In this document: one piece after another, positions 1 to 41,641 of the stretch | Layout: every line of letters begins with the position of its first letter | Numbering within the stretch: the first letter of the stretch is position 1 | DNA from: a virus | Reading direction: 5' to 3' (one strand) | IMG/VR virus record: IMGVR_UViG_3300002835_000400 | Span: 1 to 41,641 of that record | Length of the DNA: 41,641 bases | Position numbers and translations under genes: made by a program | The notes under the pieces: generated by a model | The model's database searches: none | What the model saw: only the letters and a program-made list of their open reading frames with translations | What the model was told of the DNA's origin: nothing

Positions 1-84
1 CAAACATTATTTGTAGGGACAGAAGCCGAGTGCGAAGAGCAAATAAAGAATTTAGGTCTAACTTATATGCCAGAAGCAAATTGA
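1..84 (+). CDS. C-terminal end of an unknown protein (partial)
   Basis: An open frame runs from the left edge to a TGA, encoding 27 residues that end LGLTYMPEAN. The stop is followed five bases later by the next start, the same tight spacing as the rest of the window, which supports it being coding. Too little remains to recognise a family. It probably belongs to the module lying left of the lysis genes. Confidence 0.55.
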   Translation, partial: QTLFVGTEAECEEQIKNLGLTYMPEAN

Positions 85-88
85 TTTT

Positions 89-379
89 ATGGAAGAAAAT
101 ATTTTACAAACAATAGATTTTGCCGCAACTAAAAGCGATAGGTTTTTATTTGTGGGATTACTACTCGTTGGAATTATAGCCGCAAGCATCATTTTTAAAT
201 ATCTGACATCTAGATTGGATCAGGTTGAGAAAAAAATGGAACAAGTTCAGGTTGATTTTAATACCCACCTCCGAACAGCAAACAAAGAAATGATGGAAAT
301 CCTGTCGATTAGCAACCAAGCAATTGGTAAAAATATGTTGATTTTGGATCGAATCGAAAGGAAGATCGAAACATTATGA
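89..379 (+). CDS. Small membrane protein with coiled coil
   Basis: This 96-residue protein has one clear membrane segment at about residues 19-40 (FLFVGLLLVGIIAASIIF), followed by a charged stretch with heptad-like spacing (LDQVEKKMEQVQVDF) that looks like a coiled coil. The topology, a short N-terminus, one anchor and a long soluble helical tail, is that of i-spanins and some antiholin or holin accessory proteins. It overlaps the lipoprotein gene by ATGA, and a holin-like and a lysin-like gene follow. A lysis-cassette role, perhaps as partner of the lipoprotein, is inferred from this context; no family is recognised by sequence. Confidence 0.7.
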   Translation: MEENILQTIDFAATKSDRFLFVGLLLVGIIAASIIFKYLTSRLDQVEKKMEQVQVDFNTHLRTANKEMMEILSISNQAIGKNMLILDRIERKIETL

Positions 380-534
380 ATCCTAAACAAATTGCGCTTG
401 GTTTAATTTTAATGTCTTTTGCGTTTCTTGCTCTCGCACTCTTGACAGGATGCACAACTTTAGGTATTTCGTTAGAGACACAATACGGCAGGTTCACTTA
501 TGAACTGCCAGAACCAACAGGAACAAAGAAATGA
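376..534 (+). CDS. Small lipoprotein, possible o-spanin
   Basis: A 52-residue protein. It starts with a short positive N-terminus (MNPKQ), then a hydrophobic segment, then a lipobox LLTGC with Cys26 as the expected lipidated residue. About 26 residues follow, ending ELPEPTGTKK, so the mature protein would be a short peptide on the outer or inner membrane. The start overlaps the preceding stop (ATGA) and its own stop overlaps the next start (ATGA), so the genes are translationally coupled. Tiny proline-containing lipoproteins beside a membrane/coiled-coil protein and a holin are typical o-spanins (Rz1-like). The lipobox is seen; the spanin role is inferred. Confidence 0.7.
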   Translation: MNPKQIALGLILMSFAFLALALLTGCTTLGISLETQYGRFTYELPEPTGTKK

Positions 535-704
535 AAATCGTAAATATCGTATTAGAACGACTCTCGGAGAATAGCACATGGCGTGGTTTACTCCTTATCG
601 CTACGGCACTTGGAGTAAAACTTGAGCCAGACCTTCAGAACGCTATTTTAGCGGCAGGTTTAGGCGCAATCGGATTAATTAATGTGGTTCGTAAAGGAAA
701 ATGA
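531..704 (+). CDS. Holin-like small membrane protein
   Basis: A 57-residue protein beginning MKIVNIVLERLSENSTWRGL, followed by two weakly separated hydrophobic segments (LLIATALGVKL and AILAAGLGAIGLINVV) and a basic end (RKGK). The ENSTWRG segment with two short hydrophobic helices matches a small phage protein type often annotated as a putative holin. Holins form the inner-membrane lesion that times lysis and releases the lysin. It is coupled by ATGA overlaps to the lipoprotein upstream and the lysin candidate downstream, consistent with a lysis operon. The alternative is an unrelated small membrane protein. Confidence 0.7.
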   Translation: MKIVNIVLERLSENSTWRGLLLIATALGVKLEPDLQNAILAAGLGAIGLINVVRKGK

Positions 705-1234
705 TTCCCGATTCTCGCCCACAACAGAAAAAAGACGCAACTTTGAAGTTGCTAATTAAAGCAGGAGTTAAAGATTCTGTAGCTTTAGTTGGCATTCGCG
801 GTTACTATCTCGATTCGATGGGCGAGAAAGGAAAAAATGATCGAGGCATTTACGATGATGCGATTTTCGTAGTTTCGCCTGAAGCGTATGTTTCTTTCAA
901 CGCAAATACCGATCCTACTGTTTATCGCAAAGGCATTGCCTCTCTAGTCCCCGGAGTTCACATTTACAAAAAAGGCAAACATGGCATTTCCAAGGGTCCG
1001 GGGTATCCAGCCTTGCGTCCTGCGACAAAAGACGAAGCATTGCCTGTTTATCGCGATGGCGAGGGCATTTCGATTGGCTATCATATCAACATCCATCGCG
1101 GAGGCAAATCTACCTCATCACTAGGTTGTCAGACGATTCCTTCATCGCAATACGACTCGTTCATCACTTTAGTTTACGATCAAATGGATCGATTTTCACA
1201 AAAAACAATTCCGTATCTTTTAATTGAGGCTTAA
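701..1234 (+). CDS. L,D-transpeptidase-like protein, candidate endolysin
   Basis: A 177-residue soluble protein without a signal peptide. Near the C-terminus it carries the arrangement H132-R-GG...S-S-L-G-C143-Q-T, which resembles the HG...S-x-G-C-[IV]-R active site of YkuD L,D-transpeptidases, with His132 and Cys143 as the likely catalytic pair. An earlier GYYLDS and a GYHINIH strand fit the same beta-rich fold. It follows the holin-like gene by an ATGA overlap, exactly where an endolysin is expected, and no other muramidase, amidase or lytic transglycosylase is visible nearby. I infer a peptidoglycan-cleaving role, perhaps as an L,D-carboxypeptidase or endopeptidase. Uncertain points are the enzymatic activity and whether the fold is truly YkuD. 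Confidence 0.6.
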
Positions 1235-1236
1235 TT

Positions 1237-3255
1237 ATGAGTTGCAACAACGATAACTACAACAACATCTGCCGTCAGGACATTCCATATCCGCAAGTTT
1301 CTCCTGAAAGCGTACCTTCGCTAATTTCTAATCTTGTTCAAGCACTCTATGGAACGATCAGTAAAAGTGTTGTAGATGGACGGGTGGTCTGGGACATTCC
1401 TTGCGACCCTAATAATAGCGCGGAAGTAGATAATATTCCACGCGAAGAAGGCGAAGGATTACTTTGCTACCTTCTGCGTTTATTTGCAAATTCGCTTGAT
1501 AGCTTTGGTTCATTTTTGCGATGGGGATTTTCTGGTTCTGGACAAACAGAATTTACTCTTACTGGTGCATATCAACCTGATCGCAATGCTTATTTGGCAT
1601 ATATCGATGGGGTTGTCCAAGACCCGATCAATTATACAATTTCTACAACTCTCCCGCGAGTTTTAACGCTTGATACTCCTCTTCCTTCTGGCTCATTTCT
1701 TACTATCGTAGAACTTTCTAGCCGCGCAGGAGCGACAGGCGCGACAGGAGCGGTTGGAGCCACGGGAATTGGAGCCACGGGAAGCACGGGAGCAGTAGGC
1801 TCCACAGGAAGCACGGGGCCAATCGGAGCAACTGGTTTCGGTTTAACAGGTTCTACGGGCGCAACAGGAATTGCAGGACCAGTTGGAGCCACAGGGTCAG
1901 GTCAAACAGGAAGCACGGGAGCGACTGGATTACAAGGGCTTGTGGGGCAAGTTGGCGCGACAGGAAGCACGGGATTACGAGGAACCACAGGAGCAAGCGG
2001 AATTTCTCCTGCTATTACTCGTCAAAGTTTTACTGCTCACGATATTACCACAGGTTACAAGCAATTTGATTATTATCCTTCCGCTCCTATTGGCTGGACT
2101 TACGGCACTCGACTTCGCGCAGTAGCTAATTCTGCGTATCCTTACGATTGGGTCGAAGGAAATGTCATGGAGGTGAACGATTCTTGGGTTCGACTCTGGA
2201 TTGATACCGCTCAAGGTGCTGGGAATTTCGCTGATTGGATGATTGGCATTGCAGGAGATGGTGGATTGGGAGCGACCGGGCCGATTGGCGCGACAGGAAG
2301 CACAGGTCCAGTTGGATCGACGGGCGCGGGAACCACCGGGGCTACGGGCGTAGACGGGCCAGTCGGAGCCACGGGAAGTACCGGGCCAGTCGGAGCCACA
2401 GGCGCGGGAACCACCGGGGCCACGGGCGTAGACGGGCCAGTCGGAGCCACGGGAAGCACGGGGCCAGAGGGAGCCACGGGATCAGGAAGCACGGGAGCCA
2501 CAGGTCCAGTAGGCGCGACAGGTTTGCCGGGGCAATCTGCATCTTTCTATAATTATCAAGCAGACGCAGTAAATACATCTGGAGTTCCTGCGAATGGAAG
2601 AATTATTTGGGATAATCTCACTCAAGCATCTGCGACAACTGTAACATTGTCGCATCTTGATTCGCTCGGAAATGACATTGATGTTTTCTTCCCATTGTTC
2701 AAAACAGGTGACAACTTTGTAATCCAAGATCAAGGCAATTCTAATAATTATCAGACTTGGGAAATTTCCGCGACTCCGACTGTAGTTGTTAATAGTTATG
2801 TAACTATTCCTGTGACATTAGTTACTTCTGGAGGAACTTCGCAATTTGCAGACGCACAGAATTTGTTGTTTGCTATTGTTAGCTCTGGACTTGTAGGAGC
2901 TACTGGTCCCGTTGGAGCAACTGGAGTTGCAGGAAATGATGGCGCGACAGGAAGCACGGGAGCAGTTGGAGCCACGGGAAATGTTGGTGCGACTGGAGTT
3001 GGAGAACAAGGCGCAACAGGACCAGAAGGCGCAATAGGACCAGAAGGCGCAACGGGACCAGTAGGCGCAACAGGAATTGGTGGAGGTGGCGCAACTGGAG
3101 CAGGAACGGATGCGGTATTTTTCCTTAATGATCAGTCTGTAACAGCAAGTTATTCTATTCCATTAACAAAAAACGCACTTACCGCAGGGCCAATTACAAT
3201 CGACTCTGGAGTTACTGTGACAGTCCCAACTGGATCAGCTTGGACAGTAGTATAA
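1237..3255 (+). CDS. Collagen-like tail fibre protein
   Basis: This 672-residue protein has a non-repetitive N-terminus (about 1-164), then three collagen-like tracts of Gly-X-Y triplets, mostly GAT, GST and GPV, at roughly residues 165-253, 343-430 and 553-625. These are separated by globular beta-rich segments of about 90 and 120 residues. Phage proteins of this build form trimeric fibres, the triplets making triple-helical shafts between heads. The N-terminus ([19 protein letters not shown]) probably attaches to the virion. The C-terminal 45 residues are a small non-collagen tip. It begins two bases after the lysin-candidate stop. A role in host adsorption is inferred; the collagen repeats are seen directly. 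Confidence 0.85.
2323..2478 (+). repeat. 78-bp tandem duplication within the collagen tract
   Basis: Two adjacent copies of a 78-base unit (26 residues, [18 protein letters not shown] and onward) lie at 2323-2400 and 2401-2478 and differ at only a few bases. The unit is a multiple of three, so gain or loss of copies would lengthen or shorten the fibre shaft without breaking the frame. The high GC of the unit contrasts with the surrounding AT-rich sequence. Confidence 0.85.
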
Positions 3256-3267
3256 AATAATAAAATT

Positions 3268-4173
3268 ATGCCAATCTCAATAAATGCAATTACTGGAATC
3301 GTGAACGCTACTTGGACGACAGCAACTCGTCCAGTAAGTCCAACTGTTAGTCAGACAGGATACAATACAACTCTATCACGCTTTGAATGGTATGACGGAA
3401 CGCAATGGATGACTTATTCTGACACAAATAGAAGCGATGAAGTCATTCAAACATTTCTCGCTTCAACGACATTTACAGTCCCAGCAGGTATTACCAACAT
3501 CGCTGAAGTCCTTGTTGTTGCAGGTGGCGGGTCGGGTGGAAGATATTATGCAGGCGGCGGTGGTGGTGGTGGTGTGATTTACCAAACCAATTTCCCAGTT
3601 ACTCCCAGCGCATCACTTACAGTAACAGTAGGTGCTGGGGGAGCTTCAGTATCTGTTGATTCAGTTGGAAATAACGGAGGCAATTCTGTATTTGGATCAT
3701 TGATTGCAATAGGCGGCGGCGGTGGTGGTTCATATAACACAGTTCCATATGTTGGACGAACTGGAGGATCTGGCGGCGGCGGTGGATATGGGGGATTTGC
3801 TGGAGGCTCTGGAACAGTTGGGCAAGGGTATGCTGGAGGAGTTGGAGCAACTACTGCAAACTACGGAGGTGGCGGCGGTGGTGGGGCTACAAATGTAGGA
3901 TCAACAGCAAACGACACATCAGGCGGAAATGGAGGAAATGGATTTATATCTTCTATTAGCGGAATCTCCTCGACTTATGGTGGTGGTGGCGGTGGAGCAG
4001 CGACTTCAAGACCGGGAGGCACAGGAGGAACTGGTGGTGGTGGGAACGGAGGGAATGCAACTACATTTCCAACAAATGGACAAGCCAATACTGGAGGCGG
4101 CGGCGGCGGTGGTGGCCAAAGTGCAGGATTATCAGGCGCAGGCGGTTCTGGAATTGTAATCATTAAATACTAA
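3268..4173 (+). CDS. Glycine-rich fibre or adhesin protein (paralogue 1)
   Basis: A 301-residue protein. The first about 60 residues (with TGIVNATWTTATRP and GYNTT...EWYDG) form a short head, followed by a beta domain (FLASTTFTVPAGITNIAEVLVVAGGG). The rest is almost entirely poly-glycine blocks separated by short strands, ending GGSGIVIIKY. The tail adhesin of T-even-like phages (gp38) carries similar glycine-rich blocks that form polyglycine II helices. Here the blocks are GGGGGGG separated by variable loops, which may contact receptors. It shares its head and its GSGIV end with the gene at 4470. Start chosen at the ATG 12 bases after the collagen gene, the only sensible one. Confidence 0.75.
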   Translation: MPISINAITGIVNATWTTATRPVSPTVSQTGYNTTLSRFEWYDGTQWMTYSDTNRSDEVIQTFLASTTFTVPAGITNIAEVLVVAGGGSGGRYYAGGGGGGGVIYQTNFPVTPSASLTVTVGAGGASVSVDSVGNNGGNSVFGSLIAIGGGGGGSYNTVPYVGRTGGSGGGGGYGGFAGGSGTVGQGYAGGVGATTANYGGGGGGGATNVGSTANDTSGGNGGNGFISSISGISSTYGGGGGGAATSRPGGTGGTGGGGNGGNATTFPTNGQANTGGGGGGGGQSAGLSGAGGSGIVIIKY

Positions 4174-4177
4174 AAAT

Positions 4178-4468
4178 ATGAGACTCGCACAAATTCAAAA
4201 CGAAGTAGTAGTCAATGTTCTAATTGCTGATGAAGTTTTTCCAAGCACACCTACCGATACCTACATCGAATCTGACACCGCAGGCATTGGATGGATATAC
4301 AAAGACGGAGAACTATCTCCTCCTCCGATAGACATTGATGCGCTTCGTCATACTGCTTATGTCGCGGAGTCTGATCCCATCTTTTTTAAGTATCAAAGAG
4401 ATGAAGCAACCAAAGAAGAATGGCTTGCTAAAGTCGAAGAAATCAAAGCTCGTTACCCAAGGAACTAA
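4178..4468 (+). CDS. Small protein between paired fibre genes
   Basis: A 96-residue soluble protein starting MRLAQIQNEVVVNVLIADEV, with a C-terminal acidic/basic helix (DEATKEEWLAKVEEIKARYP). It sits between the two paralogous glycine-rich fibre genes with 4-base and 1-base gaps. Small proteins placed after fibre genes are commonly assembly chaperones or fibre caps, and the helical tail fits a chaperone, but I recognise no family. The N-terminal pattern (M..AQI.N.VV.NVL.AD) resembles that of the 116-residue protein further downstream (MAHYAKITDCKVTSVIVAE), suggesting the same general class. Confidence 0.6.
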   Translation: MRLAQIQNEVVVNVLIADEVFPSTPTDTYIESDTAGIGWIYKDGELSPPPIDIDALRHTAYVAESDPIFFKYQRDEATKEEWLAKVEEIKARYPRN

Positions 4469-4469
4469 T

Positions 4470-5441
4470 ATGCCAATTATCTTAAACGGAGGAACAGGAA
4501 TTGTAAATTCCATCTGGACAACGGCAACTCGTCCATCAAGCCCAACGCAAGGTCAGATGGGCTACAATACTACTACTGGTAATCCAGAATGGTATGACAC
4601 TCAAAGCTCTACTTGGAAATTCTTTTCTCAATCTGGTGGAACATATTCCATTGACTTTTTAATTGTTGCTGGCGGAGGTGGCGGTGGTATAGCTTATGGT
4701 GGCGGTGGCGGAGCAGGTGGACTTATTGCTGGTTCTTCTGTTGTAACTCCTACTACACTATATACGATTACAGTTGGTGCTGGAGGAGCAACAGGTTCAA
4801 TTGGTAATACATCATTTATTTCAACAATTGCTAGTGCTACTGCTGGTGGTTTTGGCGGTGCTGGCGGTGTAAATACTTCAGGTGGCAATGGCGGTTCAGG
4901 TGGAGGCGGTGCAGGCACAGGTGTAGGCGGCTCTGGCACAAGCGGTCAAGGTAGTAGTGGTGGAGCTGGTTACGATAGCTCACCTTATTTTGCTGGCGGA
5001 GGCGGAGGCGGACAATCTAGCGCAGGTTCAGCGGCAATCCCATTAAATGCTGGCAACGGCGGCGCAGGTTACACCAGTAGTATTAGTGGAAGCAGTCTTA
5101 CCTATAGCGGAGGAGGTGGCGGTGGTCATTACAATGCGGGTAATGGTGGCAATGGTGGAGCAGGTGGCGGAGGTGGCGGTGGATGTAATACTAATGGCAC
5201 TCCGGGCACTGGTGGCAGCAATGGAGGTTCTTCGGGTTCAACTTCAGGCGGTGGTTCTGGCGGTGTGAATACTGGAGGCGGCGGTGGTGCTGGTGGAATC
5301 ATCAATAACGGCGGTGCTGGTGGTTCTGGAATCGTGGTTCTTCGCTATCTCGGTTCACAACGCGGCACTGGCGGAACAGTTACTACATCTGGCGGATACA
5401 CAATTCATACATTCACTTCATCAGGAACTTATGTAGCTTAA
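4470..5441 (+). CDS. Glycine-rich fibre or adhesin protein (paralogue 2)
   Basis: A 323-residue paralogue of the gene at 3268. The head MPIILNGGTGIVNSIWTTAT matches MPISINAITGIVNATWTTAT, followed by the shared GYNTT...EWYD and the beta segment FLIVAGGGGGG. The body is glycine-rich blocks with short variable loops and contains the GSGIVVLRY element found at the end of paralogue 1. It then adds about 30 residues (GTGGTVTTSGGYTIHTFTSSGTYVA) that paralogue 1 lacks. The open frame extends further upstream, but the ATG used here follows directly on the preceding stop and aligns with the paralogue start. Likely a receptor-contacting tip; function inferred from composition and place. Confidence 0.75.
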   Translation: MPIILNGGTGIVNSIWTTATRPSSPTQGQMGYNTTTGNPEWYDTQSSTWKFFSQSGGTYSIDFLIVAGGGGGGIAYGGGGGAGGLIAGSSVVTPTTLYTITVGAGGATGSIGNTSFISTIASATAGGFGGAGGVNTSGGNGGSGGGGAGTGVGGSGTSGQGSSGGAGYDSSPYFAGGGGGGQSSAGSAAIPLNAGNGGAGYTSSISGSSLTYSGGGGGGHYNAGNGGNGGAGGGGGGGCNTNGTPGTGGSNGGSSGSTSGGGSGGVNTGGGGGAGGIINNGGAGGSGIVVLRYLGSQRGTGGTVTTSGGYTIHTFTSSGTYVA

Positions 5442-5445
5442 TATT

Positions 5446-5796
5446 ATGGCACACTACGCAAAAATAACAGACTGCAAAGTAACGAGTGTAATCGTTGCTG
5501 AAAAAGAATTCTTCGACACTTTCGTGGATAACACACCCGGAGAATGGATTCAAACATCCTACAACACTCATGGTGGCGTTCATGCTTTAGGCGGAACTCC
5601 ACTTCGCAAGAACTATGCTGGCGTTGGATTTTCTTACGACAAAGTAAAAGATGCATTCATTCCTCCAAAACCATTTGAAAGCTGGAGTCTCAATGAAGAT
5701 ACCTGTCTCTGGGATGCACCAACTCCTTATCCAGAAGATGGAAAAGATTACACATGGGACGAAGCAACTTTAAGTTGGGTAGAAGTAACTAAATAA
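5446..5796 (+). CDS. Conserved phage tail-region protein, 116 residues
   Basis: The sequence begins MAHYAKITDCKVTSVIVAEK and has a tryptophan- and proline-rich C-terminal half with PPKPFESWSL, a YPEDG turn and YTWDEATLSWVEV. This layout (an opening A-K-I/V-x-D-x-x-V strand, a repeated W pattern, YPxDG and WDE...W near the end) is one I associate with small tail-region proteins of cyanophages and similar marine or freshwater phages. Those proteins lack an established function. It lies among the fibre genes with 4-base gaps, so a structural or fibre-associated role is likely. Confidence 0.65.
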   Translation: MAHYAKITDCKVTSVIVAEKEFFDTFVDNTPGEWIQTSYNTHGGVHALGGTPLRKNYAGVGFSYDKVKDAFIPPKPFESWSLNEDTCLWDAPTPYPEDGKDYTWDEATLSWVEVTK

Positions 5797-5800
5797 TTTT

Positions 5801-6328
5801 ATGGCAACATCATTTACACTACAAAACGATCCTGCTTTGCCTCAAGGGTATCTCAAGGTCAATGGATCAACCTCTGCTACATTCACTACGAGTGGAATTA
5901 CAGGAAACTTGACTGGAAATGTGACTGGAAATGTGACTGGAAACTTGACTGGAAATGTGACTGGTAACGCTGATACTTCTACGAAGTTCTCAACTACGAC
6001 TGGTTCTGCTCCAACTTACGCCTGCCGTGCATGGGTGAACTTTGACGGAACACGCGATACTACTGGTGCGGTTAGCACAGCAAATACAAATCGTTTCATC
6101 CGCTCAAGTGGCAATGTGACGAGTGTGTTGAGAACATCAAATGGTGGTTATACAATTACAATGACAACTCCAATGAGTGATGCGAATTATTGTGTTACTG
6201 CTGTAACAGATGTAAGATCAACAACAACTACCACAACATTTACATCAAGTCAATTTTCTATAAATTGTTATGGATCAGCAGGATTTGGCACAGACCCAAG
6301 TTATGCTTTTTGTTCAGTAATTCAATAA
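5801..6328 (+). CDS. Tail fibre protein with GNVT repeats
   Basis: A 175-residue protein. A short head (LPQGYLKVNGSTSATFTTSG) is followed by five to six tandem four-residue repeats, GNLT or GNVT, at about residues 34-56, then a C-terminal beta-rich domain rich in Thr, Ser and aromatic residues. GN-V-T repeats form beta shafts in fibres of many aquatic phages. The DNA under the repeats is a 12-base tandem array at 5903-5964. The C-terminal domain (ACRAWVNFDGTRDTTGAV, later FSINCYGSAGF) resembles fibre tips that carry the host-binding surface; this is inferred from position. Confidence 0.75.
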   Translation: MATSFTLQNDPALPQGYLKVNGSTSATFTTSGITGNLTGNVTGNVTGNLTGNVTGNADTSTKFSTTTGSAPTYACRAWVNFDGTRDTTGAVSTANTNRFIRSSGNVTSVLRTSNGGYTITMTTPMSDANYCVTAVTDVRSTTTTTTFTSSQFSINCYGSAGFGTDPSYAFCSVIQ

Positions 6329-6339
6329 AACTAATTATT

Positions 6340-7113
6340 ATGCCGCTAACTAAAGCAACTCAAGCAGTAATTGCTCCAAATATCTGTACGACAGATACAA
6401 CGCAAACAATTACTGGTAATAAAACATTTACTAATTCAATTAATGGTAATGTTACTGGTAATGTTACTGGTAATGTTACTGGTAATGCAGGAACGGCAAC
6501 AATCCTACAAACGGAAAGAACTATTCAAATTTCTGGTGCTATTACTGGAACTGCGACTTCTTTTAATGGTGGCTCAAATATTGTTATTCCTGCAACAATT
6601 TCATCTGGAGCAACAATTACATCTCCAATTATTTCTGGTATTGTTATTGGGGCTACCGGAGCGCAATTACCAAGTACATTAATTTATGGTGTAATAGATG
6701 GATCAAGCGGAGCATCTGGATTTGTTGGTCAAATAGTATCTTCAACTGTTGCTGTTGGAAGTGCAATTGCATTGACAACTAATACTACTGCAAATGTAAC
6801 GAGTATTTCATTACCTATTGGAGAATGGTATGTAAATGGTCAAGTGGATTATCGTGCAGGCGCAACAACAAGCATTACAATTCTTGCACAAGGTATTAGT
6901 CAAACATCAGCAACACTTGGAGGGCAAGATACATTTTCTCGATCTGTAATGTCGGCAGTTGTTCCAACTGCGGCTAATGATATTGGAATTCCAATTCGTG
7001 GTCAAAGAATTGTATTAACTGCTCAAACTACAATTTATTTAGTTGCTACAGGAACTTTTACAGTTTCCACTTTATCCGCTTACGGAACAATTGAAGCAAG
7101 AAGGATTCGTTAA
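6340..7113 (+). CDS. Tail fibre protein with GNVT repeats, second
   Basis: A 257-residue protein. A head contains TDTTQTITGNKTFTN, the repeat element common in phage fibres, followed by four GNVT units (DNA array at 6445-6486) and a long beta-rich body ending TLSAYGTIEARRIR. The upstream extension of the open frame overlaps the preceding fibre gene and reads poorly, so the ATG 11 bases after that gene's stop was chosen. The GNVT array is shared with the gene just upstream. The C-terminal about 110 residues (VDYRAGATTSITILAQGISQ and following) look like a globular tip. A host-recognition role is inferred. Confidence 0.75.
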   Translation: MPLTKATQAVIAPNICTTDTTQTITGNKTFTNSINGNVTGNVTGNVTGNAGTATILQTERTIQISGAITGTATSFNGGSNIVIPATISSGATITSPIISGIVIGATGAQLPSTLIYGVIDGSSGASGFVGQIVSSTVAVGSAIALTTNTTANVTSISLPIGEWYVNGQVDYRAGATTSITILAQGISQTSATLGGQDTFSRSVMSAVVPTAANDIGIPIRGQRIVLTAQTTIYLVATGTFTVSTLSAYGTIEARRIR

Positions 7114-7114
7114 T

Positions 7115-7492
7115 ATGCCATACACTACACAAAAAGCAGAATTGCCAGAAGGTTTTATTGATTTAGGCGAAGAAGTTCCTTCTATGGGAATGACTGAAAT
7201 TGAAATTGAAACTCCGAAAAGCGAATATCACTATCCATCGTTGTATTTTGACAATGCAGAAGAATTAAGTAAGTTGCCAAAAGAAGGAACTGCTGTTATC
7301 CATTTCAAAAAAGTCATGGAGAAAAAAGAAGTTACGATGCGCGATGGCGAGGAGAAGAAAAGGCATTGCGTGGAATTGCAAATTTGTGGTATCAAACCTA
7401 GTTCTATTTCTGAATCCGAAATGGAATCCGAGGAATACGATGACGAAGACGAAATTGAAAATGGATTAAACGAAGCTGAAGAAGAAGATTAA
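7115..7492 (+). CDS. Acidic small protein of the tail region
   Basis: A 125-residue soluble protein. Residues 1-95 contain short strands (MGMTEIEIETP, GTAVIHFKKVMEKKEVTM, RHCVELQICGI) and look like a small beta domain. The last 30 residues are almost all Glu, Asp and Asn (SEYDDEDEIENGLNEAEEED, roughly), an acidic disordered tail. It sits between the fibre genes and the adaptor-like gene. Acidic tails like this occur in scaffold or DNA-mimic proteins, but nothing here decides between these. Start taken at the ATG just after the preceding TAA. Confidence 0.6.
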   Translation: MPYTTQKAELPEGFIDLGEEVPSMGMTEIEIETPKSEYHYPSLYFDNAEELSKLPKEGTAVIHFKKVMEKKEVTMRDGEEKKRHCVELQICGIKPSSISESEMESEEYDDEDEIENGLNEAEEED

Positions 7493-7496
7493 TTTT

Positions 7497-7787
7497 ATGA
7501 AAAACCCTAACTCACCCATGCCTGAAGAGGCTATGACTGACGAAATGTCCGCAATGCCTCCTATGCCTGCGGAGGGCGAGGTAATGATGAGCATCCCTAA
7601 ATCGACCTTCGACCAATTACACGGCATCGTGGTGCAATTGGCAGAGGCTATTGACGCACTTGCTGTCAATGTCGAGCAACAGGCGGCAGGAGGTGGCGAG
7701 ATGATGCCTCCTGAAACTCCTGAAGGCGAGATGGAAGATGCCGATCTTGCCGCATTTGCAGAAGAACTTTCCCGTGGTGCTGTCTAA
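7497..7787 (+). CDS. Met/Glu/Pro-rich small protein
   Basis: A 96-residue acidic protein. The N-terminal 30 residues are rich in Met, Pro and Glu (PMPEEAMTDEMSAMPPMP). A central amphipathic helix follows (SIPKSTFDQLHGIVVQLAEAIDALA), then another Met/Pro/Glu-rich stretch and a final helix (ADLAAFAEELSRG). The composition is like small scaffolding or assembly proteins in phage head and tail regions, but no family is recognised. It ends three bases before the adaptor-like gene, so the two are probably co-translated. Confidence 0.6.
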   Translation: MKNPNSPMPEEAMTDEMSAMPPMPAEGEVMMSIPKSTFDQLHGIVVQLAEAIDALAVNVEQQAAGGGEMMPPETPEGEMEDADLAAFAEELSRGAV

Positions 7788-7789
7788 TC

Positions 7790-10700
7790 ATGTTTGTCTC
7801 GCAAATTTTCGAGGAATGCGCGGAAATTTTAGGCACGACAGACCAGACTAAAATTTTCCGCAAGATCAGTCAGGCAGTCCAGACTTTAATGGAGTCTGGA
7901 CATTGGATGCATTCGACTGCGGAAGTCGATGTCTGCGCGGGTTGGGATGGTTGCTCTATTGCATTGCCTCGCGGCGTTTCTGTGCCGTTAGCAGTCAATG
8001 TAGACGGCAGTCCTACATACTTTCGCAATCGTTTATTTCAGTATCATGTAAACAAGGGTGGGAAATACAACTCCGTCGAGTGGGCATGGGATGACCGAGG
8101 CTATGTTGCTACCTTAATGGAAATCATCCAGCCTTCCGAGTTGGTTGCGATTGCCGAATCTAGCAACGATGTCGGAAAAGTTCTTCGTATTATTGGCACA
8201 GACAATTTAAATCGAGATATCCGCAGTCAACTTCCAGACGGCACAGGTGTAGATGGGTTGCTTGTTCCTATCAACAGCATCTCTGACTTTCCTTACGGCA
8301 CAATTGCGCCATCTGGTTCTAATGTTAATACACGCGAAGTCTCAATTTCGCCGATTCAGCTATTTAAGTCTGCTACTGCCCATCAGTTAAATTCTGGTCA
8401 AGGAATGTCGGTCACGCCAATCCCAATCTCTGGGACCATTCCAGTTCCATTATCAAGTGGCAAAACTTATTACATCGGCGTTGTTGATGCGTTCACGATT
8501 AAAATTTACAACGACTCATTAAACGCTCAAGCAGGAGATTACCCTATTTCATTACAATCAATTGTTGGTGCTGATCCACTTGAATTTCTTGATCAAAGGG
8601 CAAGCCGTGTTGTTACTGCATTACGATTTGCAACCGCTCCAACGATTGGCATTAGTAGTGCCAATCCCATTGTGTTTCCTGCTGGACAGACATTGCCTGC
8701 TCCTTTGAAGTCAGGAACAACTTATTTTGGCAATCTTTTAGATTCTACAAATCTTCAGATTTTCGAGACTGAAGAGAACGCTCAAAATAATTACAACGAG
8801 GTTTACACGACTGGATCAATTGATCCTATCGATGTCGATATTCGTAAAGAGATTTTTCCTGAAACAAAGTTAACATTTACAGTCCCTCACTTGTTCGTTG
8901 ATGGAGATCAAGTTGAGGCATTCACATCTGGTGGCGTATTGCCTCGTCCATTGATCAGCAACAAGAATTACTTTGTAAATATTATTGATTCAACCTCGGT
9001 AACACTTCACGAAAATCAAGCAGACGCAGTTGCATCAACTGGAACATTCTTTGTAAATCCTATCGTTCTTTTAACGCCCGGTAGTGGTGTGTTTTCGTTA
9101 GTGAAATTAATTCCCGCTACGGCAAGCGTTGGTAAAACAAATCAGATTTCTGCTCCGGGTCTGTCTATACCAGCACCATTAGGAGCAGGAGCGCAATTTG
9201 CGGCAGTACCAGTTGGTTCTGTAACCTCTGTTCGCGTATCTGCTAGTGGTTCTGGATATACTACCGAACCAATTGTAACTTTTAGTGATCCACCAACTCC
9301 TCCTGCTGGTCAGCAATCTCGTGTTGCAAAAGGATATGCAATTAGAAATTCTATAACTAATACAATTTCTGAAGTTATTATTACTGATTCTGGTCTTGGA
9401 TATTCGTCTACTCCAACAGTAACAATTGACCCTCCTACAACTACAAATTTTACTGTTACTGGAATTACTACAAATCCAAGCACTTTAATTGCAACAGCAA
9501 CAACTGCTGTTGCTCATGGATTTGCTAATGGAAATCAAATTTTAATTTCTAATGCGTCTCCAAATGATTATAATGGCACAAAAACAATATCGAATGTATC
9601 TACTAATACATTTACTTATGTTGTTGGTTCAGCTTTAGCAGATGCTACTGGTAATATTACTGCCGCTAGAGTTGCATCAGGTAACCAAGCTACTGCTACT
9701 GCCAGCATTACTACATCATTTATTTCAAAATTCACTCAAATTTCTGCTGGTTCTGGATATACTGAAGCACCACAGGTTAAAATTGAAGGTGGCGGTGGAA
9801 CTGGAGCGACTGCAAAAGCAAATGTTTCTGGAGGACAAGTAACTTCGATTGATATCATCACTCAAGGAACTGGCTACACATCGCCGCCTAGTGTTATACT
9901 TTCTCCTTCTACTGGAGTATTCATTGAATTTCAAAGTACAGGAACATTGCCGCAACCTTTAGTTGCGGGAACTGTGTATCGTGCAGAGAATCCTACCGCA
10001 GGCAATACATTTACAATTAAAAACACAGATTATTCGGATGTTGATATTAAATCATCTGGTTCAGGAATATTGTATGTAGTTCTTTCTAGGGCTTTTGGAG
10101 TTTCGTTTACTGGAAACTGGAGAGGTGACTATGCATCTCTTGGTCAAACTCAAGGTTTTTACTTTGGAACTGATTTTCTTCTTCCAACAACTACTCCATC
10201 AATTGATAATGGTGTAACACAATTCTGGTTACGAAAAGATACTGATGAGTCTGGACGAGTTTATACTTCTGAAGCAAATGCAATTGCTGGAGGAACTACT
10301 GGTAAAGTTGTAACAACTGCATTTGGAACAGGTCAAACATATTTTGGAATTCGTTTTACTGTAACTCCTAGCGTTTACGATGATTTAATTGAGCCAGATA
10401 ACATTCAATTTATTGCAGATGATGAGATAGTTAATTTTAGCACATCTGGCACATTGCCATCTCCATTGATTGCTGGAACTAATTATACTGTAAAGCTATT
10501 CGGCAATCGTGTAAAAGTATACTCTGGCGGTGTGTTGGTTCCAATTGCAACGCCGGGGACAGGTCGATTGACGCTAGATATTCGCAGAGTAATGATAGTC
10601 CAGCCTTCGACTAGCATTTATGCGCCTGCTTGCTTGTATGAAACTGGCGATTCCGTAACTGTTCGTGCAACTGAAAATGATGTATTACCAAGTGGTCTTG

Positions 10701-11302
10701 TTGCAGGCACTACATACTATGTTCGCAAAATTAAAAGCGATGAATTTGAGCTTTATGACACTTTAAATAACGCTAGAAACTTATCTTCGACTACTGGTCG
10801 AGTTGAATATTTAACAACTGGAAATAAAACTACCTCTACTTTCTTTGTAGATAATGTTCAAGGCCCAGTCCTAGTTAAGAGTATCGCACATATTGAAAAA
10901 CCAGTAACAGATGGATATGTGAGTCTCTATGCATGGGATTACGGACGCAGTAATGATTTGACTCTGATTGGTCAGTATCATCCAGACGAAATTAATCCTA
11001 GTTACAGACGAGTTCGCATTGGCAAGAAATGTGCTTGGGCGCGAATCATTTATCGTGTCTCGCCTCCAACTGTGACTTCCAAGCAAGATTACATTCCTCT
11101 GGAGCATGAACGCGCAATTATTACTGCGGTTCACGCTTGCGACTTGGAAGATAAAGACTTTGCCGAGCAGGCGACTCGTTACTGGGGTGTAGCATTTAAT
11201 TACCTGAAGAACCAGCAAGAGCATCTGGATGGTCACTCATTCCAGCCACCGCAAATTCAAAATCTCGTCTATGCTGACGGACATGATCCCGTGATGACAT
11301 GA
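7790..11302 (+). CDS. Adaptor/tail tube-like protein with long beta-repeat insertion
   Basis: A 1170-residue protein. The first about 100 residues (IFEECAEILGTTDQTKIFRKISQ...LMESGHW...LPRGVSVPLAV) resemble the start of T7 gp11-like head-tail adaptors. The last about 140 (VSLYAWDYGRSNDLTLIGQYHP, then HERAIITAVHACDLEDKDFAEQA) look like the end of the same module. Between them are about 900 residues of beta repeats of two kinds: six or seven units of LP-x-P-L-x-x-G-x-x-Y with an F/V-x-[IVL] strand, and three or four of S-G-x-G-Y-x-x-x-P-x-V-x-[IF]. Such units decorate tail fibres. The next gene overlaps it by four bases and is a tail hub, so an adaptor or nozzle with surface repeats is the best reading. 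Confidence 0.65.
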   Translation: MFVSQIFEECAEILGTTDQTKIFRKISQAVQTLMESGHWMHSTAEVDVCAGWDGCSIALPRGVSVPLAVNVDGSPTYFRNRLFQYHVNKGGKYNSVEWAWDDRGYVATLMEIIQPSELVAIAESSNDVGKVLRIIGTDNLNRDIRSQLPDGTGVDGLLVPINSISDFPYGTIAPSGSNVNTREVSISPIQLFKSATAHQLNSGQGMSVTPIPISGTIPVPLSSGKTYYIGVVDAFTIKIYNDSLNAQAGDYPISLQSIVGADPLEFLDQRASRVVTALRFATAPTIGISSANPIVFPAGQTLPAPLKSGTTYFGNLLDSTNLQIFETEENAQNNYNEVYTTGSIDPIDVDIRKEIFPETKLTFTVPHLFVDGDQVEAFTSGGVLPRPLISNKNYFVNIIDSTSVTLHENQADAVASTGTFFVNPIVLLTPGSGVFSLVKLIPATASVGKTNQISAPGLSIPAPLGAGAQFAAVPVGSVTSVRVSASGSGYTTEPIVTFSDPPTPPAGQQSRVAKGYAIRNSITNTISEVIITDSGLGYSSTPTVTIDPPTTTNFTVTGITTNPSTLIATATTAVAHGFANGNQILISNASPNDYNGTKTISNVSTNTFTYVVGSALADATGNITAARVASGNQATATASITTSFISKFTQISAGSGYTEAPQVKIEGGGGTGATAKANVSGGQVTSIDIITQGTGYTSPPSVILSPSTGVFIEFQSTGTLPQPLVAGTVYRAENPTAGNTFTIKNTDYSDVDIKSSGSGILYVVLSRAFGVSFTGNWRGDYASLGQTQGFYFGTDFLLPTTTPSIDNGVTQFWLRKDTDESGRVYTSEANAIAGGTTGKVVTTAFGTGQTYFGIRFTVTPSVYDDLIEPDNIQFIADDEIVNFSTSGTLPSPLIAGTNYTVKLFGNRVKVYSGGVLVPIATPGTGRLTLDIRRVMIVQPSTSIYAPACLYETGDSVTVRATENDVLPSGLVAGTTYYVRKIKSDEFELYDTLNNARNLSSTTGRVEYLTTGNKTTSTFFVDNVQGPVLVKSIAHIEKPVTDGYVSLYAWDYGRSNDLTLIGQYHPDEINPSYRRVRIGKKCAWARIIYRVSPPTVTSKQDYIPLEHERAIITAVHACDLEDKDFAEQATRYWGVAFNYLKNQQEHLDGHSFQPPQIQNLVYADGHDPVMT

Positions 11303-13428
11303 AAAGTGAGAATATCACAAGTGGCAGACTGCAAAAGATCACTACAGGGTGGACGCAGGGAGTCAATTCTGTTCGCAATCCTTGGGCATTGCCAGAGAAC
11401 CAGTTTAAATGGGGAACTAACCTTTCTATTCGCGGTGGAATCGCCCAGACTCGACCCGGCTACACAATGCGCCTTTCTCTACCTCCCGGCAACCTGCAAG
11501 GCGGGATTATATTTCAGGCAAACAAGCAAAAAGACGCATCTTTTAGCCGCGAAGAAAATGGAGTTCAAACAGCAGTTCCTGCGAAGATTTTTGATGTAAA
11601 TGGCGAAGGAGTCATTGCAAGCGAATTGAGCTACATGGTCTTTGCAGTAGACGGCAATGTTTACTACGCACCTTTCCCACTAGTTCAGCCTAAAAACTGG
11701 AATGATTACAAACTGAACAGCATTAAGTTCGATCCTGATGTTGAAAATCTTTTCTTCGCACTAGCCACAAAAACGGCAAATTTGGCTACATCCGAAAATG
11801 AGTTAGTCACTCCAGCACATACCATCATAATGATGCAGGATGGCATTTCTGCGCCTGCCTACTGGGATGGTTCAAATAAAGTTGGAACGCAGGACTCGTC
11901 CATCCCTGTAGGGACACACATGGCATATTCTGGCAATAGAATGTGGGTTGCAGAGAAGAATATCGTTCTTGCTTCCGATCTTGGCGACCCAACTAGCTGG
12001 AAGGAACGAACACAAGGCACAGGGAGGGGCGATTTTGCGTTTGTGCGACCTGTTACTGGTCTTGTTTCGTATGTCGGTCAAGATACCTCTACCCGGCTAA
12101 TCGTGTTTACAGATCGCGCCACATATTCGCTTGCATCTGGTGTGCTGGACAGGACGCAATGGACTACGACTGCTAATTTTCAGAATACGCTTTATCCAAC
12201 TGTGGGATGCGTTGCGCCTCGGTCAATTGCGTTTCAGGCAGGTCAGATGTGGTGGTATTCGGATGGTGGTCTTGTTGCGGCGGATGTTGCGGCGGCATCA
12301 TATTTAAGTTCGCAAGTATTGTTTAAGGATATTGAAATGGCGCGAACAAAGCGTTTGATGGATGGGAATCCATCGAATATTTGTGCCGTTGCGTTTGAAA
12401 ACTATTTAATGTATTCCGTTCCATACCTGTCAAAACTTAATACTGACACAATGGTTATGGACTATGCTCCCGCCGCAGAGTGGGGAAGTGGACGGCAACC
12501 TGCATGGGCTGGAGTCTGGACTGGAACTCGACCAGTTCAATGGACTGTTGGGAAGATTGAAAGTCAAAATCGATGCTTTCAATTTTCTGTTGATTATGCA
12601 CCAACGGCAGATGGTTCTTACAATCATCTTTGGGAGGCATTCCAACCTGAACGATACGATACATATCTTCAGATAAACCCTGACGGCACTACAACCGATC
12701 TTTACAATCGCATTTATTGCCAACTTGAAACTCCAATGCTTGGAGACGGCATGGACTTGAAACAATTTATCTACTCTGAAATTGAAGCTACTGAAATCGG
12801 TGGAACTGTAGATGTAAATGTAAGTTATAGGGGGTCAAAGGGTCGATATTTGCCGATCTTGAATACTAGGATTTTAGCAGTCACTAATGATTATCAATGG
12901 AGGGGAACAGATTACGAAAGCCAAGTAGAGAAAGCTGGCTTTCTTAACACGCAATATCGCAGATTAATTACAGAATCAGCAAACAGGTTAGCTACCTACG
13001 AAACCTGCGAAAGCCCATTAACTAACGATGTAGACAAGGCTTTCTCAATCCTGATCGAATGGTGTGGTCAGATGGGCATCGAGATTGTCAGGACTTTCCT
13101 AGACCCTTGGAGCGAAAAAGCTACTGGAATTCCTCAATATGTCGAAACTAAATCTTGCGTTGTAGGTCAGAATGGTGACAATTTTACTATCGATTTGAAA
13201 GAAAGTCCGTATGAAAATTTATCCTTGTCACAAGAAAACTGGAGTGCCAAAGTTTATAAGACTGTGACTGTAAATTGCACAAGTTCTAGCAAGACGATTT
13301 CCGCCACCGCATCTGCTTCATATATTTCAACAGTTAGCTATGCTCATGCGCGAGAAGAGGCTGAAACGCTGGCAGAGCAAGCCGCAACCAATGCCGCTCA
13401 AGAATTTAAGGCAAATAACCCCTGCTAA
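11299..13428 (+). CDS. Tail hub / nozzle-like structural protein
   Basis: A 709-residue protein beginning with GRLQKITTGWTQGVNSVRNPWALP...NQFKWGTNLSIRGGIAQTRPGY. The 'N...RGGIAQTRPGY' opening is typical of podovirus tail proteins of the P22 gp10 / T7 gp12 type, which form the hub or nozzle of short tails. Repeated aromatic strands (GNRMWVAEKNIVLASDLGDP, STRLIVFTDRATYSLASG) suggest a beta-propeller. The C-terminal 80 residues are different: an Ala/Glu-rich helix (ARE EAETLAEQAATNAAQEFKAN) that may be a tail-tip or coiled-coil extension. It overlaps the adaptor-like gene by ATGA, supporting a shared complex. Confidence 0.75.
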   Translation: MKSENITSGRLQKITTGWTQGVNSVRNPWALPENQFKWGTNLSIRGGIAQTRPGYTMRLSLPPGNLQGGIIFQANKQKDASFSREENGVQTAVPAKIFDVNGEGVIASELSYMVFAVDGNVYYAPFPLVQPKNWNDYKLNSIKFDPDVENLFFALATKTANLATSENELVTPAHTIIMMQDGISAPAYWDGSNKVGTQDSSIPVGTHMAYSGNRMWVAEKNIVLASDLGDPTSWKERTQGTGRGDFAFVRPVTGLVSYVGQDTSTRLIVFTDRATYSLASGVLDRTQWTTTANFQNTLYPTVGCVAPRSIAFQAGQMWWYSDGGLVAADVAAASYLSSQVLFKDIEMARTKRLMDGNPSNICAVAFENYLMYSVPYLSKLNTDTMVMDYAPAAEWGSGRQPAWAGVWTGTRPVQWTVGKIESQNRCFQFSVDYAPTADGSYNHLWEAFQPERYDTYLQINPDGTTTDLYNRIYCQLETPMLGDGMDLKQFIYSEIEATEIGGTVDVNVSYRGSKGRYLPILNTRILAVTNDYQWRGTDYESQVEKAGFLNTQYRRLITESANRLATYETCESPLTNDVDKAFSILIEWCGQMGIEIVRTFLDPWSEKATGIPQYVETKSCVVGQNGDNFTIDLKESPYENLSLSQENWSAKVYKTVTVNCTSSSKTISATASASYISTVSYAHAREEAETLAEQAATNAAQEFKANNPC

Positions 13429-13430
13429 TT

Positions 13431-13682
13431 ATGCCTTCCATTGCTAAATCAAAAATAAGATTGACAGATTTTCCGAATAAATTTATCTCGCCTTTTACAG
13501 ATGAATTTCTGGTTCCTGTCTACTCGTCTATTCCTTTTGAAAAAAATCAAAATGAGTGCTTGCCGTGTGCGTTGTGCGGCACATACAATGATCGCCAAGA
13601 TGTCTTGGATCAAGTTGCTTCGCAGTATACGGGATTCAAGCAAGGACCAGTTCCAGACGAAATTTTTGTCGGTTTTAACTAA
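13431..13682 (+). CDS. Hypothetical protein with CxxC motif
   Basis: An 83-residue soluble protein. The centre carries NECLPCALCGTYND, with three cysteines in a CxxCxxC arrangement that could bind a metal, though no fourth ligand is obvious nearby. The C-terminus (ASQYTGFKQGPVPDEIFVGF) looks folded. It starts two bases after the tail hub gene and precedes the GNAT-like gene, so it is likely co-transcribed with structural genes. No family recognised. Confidence 0.55.
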   Translation: MPSIAKSKIRLTDFPNKFISPFTDEFLVPVYSSIPFEKNQNECLPCALCGTYNDRQDVLDQVASQYTGFKQGPVPDEIFVGFN

Positions 13683-13693
13683 TAAATAAATAC

Positions 13694-14083
13694 ATGAGAT
13701 CAACAATTGAATATAAGCTAATACCAAAAGATTCAGCAGAGTTCCTTGAACTTTCTGATTTCGCGGAAACATTTGATCATAAGATTGTAGATCATCCTCA
13801 AATCAATGTTTATGGTCATTACAAAGATAATAAGCTAGTTGGCTATAGTGACCATGTATTCATTCCAACAATTTATCCTGCTTTCCACCCAGATTTTACA
13901 ACTCCACGAGATGTGATACAGACCATGCATGACTGGAGAGTTTACAATCAACTTACAGGTGGTCCCGGCTATGTCGGAGTGCCATTGCAAAGTGAGCGAT
14001 TTACATTCACCAATGAAATCATGGAAAAGTTAGGCATGGAACGATTAAACCGAGAAGTATTTTACATTAAACGAAAGGAATAA
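13694..14083 (+). CDS. Hypothetical protein, possibly GNAT acetyltransferase-like
   Basis: A 129-residue protein. The order of segments (INVYGHYKDNKLVGYSDHVFIPTIYPAFHPD, then RDVIQTMHDWRVYNQLTGGPGYVGVPL, then NEIMEKLGMERLNREVFYIKRKE) follows the beta-strand, loop and final 'LGMxRxxxEVFYIK' pattern of small GNAT-fold proteins, including those sometimes seen near phage virion genes. I do not see the usual R/Q-x-x-G-x-G/A acetyl-CoA loop clearly, so activity is doubtful. It is followed after 4 bases by the first MGG protein. Confidence 0.5.
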   Translation: MRSTIEYKLIPKDSAEFLELSDFAETFDHKIVDHPQINVYGHYKDNKLVGYSDHVFIPTIYPAFHPDFTTPRDVIQTMHDWRVYNQLTGGPGYVGVPLQSERFTFTNEIMEKLGMERLNREVFYIKRKE

Positions 14084-14087
14084 AATT

Positions 14088-15101
14088 ATGGGTGGAGCCG
14101 CAACAGTACCTACTGGTCGATACATGAGCCGACCTGATTATCAAACAGATTTTCAAATTTTATCTCAAAAACAAGGGATGGGGAATACCGCCCTTGATAT
14201 TGCGTCTACTGATTTAAATGCCGCTCAAGCTGGAGTATTAGGTACACAATTAAATTTACTTAAATCAAGAGGAGACACTTTAAGCACCGCAAGAAATGTA
14301 TTTGATTTGCAATCAAAGATGCAACCTTTGATGCAAGATTTTGATGCCGAGCAGACCTCTCGGCAAGCCGCGCAATTTGGCTTATCTAATGAAGCGAGGG
14401 CAAGGCAGGGAGAAGAATTGCTTTCTCCTGCGACTGCTCGTATGCGGTATCAATTGCCAGAACAAATCGAAGCGGTGACATCTGACGAGTCTTTTAAAAA
14501 CCGCATGGATGCTTGGTTGAAAAATAAAGGCATTTCTTCAGTTAGTGGAACAGGCGTCGATCCTTCGTCATCTTTTGGCCGATCCATGCTTGCAGATGTA
14601 TCAACTGAAGAGGGACGCAAGCGGATGCTGGAAGACATTGAACTGCGGAATAAGTTTGTTACTAGCCAGCAACGCCCAATCGGAGGATTAGACCCTAGCG
14701 CATTGATCAACAAAAGAATGACAGCAGAAGCTGAAAATCGTGGTGCAATGTCAGACTGGCAATCAGGTATTTTACAAGGAGCGCAACAACTTGGTCAAAT
14801 TAATCAATTAAAACAAGCAGAAGAATTTGAACAGGCAAGACAACTTGGATCAACGCTTGATTCATTCCAGCAAGCAAGAATGGGATTAAATCAAAATGCC
14901 TTTGACTATTTAAGCAAGAATATGGGAGAGATTTTAAATCTATCCAATGTTCAAAAGCAAAATCGTCAGGCTTATGATCAATCTTTATACAATGCGGCAG
15001 TTCAAAATGCACAATCGCAGAATGCTTCAAAAGCAGGCATGATTTCGGCAGGCGCAGGCATTGGTGGTGCGGCAATCGGTGCGGCGGCAATCATTATATA
15101 A
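14088..15101 (+). CDS. Putative internal virion protein, MGG type
   Basis: A 337-residue protein starting MGGAATVPTGRYMSRPDY. The body is mostly helical and Gln/Ala/Ser-rich, with long runs such as AQQLGQINQLKQAEEFEQAR. The last about 20 residues are a glycine-alanine hydrophobic stretch (GAGIGGAAIGAAAIII) that could insert in a membrane or form a pore. Ejection proteins of podoviruses share this mix of helical, Gln-rich body and hydrophobic segment. A rare strong ribosome-binding sequence, AAAGGA, lies 10 bases before the start (cgaaaggaataaaatt). It is the first of five genes in the next 4 kb that begin with MGG. Confidence 0.6.
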   Translation: MGGAATVPTGRYMSRPDYQTDFQILSQKQGMGNTALDIASTDLNAAQAGVLGTQLNLLKSRGDTLSTARNVFDLQSKMQPLMQDFDAEQTSRQAAQFGLSNEARARQGEELLSPATARMRYQLPEQIEAVTSDESFKNRMDAWLKNKGISSVSGTGVDPSSSFGRSMLADVSTEEGRKRMLEDIELRNKFVTSQQRPIGGLDPSALINKRMTAEAENRGAMSDWQSGILQGAQQLGQINQLKQAEEFEQARQLGSTLDSFQQARMGLNQNAFDYLSKNMGEILNLSNVQKQNRQAYDQSLYNAAVQNAQSQNASKAGMISAGAGIGGAAIGAAAIII

Positions 15102-15118
15102 ACAAAAAATCTGTCTAT

Positions 15119-15952
15119 ATGGATCAACTTATTAGCGAAACAATCGAGAAAGCTAAAAGATGGGCAAAAAATTGGCCCAATTCTGTCGTTTTGTGGTCAG
15201 GTGGAAAAGACTCGACTGCGATGCTTCATTTGCTTAAATTTCAAGCTGGAATCGATGTGCCTGTAATTCAGTTTCGGCAACCGAAATTTCGCGAGCGATA
15301 TGCGTATTCAGATCAATTGATCCGAGATTGGGATTTGACTGTCTTTGACTACCCTGCAAGCCGATTTGCATTAGCAGATGGTCCTGATACAGAGACTGGC
15401 GAGGTGCGCTTTGATCTTCTACATTATTTCCAATGGGGAACTAAAGCTGTTGTTCTGTCATTAGGAACCGAGCGTCCAAAGGAAGGTGAGAAGTTCATGT
15501 GCGGTGTGCGTGACTTTCTAAAACGACCCACAGGAACCTTTAATTGGCCGTGGGAGTCAGTCTGGATCGGAACTAAAAACTCCGATACTGATTTGATCAA
15601 AGGTCATGTGCCTATTTCGCAAGATATTCGCCATGCTGATGGCAGTCCTGTATCGCTTTACCTTATGCGCGATTGGACTGATCGCGACATCTATCAATAT
15701 CTAGAGGATAACAAAGTAAAAGCCGATCCTACTCGATATATTAAAACAAAATCTGGATGGGCAAACAATCCTGACAAGTCTTTAAACGCAGACTTCTATC
15801 CGACTTGCTTAAATTGTGTAGATCGACATCAAGGCAATCAAGTGTATTGCCCAAAGTTAAAAGCAACTGTGACAAATATATCACATCTTGCACCATACGA
15901 AGATATCGTGATACCAGAGTTAGGATTCAAACCAGTTAATTGGGAGAAATAA
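15119..15952 (+). CDS. CysH-like PP-loop protein (PAPS reductase family)
   Basis: A 277-residue protein with the PP-loop nucleotide-binding motif SGGKDST at residues 27-33, followed by helix and strand order typical of phosphoadenylyl-sulfate reductase / adenine nucleotide alpha hydrolase folds. These activate a substrate through an adenylate. The usual reductase redox motif ECGxH is not present. Instead the C-terminal third has CLNCVDRH...CPK, with three clustered cysteines. This suggests sulfur or nucleic-acid chemistry (as in DndC-type or tRNA-thiolation relatives) rather than assimilatory sulfate reduction. The gene lies inside a block of virion proteins with 17 and 1-base gaps, so it may be an accessory gene expressed late. 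Substrate unknown. Confidence 0.75.
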   Translation: MDQLISETIEKAKRWAKNWPNSVVLWSGGKDSTAMLHLLKFQAGIDVPVIQFRQPKFRERYAYSDQLIRDWDLTVFDYPASRFALADGPDTETGEVRFDLLHYFQWGTKAVVLSLGTERPKEGEKFMCGVRDFLKRPTGTFNWPWESVWIGTKNSDTDLIKGHVPISQDIRHADGSPVSLYLMRDWTDRDIYQYLEDNKVKADPTRYIKTKSGWANNPDKSLNADFYPTCLNCVDRHQGNQVYCPKLKATVTNISHLAPYEDIVIPELGFKPVNWEK

Positions 15953-15953
15953 T

Positions 15954-16385
15954 ATGGGTGGAGCAAACAAATCAAGCACTTCAACAACGCCGGGAGGGGC
16001 ATTTAACCCTCAAGCGCAAGTTCAAAAAGCAACTCAAGCAACCGCCGCAGATTTAGCGGCATTCGATGCAGAGCAGTTGCAAAACAAACGAATTGCTCAA
16101 GGACTAGATTTTTTAGGACAAGGAATTTCAGGCACGGCTAATAGCAGTCCTGCATCTACTCCTGCATCTGCCGCTTTAGCGAGTCAGAATCAAGCAGATA
16201 ACTATAAAAAATTAATGGAGATGCAATTATCTCAAAAAGATTCTGACTCTTTAAATTTCATGCCGCAAATGCCATTTAATTTACAAAGCACAAACCCTGA
16301 ATTAGTTAATAATGCTTGGGCAGATGCTGTTAAAACATTGGTTGGAAGTGCAGTATCTGGTGCTGGTCAGATGTATAAGAAGTGA
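15954..16385 (+). CDS. Putative internal virion protein, MGG type, PELV motif
   Basis: A 143-residue soluble protein beginning MGGANKSSTSTTPGG, rich in Ala, Gln, Ser and Asn. Near its end is LQSTNPELVNNAWADAVKTL, matching VKSSQPELVSQGWASGLKEG in the protein encoded at 18471, followed in both by a Gly/Ala helix. The shared block suggests a common partner or duplicated module. It begins with one base between it and the CysH-like stop, and its TGA overlaps the GTG start of the next gene. Function inferred only from neighbours. Confidence 0.6.
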   Translation: MGGANKSSTSTTPGGAFNPQAQVQKATQATAADLAAFDAEQLQNKRIAQGLDFLGQGISGTANSSPASTPASAALASQNQADNYKKLMEMQLSQKDSDSLNFMPQMPFNLQSTNPELVNNAWADAVKTLVGSAVSGAGQMYKK

Positions 16386-16663
16386 CGAATTATGATTGCC
16401 AAAAATGCGGAGCCTGTTGCAGTTTTAAGTGGTCATGGCCGATCTTCAAACGAGATCGATCAGATGCAACTGGCATTCCTGCGGAAATGCAACGAACAGA
16501 TTATCCTATAATGAAGACTGAAAACAACAGATGCGTTGCTTTAGAAGGTGAAGTTGGAACCGCAGTTAAGTGTTCTATTTATAATTGCAGACCGCAGGCG
16601 TGTAGGTTATTTGAACCCGGATCAAAACTTTGCTTGGAAGCTAGGTCTAAAATAGAATTATAA
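16382..16663 (+). CDS. YkgJ-like cysteine-cluster protein
   Basis: A 93-residue protein with Cys at 6, 9, 12 and 13 (CQKCGACC) and further Cys in KCSIYNCRPQACRLF and LCLEA. This pattern, CxxCgaCC followed by C...(Y/R)PxxCrxF, is that of YkgJ/FliB-type zinc- or iron-chelating proteins. The gene starts at GTG, since the in-frame codon overlaps the preceding TGA (GTGA) and no ATG is available in frame before the first cysteine. Phage copies are seen occasionally; role unknown, perhaps metal binding linked to the CysH-like protein two genes upstream. The motif is clear; the function is not. Confidence 0.75.
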   Translation: MTNYDCQKCGACCSFKWSWPIFKRDRSDATGIPAEMQRTDYPIMKTENNRCVALEGEVGTAVKCSIYNCRPQACRLFEPGSKLCLEARSKIEL

Positions 16664-16665
16664 TT

Positions 16666-17283
16666 ATGGGTGGCTCATCATTTGGAAAAGTTGTAACTAA
16701 AGTTGTTGATCCTTTTAACCTTGGGAATTCTAAATTTGTTAAATCCGCTAGAAAAGTAATTGATCCATTAAATATAATGGACCCATTAAATGTTTTGCCG
16801 GGAAGCGGTAAGCCAATTGGGACATGGGATAAAAACTTTGGTGCGCCATTAATGAACTGGTTAAATCCAAAGCAAAGTTCATATACACCAATGACAAAAG
16901 GGTTGCCATCAAATGCTCAATATTTTCAGCAACAACAACAAATGTTGCAAAATATGCAAGCACAGCAACAGATTAAACAAGCACAGCAACAAAGTAAACT
17001 TGCTAATTTGAGATCACAAGCACCATCTTACCCTGCCGCTACTCAAACAACAACTGCTCAAGTGCCAGCTACTTTATCTGCTTCAGCAACCGCTCCGTCA
17101 ACTGCTCCGTCAACTGCTCCGTCAACTGCTACTCTTGCACAAACAAAAAGTAGTGATACAGCTATTGCTTCCGACTTGCCAATAGAATTCGGTTATAAAC
17201 CACCAACTACAACTTCAAAAGTTGCAACTGCAAATACATTTTCATTGCCTAATATGTCAGACATTAAGTTTGGCGGGGCATAA
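16666..17283 (+). CDS. Putative internal virion protein, MGG/FGG family member 1
   Basis: A 205-residue protein with MGGSSFGKVVTKVVDPFNLG at its start, then a Gln-rich segment (about 88-112) and a repeated APST unit (TAPSTAPSTAPSTA). It ends ANTFSLPNMSDIKFGGA. The end matches those of the next two proteins: F-S/T-L/M-P, five or six residues, then I/L-K/Q-FGG plus one residue. The N-terminal VDPFN...DPLN...DPLN repeats are unique to this copy. No enzyme motif is seen. Probably a virion or ejected protein carrying a short conserved C-terminal tag. Confidence 0.6.
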   Translation: MGGSSFGKVVTKVVDPFNLGNSKFVKSARKVIDPLNIMDPLNVLPGSGKPIGTWDKNFGAPLMNWLNPKQSSYTPMTKGLPSNAQYFQQQQQMLQNMQAQQQIKQAQQQSKLANLRSQAPSYPAATQTTTAQVPATLSASATAPSTAPSTAPSTATLAQTKSSDTAIASDLPIEFGYKPPTTTSKVATANTFSLPNMSDIKFGGA

Positions 17284-17309
17284 CAAATAAACGAAAGGAA
17301 AATAAAATT

Positions 17310-17888
17310 ATGGGCGGCGGACCTAGCGGACCATCAAAGTCTCAAATTAAAGCAGAGCAGGGATTGCGAAATCAAGAAATGCAGATGCAACAAGCGCAAT
17401 TCAATCAACAAATGGCTCAACAAGCACAAATGGCGCAATTGCAACAACAGCAGGCTGAACAAGCAAGGCAGGATGCAATTTTTGAGCGTCAGAGAATTGA
17501 AAGCGAGCAAGCGCGGATAATGGAGGAGCAAAAAAAAGAACGAGCAAGAATTGAAGAGCAACAACGACAAGCGGCAATTGAAAGTCAAAATGTTGCCGCC
17601 GCTCAACTTCGCAGGCAACAAGAATCCAAAGCACAGCAGGAACTATCTGCCGTCTCTAGCGCACAAACAATGGCAGACCAACAAAGGCAAGAGCAAGAGC
17701 GTCAGGCGGCATTGTCCGCAGGGGCGCAGGCTACTGGTGCTGGCTACAATTTAAATGCCGCTCGCAAGCAAGCATTGATTGGGATGAAAGGAACTCCAAA
17801 TCTCCCTGCTACGGAAGCTAATCAATCTGCATCTAGCAATGTTTTCACTATGCCTAAAACAACTGGACTTCAATTTGGAGGAACTTAA
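17310..17888 (+). CDS. Putative internal virion protein, MGG/FGG family member 2
   Basis: A 192-residue protein: MGGGPSGPSKSQIKAEQ, then about 100 residues of Gln/Glu/Arg/Ala-rich coiled coil (QQQAEQARQDAIFERQRIES and similar). A conserved GAGYNLNAARKQAL segment follows, and the end is VFTMPKTTGLQFGGT. GYN and the FGG end are shared with the following gene. The region before the start has a strong AAAGGA ribosome-binding sequence with an A/T spacer, nearly identical to that before the gene at 14088 (cgaaaggaa...aaaattatgggYgg). Long helix plus a tag suggests a filament-forming or ejected internal protein. Confidence 0.65.
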   Translation: MGGGPSGPSKSQIKAEQGLRNQEMQMQQAQFNQQMAQQAQMAQLQQQQAEQARQDAIFERQRIESEQARIMEEQKKERARIEEQQRQAAIESQNVAAAQLRRQQESKAQQELSAVSSAQTMADQQRQEQERQAALSAGAQATGAGYNLNAARKQALIGMKGTPNLPATEANQSASSNVFTMPKTTGLQFGGT

Positions 17889-17889
17889 T

Positions 17890-18471
17890 ATGGGAGGAAG
17901 TAAAGGTAGAGGTAAAAAAAACGATGGTGGTGGCAGTAGTCCCGCGCCTCAAAATAATAATTGGCAAGCACAGCAATCTGCAATGCAATCTGCACAGCAA
18001 AACGCACAGCAAAACGCACAGCAGGCGGCAATGCAACAACAGATGGAGCAATCTAGGCAAGCGGCAGAAGCTGAAAGAAAGCGGCAAGAAGAAGCTGAAG
18101 CTGAACGAATTCGCCAACAAAATATCCAAGCTGAAAATCAAAAAGCGGCAGACTTCCGCAGGCAATCAGAAAATAAAATTCAATCGGACTTTACTAGTGC
18201 CGCACAAAACCAGCAACGACTCGATCAGCAAGCCGCGCAAAACTATGCCAGCACAACCGCAGGCGGAAGCGGCTACAATGTTGGTTCTGCCCAACAGCAA
18301 AAAATCTCGGCGGCAGGGGGCGTTGCTGGACCTGCATCAACCAATGCGCCATCGTCTATGCAAATGGGACTTCCGCCTATTCTCGCGTCAAATGCTGGTG
18401 TTGGCGGCACTCCACAAAATACTAACTTCTCACTCCCGTCCGCTCAAGGACTACAATTCGGAGGTATGTAA
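17890..18471 (+). CDS. Putative internal virion protein, MGG/FGG family member 3
   Basis: A 193-residue protein starting MGGSKGRGKKNDGGGSS, then about 100 residues of AQQ-type and Glu/Arg-rich coiled coil. A GSGYNVGSAQQQKI segment follows, and the end is FSLPSAQGLQFGGM. It is the closest relative of the gene just upstream, sharing layout, GYN and the LQFGG end while the middle has diverged. The frame is open further upstream, but the ATG one base after the previous stop aligns the MGG start with its paralogues. Its TAA overlaps the ATG of the next gene (TAATG), so translation is coupled to a long internal virion protein. Confidence 0.65.
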   Translation: MGGSKGRGKKNDGGGSSPAPQNNNWQAQQSAMQSAQQNAQQNAQQAAMQQQMEQSRQAAEAERKRQEEAEAERIRQQNIQAENQKAADFRRQSENKIQSDFTSAAQNQQRLDQQAAQNYASTTAGGSGYNVGSAQQQKISAAGGVAGPASTNAPSSMQMGLPPILASNAGVGGTPQNTNFSLPSAQGLQFGGM

Positions 18472-20135
18472 TGCCTGCATCTTATAATTTCTCGCCACAA
18501 TTCGCTACAATTAAGTCTGCATCTCCGTTAGAGGGGATGCGACCATTCCAAATACCAGAGGTGCGTCACACCGCTTTGCAATTTCAGCCTCAAAAGTTTT
18601 TAGAGGTTAAATCTAGTCAACCTGAATTAGTGTCGCAAGGTTGGGCGAGTGGCTTGAAGGAGGGCATTGGTGATGCATTAAAAGGCATTACTACGGCATT
18701 TGTTACTGAACGCGAGAAGAAAGACAAAAAAGCTGAAGATATCATTCAACGCAAACATGAAAAAGATGTAGCCGCAATTAAATCCGAAAAAACATTTGAA
18801 GAAAAAGATTTAGAGAGAAGGTATAAAGAAGCGCAGGTTCAAAATATTGAATCTCAAGTTGAAACTAGAGGTAAAGATAAAAAAGTGCCACCAGTCATTA
18901 AGCCTCGCGGAACTTTTATTGTAGAACCTGATGAATCATTGCCAAAACCTGCTCCTACAGAGCCTGACACAGCTTCAAGCACAGAAGGGCAATTTAAGCC
19001 TGTTCCAGATGAGATTCCAGATAATATGAAGGGAGATAATACATCTTCATTGAAAGGAACCAGTCCGTTTTCTGCTGTTTCTGAAGATCGATTTGGCAGT
19101 TTAAAAGGAAAACCAAAATCAATTGCGTTTGAAACTTATAAACCAGAACCATCTATTTTAGATATCGCAGGCGGACCCGCCCCGACTGCTGAACCTCCAG
19201 TTCAACCTGCCACTCCAAAAGAATTAACAGAAGCAGAAAAAATTGCGCAATTAAACGAAGAGCAACTTAATGCAATGTATCCAGAGATGCCAGTTGCAGT
19301 ATTTGCTGAACCTCCATCTATTAAGCAAGTTCCTGTTCAAGAACTTCTAGGAAACTATGAGGACTACGAGGAGGCATTAATGGCAAGGAAAGAACTTGCA
19401 AGTAGAATGCCTGATTATGATGTTCCTGATGTTACTGAAGAAGTTTTAGAAGATGGCACAAGTTATTTTAGTATTAAGGCTCCAAAGCAAAAGCCCACTT
19501 CTAAAAAAGCTGGAGTCCCAGAAGGAATGACTGTTTCTAAAGGAAAGATTGATGCCGAGGGAAATGTCACGCTTGATATTGAGCCTGCTCCAGATGCCAA
19601 AAAACAAGTTAGGGCATTAAAAGAACCTATTAGCGATTTAGACTTGATGCTTCGCACTATTAAACAAATACGAAGTATTTATGAAGGAATTTCACCCGGC
19701 GTTGGAGGTGCGGCAAATTGGTTGTCATATATCCCCGGAACTGATGCCGCAGATGTGTCTAAACTTGTTGAAACTCTTCAAGGTAATATCGCTTTTAAAA
19801 AACTAGCAGAGATGAAGGCGGCATCTCCAACAGGAGGGGCATTAGGAGCAATTTCAGAACGAGAATTAAGTCTTTTAGCGGCTAGTGCTGGAAGCGTTGA
19901 TCCTGCATTAAGTTTCTTTTTGTTTAAAGATAATTTAGATCAGATTGAAAGTGGCGCACTAAAAGCAAAACAATTGCTTGAGGAAGATATTGCATCTATT
20001 GAAAAGCCTCAAAAGTTTACTCCGATTCAATCTGCTCCACAGAATGTTATTGAAATTAAAACGCAAGAAGAGTGGAAAAAATTAAAGTCTGGGCAAAAAT
20101 ATATTTTTAACGGAGTTGGTGGAACTAAAAAATAA
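18471..20135 (+). CDS. Internal virion / DNA ejection-like protein
   Basis: A 554-residue protein. Residues about 37-70 carry the PELV block shared with the gene at 15954. A charged coiled coil follows (EREKKDKKAEDIIQRKHEKD). A long proline-rich disordered region spans about 140-380. The C-terminal about 150 residues (SIYEGISPGVGGAANWLSYI, then SPTGGALGAISERELSLLAA) form a domain pattern, GGALGxxSExELxLL, that I have seen at the ends of phage internal and ejection-type proteins. It lies directly upstream of the giant polyvalent protein with a one-base gap, so the two may travel together into the cell. Role as a packaged protein is inferred. Confidence 0.65.
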   Translation: MPASYNFSPQFATIKSASPLEGMRPFQIPEVRHTALQFQPQKFLEVKSSQPELVSQGWASGLKEGIGDALKGITTAFVTEREKKDKKAEDIIQRKHEKDVAAIKSEKTFEEKDLERRYKEAQVQNIESQVETRGKDKKVPPVIKPRGTFIVEPDESLPKPAPTEPDTASSTEGQFKPVPDEIPDNMKGDNTSSLKGTSPFSAVSEDRFGSLKGKPKSIAFETYKPEPSILDIAGGPAPTAEPPVQPATPKELTEAEKIAQLNEEQLNAMYPEMPVAVFAEPPSIKQVPVQELLGNYEDYEEALMARKELASRMPDYDVPDVTEEVLEDGTSYFSIKAPKQKPTSKKAGVPEGMTVSKGKIDAEGNVTLDIEPAPDAKKQVRALKEPISDLDLMLRTIKQIRSIYEGISPGVGGAANWLSYIPGTDAADVSKLVETLQGNIAFKKLAEMKAASPTGGALGAISERELSLLAASAGSVDPALSFFLFKDNLDQIESGALKAKQLLEEDIASIEKPQKFTPIQSAPQNVIEIKTQEEWKKLKSGQKYIFNGVGGTKK

Positions 20136-20136
20136 T

Positions 20137-23100
20137 ATGGCATGGCAACCTCCTGAAGATGAATTAGACAGTAATGTTCTACAACAATGGAAACCTCCTG
20201 AAGATGAATTAGACAAAAATCTTCCAGATCAATGGAGTCCTCCTGAAGATGAACTGGATAATAGTCCTACAAAAATTAAAGATGTAGGAGCATTAAAGCA
20301 GATGAAAGATTCGGGTCAGAAATTGACCTATGATCAAGAACGAGTCTTGTTTGATGCTGAAGATAAAAAACCATTCACTCAAAAGGTATCCGAGGCAGTA
20401 AATACATTTGTTCCAACAGCAATTGATATTGCCAAGCAATTAGGTTCTGGTGCTGGTGAGTTTATTTACAAAGGCGTTTTAAAGCCAATCGATGCAATGT
20501 CTCAAAGTCCAGAGGAGGCTGAAAAGACATTAAAAGAAGCTGGAAATATTTGGAGGTCTGGGGCGCATGGTTTTGGTCAAGACATTCAAGAAACAGCAGA
20601 TGCTGGTGTGCGCTTTGCAATGTTTGGAAGTGACTTTACCGATAAACTTTTAGGTAGGTCTGAAAACGAAAGATTTGAGAAATATATGTTGCGCCAAGGA
20701 ATGCGTGAATTTTCTCAAAAAGTTTACGAAGACAATCCTGATGCGGCGGCACGATTGCTTTCAGAAAATCCTTTATTGCAAAAATTGGCATATGCCGCCG
20801 CACTAGCGCAAGGCGGAACAAAAGAAGAAGCTGAATTAGCTCAAAAAGCATATAGTGAATTGGTTCTGGAAAGCGGATTAAAGAAAGAAGATATTAATGA
20901 AAATGTTGCTCTTTTTGCAGAAGTTTTATCTCCGTTGTCTTTGCCGGGAACAAATACCGCAACCAAGTTTTTAAACAAAGGAACGACAAAATTTGTTCAA
21001 AAAACTGGAGAACTAGCGTTAAAGGGTGTAGCCGCACCAATTGCAAAAGGCATAGAAAAAACCGCAGGAGTTGTCGAAGCTGGAATTGAAGGAGCGCAAA
21101 ATCTGTCTCGCAAGATCGGCGAGTATACAGTTGGCGACCCAGATACTTTATTAAAAGCAACTGTCACGACTGCCGCCGCACCAGTAAGAATCCCTGCAAA
21201 GATGGTTCGTGGTATCGCTAGGACTGTTTACGATGTGGCATCTGAAGCAGGACCGGGGCGCATTGGAATGTTTGAGCGAGCAGGCAAGAAACTAGATTCA
21301 GGCGCACTTACTAAAAAATTATTTAGTTCTGAAGCATTGGGAGGAAAAGGTAGGGCGAGAGTTGCTGACTGGGCAGTTCGTCAGACTAATGCCATTGTTC
21401 AGCCTGCCGTCAATGGTGCTGTATTGAATGTTGCTCTAGGATTGCCCGATATCGAGTCCGCAACGGATTTGGGATACATGGCAGGCGTTGGTGCTGGAAT
21501 CGGCGGATTTGGAGGCTCTAGGCTCCAAGAACGAGGCATGGCATTATTTGATCCAACAACTAGCCTAGCTCAAAAAATTGATGCTGTTGTAACTCCAGAC
21601 CCAATGGGATTGCGTCGAGATCAAGATGCTGACATCAAACGATTCTTGTCTACAGCAGACTCTTCTTTGGTTGATAGCATTAACGAGTTATCTAATGTAA
21701 ATAATATTAAATCTGCTTTAGAGGTTAAAATTAAAAACCTTGAAGGCAGACGAGATGCTCAAATTCGCAAAGAAGACTCTGCTAGAATTCAAAGAGACAT
21801 CAATAATCTTAAAGCACAGAGGATTGAACTAGAGAAAGTAAATCCAGAAACTGAAAATGAAATTAAGCGTCAAGTGCAATTAAGTTTTGCTGACGCTATG
21901 GATTTAGCAAAAACAACTGGTGCGGCGGCGGGATTAAGTAACATCGAAGTCAAGGTTTTAAAGCCTGAACAGATGGATCAATTCTATCGAGATAAGTTTG
22001 GCAAAACTCTTACTGATGCTGAAAGTGTAGTTAAGCAATTAGTTGGCAATCCAAATCTATCTCCGTCCGAGCAAGAATTATTAACCAGAGCAGATGCTAC
22101 TATTCGACAATACTTGAGCGATGTTGCAGGAGCATCTACTGCGAGAGGATTTGCAATTAGCGAGCGACCTGATGTTCCAGAGCATCTGCGGATGCAGAAT
22201 CAGAAGGGCGCAACTGTAGTGATCAATGGTGATCTTGTATCGCAGATGGGTCGAGATGGATTGAACTTGTCGCGAGTTATCAATCACGAAATGCAACACG
22301 CACTTTCTAATTTCACAGAAGTGCGTCAAATGCTTGATCCGATTCGCAGGCAATTGTTCGATCAGAAGATTCAAAATCCAGACGGCACATTTGATGTTGT
22401 TTCAAGCGGCATGATTACCGATGCCGAATTGGATAAATACGCAATTCAATATGCGGCAGGCATGGATGCATCTGGCGGGGCATCTTTCCTTGGTCAATTT
22501 GCCAATCAAGATCAACTCCGAGCATACATGAAGGAGGAGGTGCTATCGGAGCTTGCAGGGCTTTCTGGTGCTTCGCATGGCGACTTGCGTAGTGGATTGG
22601 ATTCCGTAGGACGGCAAGCTGTAGATTGGCTTGAGACGAAGACAAAGACAGGTGCGTTAAAAACAATCAAAGAAGGTTTGCGTCAGTTTGGGATTGGATT
22701 TGATGACCAAGGAAAATTTACCTCGGTTCTTGGAACTAATCTTCCACCAGAGGCATTTTCAATGATTCGCCAATATCAACGCAAAATGCGCGATTTGAAT
22801 GAAAGCCTTGTCTACAATTCCAGCCCATTAAAAGATGCGCCAGAGATTCCGCTGACTGCACTAGCTACGAATCGTGCGCTTCAAGAGCGTTACAAGCATT
22901 CTGACTTTTTCGAGCAACAGCAAGTTGTCACTTTAGAATCTCCAGATGGTAGCAAACAAGAGGTTGTTGTTCCCGCTGACGCAAAGTTAGATCGATTTGT
23001 TGGACAATATCGTTTTGCTAATGGTCAGTTGGTAGATGAGCAAGGCAACCCTATTTCACTTGGTCCTGATATTCCGCTTCAAGCCATGCCTGACGGCACA

Positions 23101-26100
23101 TCTGTTTCTCTGGACACTAGGATTGCCAGAAACCCAGATGGATCGCCAAGAATCTTATCTCCACGGGAATCGAAACGCCGAGCAAAACAACGAGGCGAGA
23201 TTATCCGAAAAGCCGTTGATGACGCTCCTGATGATGAATCTGGGGTGAGACTGGAAGACATGGGGAACGGGAATTACCGAGGCACACTTTCTCCTACGCA
23301 AATCGAAGCAATTAACAACCTGCCTAATGATATTGTTGCGCCTTCACTTAAACGCAAGATTGCATTCTTTAACGATATTCTTGGGCGTAAGGATGGAAGC
23401 ATCGTAGAGATTGAATATCAAGCGGCACTTCGTGACGGGAAATATCGTGCATTAAAACCGCAACTTCGCACCGAAATTCCGATTGGTTTCCAGTTCGACA
23501 AGCAAGGTAATTTCTTGATGACTACCATGTCATTGTCGCGGATGTATGACAAAGCGAATGCATGGGCGGCAAAGCGTCCTCGCAATCTTCGACTTTGGGG
23601 TGGTGATATGACCAAGTTCTGGGATTCCGTTCGTCAATACTTGATGAATCATCAAAAGGGATTGCAGGGTCATATTGGATTAAATGCCGATCCAGAGATT
23701 GCAATGCAGATGAAAAATCGCATCAACGATCTTTTCAATGTTTATCGTAAAGAGACTCGCGAGGCTAATCCAGAACGCACAATTCTTCCAAAACGCCGGG
23801 GGCAAGACCCAATGGATGTTGTCATTCGTTCTAGGCGCATGGATCGAATTAATTCTTTTGATGAAACTGCTCTTCCAAAGATGCCGTTTCAGTATGAGTT
23901 AGCAGTTCAGAATTATCTTCCCGCAGAAAACCCATTTGCTGAATTACAAGATGCACAGCAGTTTGCTAAAGCAATGGAGGTAGATGAAGAATTAGTTAAT
24001 CGAGCTATTGCTGGAGATATTGAACCATTGGAATTGCAGTTGCATGAGCAAGACCTGCTTCGTCCTGCTGAATACATCGATGTTAGCAATGGCAAGATTC
24101 GCGTGAGGTCTATGTTTGATCCTACTCAAGCAATTTTTGAGCAAGGTGAAAGCAATCCAGAATCTCCATCACAATTGCAATTCCTTCCTTCCGAAATCGA
24201 AGCACCATCTGGCGAGCGTGGATTCCAAAGTAAATTGCAAATGGAAATTCAAAGTAAGTTCCTTGGTGCAATGGCAACTCCAGAGCAGTTGAAGGCAGTT
24301 TTGAACAACCCGCAGAATGTCAAAGCGGAGGAGGTTAAATGGTCAGGAGTCAATGACGCAATCGACAGGCTTGCAAGCGAGAACAACGGCAAGGTTCCTG
24401 TGCAGGAATTGCTAAATTATTTGCGAGATGAAGGGCAAGTTAAGTTTGAGGAAGTCACCATTGGATATGATAATGAAATTCAAAAAATTGCTGATCAATA
24501 TAGAATTAAAATTGAAGATGAGTATGGTGAAAAAGCATTTTACGATGAATTTGATGAGCCTCTTGAATTAGATGAAGTTCCGCCTCAATTATTAGACGCA
24601 ATATATAAAGCAGGGAAAAAACCTGAACCAAGTTATGCTCAATACCAACTTCCCGGCGGTGAAAACTATCGTGAAGTTGTGATGGCGATGCCATCTCAAA
24701 AAGGAGTTCAAATTTTAAAAGATGGAAAAGTTGTTTGGGAAGACAATGAAATAACTCCAACTGGCAAACAAATATCTGATTTGAAATATCAATATCCAGA
24801 AAGTAAAGGATATTCAGTTGTTGGGAAGGGTTCTGAACAATACACCTCTTCCCACTTCCCCGAAATTCCAAACTATGTGGCGCATATGCGTCTTAACGAG
24901 CGCACAATCCAAGATGTTGGATATGCTATTCGCAATACAGAAAGTGGCAGGAAAGGCCCAGTTAAAGCAACCCGTGCAGAGGCTGAAGCAGATTTAAAAC
25001 AATATCCTGCAAGTTACTCATTGGAAATAGTTGAAGTTCCAAGAAATGTAGATGGATTGTTCATCGAAGAGTTGCAGTCTGACAGGCATCAGGCGGGTAG
25101 GGAAGAGGGATATACTGAAGATACAAAACCATTATTAATTGAAGAAGAAAAAAGACTCGATTCTATACGAGAAAAAATACAATTTTTAGAAGAAAATGGT
25201 ATAGATGAAGATAATCCAACCCCAGAGTATCGATCATTGGATGCTGAATTTATTAATTTAGCAAGAAGACTTCAAGGAGGTTCTATTCGCGCAGTTCCAG
25301 ACGCACCATTCCGCAAAGACTGGTCACTACAACTCTTCAAACGCGCATTGCGCGATGCGGTAGAGTCAGGGAAGCAATGGATTGGTTGGACTACTGGAGA
25401 AACGCAGGCTGAACGCTATGACTTGAGTAAGCAGATTGGCAAGGTTGTATGGAATGAAGATACAAAAATGCTGACTGCTTATGATCCAAGTCAGAAAAAA
25501 ACTGTTATTCAAGAGTCCAATATAACATCTGAAAAACTTGCAGATTATGTTGGAAAAGAAGTTGCACAAAAACTTGTTGAACAATCTCCAGATGAAGACA
25601 TGGACAGGCAAATATCTGGTCTTGATCTTAAGGTTGGCGGCGAAGGCATGAAAGGATTTTACGACACGATCCTGCCTAAAGAGCTTGGCAAATATGTTGC
25701 CAAGATGGGTGGCAAGGTTGAGAAGTCTGAAATTGTTATAGAAAAACCAAGCACATTTACTAAATTTACCAGAACTCCAAATTCAGTTCCTGAAATTATT
25801 AATGTTCGTGAAAAAACCGCACCAATTTGGCGAGTAAACATCACGCCGCAAATGGAGAATGTCGTTCGCGCAGGGCAGTTGCAGTTCATGCCTGCTGAAC
25901 AGACTATAAATAAAGTCCCAACTCAAGAGGAACTTGATGCAATGAAGGCACTATTGCCAAAATATACATCAAAATTAAGAAACATTAATAAAAATGAGAA
26001 ATATATTACAGTTTATGATGAAAATGGAAAACACGCAGGTAGTGCTGAAATATATGTAAATAAACCAGATAATTTTATTAGTATAGAATGGATTGATACA

Positions 26101-29100
26101 ACAATACAAAAAAATAAAGGATTCGGACAGGCATTGTATCGAGAAATAGCAAAGTATGCTCAACAACAAAATATTGATACAATTGAAGGTGAAATTATAA
26201 ATAAAAAAGCGGTAAAGCGAAGAGAAGAATTATTTGAAACAATTTCAAAATCAGAAGGAACTCTTGAGGGGGATTATGATGAAGACCCTAATAAAGGATA
26301 TTATGCAGACTTGACCAGCAAAGTTCCACCTGACATTCGCTTCATGCCTGCTGAAGTTGACGCTCGCTATATCGACCTTGAAGCAAAAGCTAAAGCTGGA
26401 GACAAGGAAGCTGAAGCGGAGGCAATAGCTATTGTTGAAAATATTGCAAAAAATGCAGGGGGCATTGAAGCATGGCATTTTGGATCATTTGATCCTTCTT
26501 ATGATCCTATTCCCAAAACAAAAAAAGGAATGCATTTTGGATCAAAAGAAGCGTCTATACAAAGGGCATTCGACAAACAACCAGAGGATGAGCGCAGATC
26601 ATTAGAGATTTTTGAAGAAAACGGATTGTGGTATTGGAAAACAAATACAAACGAAAGTTTAGATGGTTTTTCTACAAAACAATTAGCAGAAAATAATGCC
26701 AATAACGCAATAGCAGAAATGTGGATGTATCAAGATTATGATTATAATGATGTTGGTAATTTGACAAAAACATATTTGTTTTTTAATAACTTAAAAACAG
26801 TTAAAGATCAAGGTGATAACTGGAATGATACTATTATAAAATCAAAAGAAGAAGGATACGATGGTTTAAAATATAAAAATGAATTTGAAGACAAAGGATC
26901 GACTTCATATGTAATATTTAATCCTCAACAAGCAAAATCCGCAGACCCCTTCACCTACGACGATGCAGGCGCATTGATCCCGCTATCCGAGAGGTTCCAG
27001 TCTGCAACTCCTGACATTCGTTTCCTTCCTGCTGAACAAGGCGAACCAGAAGGCTTGCAAGGCATCGAACTGCCACAGACATACCGCAGGATTAGCGACA
27101 TGATTCCGCCTTTGCGCGATATTGAGCCTCCCGTGCGTCCTGTGCAAGCATTGCCAAACATTCAGTTCTTGCCAGAGGAAAAGACTCCAACTGCAAAAGA
27201 AGTTCTTAAAAAACCACTTGAAAATCTTCCATTAAAAGAAGTAAGCACTTGGACTGAAATACAAAAAGCACCAATAATTACGCTTAAAGACTTGATTGGG
27301 AAAAAAGTATTCCCAACATTTGCTGACATTACATCTGCTGGAAGAGTATTTAAAGGCATTGATTCAAGTGAACTTTTAATACCGATTGAAACTCATGGAG
27401 GCCCGGAATGGCCATTGATTCAACCAGAAAAAGTTGGAGAAGAAACAAATATTTGGTCTAATCAAGGCGCAGGTGTATCTACAACAAAAGCAAAACGAGC
27501 AGAAGAAGGGGCAATAATGCTTGTAACGCTAATGGATAAAAATGCACATTTATCTAATACTGAAGTTGCTAATGCAATTATCGGAACAAATTTAGCCTAT
27601 GTAAAAGATGGGAGAATAACAAAAAATAATTTAAAACTGCTTAACAAAAAAATTAAAGAAGAAGAGGCATTTAAAGATTTTGTTGGTATTGATTCTACTG
27701 AAATCAATGATTATGTGGCAAAACTGCCGTTCCAAGGTGATAAAAGCAGAGCAAGACTTGCAACTATTTTGTCTTCAAAAGAAGCAGAATCATTGGGATC
27801 GGCAAATGTTCAACGCATTCTTGATGAGATGCGTAGTCCTGCGTTTGAAGGCGGCAGGATTGGTGATTCTGTAATCGCACTTCAATTATCAAAAGGCGCA
27901 CCAGTTGTTAAATTGTCTGAATCTGGCGCGATGACTCATCCATCGTATCAATATGCCGTGAGAGGAAAAGTAATCGGGAAGTTTGCTCGCCCAATAAATG
28001 CAGAAATGATTTACGATGATTTTCTGGCACAAAGAAGATTAGAGGGCAAACCTACATCTGGAGATCGTAGGGCGATTGATCTTGCAAAACCAGTTCAAAT
28101 TATTACAAAAGAAATTGCAAATCGCATTCCACAGACTCCATATAAATATTTAAAGTCAGCGCAACACGCTAAATTATTAAAGTATGCACTTGAAAATGAC
28201 TGGAAGGATTCAGCCGTTGCAAAAAATAAAGGTGGAATTTCTCCAGCAGAATTTATTGACACTTTAAATTCAAGCGAAGCAAAAGTTGCTCTTAATGATT
28301 ACACTCTTGATTCAGTAAAAAAAGAAATCAAAGATGGCAAACTAAATTTGTATCAACTTGGAGACTCTAAAGTCTTTTTTGGGACAAAGAATAGCGACCC
28401 AGCAAGCGACTATGGATTAGACCCGAAAGACTACGGGTTTGGTGAAAATGAGAAAACGCTAACATTGGTATTGAATGCCGAGCGTGGAACCGCTGGCATG
28501 GGAGATGCCATTATGATGAAAGCGTTGTCAGAAGGCGTGACTGCTCTCGATTGTTTTGCAATTAAAAACTCAAGATATCCAGATGGTATGTTGCCATCAT
28601 TGTACAAGCGATTCGGATTTGAGGTTGTCGGTGAAATCCCATTTGACCCGCAATATTACACTCCGCAAAAATTGGCAGACATAAAATTGTTTTGGAAAAA
28701 TAATGGTTGGGACGAATCTACTGGACTTCCTTCCGTTGTTATGATGAAGTGGAAGGGAAATGAAAATGACCGAACAAGAAGCCTACGAGACATTGCTGGT
28801 AAAGCTCCAGCAGGTATTCGGGAACGAAATTCCTCACCTATCCGAGACACAGAAGGATATTTTGGACGGACTGATATTGGACAGGGTGGAGGCTCACAAG
28901 GGGGATTACAGCAAGGTGACTCTGGACGAGGTAGAGGGAGTCAGGGAGATGCTTTACAAGGAATTCAGCTTGGCAGAGGCACAATAAATGCAATCCAAGA
29001 ATTGTTTGGAATGAATGATGCTGAACTCAAAAATCTGGGGATTAATCCTTCTCAAATTCAAACAATAAAAAAAGCCATAGGATATAGTACTGAAAAAAAG

Positions 29101-29109
29101 AAAAACTAA
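20137..29109 (+). CDS. Giant polyvalent multi-domain protein, 2990 residues
   Basis: Seen in order: three 15-residue repeats with PPEDELD (about 3-47); helical and hydrophobic region (about 75-500); coiled coil (about 515-590); zincin motif HEMQH at 717-721; a domain with SGERGFQSKLQMEIQ (about 1358) and VKAEEVKWSGV; a large phage domain with MRLNERT (1584-1590), FIEELQSDRHQ (1642), WTTGETQAERYDLS (1751) and GGEGMKGFYDTILP (1834); a GNAT-like domain with GFGQALYREI (1995); an ADP-ribosyltransferase-like domain (about 2109-2290, AWHFGSF...GMHFGS...GYDGLKYKNEFED); a GGPEWP domain (about 2421); and a second acetyltransferase-like region (about 2770-2870). Such fusions are known as polyvalent proteins, thought to be injected with phage or plasmid DNA to counter host defences. 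Start set at the ATG one base past the previous stop. Confidence 0.85.
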   Translation: MAWQPPEDELDSNVLQQWKPPEDELDKNLPDQWSPPEDELDNSPTKIKDVGALKQMKDSGQKLTYDQERVLFDAEDKKPFTQKVSEAVNTFVPTAIDIAKQLGSGAGEFIYKGVLKPIDAMSQSPEEAEKTLKEAGNIWRSGAHGFGQDIQETADAGVRFAMFGSDFTDKLLGRSENERFEKYMLRQGMREFSQKVYEDNPDAAARLLSENPLLQKLAYAAALAQGGTKEEAELAQKAYSELVLESGLKKEDINENVALFAEVLSPLSLPGTNTATKFLNKGTTKFVQKTGELALKGVAAPIAKGIEKTAGVVEAGIEGAQNLSRKIGEYTVGDPDTLLKATVTTAAAPVRIPAKMVRGIARTVYDVASEAGPGRIGMFERAGKKLDSGALTKKLFSSEALGGKGRARVADWAVRQTNAIVQPAVNGAVLNVALGLPDIESATDLGYMAGVGAGIGGFGGSRLQERGMALFDPTTSLAQKIDAVVTPDPMGLRRDQDADIKRFLSTADSSLVDSINELSNVNNIKSALEVKIKNLEGRRDAQIRKEDSARIQRDINNLKAQRIELEKVNPETENEIKRQVQLSFADAMDLAKTTGAAAGLSNIEVKVLKPEQMDQFYRDKFGKTLTDAESVVKQLVGNPNLSPSEQELLTRADATIRQYLSDVAGASTARGFAISERPDVPEHLRMQNQKGATVVINGDLVSQMGRDGLNLSRVINHEMQHALSNFTEVRQMLDPIRRQLFDQKIQNPDGTFDVVSSGMITDAELDKYAIQYAAGMDASGGASFLGQFANQDQLRAYMKEEVLSELAGLSGASHGDLRSGLDSVGRQAVDWLETKTKTGALKTIKEGLRQFGIGFDDQGKFTSVLGTNLPPEAFSMIRQYQRKMRDLNESLVYNSSPLKDAPEIPLTALATNRALQERYKHSDFFEQQQVVTLESPDGSKQEVVVPADAKLDRFVGQYRFANGQLVDEQGNPISLGPDIPLQAMPDGTSVSLDTRIARNPDGSPRILSPRESKRRAKQRGEIIRKAVDDAPDDESGVRLEDMGNGNYRGTLSPTQIEAINNLPNDIVAPSLKRKIAFFNDILGRKDGSIVEIEYQAALRDGKYRALKPQLRTEIPIGFQFDKQGNFLMTTMSLSRMYDKANAWAAKRPRNLRLWGGDMTKFWDSVRQYLMNHQKGLQGHIGLNADPEIAMQMKNRINDLFNVYRKETREANPERTILPKRRGQDPMDVVIRSRRMDRINSFDETALPKMPFQYELAVQNYLPAENPFAELQDAQQFAKAMEVDEELVNRAIAGDIEPLELQLHEQDLLRPAEYIDVSNGKIRVRSMFDPTQAIFEQGESNPESPSQLQFLPSEIEAPSGERGFQSKLQMEIQSKFLGAMATPEQLKAVLNNPQNVKAEEVKWSGVNDAIDRLASENNGKVPVQELLNYLRDEGQVKFEEVTIGYDNEIQKIADQYRIKIEDEYGEKAFYDEFDEPLELDEVPPQLLDAIYKAGKKPEPSYAQYQLPGGENYREVVMAMPSQKGVQILKDGKVVWEDNEITPTGKQISDLKYQYPESKGYSVVGKGSEQYTSSHFPEIPNYVAHMRLNERTIQDVGYAIRNTESGRKGPVKATRAEAEADLKQYPASYSLEIVEVPRNVDGLFIEELQSDRHQAGREEGYTEDTKPLLIEEEKRLDSIREKIQFLEENGIDEDNPTPEYRSLDAEFINLARRLQGGSIRAVPDAPFRKDWSLQLFKRALRDAVESGKQWIGWTTGETQAERYDLSKQIGKVVWNEDTKMLTAYDPSQKKTVIQESNITSEKLADYVGKEVAQKLVEQSPDEDMDRQISGLDLKVGGEGMKGFYDTILPKELGKYVAKMGGKVEKSEIVIEKPSTFTKFTRTPNSVPEIINVREKTAPIWRVNITPQMENVVRAGQLQFMPAEQTINKVPTQEELDAMKALLPKYTSKLRNINKNEKYITVYDENGKHAGSAEIYVNKPDNFISIEWIDTTIQKNKGFGQALYREIAKYAQQQNIDTIEGEIINKKAVKRREELFETISKSEGTLEGDYDEDPNKGYYADLTSKVPPDIRFMPAEVDARYIDLEAKAKAGDKEAEAEAIAIVENIAKNAGGIEAWHFGSFDPSYDPIPKTKKGMHFGSKEASIQRAFDKQPEDERRSLEIFEENGLWYWKTNTNESLDGFSTKQLAENNANNAIAEMWMYQDYDYNDVGNLTKTYLFFNNLKTVKDQGDNWNDTIIKSKEEGYDGLKYKNEFEDKGSTSYVIFNPQQAKSADPFTYDDAGALIPLSERFQSATPDIRFLPAEQGEPEGLQGIELPQTYRRISDMIPPLRDIEPPVRPVQALPNIQFLPEEKTPTAKEVLKKPLENLPLKEVSTWTEIQKAPIITLKDLIGKKVFPTFADITSAGRVFKGIDSSELLIPIETHGGPEWPLIQPEKVGEETNIWSNQGAGVSTTKAKRAEEGAIMLVTLMDKNAHLSNTEVANAIIGTNLAYVKDGRITKNNLKLLNKKIKEEEAFKDFVGIDSTEINDYVAKLPFQGDKSRARLATILSSKEAESLGSANVQRILDEMRSPAFEGGRIGDSVIALQLSKGAPVVKLSESGAMTHPSYQYAVRGKVIGKFARPINAEMIYDDFLAQRRLEGKPTSGDRRAIDLAKPVQIITKEIANRIPQTPYKYLKSAQHAKLLKYALENDWKDSAVAKNKGGISPAEFIDTLNSSEAKVALNDYTLDSVKKEIKDGKLNLYQLGDSKVFFGTKNSDPASDYGLDPKDYGFGENEKTLTLVLNAERGTAGMGDAIMMKALSEGVTALDCFAIKNSRYPDGMLPSLYKRFGFEVVGEIPFDPQYYTPQKLADIKLFWKNNGWDESTGLPSVVMMKWKGNENDRTRSLRDIAGKAPAGIRERNSSPIRDTEGYFGRTDIGQGGGSQGGLQQGDSGRGRGSQGDALQGIQLGRGTINAIQELFGMNDAELKNLGINPSQIQTIKKAIGYSTEKKKN
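20143..20277 (+). repeat. Three 45-bp tandem repeats at start of the polyvalent gene
   Basis: Three successive 15-residue units beginning WQPPEDELD, WKPPEDELD and WSPPEDELD encode an acidic disordered N-terminus. The PPEDELD core is identical in all three; linkers vary. The DNA of the core is also nearly identical (cctcctgaagatgaa), so recent duplication is likely. An acidic repeated N-terminus could be a packaging or partner-binding tag. Confidence 0.85.
28766..28987 (+). CDS. Overprinted gene inside the polyvalent gene, +1 frame
   Basis: A 73-residue protein lies wholly inside the 3' part of the giant gene in another frame. Its sequence (TEQEAYETLLVKLQQVFGNE, then HLSETQKDILDGLILDRVEA) looks like a compact acidic helical protein. 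The ATG is preceded by AAGGGA with a 7-base spacer; an upstream ATG at 28760 is too close to that site. Over the same bases the giant protein reads as low-complexity Gly/Gln/Arg/Ser, which suggests the small frame imposes the stronger constraint. No family recognised. Its existence is well supported by composition and ribosome-binding site but not proven. Confidence 0.6.
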   Translation: MTEQEAYETLLVKLQQVFGNEIPHLSETQKDILDGLILDRVEAHKGDYSKVTLDEVEGVREMLYKEFSLAEAQ

Positions 29110-29111
29110 CT

Positions 29112-29267
29112 ATGCCTCTACGAAAATGTGCTTCCCAAAATTGTTTTAATCGCAATGTCTCTGCTGAAGTGAAGGCTGGAAAACCAGTCAAGCAGGCAGT
29201 TGCAATTGCATACTCTGTGCAACGCAAGGCGAGGGCAAAAAAAGCGGCGGCAAAACGCAAAAAATAA
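29112..29267 (+). CDS. Small basic protein with KQAVAIA motif
   Basis: A 51-residue, strongly basic protein: MPLRKCASQNCFNRNVSAEV, then a segment KPVKQAVAIAYSVQRKARAK and a lysine-rich end. The 'G-K-x-x-K-Q-A-V-A-I-A' segment with a basic tail is found in many small phage proteins of unknown role. The charge suggests nucleic-acid binding. It follows the giant gene after a 2-base gap and ends 6 bases before a tRNA gene, so it may be the last gene of the late unit. Confidence 0.65.
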   Translation: MPLRKCASQNCFNRNVSAEVKAGKPVKQAVAIAYSVQRKARAKKAAAKRKK

Positions 29268-29273
29268 TTTTAT

Positions 29274-29344
29274 CGCAGGATAGAGAAAAGGTATCTCGGT
29301 AGGCCCATAACCTACAGTTGAGGGTTCGATTCCCTCTCCTGCAA
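29274..29344 (+). tRNA. tRNA-Met (CAT), initiator-like
   Basis: A full cloverleaf of 71 nt can be drawn. The acceptor stem is CGCAGGA/TCCTGCA with the first pair C1xA72 mismatched. The D-stem is GAGA/TCTC with a 7-base loop containing GG. The anticodon stem is GTAGG/CCTAC with loop CCCATAA and anticodon CAT. The variable loop is AGTT, and the T-stem is GAGGG/CCCTC with loop TTCGATT. The discriminator is A, and only CC, not CCA, follows. The C1xA72 mismatch and the A11-U24 pair are marks of bacterial initiator tRNA. Two of the three consecutive G-C anticodon-stem pairs are present (third is A-T), and position 33 is C rather than T, which is unusual. It could also be read by elongation or lysidine enzymes. 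Confidence 0.85.
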
Positions 29345-29447
29345 CCCCGCGAAGCTAGTGTTTATGCGGGTCTGCGGACTGCTTGGGTTTTTGATCAAGC
29401 GTCAAGCAAAAATGTTTTTACTATGACACAACGGATAAAAATAGTTC

Positions 29448-29500
29448 TTGATAACCCAAGCGGGTTTGGTATTGTGATCCCAGATCGGAGGCGCAACGCC
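29448..29500 (+). promoter_or_regulatory. Promoter with palindromic spacer and leader hairpin, copy 1
   Basis: TTGATA, 16 bases, TATTGT form a sigma-70-like promoter. The spacer contains the inverted repeat AACCC-AAGC-GGGTT. About 15 bases past the -10 lies the short hairpin GGCGCAACGCC, followed by GACGA and an A-rich leader to the start at 29533. The same arrangement recurs before the gene at 31670. The palindrome could be an operator. Expected transcript start is near 29482. The bases between the tRNA and this promoter (about 29345-29447) hold no gene I can support. Confidence 0.7.
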
Positions 29501-29532
29501 GACGACGAACCAACAAAACTCAAAATAAAAAA

Positions 29533-30066
29533 ATGAACACTCAAGACGAATACCAAACAGCATTCCGAATCGCTTCAGACTATTTGCAGTTTTCAGAAAA
29601 CTGCGCGAGTCAGGGACAGAGAGCAGGAAAATTAAGCGGCAATGAAACTCACTTCGTTCAGCAACGATTGTATGATCTTTCTGGGCAAGAAGCTAATTTG
29701 ATCGATCACCCTTTCTACGATGAGTGGAAGTGCCTGCAAACAAAGGCAGGAAAAAAACGAGTGGCGGCACAACTTCAATTTATTGCTAAAAACCTATTGT
29801 TTACTTTTAAAGACAAGTATCCCCACTTCTACGCTCAAGTCACAGGATCACCAAAAATTGTTCAGCCACTTGCCAACATTGCTTTGAATACACAAACAGA
29901 ATACAAAATTAAAAATCGCTATACTGGAGAAAGATTGACTCGCAACAAAGGGCAACTTGCTTGGAGTCACCATGCGCGAGGTTTAGTTTTTAAAACAAGA
30001 AAAGCGGCAGAAAAAATTGCCAATAATTTTCCACAAGAAGCAGTAGTTTATCAACTGGAGGCTTAA
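29533..30066 (+). CDS. Hypothetical early protein, 177 residues
   Basis: The first gene after the copy 1 promoter and hairpin. The N-terminal half is helical (EYQTAFRIASDYLQFSENCA, then VQQRLYDLSGQEANLI). The C-terminal half has KNRYTGERLTRNKGQLAWSHHARGLVFKTRKAAEKI, a basic, aromatic stretch that may contact nucleic acid. No family is recognised. No Shine-Dalgarno sequence precedes the ATG, which lies in the run CAAAATAAAAAAATGA shared with the second copy. Probably expressed early, since it directly follows the promoter. Confidence 0.6.
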   Translation: MNTQDEYQTAFRIASDYLQFSENCASQGQRAGKLSGNETHFVQQRLYDLSGQEANLIDHPFYDEWKCLQTKAGKKRVAAQLQFIAKNLLFTFKDKYPHFYAQVTGSPKIVQPLANIALNTQTEYKIKNRYTGERLTRNKGQLAWSHHARGLVFKTRKAAEKIANNFPQEAVVYQLEA

Positions 30067-30067
30067 A

Positions 30068-30421
30068 ATGAACATCACCAAGAAACAAGTCTTGCAGGCT
30101 ATAAAAGAAGTCATTGAAGCATACTTCAATCCAGATTCTCCAGAAGCACTTGCTTGTGCCATCTATCAACTTCGCAAGGTATATAAAAACTATGACACAA
30201 CTTCTGCTTGCAAACCCAACCTGATTCGATATCCTCAAGCCATGAACCTGACCAACAAAACACAGTCCGAAATCAAAGCGCACCTCAAGCGCACTCGCAA
30301 AACACGGGTGCGTGAGACTTGCGCCAAATACAACACGGCAAGCTACGCTCAAGCCTCGTTCCTCGAAACAGCAGACCTCTGCGCCCGGATCAACGCTCAC
30401 CTCGCATCACTTAAAAAATAA
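30068..30421 (+). CDS. Hypothetical basic protein, 117 residues
   Basis: Basic, helical protein (MNITKKQVLQAIKEVIEAYF; later LKRTRKTRVRETCAKYNTAS). It starts one base after the preceding gene. Cysteines are present but show no metal-binding pattern. It is more GC-rich toward the 3' end, where codons change from A/T- to G/C-ending. The C-terminus (LETADLCARINAHLASLKK) is a predicted helix. No family recognised; probably a DNA- or RNA-binding small early protein. Confidence 0.55.
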   Translation: MNITKKQVLQAIKEVIEAYFNPDSPEALACAIYQLRKVYKNYDTTSACKPNLIRYPQAMNLTNKTQSEIKAHLKRTRKTRVRETCAKYNTASYAQASFLETADLCARINAHLASLKK

Positions 30422-30425
30422 TACC

Positions 30426-30692
30426 ATGAACATCACACCACCCACAATCCATCTGAACGGAACATCGCCACAAGAACTCTGGAAAGGCTACGAGGCGGCA
30501 TACGATGCCGTCCGAGCCGCGCAGGAGGCATTAGGCAAGATTGAGTTCAACTCTCGCGATTACTATGTGCAATCACCATTGGCATGGGATAAGGCACAGG
30601 AAGATCGCTACGAGCAACGCCGCGCCTTGGATCAGGTCGAGGAGTATTTGCTACAGCATCTGCTCGCGATTCGCAGGCAGAGTGGCATTTGA
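30426..30692 (+). CDS. Hypothetical protein, 88 residues
   Basis: The ATG four bases after the preceding stop gives MNITPPTIHLNGTSPQELWK, and the protein continues with two helices (YEAAYDAVRAAQEALGKIEF, and EDRYEQRRALDQVEEYLLQH). The pattern 'IHLNGTSxxxLxxxYxxAxxAVxxAxxAL' is common among small conserved phage proteins whose function is unknown. The frame is open upstream, but that part overlaps the neighbouring gene and is not needed. Confidence 0.65.
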   Translation: MNITPPTIHLNGTSPQELWKGYEAAYDAVRAAQEALGKIEFNSRDYYVQSPLAWDKAQEDRYEQRRALDQVEEYLLQHLLAIRRQSGI

Positions 30693-30722
30693 CAATGGAT
30701 ACCCTTACGGCATTTTTGCGCG

Positions 30723-30947
30723 ATGGCGCGACCTGTAAACCACCCTGCTTTCCCTTTTGCTGGAGGAACGAATCCTCCAGTCAAGAGCAATAGCGGTATG
30801 TCCATGCGCGACTGGTTTGCAGGTTCAGCCTTGCAGGGGTATCGAGCGAGTGATAAATTTTCCCAAGCCGATTCGCGTTTAGTTGCTGACCTGTCATTCA
30901 GGGATGCGGATGCGATGCTGGATAAACGACAAAACGAAAATATATGA
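30723..30947 (+). CDS. Conserved small phage protein with MRDWFAG motif
   Basis: A 74-residue protein with GMSMRDWFAGSALQGY near the middle and a C-terminal ADAMLDKRQNEN. Many phages and prophages encode a small protein with 'G-M-[ST]-[LM]-R-D-[WY]-F-A' followed by an alpha-helix ending in ADAML; function unknown. The true start may be the ATG used here or an internal Met just before RDWFAG. It overlaps the next gene by ATGA. A 30-base gap precedes it. Confidence 0.7.
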   Translation: MARPVNHPAFPFAGGTNPPVKSNSGMSMRDWFAGSALQGYRASDKFSQADSRLVADLSFRDADAMLDKRQNENI

Positions 30948-31225
30948 ATAAAGAAAATAACATTGACAACGAAACGCCGGGAACCCCGGAAGAAGAGATC
31001 GCCAACAGCATCGATGCGGTGCTTGCCAAGGTCGATTTCGACAAGATCACCAAAGACGATGTGTTCCATGATCTCATGCATAACTCGAAACTTTTCAGCT
31101 TCCGATTGATGGTTGCCTCGGCATTGCTGGAGCAACTCCACATTCGTGATCTCGCAAAATCTGGCGAGGCAACTCCTGACAATGTTGTCAGGTTTAATGA
31201 CGAAGATCAGGAACCGAAATCGTGA
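30944..31225 (+). CDS. Hypothetical acidic protein, 93 residues
   Basis: An acidic, mainly helical protein: an unstructured N-terminus (NNIDNETPGTPEEEIANSID), then helices around VFHDLMHNSKLFSFRLMVASALLEQLHI, ending DEDQEPKS. Coupled by ATGA overlap upstream and GTGA overlap downstream to neighbouring small genes. No family recognised. Confidence 0.55.
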   Translation: MNKENNIDNETPGTPEEEIANSIDAVLAKVDFDKITKDDVFHDLMHNSKLFSFRLMVASALLEQLHIRDLAKSGEATPDNVVRFNDEDQEPKS

Positions 31226-31365
31226 AGACAATCAAAGACTCTGAATGGTCTAGAAACGGAAAAGGTGACAAACCTCGCACCGATACGCAGTCCAAAAAGT
31301 ATCAGGAAAACTTCGACGCCATCGACTGGACGGCACACAAAAAATCAAAGCAAAATGAAAAGTAA
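31222..31365 (+). CDS. Small basic protein, GTG start
   Basis: A 47-residue frame starting at a GTG that overlaps the preceding TGA (GTGA): MKTIKDSEWSRNGKGDKPRT, then KKYQENFDAIDW and a lysine-rich end. The '(S/Y)xxYxxNFDxIxW' element is common in tiny phage proteins that often sit in early regions. Its end overlaps the start of the next frame by 11 bases. Supported by the overlap style and protein-like composition; function unknown. Confidence 0.55.
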   Translation: MKTIKDSEWSRNGKGDKPRTDTQSKKYQENFDAIDWTAHKKSKQNEK

Positions 31366-31519
31366 AAATGACACTCTCCCATCTTCTGTTCGACGCTTCT
31401 TGAGTGAGATCGGAAAGCGTGGTGGAAGCGCATCGACCGATAAAAAAAGATTGGCGGCGGCAATCAATGGACTCAAAGGCGGAAGACCTCGCAAAACTGC
31501 GGTAGCCTGCGAAGCCTGA
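31355..31519 (+). CDS. Small basic protein with GKRGG...GGRPRK motifs
   Basis: A 54-residue protein: VRRFLSEIGKRGGSASTDKK, then AAAINGLKGGRPRKTAVACEA. The pair of motifs G-K-x-G-G and G-G-R-P-R-K occurs in small phage and plasmid proteins with a predicted nucleic-acid-binding hook. It overlaps the preceding gene by 11 bases and precedes the second promoter. Start at the ATG chosen; the frame is open upstream but overlaps the neighbour. Confidence 0.65.
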   Translation: MKSKNDTLPSSVRRFLSEIGKRGGSASTDKKRLAAAINGLKGGRPRKTAVACEA

Positions 31520-31586
31520 TTCTATCGGCATCTGCGGGTGTCAATAGATTTTTGAAGTGTGACAAAAATATTTTTTAAAATAATTA

Positions 31587-31638
31587 TTGCAAACCCAAGC
31601 AGGTTGCCTATTGTTGAATCCATCGAAGGCGCAACGCC
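31587..31638 (+). promoter_or_regulatory. Promoter with palindromic spacer and leader hairpin, copy 2
   Basis: TTGCAA, 16 bases, TATTGT, with the same spacer core ACCCAAGCAGGTT as copy 1 and the same downstream hairpin GGCGCAACGCC followed by GACGA. The leader ends in AATAAAAAAATGA at the next start. Weak terminator-like inverted repeat (TCTAT...ATAGA plus five T) about 31521-31557 lies just upstream and may separate this unit from the previous one. Copy 1 and copy 2 diverge in between, so conservation marks functional parts. Confidence 0.7.
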
Positions 31639-31669
31639 GACGAACCAAAAACAAAAACCAAATAAAAAA

Positions 31670-32044
31670 ATGACAACAGCAACACAACTCAAAGCAGGCA
31701 CAGAAACAGGTTCATTGATGAATCACATTATTAGCGGATGCCGTATGTCTGCTCCAGAAACAGGAATGGGTGCAACGATCCTTGGATGGACTGATCGCCG
31801 CGCCTGCACAATTACCGAAGTGAGTAAGAGCGGCAAGCGTGTCGGAATCGTTGAAGACATTGCAACCCGTGTTGACAAAAACGGAATGAGCGACTCTCAA
31901 GAATACTCTTTCGAGCGCGGGACGGGATCGCCAACCTTTTTCACCCTTCGCAAAAATGGCGCATGGGTTCGCCAAGGCGAATCAATTCGCGGTCAGCGTC
32001 TCGCAATCGGCAAGCGTGATCACTACTACGATTATTCTTTTTAA
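31670..32044 (+). CDS. Hypothetical protein, 124 residues, beta-rich
   Basis: Short beta strands dominate (ACTITEVSKSGKRVGIVEDI, SQEYSFERGTGSPTFFTLRK), suggesting a small barrel. The pattern 'M(G)xxxxxLGWTDRxxxxIxxV...GKxxxIxxDxxxR' appears in phage proteins of unknown role. The ATG follows the conserved leader of promoter copy 2. An in-frame GTG upstream would add 37 residues encoded by the promoter itself, so that start is rejected. Separated from the next gene by a strong hairpin. Confidence 0.65.
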   Translation: MTTATQLKAGTETGSLMNHIISGCRMSAPETGMGATILGWTDRRACTITEVSKSGKRVGIVEDIATRVDKNGMSDSQEYSFERGTGSPTFFTLRKNGAWVRQGESIRGQRLAIGKRDHYYDYSF

Positions 32045-32053
32045 TTTTAAATT

Positions 32054-32076
32054 GGCGAGGGTTCTATCCCCTCGCC
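32054..32076 (+). promoter_or_regulatory. Leader hairpin, 8-bp perfect stem
   Basis: GGCGAGGG, a 7-base loop, CCCTCGCC, ten bases after one gene and 25 before the next. It is followed by CCACAACCAAACC, not by a T run, so it is not a standard terminator. A related hairpin lies at 32898-32923. Possible roles: mRNA end protection, processing site or translation control. Confidence 0.65.
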
Positions 32077-32101
32077 CCACAACCAAACCAAACCAAACCA
32101 A

Positions 32102-32890
32102 ATGAACATCATCATCCCAACACTCGAAACTGAACTCGTAAACACGAACCCCATCACGGCAGTCCATGCCGCGCCAACCCGTAGCACCCGCTACGGATTC
32201 ATCAGCACTCAAGAGATCGTCAATGCTCTCGGAGAGTCTGGCTACACTCCTCGTCAAATCCAGTATGGCAAAGTCCGCAAGGATGAGAACAAGGGATTCC
32301 AAAAGCACATCATCAAATTCCAGCACCAAGATATCGCCAATATCGGCGGCGAGGTTGCTCCAGAATTCGTGCTGATCAATAGCCATGATGGAACCTCCTC
32401 GGCGCAACTCTCGCTCGGTCTGCGAGTGTTTGCCTGCTTGAATGGACTTGTCACAGGTGACATTTTCCAGACCTTGAAAGTCTATCATCGCAATACCTCG
32501 GTGAGCGACTTCATCTCGGCGGCGAATGACCTTCGCTCCAATGTTCCTCAACTGGTCGAGCGTGTGAGCCTCTTCAAGCAGAAGGAACTCACGCAGGCGG
32601 CAACCAACCAATACATCATCGATGCGCTATCGCTCCGCTATGATGCGCCAAACGAGGAATCGACCTATGCTGACCAACGCGAATGGAACACTCGCCTGTT
32701 CTACTTGAATCGCGCTCGTCGCTACGCAGACGGCGGAACCAACCTTTGGCAAACATTCAATAGGGTGCAGGAGAACTTGACCAAAGGACGCCCCGGTTCT
32801 GGCATCCGCAAGCTGACTGCTCCAGCCGCTGACCTCAAAGTCAACAAGCAACTCTGGAACCTCACCGAGCAGTATCTTTTGAACAACTGA
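32102..32890 (+). CDS. DUF932 family protein
   Basis: A 262-residue protein with the family's landmarks: RYGFISTQEIVNALGESGYT at the start, FQKHIIKFQHQDI in the middle, then SLGLRVFACLNGLVTGDIFQ, which is the diagnostic 'GLRVxxCxNGLVxGD' segment, and a helical C-terminus. DUF932 (DUF945/YfjQ-like) proteins are common on phages, plasmids and integrative elements; their biochemical role is unproven. High GC and regular codons compared with its flanks. It follows one conserved hairpin and precedes another, suggesting its own mRNA control. Confidence 0.85.
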   Translation: MNIIIPTLETELVNTNPITAVHAAPTRSTRYGFISTQEIVNALGESGYTPRQIQYGKVRKDENKGFQKHIIKFQHQDIANIGGEVAPEFVLINSHDGTSSAQLSLGLRVFACLNGLVTGDIFQTLKVYHRNTSVSDFISAANDLRSNVPQLVERVSLFKQKELTQAATNQYIIDALSLRYDAPNEESTYADQREWNTRLFYLNRARRYADGGTNLWQTFNRVQENLTKGRPGSGIRKLTAPAADLKVNKQLWNLTEQYLLNN

Positions 32891-32897
32891 TCAATCG

Positions 32898-32923
32898 GGG
32901 GCGGGGGAGCAATCCCTCGCCCC
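32898..32923 (+). promoter_or_regulatory. Leader hairpin, 10-bp stem with one G-U
   Basis: GGGGCGGGGG, loop AGCAAT, CCCTCGCCCC, located seven bases after the DUF932 stop and 15 bases before the LuxR-type gene. It shares with the upstream hairpin the 3' arm CCCTCGCCCCAYAAC. No T run follows. The two hairpins flank the DUF932 gene. Confidence 0.65.
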
Positions 32924-32938
32924 ATAACAAAAATAAAA

Positions 32939-33187
32939 ATGAAAAATATTTTGCAAAAACTTTTCGAGATTCGCGGAACCCGTCCAGCAACAAAACGCGA
33001 GCGTGAAGTGGCAACGCATCTAGCGTCTGGATTCACAAATCAGCAGACCGCAGACTTGCTCGGAATCAGCATCAAGACTGTCGAAAAACATCGCGACAAT
33101 CTGCACAAGAAATTTTTATTCCGTAACACGGCAGACCTGACCAGATGGGCATTGGCGCAGGGTCTGTTAAAAAATGAATGGCTATAA
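32939..33187 (+). CDS. LuxR/FixJ-type helix-turn-helix protein
   Basis: An 82-residue protein made almost only of a LuxR-type DNA-binding domain: ATKREREVATHLASGFTNQQ (T..RE.EV...LA.G.T), then ADLLGISIKTVEKHRDNLHK (IA..L.IS..TVE.H..N...K), then NTADLTRWALAQGLL. Such domains bind DNA as dimers and activate or repress transcription. There is no receiver or ligand domain, so it would be constitutively active or regulated by amount. It follows the hairpin leader and is followed at once by a third promoter. A phage transcription regulator is inferred. Confidence 0.85.
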   Translation: MKNILQKLFEIRGTRPATKREREVATHLASGFTNQQTADLLGISIKTVEKHRDNLHKKFLFRNTADLTRWALAQGLLKNEWL

Positions 33188-33195
33188 AAAAAATA

Positions 33196-33225
33196 TTGAC
33201 CACCCAAAGCGGTTGGGTTTAATAT
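33196..33225 (+). promoter_or_regulatory. Promoter 3, related spacer, near-leaderless
   Basis: TTGACC, 18 bases, TAATAT (or 17 bases, TTAATA) with the spacer core ACCCAAAGCGGTTGGGT, a variant of the palindrome in the other two promoters. The -10 ends seven bases before the ATG at 33233, so the transcript should begin at or very near the start codon. It drives the small membrane/lipoprotein cluster. Confidence 0.6.
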
Positions 33226-33232
33226 CCGAAAT

Positions 33233-33346
33233 ATGGAAATACCAACAACAATAGTTCTCCAGCATTGCTGGGATGCGTTTGTAGCACTCGCGCCAATCGC
33301 GGGACTCGCTCTCTTAACCCTGCTTTTAACCATAAACAAAAAATGA
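33233..33346 (+). CDS. Tiny membrane peptide
   Basis: A 37-residue peptide: short N-terminus (MEIPTTIVLQHCWDAF), one hydrophobic segment (VALAPIAGLALLTLLLTI), then NKK. The TGA overlaps the next start (ATGA). Right behind promoter 3 with almost no leader. Small single-span phage peptides can be holins, pinholins or superinfection-exclusion proteins; not decided here. Confidence 0.55.
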   Translation: MEIPTTIVLQHCWDAFVALAPIAGLALLTLLLTINKK

Positions 33347-33498
33347 ACGAGATCGCACTTACAGCAATCGTCGGAATCATCGGCATTTTCGTTGCCTATC
33401 GGCAGGGACAGTTGTCGATCCTCGACGAGTGGGAACAATACAAGAAGAAGCGCAAAGAACGGGAAATCCGTTGGCGCGAATTTGAGGAGGAGGACTAA
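33343..33498 (+). CDS. Small membrane protein with charged tail
   Basis: A 51-residue protein: a single span (IALTAIVGIIGIFVAYR) followed by a strongly charged helix (LDEWEQYKKKRKEREIRWRE) ending in acidic residues. The start is taken at the ATG overlapping the preceding TGA. The layout, anchor plus cytoplasmic or periplasmic charged helix, is like an i-spanin or an exclusion peptide. It belongs to the same transcript as its neighbours. Confidence 0.55.
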   Translation: MNEIALTAIVGIIGIFVAYRQGQLSILDEWEQYKKKRKEREIRWREFEEED

Positions 33499-33499
33499 T

Positions 33500-33637
33500 A
33501 TGGCTACGGAAAAAACCGAATCCACTTGCCTTCCTCCCGAAGCATACATTCGCATCATCGCTCGTTGCACAAACGATCAACCGCCGAAATTCAAATCGTC
33601 TGTTTACCCTCCAAAACCAAAAAAACAAAAAAAATGA
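33500..33637 (+). CDS. Tiny lysine- and proline-rich protein
   Basis: A 45-residue peptide with two cysteines in the first half and a KFKSSVYPPKPKKQKK end. A GGAGGAGGA sequence seven bases upstream is a good ribosome-binding site, rare in this window. Its stop overlaps the start of the lipoprotein gene. No family recognised; small and uncertain. Confidence 0.45.
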   Translation: MATEKTESTCLPPEAYIRIIARCTNDQPPKFKSSVYPPKPKKQKK

Positions 33638-33957
33638 AACTGCTGACAGCAACCCTAACGCTTGCGCTTTGCGCCTGCTCAAGCGTCTCGAAAGAGACAT
33701 ACACAGAAACTCGCACCCTTAATTACCCGAAGGGAATCACTCCCCACCTGAAAGATTTCTACCTCCAGCCGGGGGCAGAACAACCGCAACCACAACCAAC
33801 AATCAATAGCACTCCAGACTACGCAGGCGTCCTGCCAGACTCGGATGTTATTCCAACCGACAACACGCAAAACATCGCCGCCGAGATCGAGCGGCTCAAA
33901 CACGAAAACGAATTGCTTGAGGCTCGCGCCTACAACCAAGCACTCCAAAACCTCTAA
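33634..33957 (+). CDS. Small lipoprotein
   Basis: A 107-residue protein with a signal peptide MKLLTATLTLALCACSS. The lipobox LCAC has the likely lipidated Cys at about residue 15. The mature part is Pro/Gln-rich (GAEQPQPQPTINS) and ends in a charged helix (AAEIERLKHENELLEARAYN) that could form a coiled coil. The ATG is the one overlapping the preceding stop. This is the second lipoprotein in the window; it lies with two small membrane proteins, far from the lysis cassette, so a role in blocking a second infection or in an alternative spanin pair is possible. Confidence 0.65.
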   Translation: MKLLTATLTLALCACSSVSKETYTETRTLNYPKGITPHLKDFYLQPGAEQPQPQPTINSTPDYAGVLPDSDVIPTDNTQNIAAEIERLKHENELLEARAYNQALQNL

Positions 33958-33974
33958 CCTAATAAAATAAATAT

Positions 33975-34778
33975 ATGTCACAACTAGTACCCATCACCGA
34001 ACTGGAAGCAATGGCTTCGCACATCGTCAAATCTGGCTTATTCGGCCTGAAGCGTCAGGAGGAGGCAGTAGCACTTATGCTTGTCGCGCAAGCCGAGGGC
34101 AGGCATCCCGGCACAGTTGCCGCCGAGTATCACATAATCCAAGGCAGACCAGCACTCAAGGCAGACGCTATCCTTGCTCGATTCCAATCGGCAGGAGGCA
34201 AAGTCGAGTGGCAGGATTACACAGACACGAAAGTGTCAGGCACATTTAGTCACCCAGCAGGAGGTTCACTCTATGTGGACTGGGACATGGAACGCGCAAA
34301 AGCCGCAGGACTCGGAGGCAAGGATAACTGGAAGAAGTATCCAAGGCAGATGCTCCGCGCCAGAGTGGTCAGCGATGGGGTTCGCGGGGTGTATCCTGCC
34401 GTGCTTCAAGGGTTCTACACTCCAGAGGAAGTTCAGGACTTTGTTTCTGCTCCAGCCGCAAACGCACCTGTTGCAGTATCTGCCACACCTGTGATCGAGG
34501 ATAAGCCGAAACCCGTAAAGAAAATCAAAGATGTTGCTCCTGTTATCGAAGCGGAAGTAATCGAGGCGACTCCTGAACTTGCGGAAGACAGAAGCTGGAC
34601 CGCGCCTATGGAGGCATCGCTCGGAGCGGAAGAGAATGCCGTTAATGCATTCCTCGCAACCAAGGGGCAGATCGATGCTGGGCAAACATGGCGCGACCTT
34701 CCAGACGCAACCTATCGCCAGCGCATCATAGCGAATCCTGAAGGATTCGTGAAAGCCGCAACCGCTACAAAGGAGTAA
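33975..34778 (+). CDS. RecT-like single-strand annealing protein
   Basis: A 267-residue protein. The first about 160 residues follow the RecT pattern: ASHIVKSGLFGLKRQEEAVALMLVAQAEG, then YHIIQGRPALKADAILARFQ, VEWQDYTDTKVSGTFSHP, DNWKKYPRQMLRARVVSDGVR and YPAVLQGFYTPEEV. RecT/Redbeta-type proteins anneal complementary single strands in recombination. The C-terminal 100 residues are a Pro/Ala/Glu linker and a short helical end. The nuclease gene follows immediately after one base, the usual pairing. Starts at an A-rich leader. Confidence 0.85.
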   Translation: MSQLVPITELEAMASHIVKSGLFGLKRQEEAVALMLVAQAEGRHPGTVAAEYHIIQGRPALKADAILARFQSAGGKVEWQDYTDTKVSGTFSHPAGGSLYVDWDMERAKAAGLGGKDNWKKYPRQMLRARVVSDGVRGVYPAVLQGFYTPEEVQDFVSAPAANAPVAVSATPVIEDKPKPVKKIKDVAPVIEAEVIEATPELAEDRSWTAPMEASLGAEENAVNAFLATKGQIDAGQTWRDLPDATYRQRIIANPEGFVKAATATKE

Positions 34779-34779
34779 T

Positions 34780-35772
34780 ATGATTCGGCATTCAGCACTT
34801 CCCAAACTGCAAAAATGCCCATGCTTTGAATCCGCTGGGGGGACATCCCCAGCGGCAAGCAGGGGGACAAAGATCGACTCTGTGATCCGCCGAACACTTC
34901 AAGGCGAGGACTGCATGGCAGAACTCTCCGCAGAGGATCAAGAGGCGGCAAAGCGAGGCGTCGAGATGGTCAAGAGCTTGGTTCCTGAAGGAACGGAACT
35001 CGAAACCCGCGAATCCGAACTTTGGGTAAAAACTCCCGGCATGGATCATGTAGGGACTGAAGACATTCGCGCCCAGAAGATTCGCGTCTCGTTCGATGTA
35101 AAGTCAGGTCAGGTATACGATTACGAGGCTCAAATGGGGGCATATGCGCTCGGCAACATGACTAGGTTCTTTGAGCCAGAGTGGACTTGCTATTTGTTAT
35201 TCGTTGACCAAAATCGAGTTGTTGAGCATAAGTTCACGATGGATTCGGCTACAGAGTTGGTCGATTCGATCATTAAAGCATACAATGATCCAGATAAAAA
35301 GCCTGTAAGCAATTCATATTGTGGCTGGTGTGCCAAGAAAAATACCTGCCCACAGGTTGTTAAGCCTACCGAGCAGACCCTGCGTGTTGTGAATAACGAG
35401 GTATCAATTGATACCCTGAAGGCGCAACTCGCGGAACCAGAGAAGCTGGGCAAGTTTCTAAAGGCTTGCAATATCTTTAAAAAAGAACTCTGGGACTGGG
35501 CGAAGGAGGAGGCTAAAGCCAGACTGGAGCGAGGCGAAGAGGTTCCGGGCTGGAGGCTTTCAAAGGTCAAAGGTGCTGAACAATACACTCCAGACGAAGT
35601 TGCTACTGCCGCTCAAACGACAGGCGCAACATACAAAGAAGTGGCTGAACTCTATGGCAACATTGGCGCAGAGGATTTCCGTAAGTGGGCAAACGCTCGC
35701 GATTATTTTCCTCTGCCAGAAGATGCCGTTCGCAAACCCGAAACAACCAAAATGCTTGAATCAAAGAAATGA
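34780..35772 (+). CDS. Cas4/RecB-like exonuclease
   Basis: A 330-residue protein. The motif I-III region reads GTEDIRAQKIRVSFDVKSGQ and YDYEAQMGAYALGN, the D..(D/E)xK...Q core of PD-(D/E)xK nucleases. Cysteines follow the Fe-S pattern of Cas4/AddB: an N-terminal KCPCF and a C-terminal CxxCxxxxxC (CGWCAKKNTC). It likely resects DNA ends to feed the annealing protein just upstream. The C-terminal 120 residues are helical (KFLKACNIFKKELWDWAKEE) with no named domain. Four bases overlap the next gene. A good ribosome-binding site AAGGAG lies 4-9 bases before the ATG. Confidence 0.85.
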   Translation: MIRHSALPKLQKCPCFESAGGTSPAASRGTKIDSVIRRTLQGEDCMAELSAEDQEAAKRGVEMVKSLVPEGTELETRESELWVKTPGMDHVGTEDIRAQKIRVSFDVKSGQVYDYEAQMGAYALGNMTRFFEPEWTCYLLFVDQNRVVEHKFTMDSATELVDSIIKAYNDPDKKPVSNSYCGWCAKKNTCPQVVKPTEQTLRVVNNEVSIDTLKAQLAEPEKLGKFLKACNIFKKELWDWAKEEAKARLERGEEVPGWRLSKVKGAEQYTPDEVATAAQTTGATYKEVAELYGNIGAEDFRKWANARDYFPLPEDAVRKPETTKMLESKK

Positions 35773-35990
35773 GTGAGAAATATAATGAGTTTATGGGGTT
35801 TGAGCTTCGTTGTCTGCCAGCGCACCAAGATGACTGCATGAGATGGGACTACGAGGTGCGGATCGGCGATAAGTGGCACACAGTCATACCTGAAGGGCTG
35901 GGATGGCGCAGGGAAGAAGCACTAGAGTCTTTAGTTAAAATCCTATCTAATAAATTAAATAAATATGAACCAATTAAATCTGAACTTTGA
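35769..35990 (+). CDS. Hypothetical protein, 73 residues
   Basis: A small soluble protein (FELRCLPAHQDDCMRWDYEV, then GWRREEALESLVKILS). It overlaps the nuclease stop by ATGA and its 3' end overlaps the next gene by 26 bases. Frame has normal codon use. No family recognised; probably part of the recombination operon. Confidence 0.55.
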   Translation: MSEKYNEFMGFELRCLPAHQDDCMRWDYEVRIGDKWHTVIPEGLGWRREEALESLVKILSNKLNKYEPIKSEL

Positions 35991-36297
35991 ACCTATAATT
36001 GAAATAAAAGGAGATAGTATTCCTGAACGCTTTAAACGATTCCACGCCGCAAACCGCCATGTTTACGATGCTCTGGTCAATCTCGCTCGCCAGTTTCGGC
36101 AACGCCGGGGGGACAGCAAGATCGGTATTGGAATGCTGTACGAGGTCTTGCGGTGGAACTATTACATGACCACCGAATCAGAAGACGATTATAAGTTGTC
36201 GAACGATTTCCGGGCTTGCTACGCTCGTTTGATTATGTCGCAAGAACCAGACTTGAAAGGCATCTTTCAGACTAAAAAAAGCATAGCAGATGAGTGA
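35965..36297 (+). CDS. Conserved phage protein with RFHAANRHVY pattern
   Basis: A 110-residue protein: PERFKRFHAANRHVYDALVN, then the strongly conserved LYEVLRWNYYMTTESEDDYK and ARLIMSQEPDLKGIFQTKKS. This 'FHxxNPxVYxxL...EVLRWxYxMTT...DDY...LM...PDLxxIF' pattern is widespread among phage proteins often lacking a firm function. It lies between the recombination and sigma-4-like genes. The last codons overlap the sigma-4-like gene start by eight bases. Confidence 0.7.
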   Translation: MNQLNLNFEPIIEIKGDSIPERFKRFHAANRHVYDALVNLARQFRQRRGDSKIGIGMLYEVLRWNYYMTTESEDDYKLSNDFRACYARLIMSQEPDLKGIFQTKKSIADE

Positions 36298-36646
36298 GAT
36301 GATTAATAAGATTATAAATACCAATTTATGTTGTGAAGAATTCTATCTTGACATAAATGAAATATTAGAAATAAAAGATGAATCGGCTATTCCTCCTGAT
36401 GAGTATGCAAATACCGGGTCATTAATAAATGTTTTATCTAATTGTATTATTAAATTAACAAAAAAACAACAATTTGTCATTGTTAAAAGGTTTGGATTGT
36501 TTGGATACAATATTGAAACAAGTGATACGATTGCAAAACAGTTAGGTTATAAAAACAGAAATAGTGTATTGAATATCGAAAAACAAATAATCAGGAGATT
36601 GGGTCATCCAGCTTTTAAATTAACAGAATTAATAAATGAAATCTAA
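36290..36646 (+). CDS. Orphan sigma-70 region 4-like protein
   Basis: A 118-residue protein. Residues about 55-108 align with sigma-70 region 4: LTKKQQFVIVKRFGL, then DTIAKQLGYKNRNSVLNIEK and IIRRLGHPAF. Region 4 recognises the -35 element and binds the RNA polymerase beta flap. There is no region 2 or 3, so it cannot open a promoter alone and would act as a co-factor or appropriator of host polymerase. The gene is markedly more AT-rich than its neighbours. The start overlaps the preceding gene by 8 bases. Confidence 0.75.
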   Translation: MSEMINKIINTNLCCEEFYLDINEILEIKDESAIPPDEYANTGSLINVLSNCIIKLTKKQQFVIVKRFGLFGYNIETSDTIAKQLGYKNRNSVLNIEKQIIRRLGHPAFKLTELINEI

Positions 36647-37412
36647 ATCACCCGCTTTTCAATTCTACCCACAAGATTTCCTTGTTGGTTCCGCCATGCT
36701 CTCGGCAGAGGAAACGGGCGCATATATTCGCCTGCTTTGCTATAGTTGGACACATGATGGATTGCCTGACGATGACGCACAACTTCAACGATTGGCAGGA
36801 TGCCATGGCAATGCCATCGCATCGATTCGGCATAAGTTTGGCATATGCGACGATGGAAGGCTTCGCAACGATAGGCTAGAATCTATTAGATTTAAGCAAA
36901 AAGAGTATCGTGACGCTCAAAAAGCCAATGCAGAGAAAAGATGGCAAAAACAGCAAAAAACTAATACTTCTATGCCACCGCATATGCCACGGGATATCCC
37001 ATCGCATATGCCATCGCATATGCCATCGCATGAATCTGGCATACCAATTGGCATATGCCAAACGGATGCTCTTCATACTTCAAACTTCGTTAACACAATA
37101 GCTGACGCTATTGTTACCCCTTCCAAGGCGGAAGGGGCGGAAGGCGAAGATGCCATGGCATTGCCATCGGATAAGCCGAAGCGTGAAACGAAACCCGTGG
37201 ATGAGGCATGGATCGCTGACATCAAACGGCATTACCCAACCATCGATGTTGACGAGGAACTTCGCAAAATGGACGCATGGATTGCGCTCCATCCCGGCAG
37301 GCGCAAGACCCGAAAATTCATTGTCGGTTGGCTCAATCGATGCCAGACAGAACTCGCTCCACAACCACAAAAACCTGCGTTACGCAATGAAGACTATGAC
37401 TTTACTTGGTAA
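36636..37412 (+). CDS. DUF1376 (YdaU-like) replication-associated protein
   Basis: A 258-residue protein. The first about 90 residues are DUF1376: PAFQFYPQDFLVGSAMLSAE, TGAYIRLLCYSWTHDGLPDD. Then a low-complexity hinge made of PHMP/PSHM repeats (about residues 113-130) and a charged C-terminal part (RKTRKFIVGWLNRCQTELAP) resembling the primosomal ends of phage replication initiators. It precedes a DnaC-like loader, the usual pairing of a replisome organizer with a loader. Role in origin recognition is inferred. Confidence 0.75.
   Translation: MKSKSPAFQFYPQDFLVGSAMLSAEETGAYIRLLCYSWTHDGLPDDDAQLQRLAGCHGNAIASIRHKFGICDDGRLRNDRLESIRFKQKEYRDAQKANAEKRWQKQQKTNTSMPPHMPRDIPSHMPSHMPSHESGIPIGICQTDALHTSNFVNTIADAIVTPSKAEGAEGEDAMALPSDKPKRETKPVDEAWIADIKRHYPTIDVDEELRKMDAWIALHPGRRKTRKFIVGWLNRCQTELAPQPQKPALRNEDYDFTW
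36999..37030 (+). repeat. 12-bp tandem repeat in DUF1376 hinge
   Basis: Two full and one partial copies of ccatcgcatatg encode the PSHM hinge repeats of the replication protein. The unit keeps the frame, so expansion would lengthen the hinge. Confidence 0.7.
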
Positions 37413-37416
37413 AAAC

Positions 37417-38112
37417 ATGAACAACGAACTACGACCATGCGCTGGCGAGAATTGCTTTGAAGTGCTTGAGGTTCCGATCATTGCAATATTCGGTCGATCA
37501 CTCGACTTCAAAGTGCTTTGCAATGACTGCGAGCAAAAATTGACAGAAGAGCAAGACAGGAAAGCCCAGCAATTGCGCGAGGATAGGGCTAGAAACGCTT
37601 TTGATAGTGCCTGCCCACCCTTGTATAGGGAAAGCGATTTAAAACGCATCCACGGGGATTTAAACGCAATTGCCACAAATTGGCAGTTTGGTCCAACTGG
37701 AGTCTTCATGGAGGGAAAGCCGGGGACTGGCAAGACCCGTGCTGGATGGCACATCCTCAAACGAATGGCTCACCAAGGCAAATCGATTTACGGATTGACC
37801 TCAACTCAATTCGCGAAATTCGCCGCCGATCAATGGCATTCAAACAACGAAGAAAAGGGTCACGCTTGCGAGGCAATGGAACGATGCCGCCGCACCTCAA
37901 TCCTGCTCCTAGATGACCTTGGAAAGCAAAAGATGACCGAGCGTGGAGAGACTGAATTATACGATGTTCTTGAGCATCGAACAACCAACCTAAAGCCGAC
38001 AATAATCACCACAAACGCAACCTCGATTCAGCTTGGCGCAATGCTCTCCGAGGATCGCCGCCAACCAATTCTTCGCCGCATTAAAGATTTCTCAACGATC
38101 ATCAAAATATGA
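37417..38112 (+). CDS. DnaC-like helicase loader, AAA+ ATPase
   Basis: A 231-residue protein. Walker A is GKPGTGKT (100-107), Walker B ILLLDDLG (162-169), sensor 1 TIITTN (195-200), and an arginine-rich end (EDRRQPILRRI) supplies a likely arginine finger. The N-terminus has four cysteines (8, 13, 35, 38), a possible zinc site. Such ATPases load the replicative helicase. It follows the DUF1376 protein after a few bases, so the two form a replication pair. The upstream open frame overlaps the previous gene; the ATG chosen lies just past it. No helicase gene appears, so the host helicase is probably recruited. Confidence 0.85.
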   Translation: MNNELRPCAGENCFEVLEVPIIAIFGRSLDFKVLCNDCEQKLTEEQDRKAQQLREDRARNAFDSACPPLYRESDLKRIHGDLNAIATNWQFGPTGVFMEGKPGTGKTRAGWHILKRMAHQGKSIYGLTSTQFAKFAADQWHSNNEEKGHACEAMERCRRTSILLLDDLGKQKMTERGETELYDVLEHRTTNLKPTIITTNATSIQLGAMLSEDRRQPILRRIKDFSTIIKI

Positions 38113-38657
38113 AAAACAAAACATCATCAATTCCGCTACTTCAATATATTTTAGTGGACACTCGATTCACACATGAGGAACCAATCGGCTTTCAAGAAGC
38201 GGAGTGGGTTCAGACTGTGGCAATCCCTGATCGTGCTTGGGGACTCAATGTAGTTTTCCGCAAAGGAGGCCCAATGTATCGCAACCTGCCTCCCCATGCG
38301 ATTGCGTTTTGCGACAACCCTACAGACTGGACAATCAATGACGCTCAACTCTGGAACTGCTATGGATACCAATACGAACATATGGTTTGCGACCACCTCG
38401 GTGACTCGCGAGTTATGGCAATCACAGATGACTATTTGATACAAGGCAGGTATCTCTTCCAGACTAGCTTCATCGATGACTCCTATTCACTCCAACCAGA
38501 GCAGGACAAAACATTCTTTTGGATTCGACTAGACAATGATCGGTTAACCATCCTACCGACAAACAAAGTTACTTTTATCGATGCTTCATTTATCAATGAA
38601 GGATCAGTTGATCGCTTAAAATTGCAGACTGAAATCTATCGGTGCGAAGAAATTTAA
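38109..38657 (+). CDS. Hypothetical protein, 182 residues
   Basis: A soluble protein rich in aromatic residues and strands (LLQYILVDTRFTHEEPIGFQ, DDYLIQGRYLFQTSFIDDSY). The N-terminal half has no cysteine pattern. No family is recognised. It overlaps the loader stop by ATGA and is part of the same transcript. A small domain of the ASCH/PUA-like beta type would fit the strand pattern, but this is guesswork. Confidence 0.5.
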   Translation: MKNKTSSIPLLQYILVDTRFTHEEPIGFQEAEWVQTVAIPDRAWGLNVVFRKGGPMYRNLPPHAIAFCDNPTDWTINDAQLWNCYGYQYEHMVCDHLGDSRVMAITDDYLIQGRYLFQTSFIDDSYSLQPEQDKTFFWIRLDNDRLTILPTNKVTFIDASFINEGSVDRLKLQTEIYRCEEI

Positions 38658-38668
38658 AAATAAAATAT

Positions 38669-39037
38669 ATGGATAAATCAATATGGGATTCTGCGCCAGA
38701 TGATGGTGCAACCACCGATCAACACGATGCATTTATTCACCTAGTTAATGGTGAAATTGCGTCCGAACTTGGATGGAAATTTGAATACAAAAAAAATGTC
38801 TGGACACGCGCAGAACTAGTATTTACCGAGGTTCCCAGCTACATGACTGACCTCAACCTCTGTCAAGACTTTTACGATGACTTCCGCGAAAACGAGGAGC
38901 ATATGTATACTGCTCTTTTATCTAAAATAATATTTGGTGAAGATTTGGTTGACGGACTTCCTTTCAACCCTATATCAATGGTATTCGCAACAGCACACGA
39001 AAGATGTCTTGCCTTTTGCGTCTTACGAGAATTATAA
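38669..39037 (+). CDS. Phage ABA sandwich-like protein
   Basis: A 122-residue protein. The pattern FTEVPSYMTDLNLCQDFYDD with a C-terminal TAHERCLAFCVLREL resembles the phage ABA sandwich domain family ('VPxYTtDLNaa...' then '...ATAxaRxxAilxAL'), whose function is unknown. The start is taken at the A/T-rich ATG 11 bases after the preceding gene; the upstream codons overlap that gene. Confidence 0.6.
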   Translation: MDKSIWDSAPDDGATTDQHDAFIHLVNGEIASELGWKFEYKKNVWTRAELVFTEVPSYMTDLNLCQDFYDDFRENEEHMYTALLSKIIFGEDLVDGLPFNPISMVFATAHERCLAFCVLREL

Positions 39038-39048
39038 ATAAATAGATT

Positions 39049-39291
39049 ATGAGTAAACACACAAAACCAACAAAGTTGGTGATCAGCGCGGTCACCAAGA
39101 AGAAGCACACTAAACCCACAGGACACACTATCGAAGTCATGCTACCGCATGAACTCGCAGTTAACTGGGCAAACACAATCGGCTCTCGTATCGAGGCAAT
39201 CAAGGCCGAGATCGAGGCAAGCCTTGTTGCCTACCAGCAACCAGTACCTGAAGCGCAACCTGCAACCATCAACCCTGAAGCTATAGCCTAA
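39049..39291 (+). CDS. Hypothetical protein, 80 residues
   Basis: Basic N-terminus (MSKHTKPTKLVISAVTKKKH) and an acidic helix (IGSRIEAIKAEIEASLVAYQ), then a proline-rich end. Located one base before the SSB-like gene, so likely co-translated with it. No family recognised. Confidence 0.55.
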   Translation: MSKHTKPTKLVISAVTKKKHTKPTGHTIEVMLPHELAVNWANTIGSRIEAIKAEIEASLVAYQQPVPEAQPATINPEAIA

Positions 39292-39292
39292 T

Positions 39293-39760
39293 ATGTCATC
39301 ATTCATTAAACTCGACGCCACAGGCGAATTCCGTTGCAAAGTTGTTGCTCCCCAGTACGGATGGTTCGATGAAACCGCAAAGGGATCGAAGTACATTAAG
39401 TTGCCTTGCGAAGTCCTCGATGGTGAACACGCTGGCAAACGAATCGTCTGGCTGGGCTACCTCACAGAAAAAGCCTACCAGTCCACAGAACGCTCCCTTG
39501 CCGAAGCATTCGGTGACAAGTGGACTTGGACTAACATCCCGTTCGCTGGCATGGAATGCATCATCGTCTCGGAAGAGGAGGAATACAACGGCAAGAAACA
39601 AATCAAGGCGAAGTACCTCAACTCTGTCAACGGCATCGCTACAGGCAAGTCGAAGGACGAATCACTCGCCACTAGCGAGAAGATCGCCAAGGCACTACCT
39701 AGCCGAGGAACTAAACCAACAAAGACGCACGACGAGGAAGATTCAGAGATACCATTTTAA
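39293..39760 (+). CDS. SSB-like single-stranded DNA-binding protein
   Basis: A 155-residue protein. The N-terminal part (SSFIKLDATGEFRCKVVAPQYG, YIKLPCEVLDGEHAGKRIVW) has OB-fold-like strands seen in phage single-strand binding proteins of the DUF669 type. The C-terminus, DEEDSEIPF, closely matches the acidic tip (D-D-D-I-P-F) by which bacterial SSB recruits partners. Placed next to replication genes. It may coat single strands for the RecT-like protein. The fold is inferred, the tip is directly seen. Confidence 0.75.
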   Translation: MSSFIKLDATGEFRCKVVAPQYGWFDETAKGSKYIKLPCEVLDGEHAGKRIVWLGYLTEKAYQSTERSLAEAFGDKWTWTNIPFAGMECIIVSEEEEYNGKKQIKAKYLNSVNGIATGKSKDESLATSEKIAKALPSRGTKPTKTHDEEDSEIPF

Positions 39761-39796
39761 TTTGACAAGCGTTCCATTTTAATTCACCTTTACAAG

Positions 39797-40264
39797 ATGA
39801 AGGAATGCTTCAAATGTAAACAGGTTCTTGAATTATCAGAATTTTATAAACATTCAGCAATGGCTGATGGGCATTTAAATAAATGTAAAAAATGCACGGC
39901 TAAAGATTCTGAAGAAAGAAGAAAACTAAAATCACAAGATATTAATTGGGTTTTATCTGAAAGAAAAAGGCACAGAGAAAAATCTAAAAAATACAGAGAA
40001 TCTGGAGTTATAAAAAATACAGCAAATAGCAAGAATGAATGGGCGATAAGAAATCCAGAAAAAAGAAAAGCACATCACGCAGTATATTCTGCGTTAAAAT
40101 CTGGGAAAATTCACAGGCATCCATGCTATATTTGCGGAAATAAAGCGCAAGCTCATCACGATGATTATTCAAAACCACTAGAGATAATTTGGTTGTGTTC
40201 AAAGCATCATGGTGAGCGGCATATTGAAATTAACAAAACAAAATTAATAGAATCATTTAAATAA
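39797..40264 (+). CDS. HNH endonuclease-like protein
   Basis: A 155-residue protein. The N-terminus has a zinc-knuckle CFKCKQ...CKKC, and the C-terminus has CYICGNKAQAHHDDYSKP...WLCSKHHGERH, an HNH motif with a zinc-binding CxxC. Lysine-rich middle. Composition is more AT-rich than the flanks, a sign of recent transfer, as for free-standing homing endonucleases common in phages. A TTGACA lies about 35 bases upstream but no good -10 follows. Confidence 0.75.
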   Translation: MKECFKCKQVLELSEFYKHSAMADGHLNKCKKCTAKDSEERRKLKSQDINWVLSERKRHREKSKKYRESGVIKNTANSKNEWAIRNPEKRKAHHAVYSALKSGKIHRHPCYICGNKAQAHHDDYSKPLEIIWLCSKHHGERHIEINKTKLIESFK

Positions 40265-40351
40265 AACTACAGGTATTGTGGCGGCAACCATGTTTGCTGG
40301 TCATCATCAGCACCAGACCCGTAACCACATAAAAGCGGGTCACACTTTCCA

Positions 40352-40753
40352 ATGCCTTGGACACATGAGCAACTCATCAAACTCGGATACCATCTCCACC
40401 CAGACGGAGACTACTACCTTAACCCTCCTTCTCCCAAACTATCTAACCCCATCCCTCAACACAATCCTATCATCCCATTGGTCAAACCTCCACAAGCACA
40501 AACAAAACGCAAAAACCGCGTTGCTCTCCGCATTGAAAGAGTTGCCACCAAACTCCAAGACTTTGATAACTTCGTGGGCGGAACAAAACCTCTCACCGAC
40601 CAACTTCGATACCTTGGTATCATCCCTGACGACGACCCAGCTTCCATCATCGCCCACTACTCACAACAAAAGTGCAAACACAAAAAGGACGAGAAAACCA
40701 TCATCCAAATCACCTACCAGCCACTCACACCACCCACCCGCACAACCCCATAA
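40352..40753 (+). CDS. RusA-like Holliday junction resolvase
   Basis: A 133-residue protein. The segment LQDFDNFVGGTKPLTDQLRYLGIIPDDDP places acidic residues at 70, 72, 83 and 93-95 in the D-x-D-N...K...D...DDD order of RusA-type resolvases. Such enzymes cut recombination junctions and branched DNA before packaging. C-terminal half is basic and Pro-rich. Position before the terminase genes fits. A second long frame overlaps it, but its composition is nonsense-like. The 87 bases before the start hold no supported feature. Confidence 0.7.
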   Translation: MPWTHEQLIKLGYHLHPDGDYYLNPPSPKLSNPIPQHNPIIPLVKPPQAQTKRKNRVALRIERVATKLQDFDNFVGGTKPLTDQLRYLGIIPDDDPASIIAHYSQQKCKHKKDEKTIIQITYQPLTPPTRTTP

Positions 40754-40802
40754 ACACTAGCCCTGCGAGCAAAGCGAGCTAATTATACACACCACCCAAT
40801 TT

Positions 40803-40985
40803 ATGAGTCAAGCATATTCGCAAAATATTTCAGAAAAAAATTTAGTCCTAGAATCGCTACAAAATAAAATCGATTTCTTACGAGACTCTCTCCACAAAAT
40901 CACAGAACCTAAAGAGCGTCTCGATACTCAAAAACAAATCCTCGATCTCAAAATCGAACTCGCAAAACAATTCAAACCTCAATGA
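40803..40985 (+). CDS. Small coiled-coil protein
   Basis: A 60-residue, helical, charged protein (VLESLQNKIDFLRDSLHKIT, QKQILDLKIELAKQF). It overlaps the next gene by four bases (ATGA). Preceded by a short A/T-rich gap with a direct repeat GCGAGC. Small coiled-coil proteins before terminase genes are frequent; exact role unknown. Confidence 0.6.
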   Translation: MSQAYSQNISEKNLVLESLQNKIDFLRDSLHKITEPKERLDTQKQILDLKIELAKQFKPQ

Positions 40986-41461
40986 ACGATTCAGCAGAAA
41001 TTCCAGATCAAAAATCTGAAGAAAAATCTGAACCAAAACAAATGGGTAGACCCTCCAGCTACTCACAAGAATTAGCCGACGAAATCTGCAATAGACTCGC
41101 TCACGGCGAAACCCTCCGATCTATCATCGCTTCTTCACCACACCTTCCAGATAGGTCTACAATATATCGATGGAATGCTGATAATCAAAACTTCCGCGAC
41201 CAATACACAAAAGCTAGAGCAGAGCAAGCCGATTACTACGCAGAACTTATAGTAGATGAATCTTACTCTTCACACGATGCCGCTATCGGCAGACTGCGCG
41301 TAGATGCGCTCAAATGGGCCGCGAGCAAAATGGCTCCAAAGAAGTACGGAGAGAAGATCGAGATCGAAACAGCACAACCGCTCACGCTCGCTTTCCAGCT
41401 ACCTTCCCGCGCCCCTGAACGAGTACAACTTGAATCTAACGAGAGATCACTTGAAGAGTAA
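40982..41461 (+). CDS. Terminase small subunit
   Basis: A 159-residue protein. After a charged N-terminus comes the signature GRPSSYSQELADEICNRLAH, GETLRSIIASSP, RSTIYRWNADNQNFRDQYTK, AEQADYYAELIVDE: a helix-turn-helix followed by a long helix, typical of small terminase subunits that recognise the packaging site. The C-terminus is Pro/Glu-rich. Overlaps the coiled-coil gene by ATGA. The next frame starts inside its last codons. Confidence 0.85.
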   Translation: MNDSAEIPDQKSEEKSEPKQMGRPSSYSQELADEICNRLAHGETLRSIIASSPHLPDRSTIYRWNADNQNFRDQYTKARAEQADYYAELIVDESYSSHDAAIGRLRVDALKWAASKMAPKKYGEKIEIETAQPLTLAFQLPSRAPERVQLESNERSLEE

Positions 41462-41641
41462 ACTGCAACTCCGTATCACCATCTGCTCTGATGGTTGCCC
41501 GGTTGGACCTCGCTTGCAACGCAAGGAACCATTGCCAGAGTACCAGCATACATATGACTATACGCCTACTGGGATCAAACAGGCTGAAAATGACATGATC
41601 AAGATTCAGGCGTATATCGATAAATATCATGGAGTTATCAA
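41430..41641 (+). CDS. Partial frame at right edge, unrecognised
   Basis: A frame open from within the small terminase end to the window edge translates as RITICSDGCPVGPRLQRKEP and on to MIKIQAYIDKYHGVI. No ATG starts it; TTG codons at 41430 and 41451 are the candidates, the second partly overlapping the preceding stop. The sequence looks protein-like but lacks any large-terminase motif in this part. It may be the start of the next gene, truncated here. Confidence 0.4.
   Translation, partial: MNLTRDHLKSKLQLRITICSDGCPVGPRLQRKEPLPEYQHTYDYTPTGIKQAENDMIKIQAYIDKYHGVI

Follow-up and report, generated by a model that had tools for sequence, protein, structure and literature searches.

The question raised by this locus is how a single phage protein of almost 3000 residues can carry several disparate domains, and what marks the borders between them. 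The window, by which we mean the whole stretch of DNA analysed, is a 41,641-base IMG/VR virus contig from a phage of freshwater type. At 60,117 bases, L002 is a longer contig nearly identical to it, and numerous related contigs measure 60-63 kb.

A giant gene at the end of the virion cassette

The giant gene covers 21.5% of the window, in agreement with the original prediction, which had put it at more than a fifth. Its start at ATG 20137 is backed by the relative L005, which has a near-identical beginning (MAWQPPE). The acidic N-terminal repeat tag proposed earlier is indeed present as three copies of W[QKS]PPEDELD (repeat score p=0.01). Among 44 giants sharing the large domain that we call module B, 28 revealed a significant short repeat among their first 80 residues, in most cases an acidic tandem tag, with sequences that depend on the lineage (WxPPEDELD, SILDxADxEF, SILDEIxxEV, IDDLIKDIDNVL, DDxFWxxLKK); these are possibly packaging or ejection tags.

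Between 7.8 and 29.1 kb, the genes stand in an order that recalls the T7 late cassette (Table 1). In the window and its relatives, the giant gene comes immediately after virion genes in gp12-, gp14- and gp15-like positions, and in relatives with enough flank it is the last gene after the tail, gp14-position and gp15-position genes; the order of MGG-starting proteins, gp15-position protein and giant is repeated in about 20 relatives. This place at the end of a T7-like virion and ejection cassette fits delivery, and the giant protein is probably injected with the phage DNA. The MGG-starting small proteins, found in most relatives of the window lineage, occupy 15954-18471, and the C-terminal tag common to three of them is similar to the initial half of the junction word described below. 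Inside the virion cassette there is a PHROG match of the PAPS-reductase/QueC family (15119-15952); in addition, a collagen-repeat tail fibre protein lies at 1237-3255, a tRNA-Met (CAT) directly 3' of the giant gene (29273-29347) and a match to PHROG 3704 ('ferredoxin') beside the replication genes (38109-38657).

Table 1. Positions of the giant protein, its parts and the neighbouring virion genes in the window
Feature	Residues	Position	Strand	Remark
Tail/virion proteins		7790-13428		
Small protein, phage GNAT-like by eye		13694		no PHROG match
gp14-position protein		14088		
Three small MGG-starting proteins		16666..18471	+	common C-terminal tag [GD][LI][TQK]FGG
gp15-position ejection-type protein	554 aa	18471..20135	+	phrog_2534 'released from the phage upon host infection', E=8.9e-5; synteny
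Giant polyvalent protein	2990 aa	20137..29109	+	ORF without internal stop; relatives 2554-3152 aa
N-terminal tag, three W[QKS]PPEDELD copies	3-41	20143..20259	+	
Zincin metallopeptidase-like region	684-819	22186..22593	+	
HEMQH	717-721	22285-22299	+	
E801	801	22537-22539	+	candidate third ligand
Junction word 1, QNYLPAE	Y1260	23908..23928	+	end of conserved core; leading position is Q
Junction word 2, LQFLPSE	F1349	24175..24195	+	
Module B, FIEELQSDRHQ...GGEGMKGFYD	1354-1914	24196..25878	+	uncharacterised phage domain
Junction word 3, LQFMPAE	F1917	25879..25899	+	unstructured, pLDDT about 39
GNAT module (probable)	1922-2066	25900..26334	+	
Junction word 4, IRFMPAE	F2069	26335..26355	+	
ART-PolyVal-like module	2074-2293	26356..27015	+	
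Junction word 5, IRFLPAE	F2296	27016..27036	+	
Junction word 6, IQFLPEE	F2344	27160..27180	+	
C-terminal module	2349-2990	27181..29106	+	

On sequence grounds, the giant is a polyvalent phage protein in the T7 gp16/N4 gp50 position. The earlier assignment to the polyvalent class was confirmed, since a zincin signature, GNAT, ART and module B stand in one chain, encoded together with virion and delivery genes, though the Pfam scores of zincin, GNAT and ART are individually weak. Polyvalent proteins were defined by Iyer et al. 2017 (PMC5512222), who predicted their processing by zincins and drew an analogy with RNA-virus polyproteins. Those described there share with ours the very large chain, in which a zincin-like peptidase is combined with ART, GNAT and domains that are uncharacterised, and the virion-gene setting, but module B falls outside Pfam and the word-bounded cassette order is new with respect to that text. 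As with gp16 of T7 and P22 (PMC8954989), the gene comes last in a series of tail, gp14- and gp15-position genes; unlike gp16, the giant is more than twice the size, has effector modules and revealed neither a transglycosylase match in Pfam nor clear membrane helices. The hydrophobic helices of the original prediction were likewise not borne out as membrane helices, the top 19-residue hydropathy being only 1.34. The N4 virion RNA polymerase gp50 (PMC12633501) is likewise a giant, ejected protein in which several domains, one of them with HExxH, are connected by flexible linkers, but no RNA polymerase domain was detected in the window giant. Among phage isolates, only distant and partial relatives of the giant protein were found, so existing virion proteomics cannot be linked to it, and a scan of genome contigs gave one weak match.

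A zincin-type core followed by exchangeable modules

As far as the comparison of relatives allows the chain to be parsed, it is built from a conserved core, comprising the N-terminal tags and the zincin-type region, and from exchangeable modules behind it, namely module B, GNAT, ART, a proline-rich spacer and a C-terminal module. In an alignment of 23 sequences over residues 560-1262, H717, E718, H721 and E801 are invariant, and an invariant HExxH with a downstream Glu is what would be expected of an active zincin. Pfam Peptidase_M48 was matched weakly by six of the 23 members (best E=0.002) and SprT-like by two. The AlphaFold2 model of the core has a mean pLDDT of 71, and for the zincin region no PDB match by Foldseek had an E below 0.001, so that the zincin fold is not proven. 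From the claim of a zincin, the motif with its candidate third ligand and weak family matches thus stood, whereas a significant fold match did not emerge.

Viral contigs contain at least 588 relatives of module B, which was pointed out earlier as a large phage domain; it belongs to no Pfam family, and a clear fold match in the PDB was not obtained. Residues 1922-2066 are probably a GNAT domain. They contain the KNKGFGQA loop, comparable to the acetyl-CoA loop Q/RxxGxG/A, and their PDB matches by Foldseek are mostly GNATs, many with a probability of 0.9-0.99 and E of about 0.02-0.2; loop, Pfam and PDB matches all favour the GNAT assignment made previously, but the three Pfam acetyltransferase models matched weakly, below the cut-off, and no PDB match had an E below 0.02. 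The predicted ADP-ribosyltransferase is recognisable through a sub-threshold match to PF18760 (E=4.5e-4). From the H-Y-D triad, H (AWHFG) and D (GYDGL) are present, but the Tyr position is apparently His (GMHFG). AlphaFold2 gave a mean pLDDT of 61 for residues 1344-2346, with low confidence in the ART part, and the model therefore speaks neither for nor against an ART fold. The second acetyltransferase region suggested for the C-terminus found no support, as this module is without a Pfam match and hits only phrog_2563 of unknown function.

The modules after the zincin core are a variable, swappable set, whose content and order differ between relatives. The C-terminal module is about 88% identical in L006 while the cores are just 26% identical, figures that also describe the protein pair P0001 and P0003; the ART module is 93% identical in L007, and the pair P0001 and P0004, with an ART identity of 93%, shares 34% identity across a long common stretch. 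The GNAT module is also found in L022 and L011, and in a different order in L078, where it precedes module B, whereas it lies 3' of module B in the window. To regard this arrangement as a complete early-takeover kit, as had been proposed, is an overreach, considering that the modules are variable and swappable among relatives and that two of the claimed elements are unsupported. In L012, the giant gene is split into ORFs at 4440-9659 and 9893-15457, with the break inside the ART module, which may be a frameshift, an assembly error or a natural split.

Short words at the module junctions

Overlooked in the original prediction, every module junction of the window protein bears the short word [ILV]x[FY][ML]P[AES]. 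Among 62 non-redundant relatives, collected via module B and thus without selection on the word, the strict form [ILVMA]xF[ML]P[AE] occurs 74 times compared with 1.84 times in shuffles, with up to about eight copies per protein flanked by different modules. In the modelled stretch, the pLDDT is below 50 at three of the four junctions, and the fourth borders such a segment. A de novo repeat count per protein exceeded shuffles for some proteins only and is a weak signal alone, and a loose test with a four-letter word and one mismatch allowed was too permissive to be informative.

A repeated-word search of the remaining giants, combined with inspection, uncovered that other polyvalent lineages bear their own words, namely LxSRRA (L035, L033, partly L032), RAMRG (L070), QAMPDA (L043, L057, L073), FQQD and SPAD, with essentially one word type per giant. 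In L033, the words lie between Pfam domains, the LPD1 domain ending at 2084 and the word following at 2092 (8 residues), and sigma-70 region 4 ending at 2686 with a word at 2701 (about 15 residues). The words of L070 are placed before InPase (4070 vs 4105) and after a helicase/methylase pair. When the 30 residues before module B were compared with the 12 after it, within and between proteins, the match within a protein reached 20.8 versus 15.8 (sd 0.6) for permuted pairs (0/5000), and 12 representatives with different words gave 20.9 versus 14.1 (sd 1.2; p<5e-5). Examples of such flanks are SRRAATDD and SRRATKDD, SPADDSE and SPADESD, AAKPDKESPE and AAKPESAEEE, and FQQDE and FQQDR, before and after module B, respectively. 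That lineages differ in the word but not in its role suggests some handling of the chain at these sites, be it cutting or another process.

The class of polyvalent proteins is known, while the punctuation rule appears to be the new element, apparently undescribed in open-access papers. The text of PMC5512222, so far as it was accessible, names no junction motif or cleavage site, and the term 'linker' is absent from it; a description of the junction words was not found in open-access papers, subscription papers and most preprints being outside the scope of this search. The words make module boundaries readable in giants that no domain database recognises, and they suggest a route by which phages exchange injected effectors.

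Possible handling of the chain at the words

The reading we prefer, to which we give nearly even chances, is that the words are recognition sites and that the chain is cut there into its modules, with the embedded zincin as the probable cutter. Separation of the modules at the words, by this zincin or, less probably, by another protease, would take place ahead of packaging, inside the capsid or once the chain has been injected, upon which GNAT, ART and the other modules would act as separate proteins and the giant would function as a self-processing polyprotein. An embedded protease signature together with repeated words between modules is what such a polyprotein would be expected to display, and the giant has both. 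Recombination between word-bearing linkers could then exchange modules without breaking the processing. In a broader form, which we put forward more tentatively, polyvalent proteins would be true self-processing polyproteins, each lineage having a protease-specific cleavage word that recurs at all module boundaries and co-evolves with the core protease, and acquired modules would have to bring the local word or gain it. Predictions that polyvalent proteins are processed go back to 2017, and no proposed site was found; the words provide exact, testable candidates. If cleavage does occur at them, a set of new metallopeptidase specificities is thereby defined, and if self-processing holds for the class, it would be a DNA-phage counterpart to the cleavage code of RNA-virus polyproteins.

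The co-occurrence of core and word fits a zincin that would cut its own chain. An MP/LP word is found in all 26 proteins with a window-type zincin and a readable module-B junction, while 17 of 23 giants without this zincin carry another word; these counts are not phylogenetically independent, and common descent predicts the same association. The remaining six with MP/LP have other HExxH or HExxxH motifs, which in L012 lies in the upstream ORF. A strict dependence on a zincin in cis is ruled out, as word matches also occur in L070, L079 and L063, giants without HExxH, and a zincin in cis cannot account for every lineage. Counting against cleavage, the HExxH-bearing vRNAP (gp50) of N4 is packaged uncut according to PMC5512222. 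The internal antirestriction proteins DarA, DarB and DdrB of P1 are ejected with the DNA, some of them processed before packaging (PMC12810830, PMC5512222). For DarA the cut is made by the P1 prohead protease, but no such protease was recognised in the 60-kb relative contig: the tested ORFs of its remaining 18 kb matched no protease family, several ORFs there being without annotation. That translation begins internally, at the ATG of F-M-P, was also rejected, because the words of other lineages are mostly without Met, L frequently replaces M, and the copies inspected by eye have no Shine-Dalgarno-like stretch upstream.

Another possibility is that the words are recombination joints, DNA-level homology blocks left by module shuffling whose role in the protein is just that of a tolerated linker. 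In 25 relatives, 128 of 406 breakpoints, taken as internal ends of nucleotide alignments with an identity of 85% or more, are no farther than 45 nt from a junction word, i.e., 31.5% versus 5.8% expected under uniform placement, an effect size rather than an exact p-value since the breakpoint pairs are not independent. The phage also has RecT- and exonuclease-like genes (33975-35772), and codon sharing between copies of the window lineage is 0.63 versus 0.44 expected, probably owing to recent module exchange through the word regions; the FMPERP subtype appears to move together with modules. Part of the pattern is thus recombination history. However, L035, L070 and L078 each encode the copies of their word peptide by differing codons. 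The five SRRA copies of L035 read TCT CGA CGC GCA, TCT CGT CGC GCC, TCC CGA AGG GCT, TCC AGG AGA GCG and TCA CGT CGC GCC, varying in Arg, Ser and Ala codons with CGN/AGR switches included, and the constancy of the peptide despite scrambled codons speaks for selection at the protein level in the SRRA lineage. All four proline codons are used at the fixed proline, in a word that is itself defined by pattern, and the words survive between lineages that share no more than about 35% identity in module B. Peptide selection and recombination both seem to operate, and joints without a function in the protein are an unlikely explanation.

Alternatively, the words could serve docking or threading, each module carrying a motif for a common, lineage-specific partner such as the portal, an inner-core protein or a chaperone, so that nothing is cut and the long chain is helped in ordered packing and in unfolding through the tail. 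This agrees with words that are unstructured in the AlphaFold2 model, repeated and lineage-specific, with the same by-lineage variation of the N-terminal tandem tags, with the [GD]L[TQK]FGG ends of the upstream small proteins, which are like the word half [GD]L[QR]F, and with the narrow-tube ejection of T7 gp16 and N4 gp50 (PMC8954989, PMC12633501). A common partner might, however, read the word in other virion proteins as well, and in 15 loci the neighbouring ORFs were free of their own lineage's word except for one FQQD match, probably by chance; the window-lineage word is absent from those of four loci of its lineage. Together with the co-occurrence of zincin and word, this makes docking a rather improbable reading compared with cleavage. 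That the words are the C-terminal strand of each module, and part of its fold, is very improbable: the [ILV]xF half does belong to module ends (GQ..F in module B, DIRF in ART), but unrelated modules of one protein share the same ending, and homologous modules continue differently elsewhere, with DIRF-MPAE against DIRF-SKKP and GQxxF-MPAE against GQxxF-SRRA.
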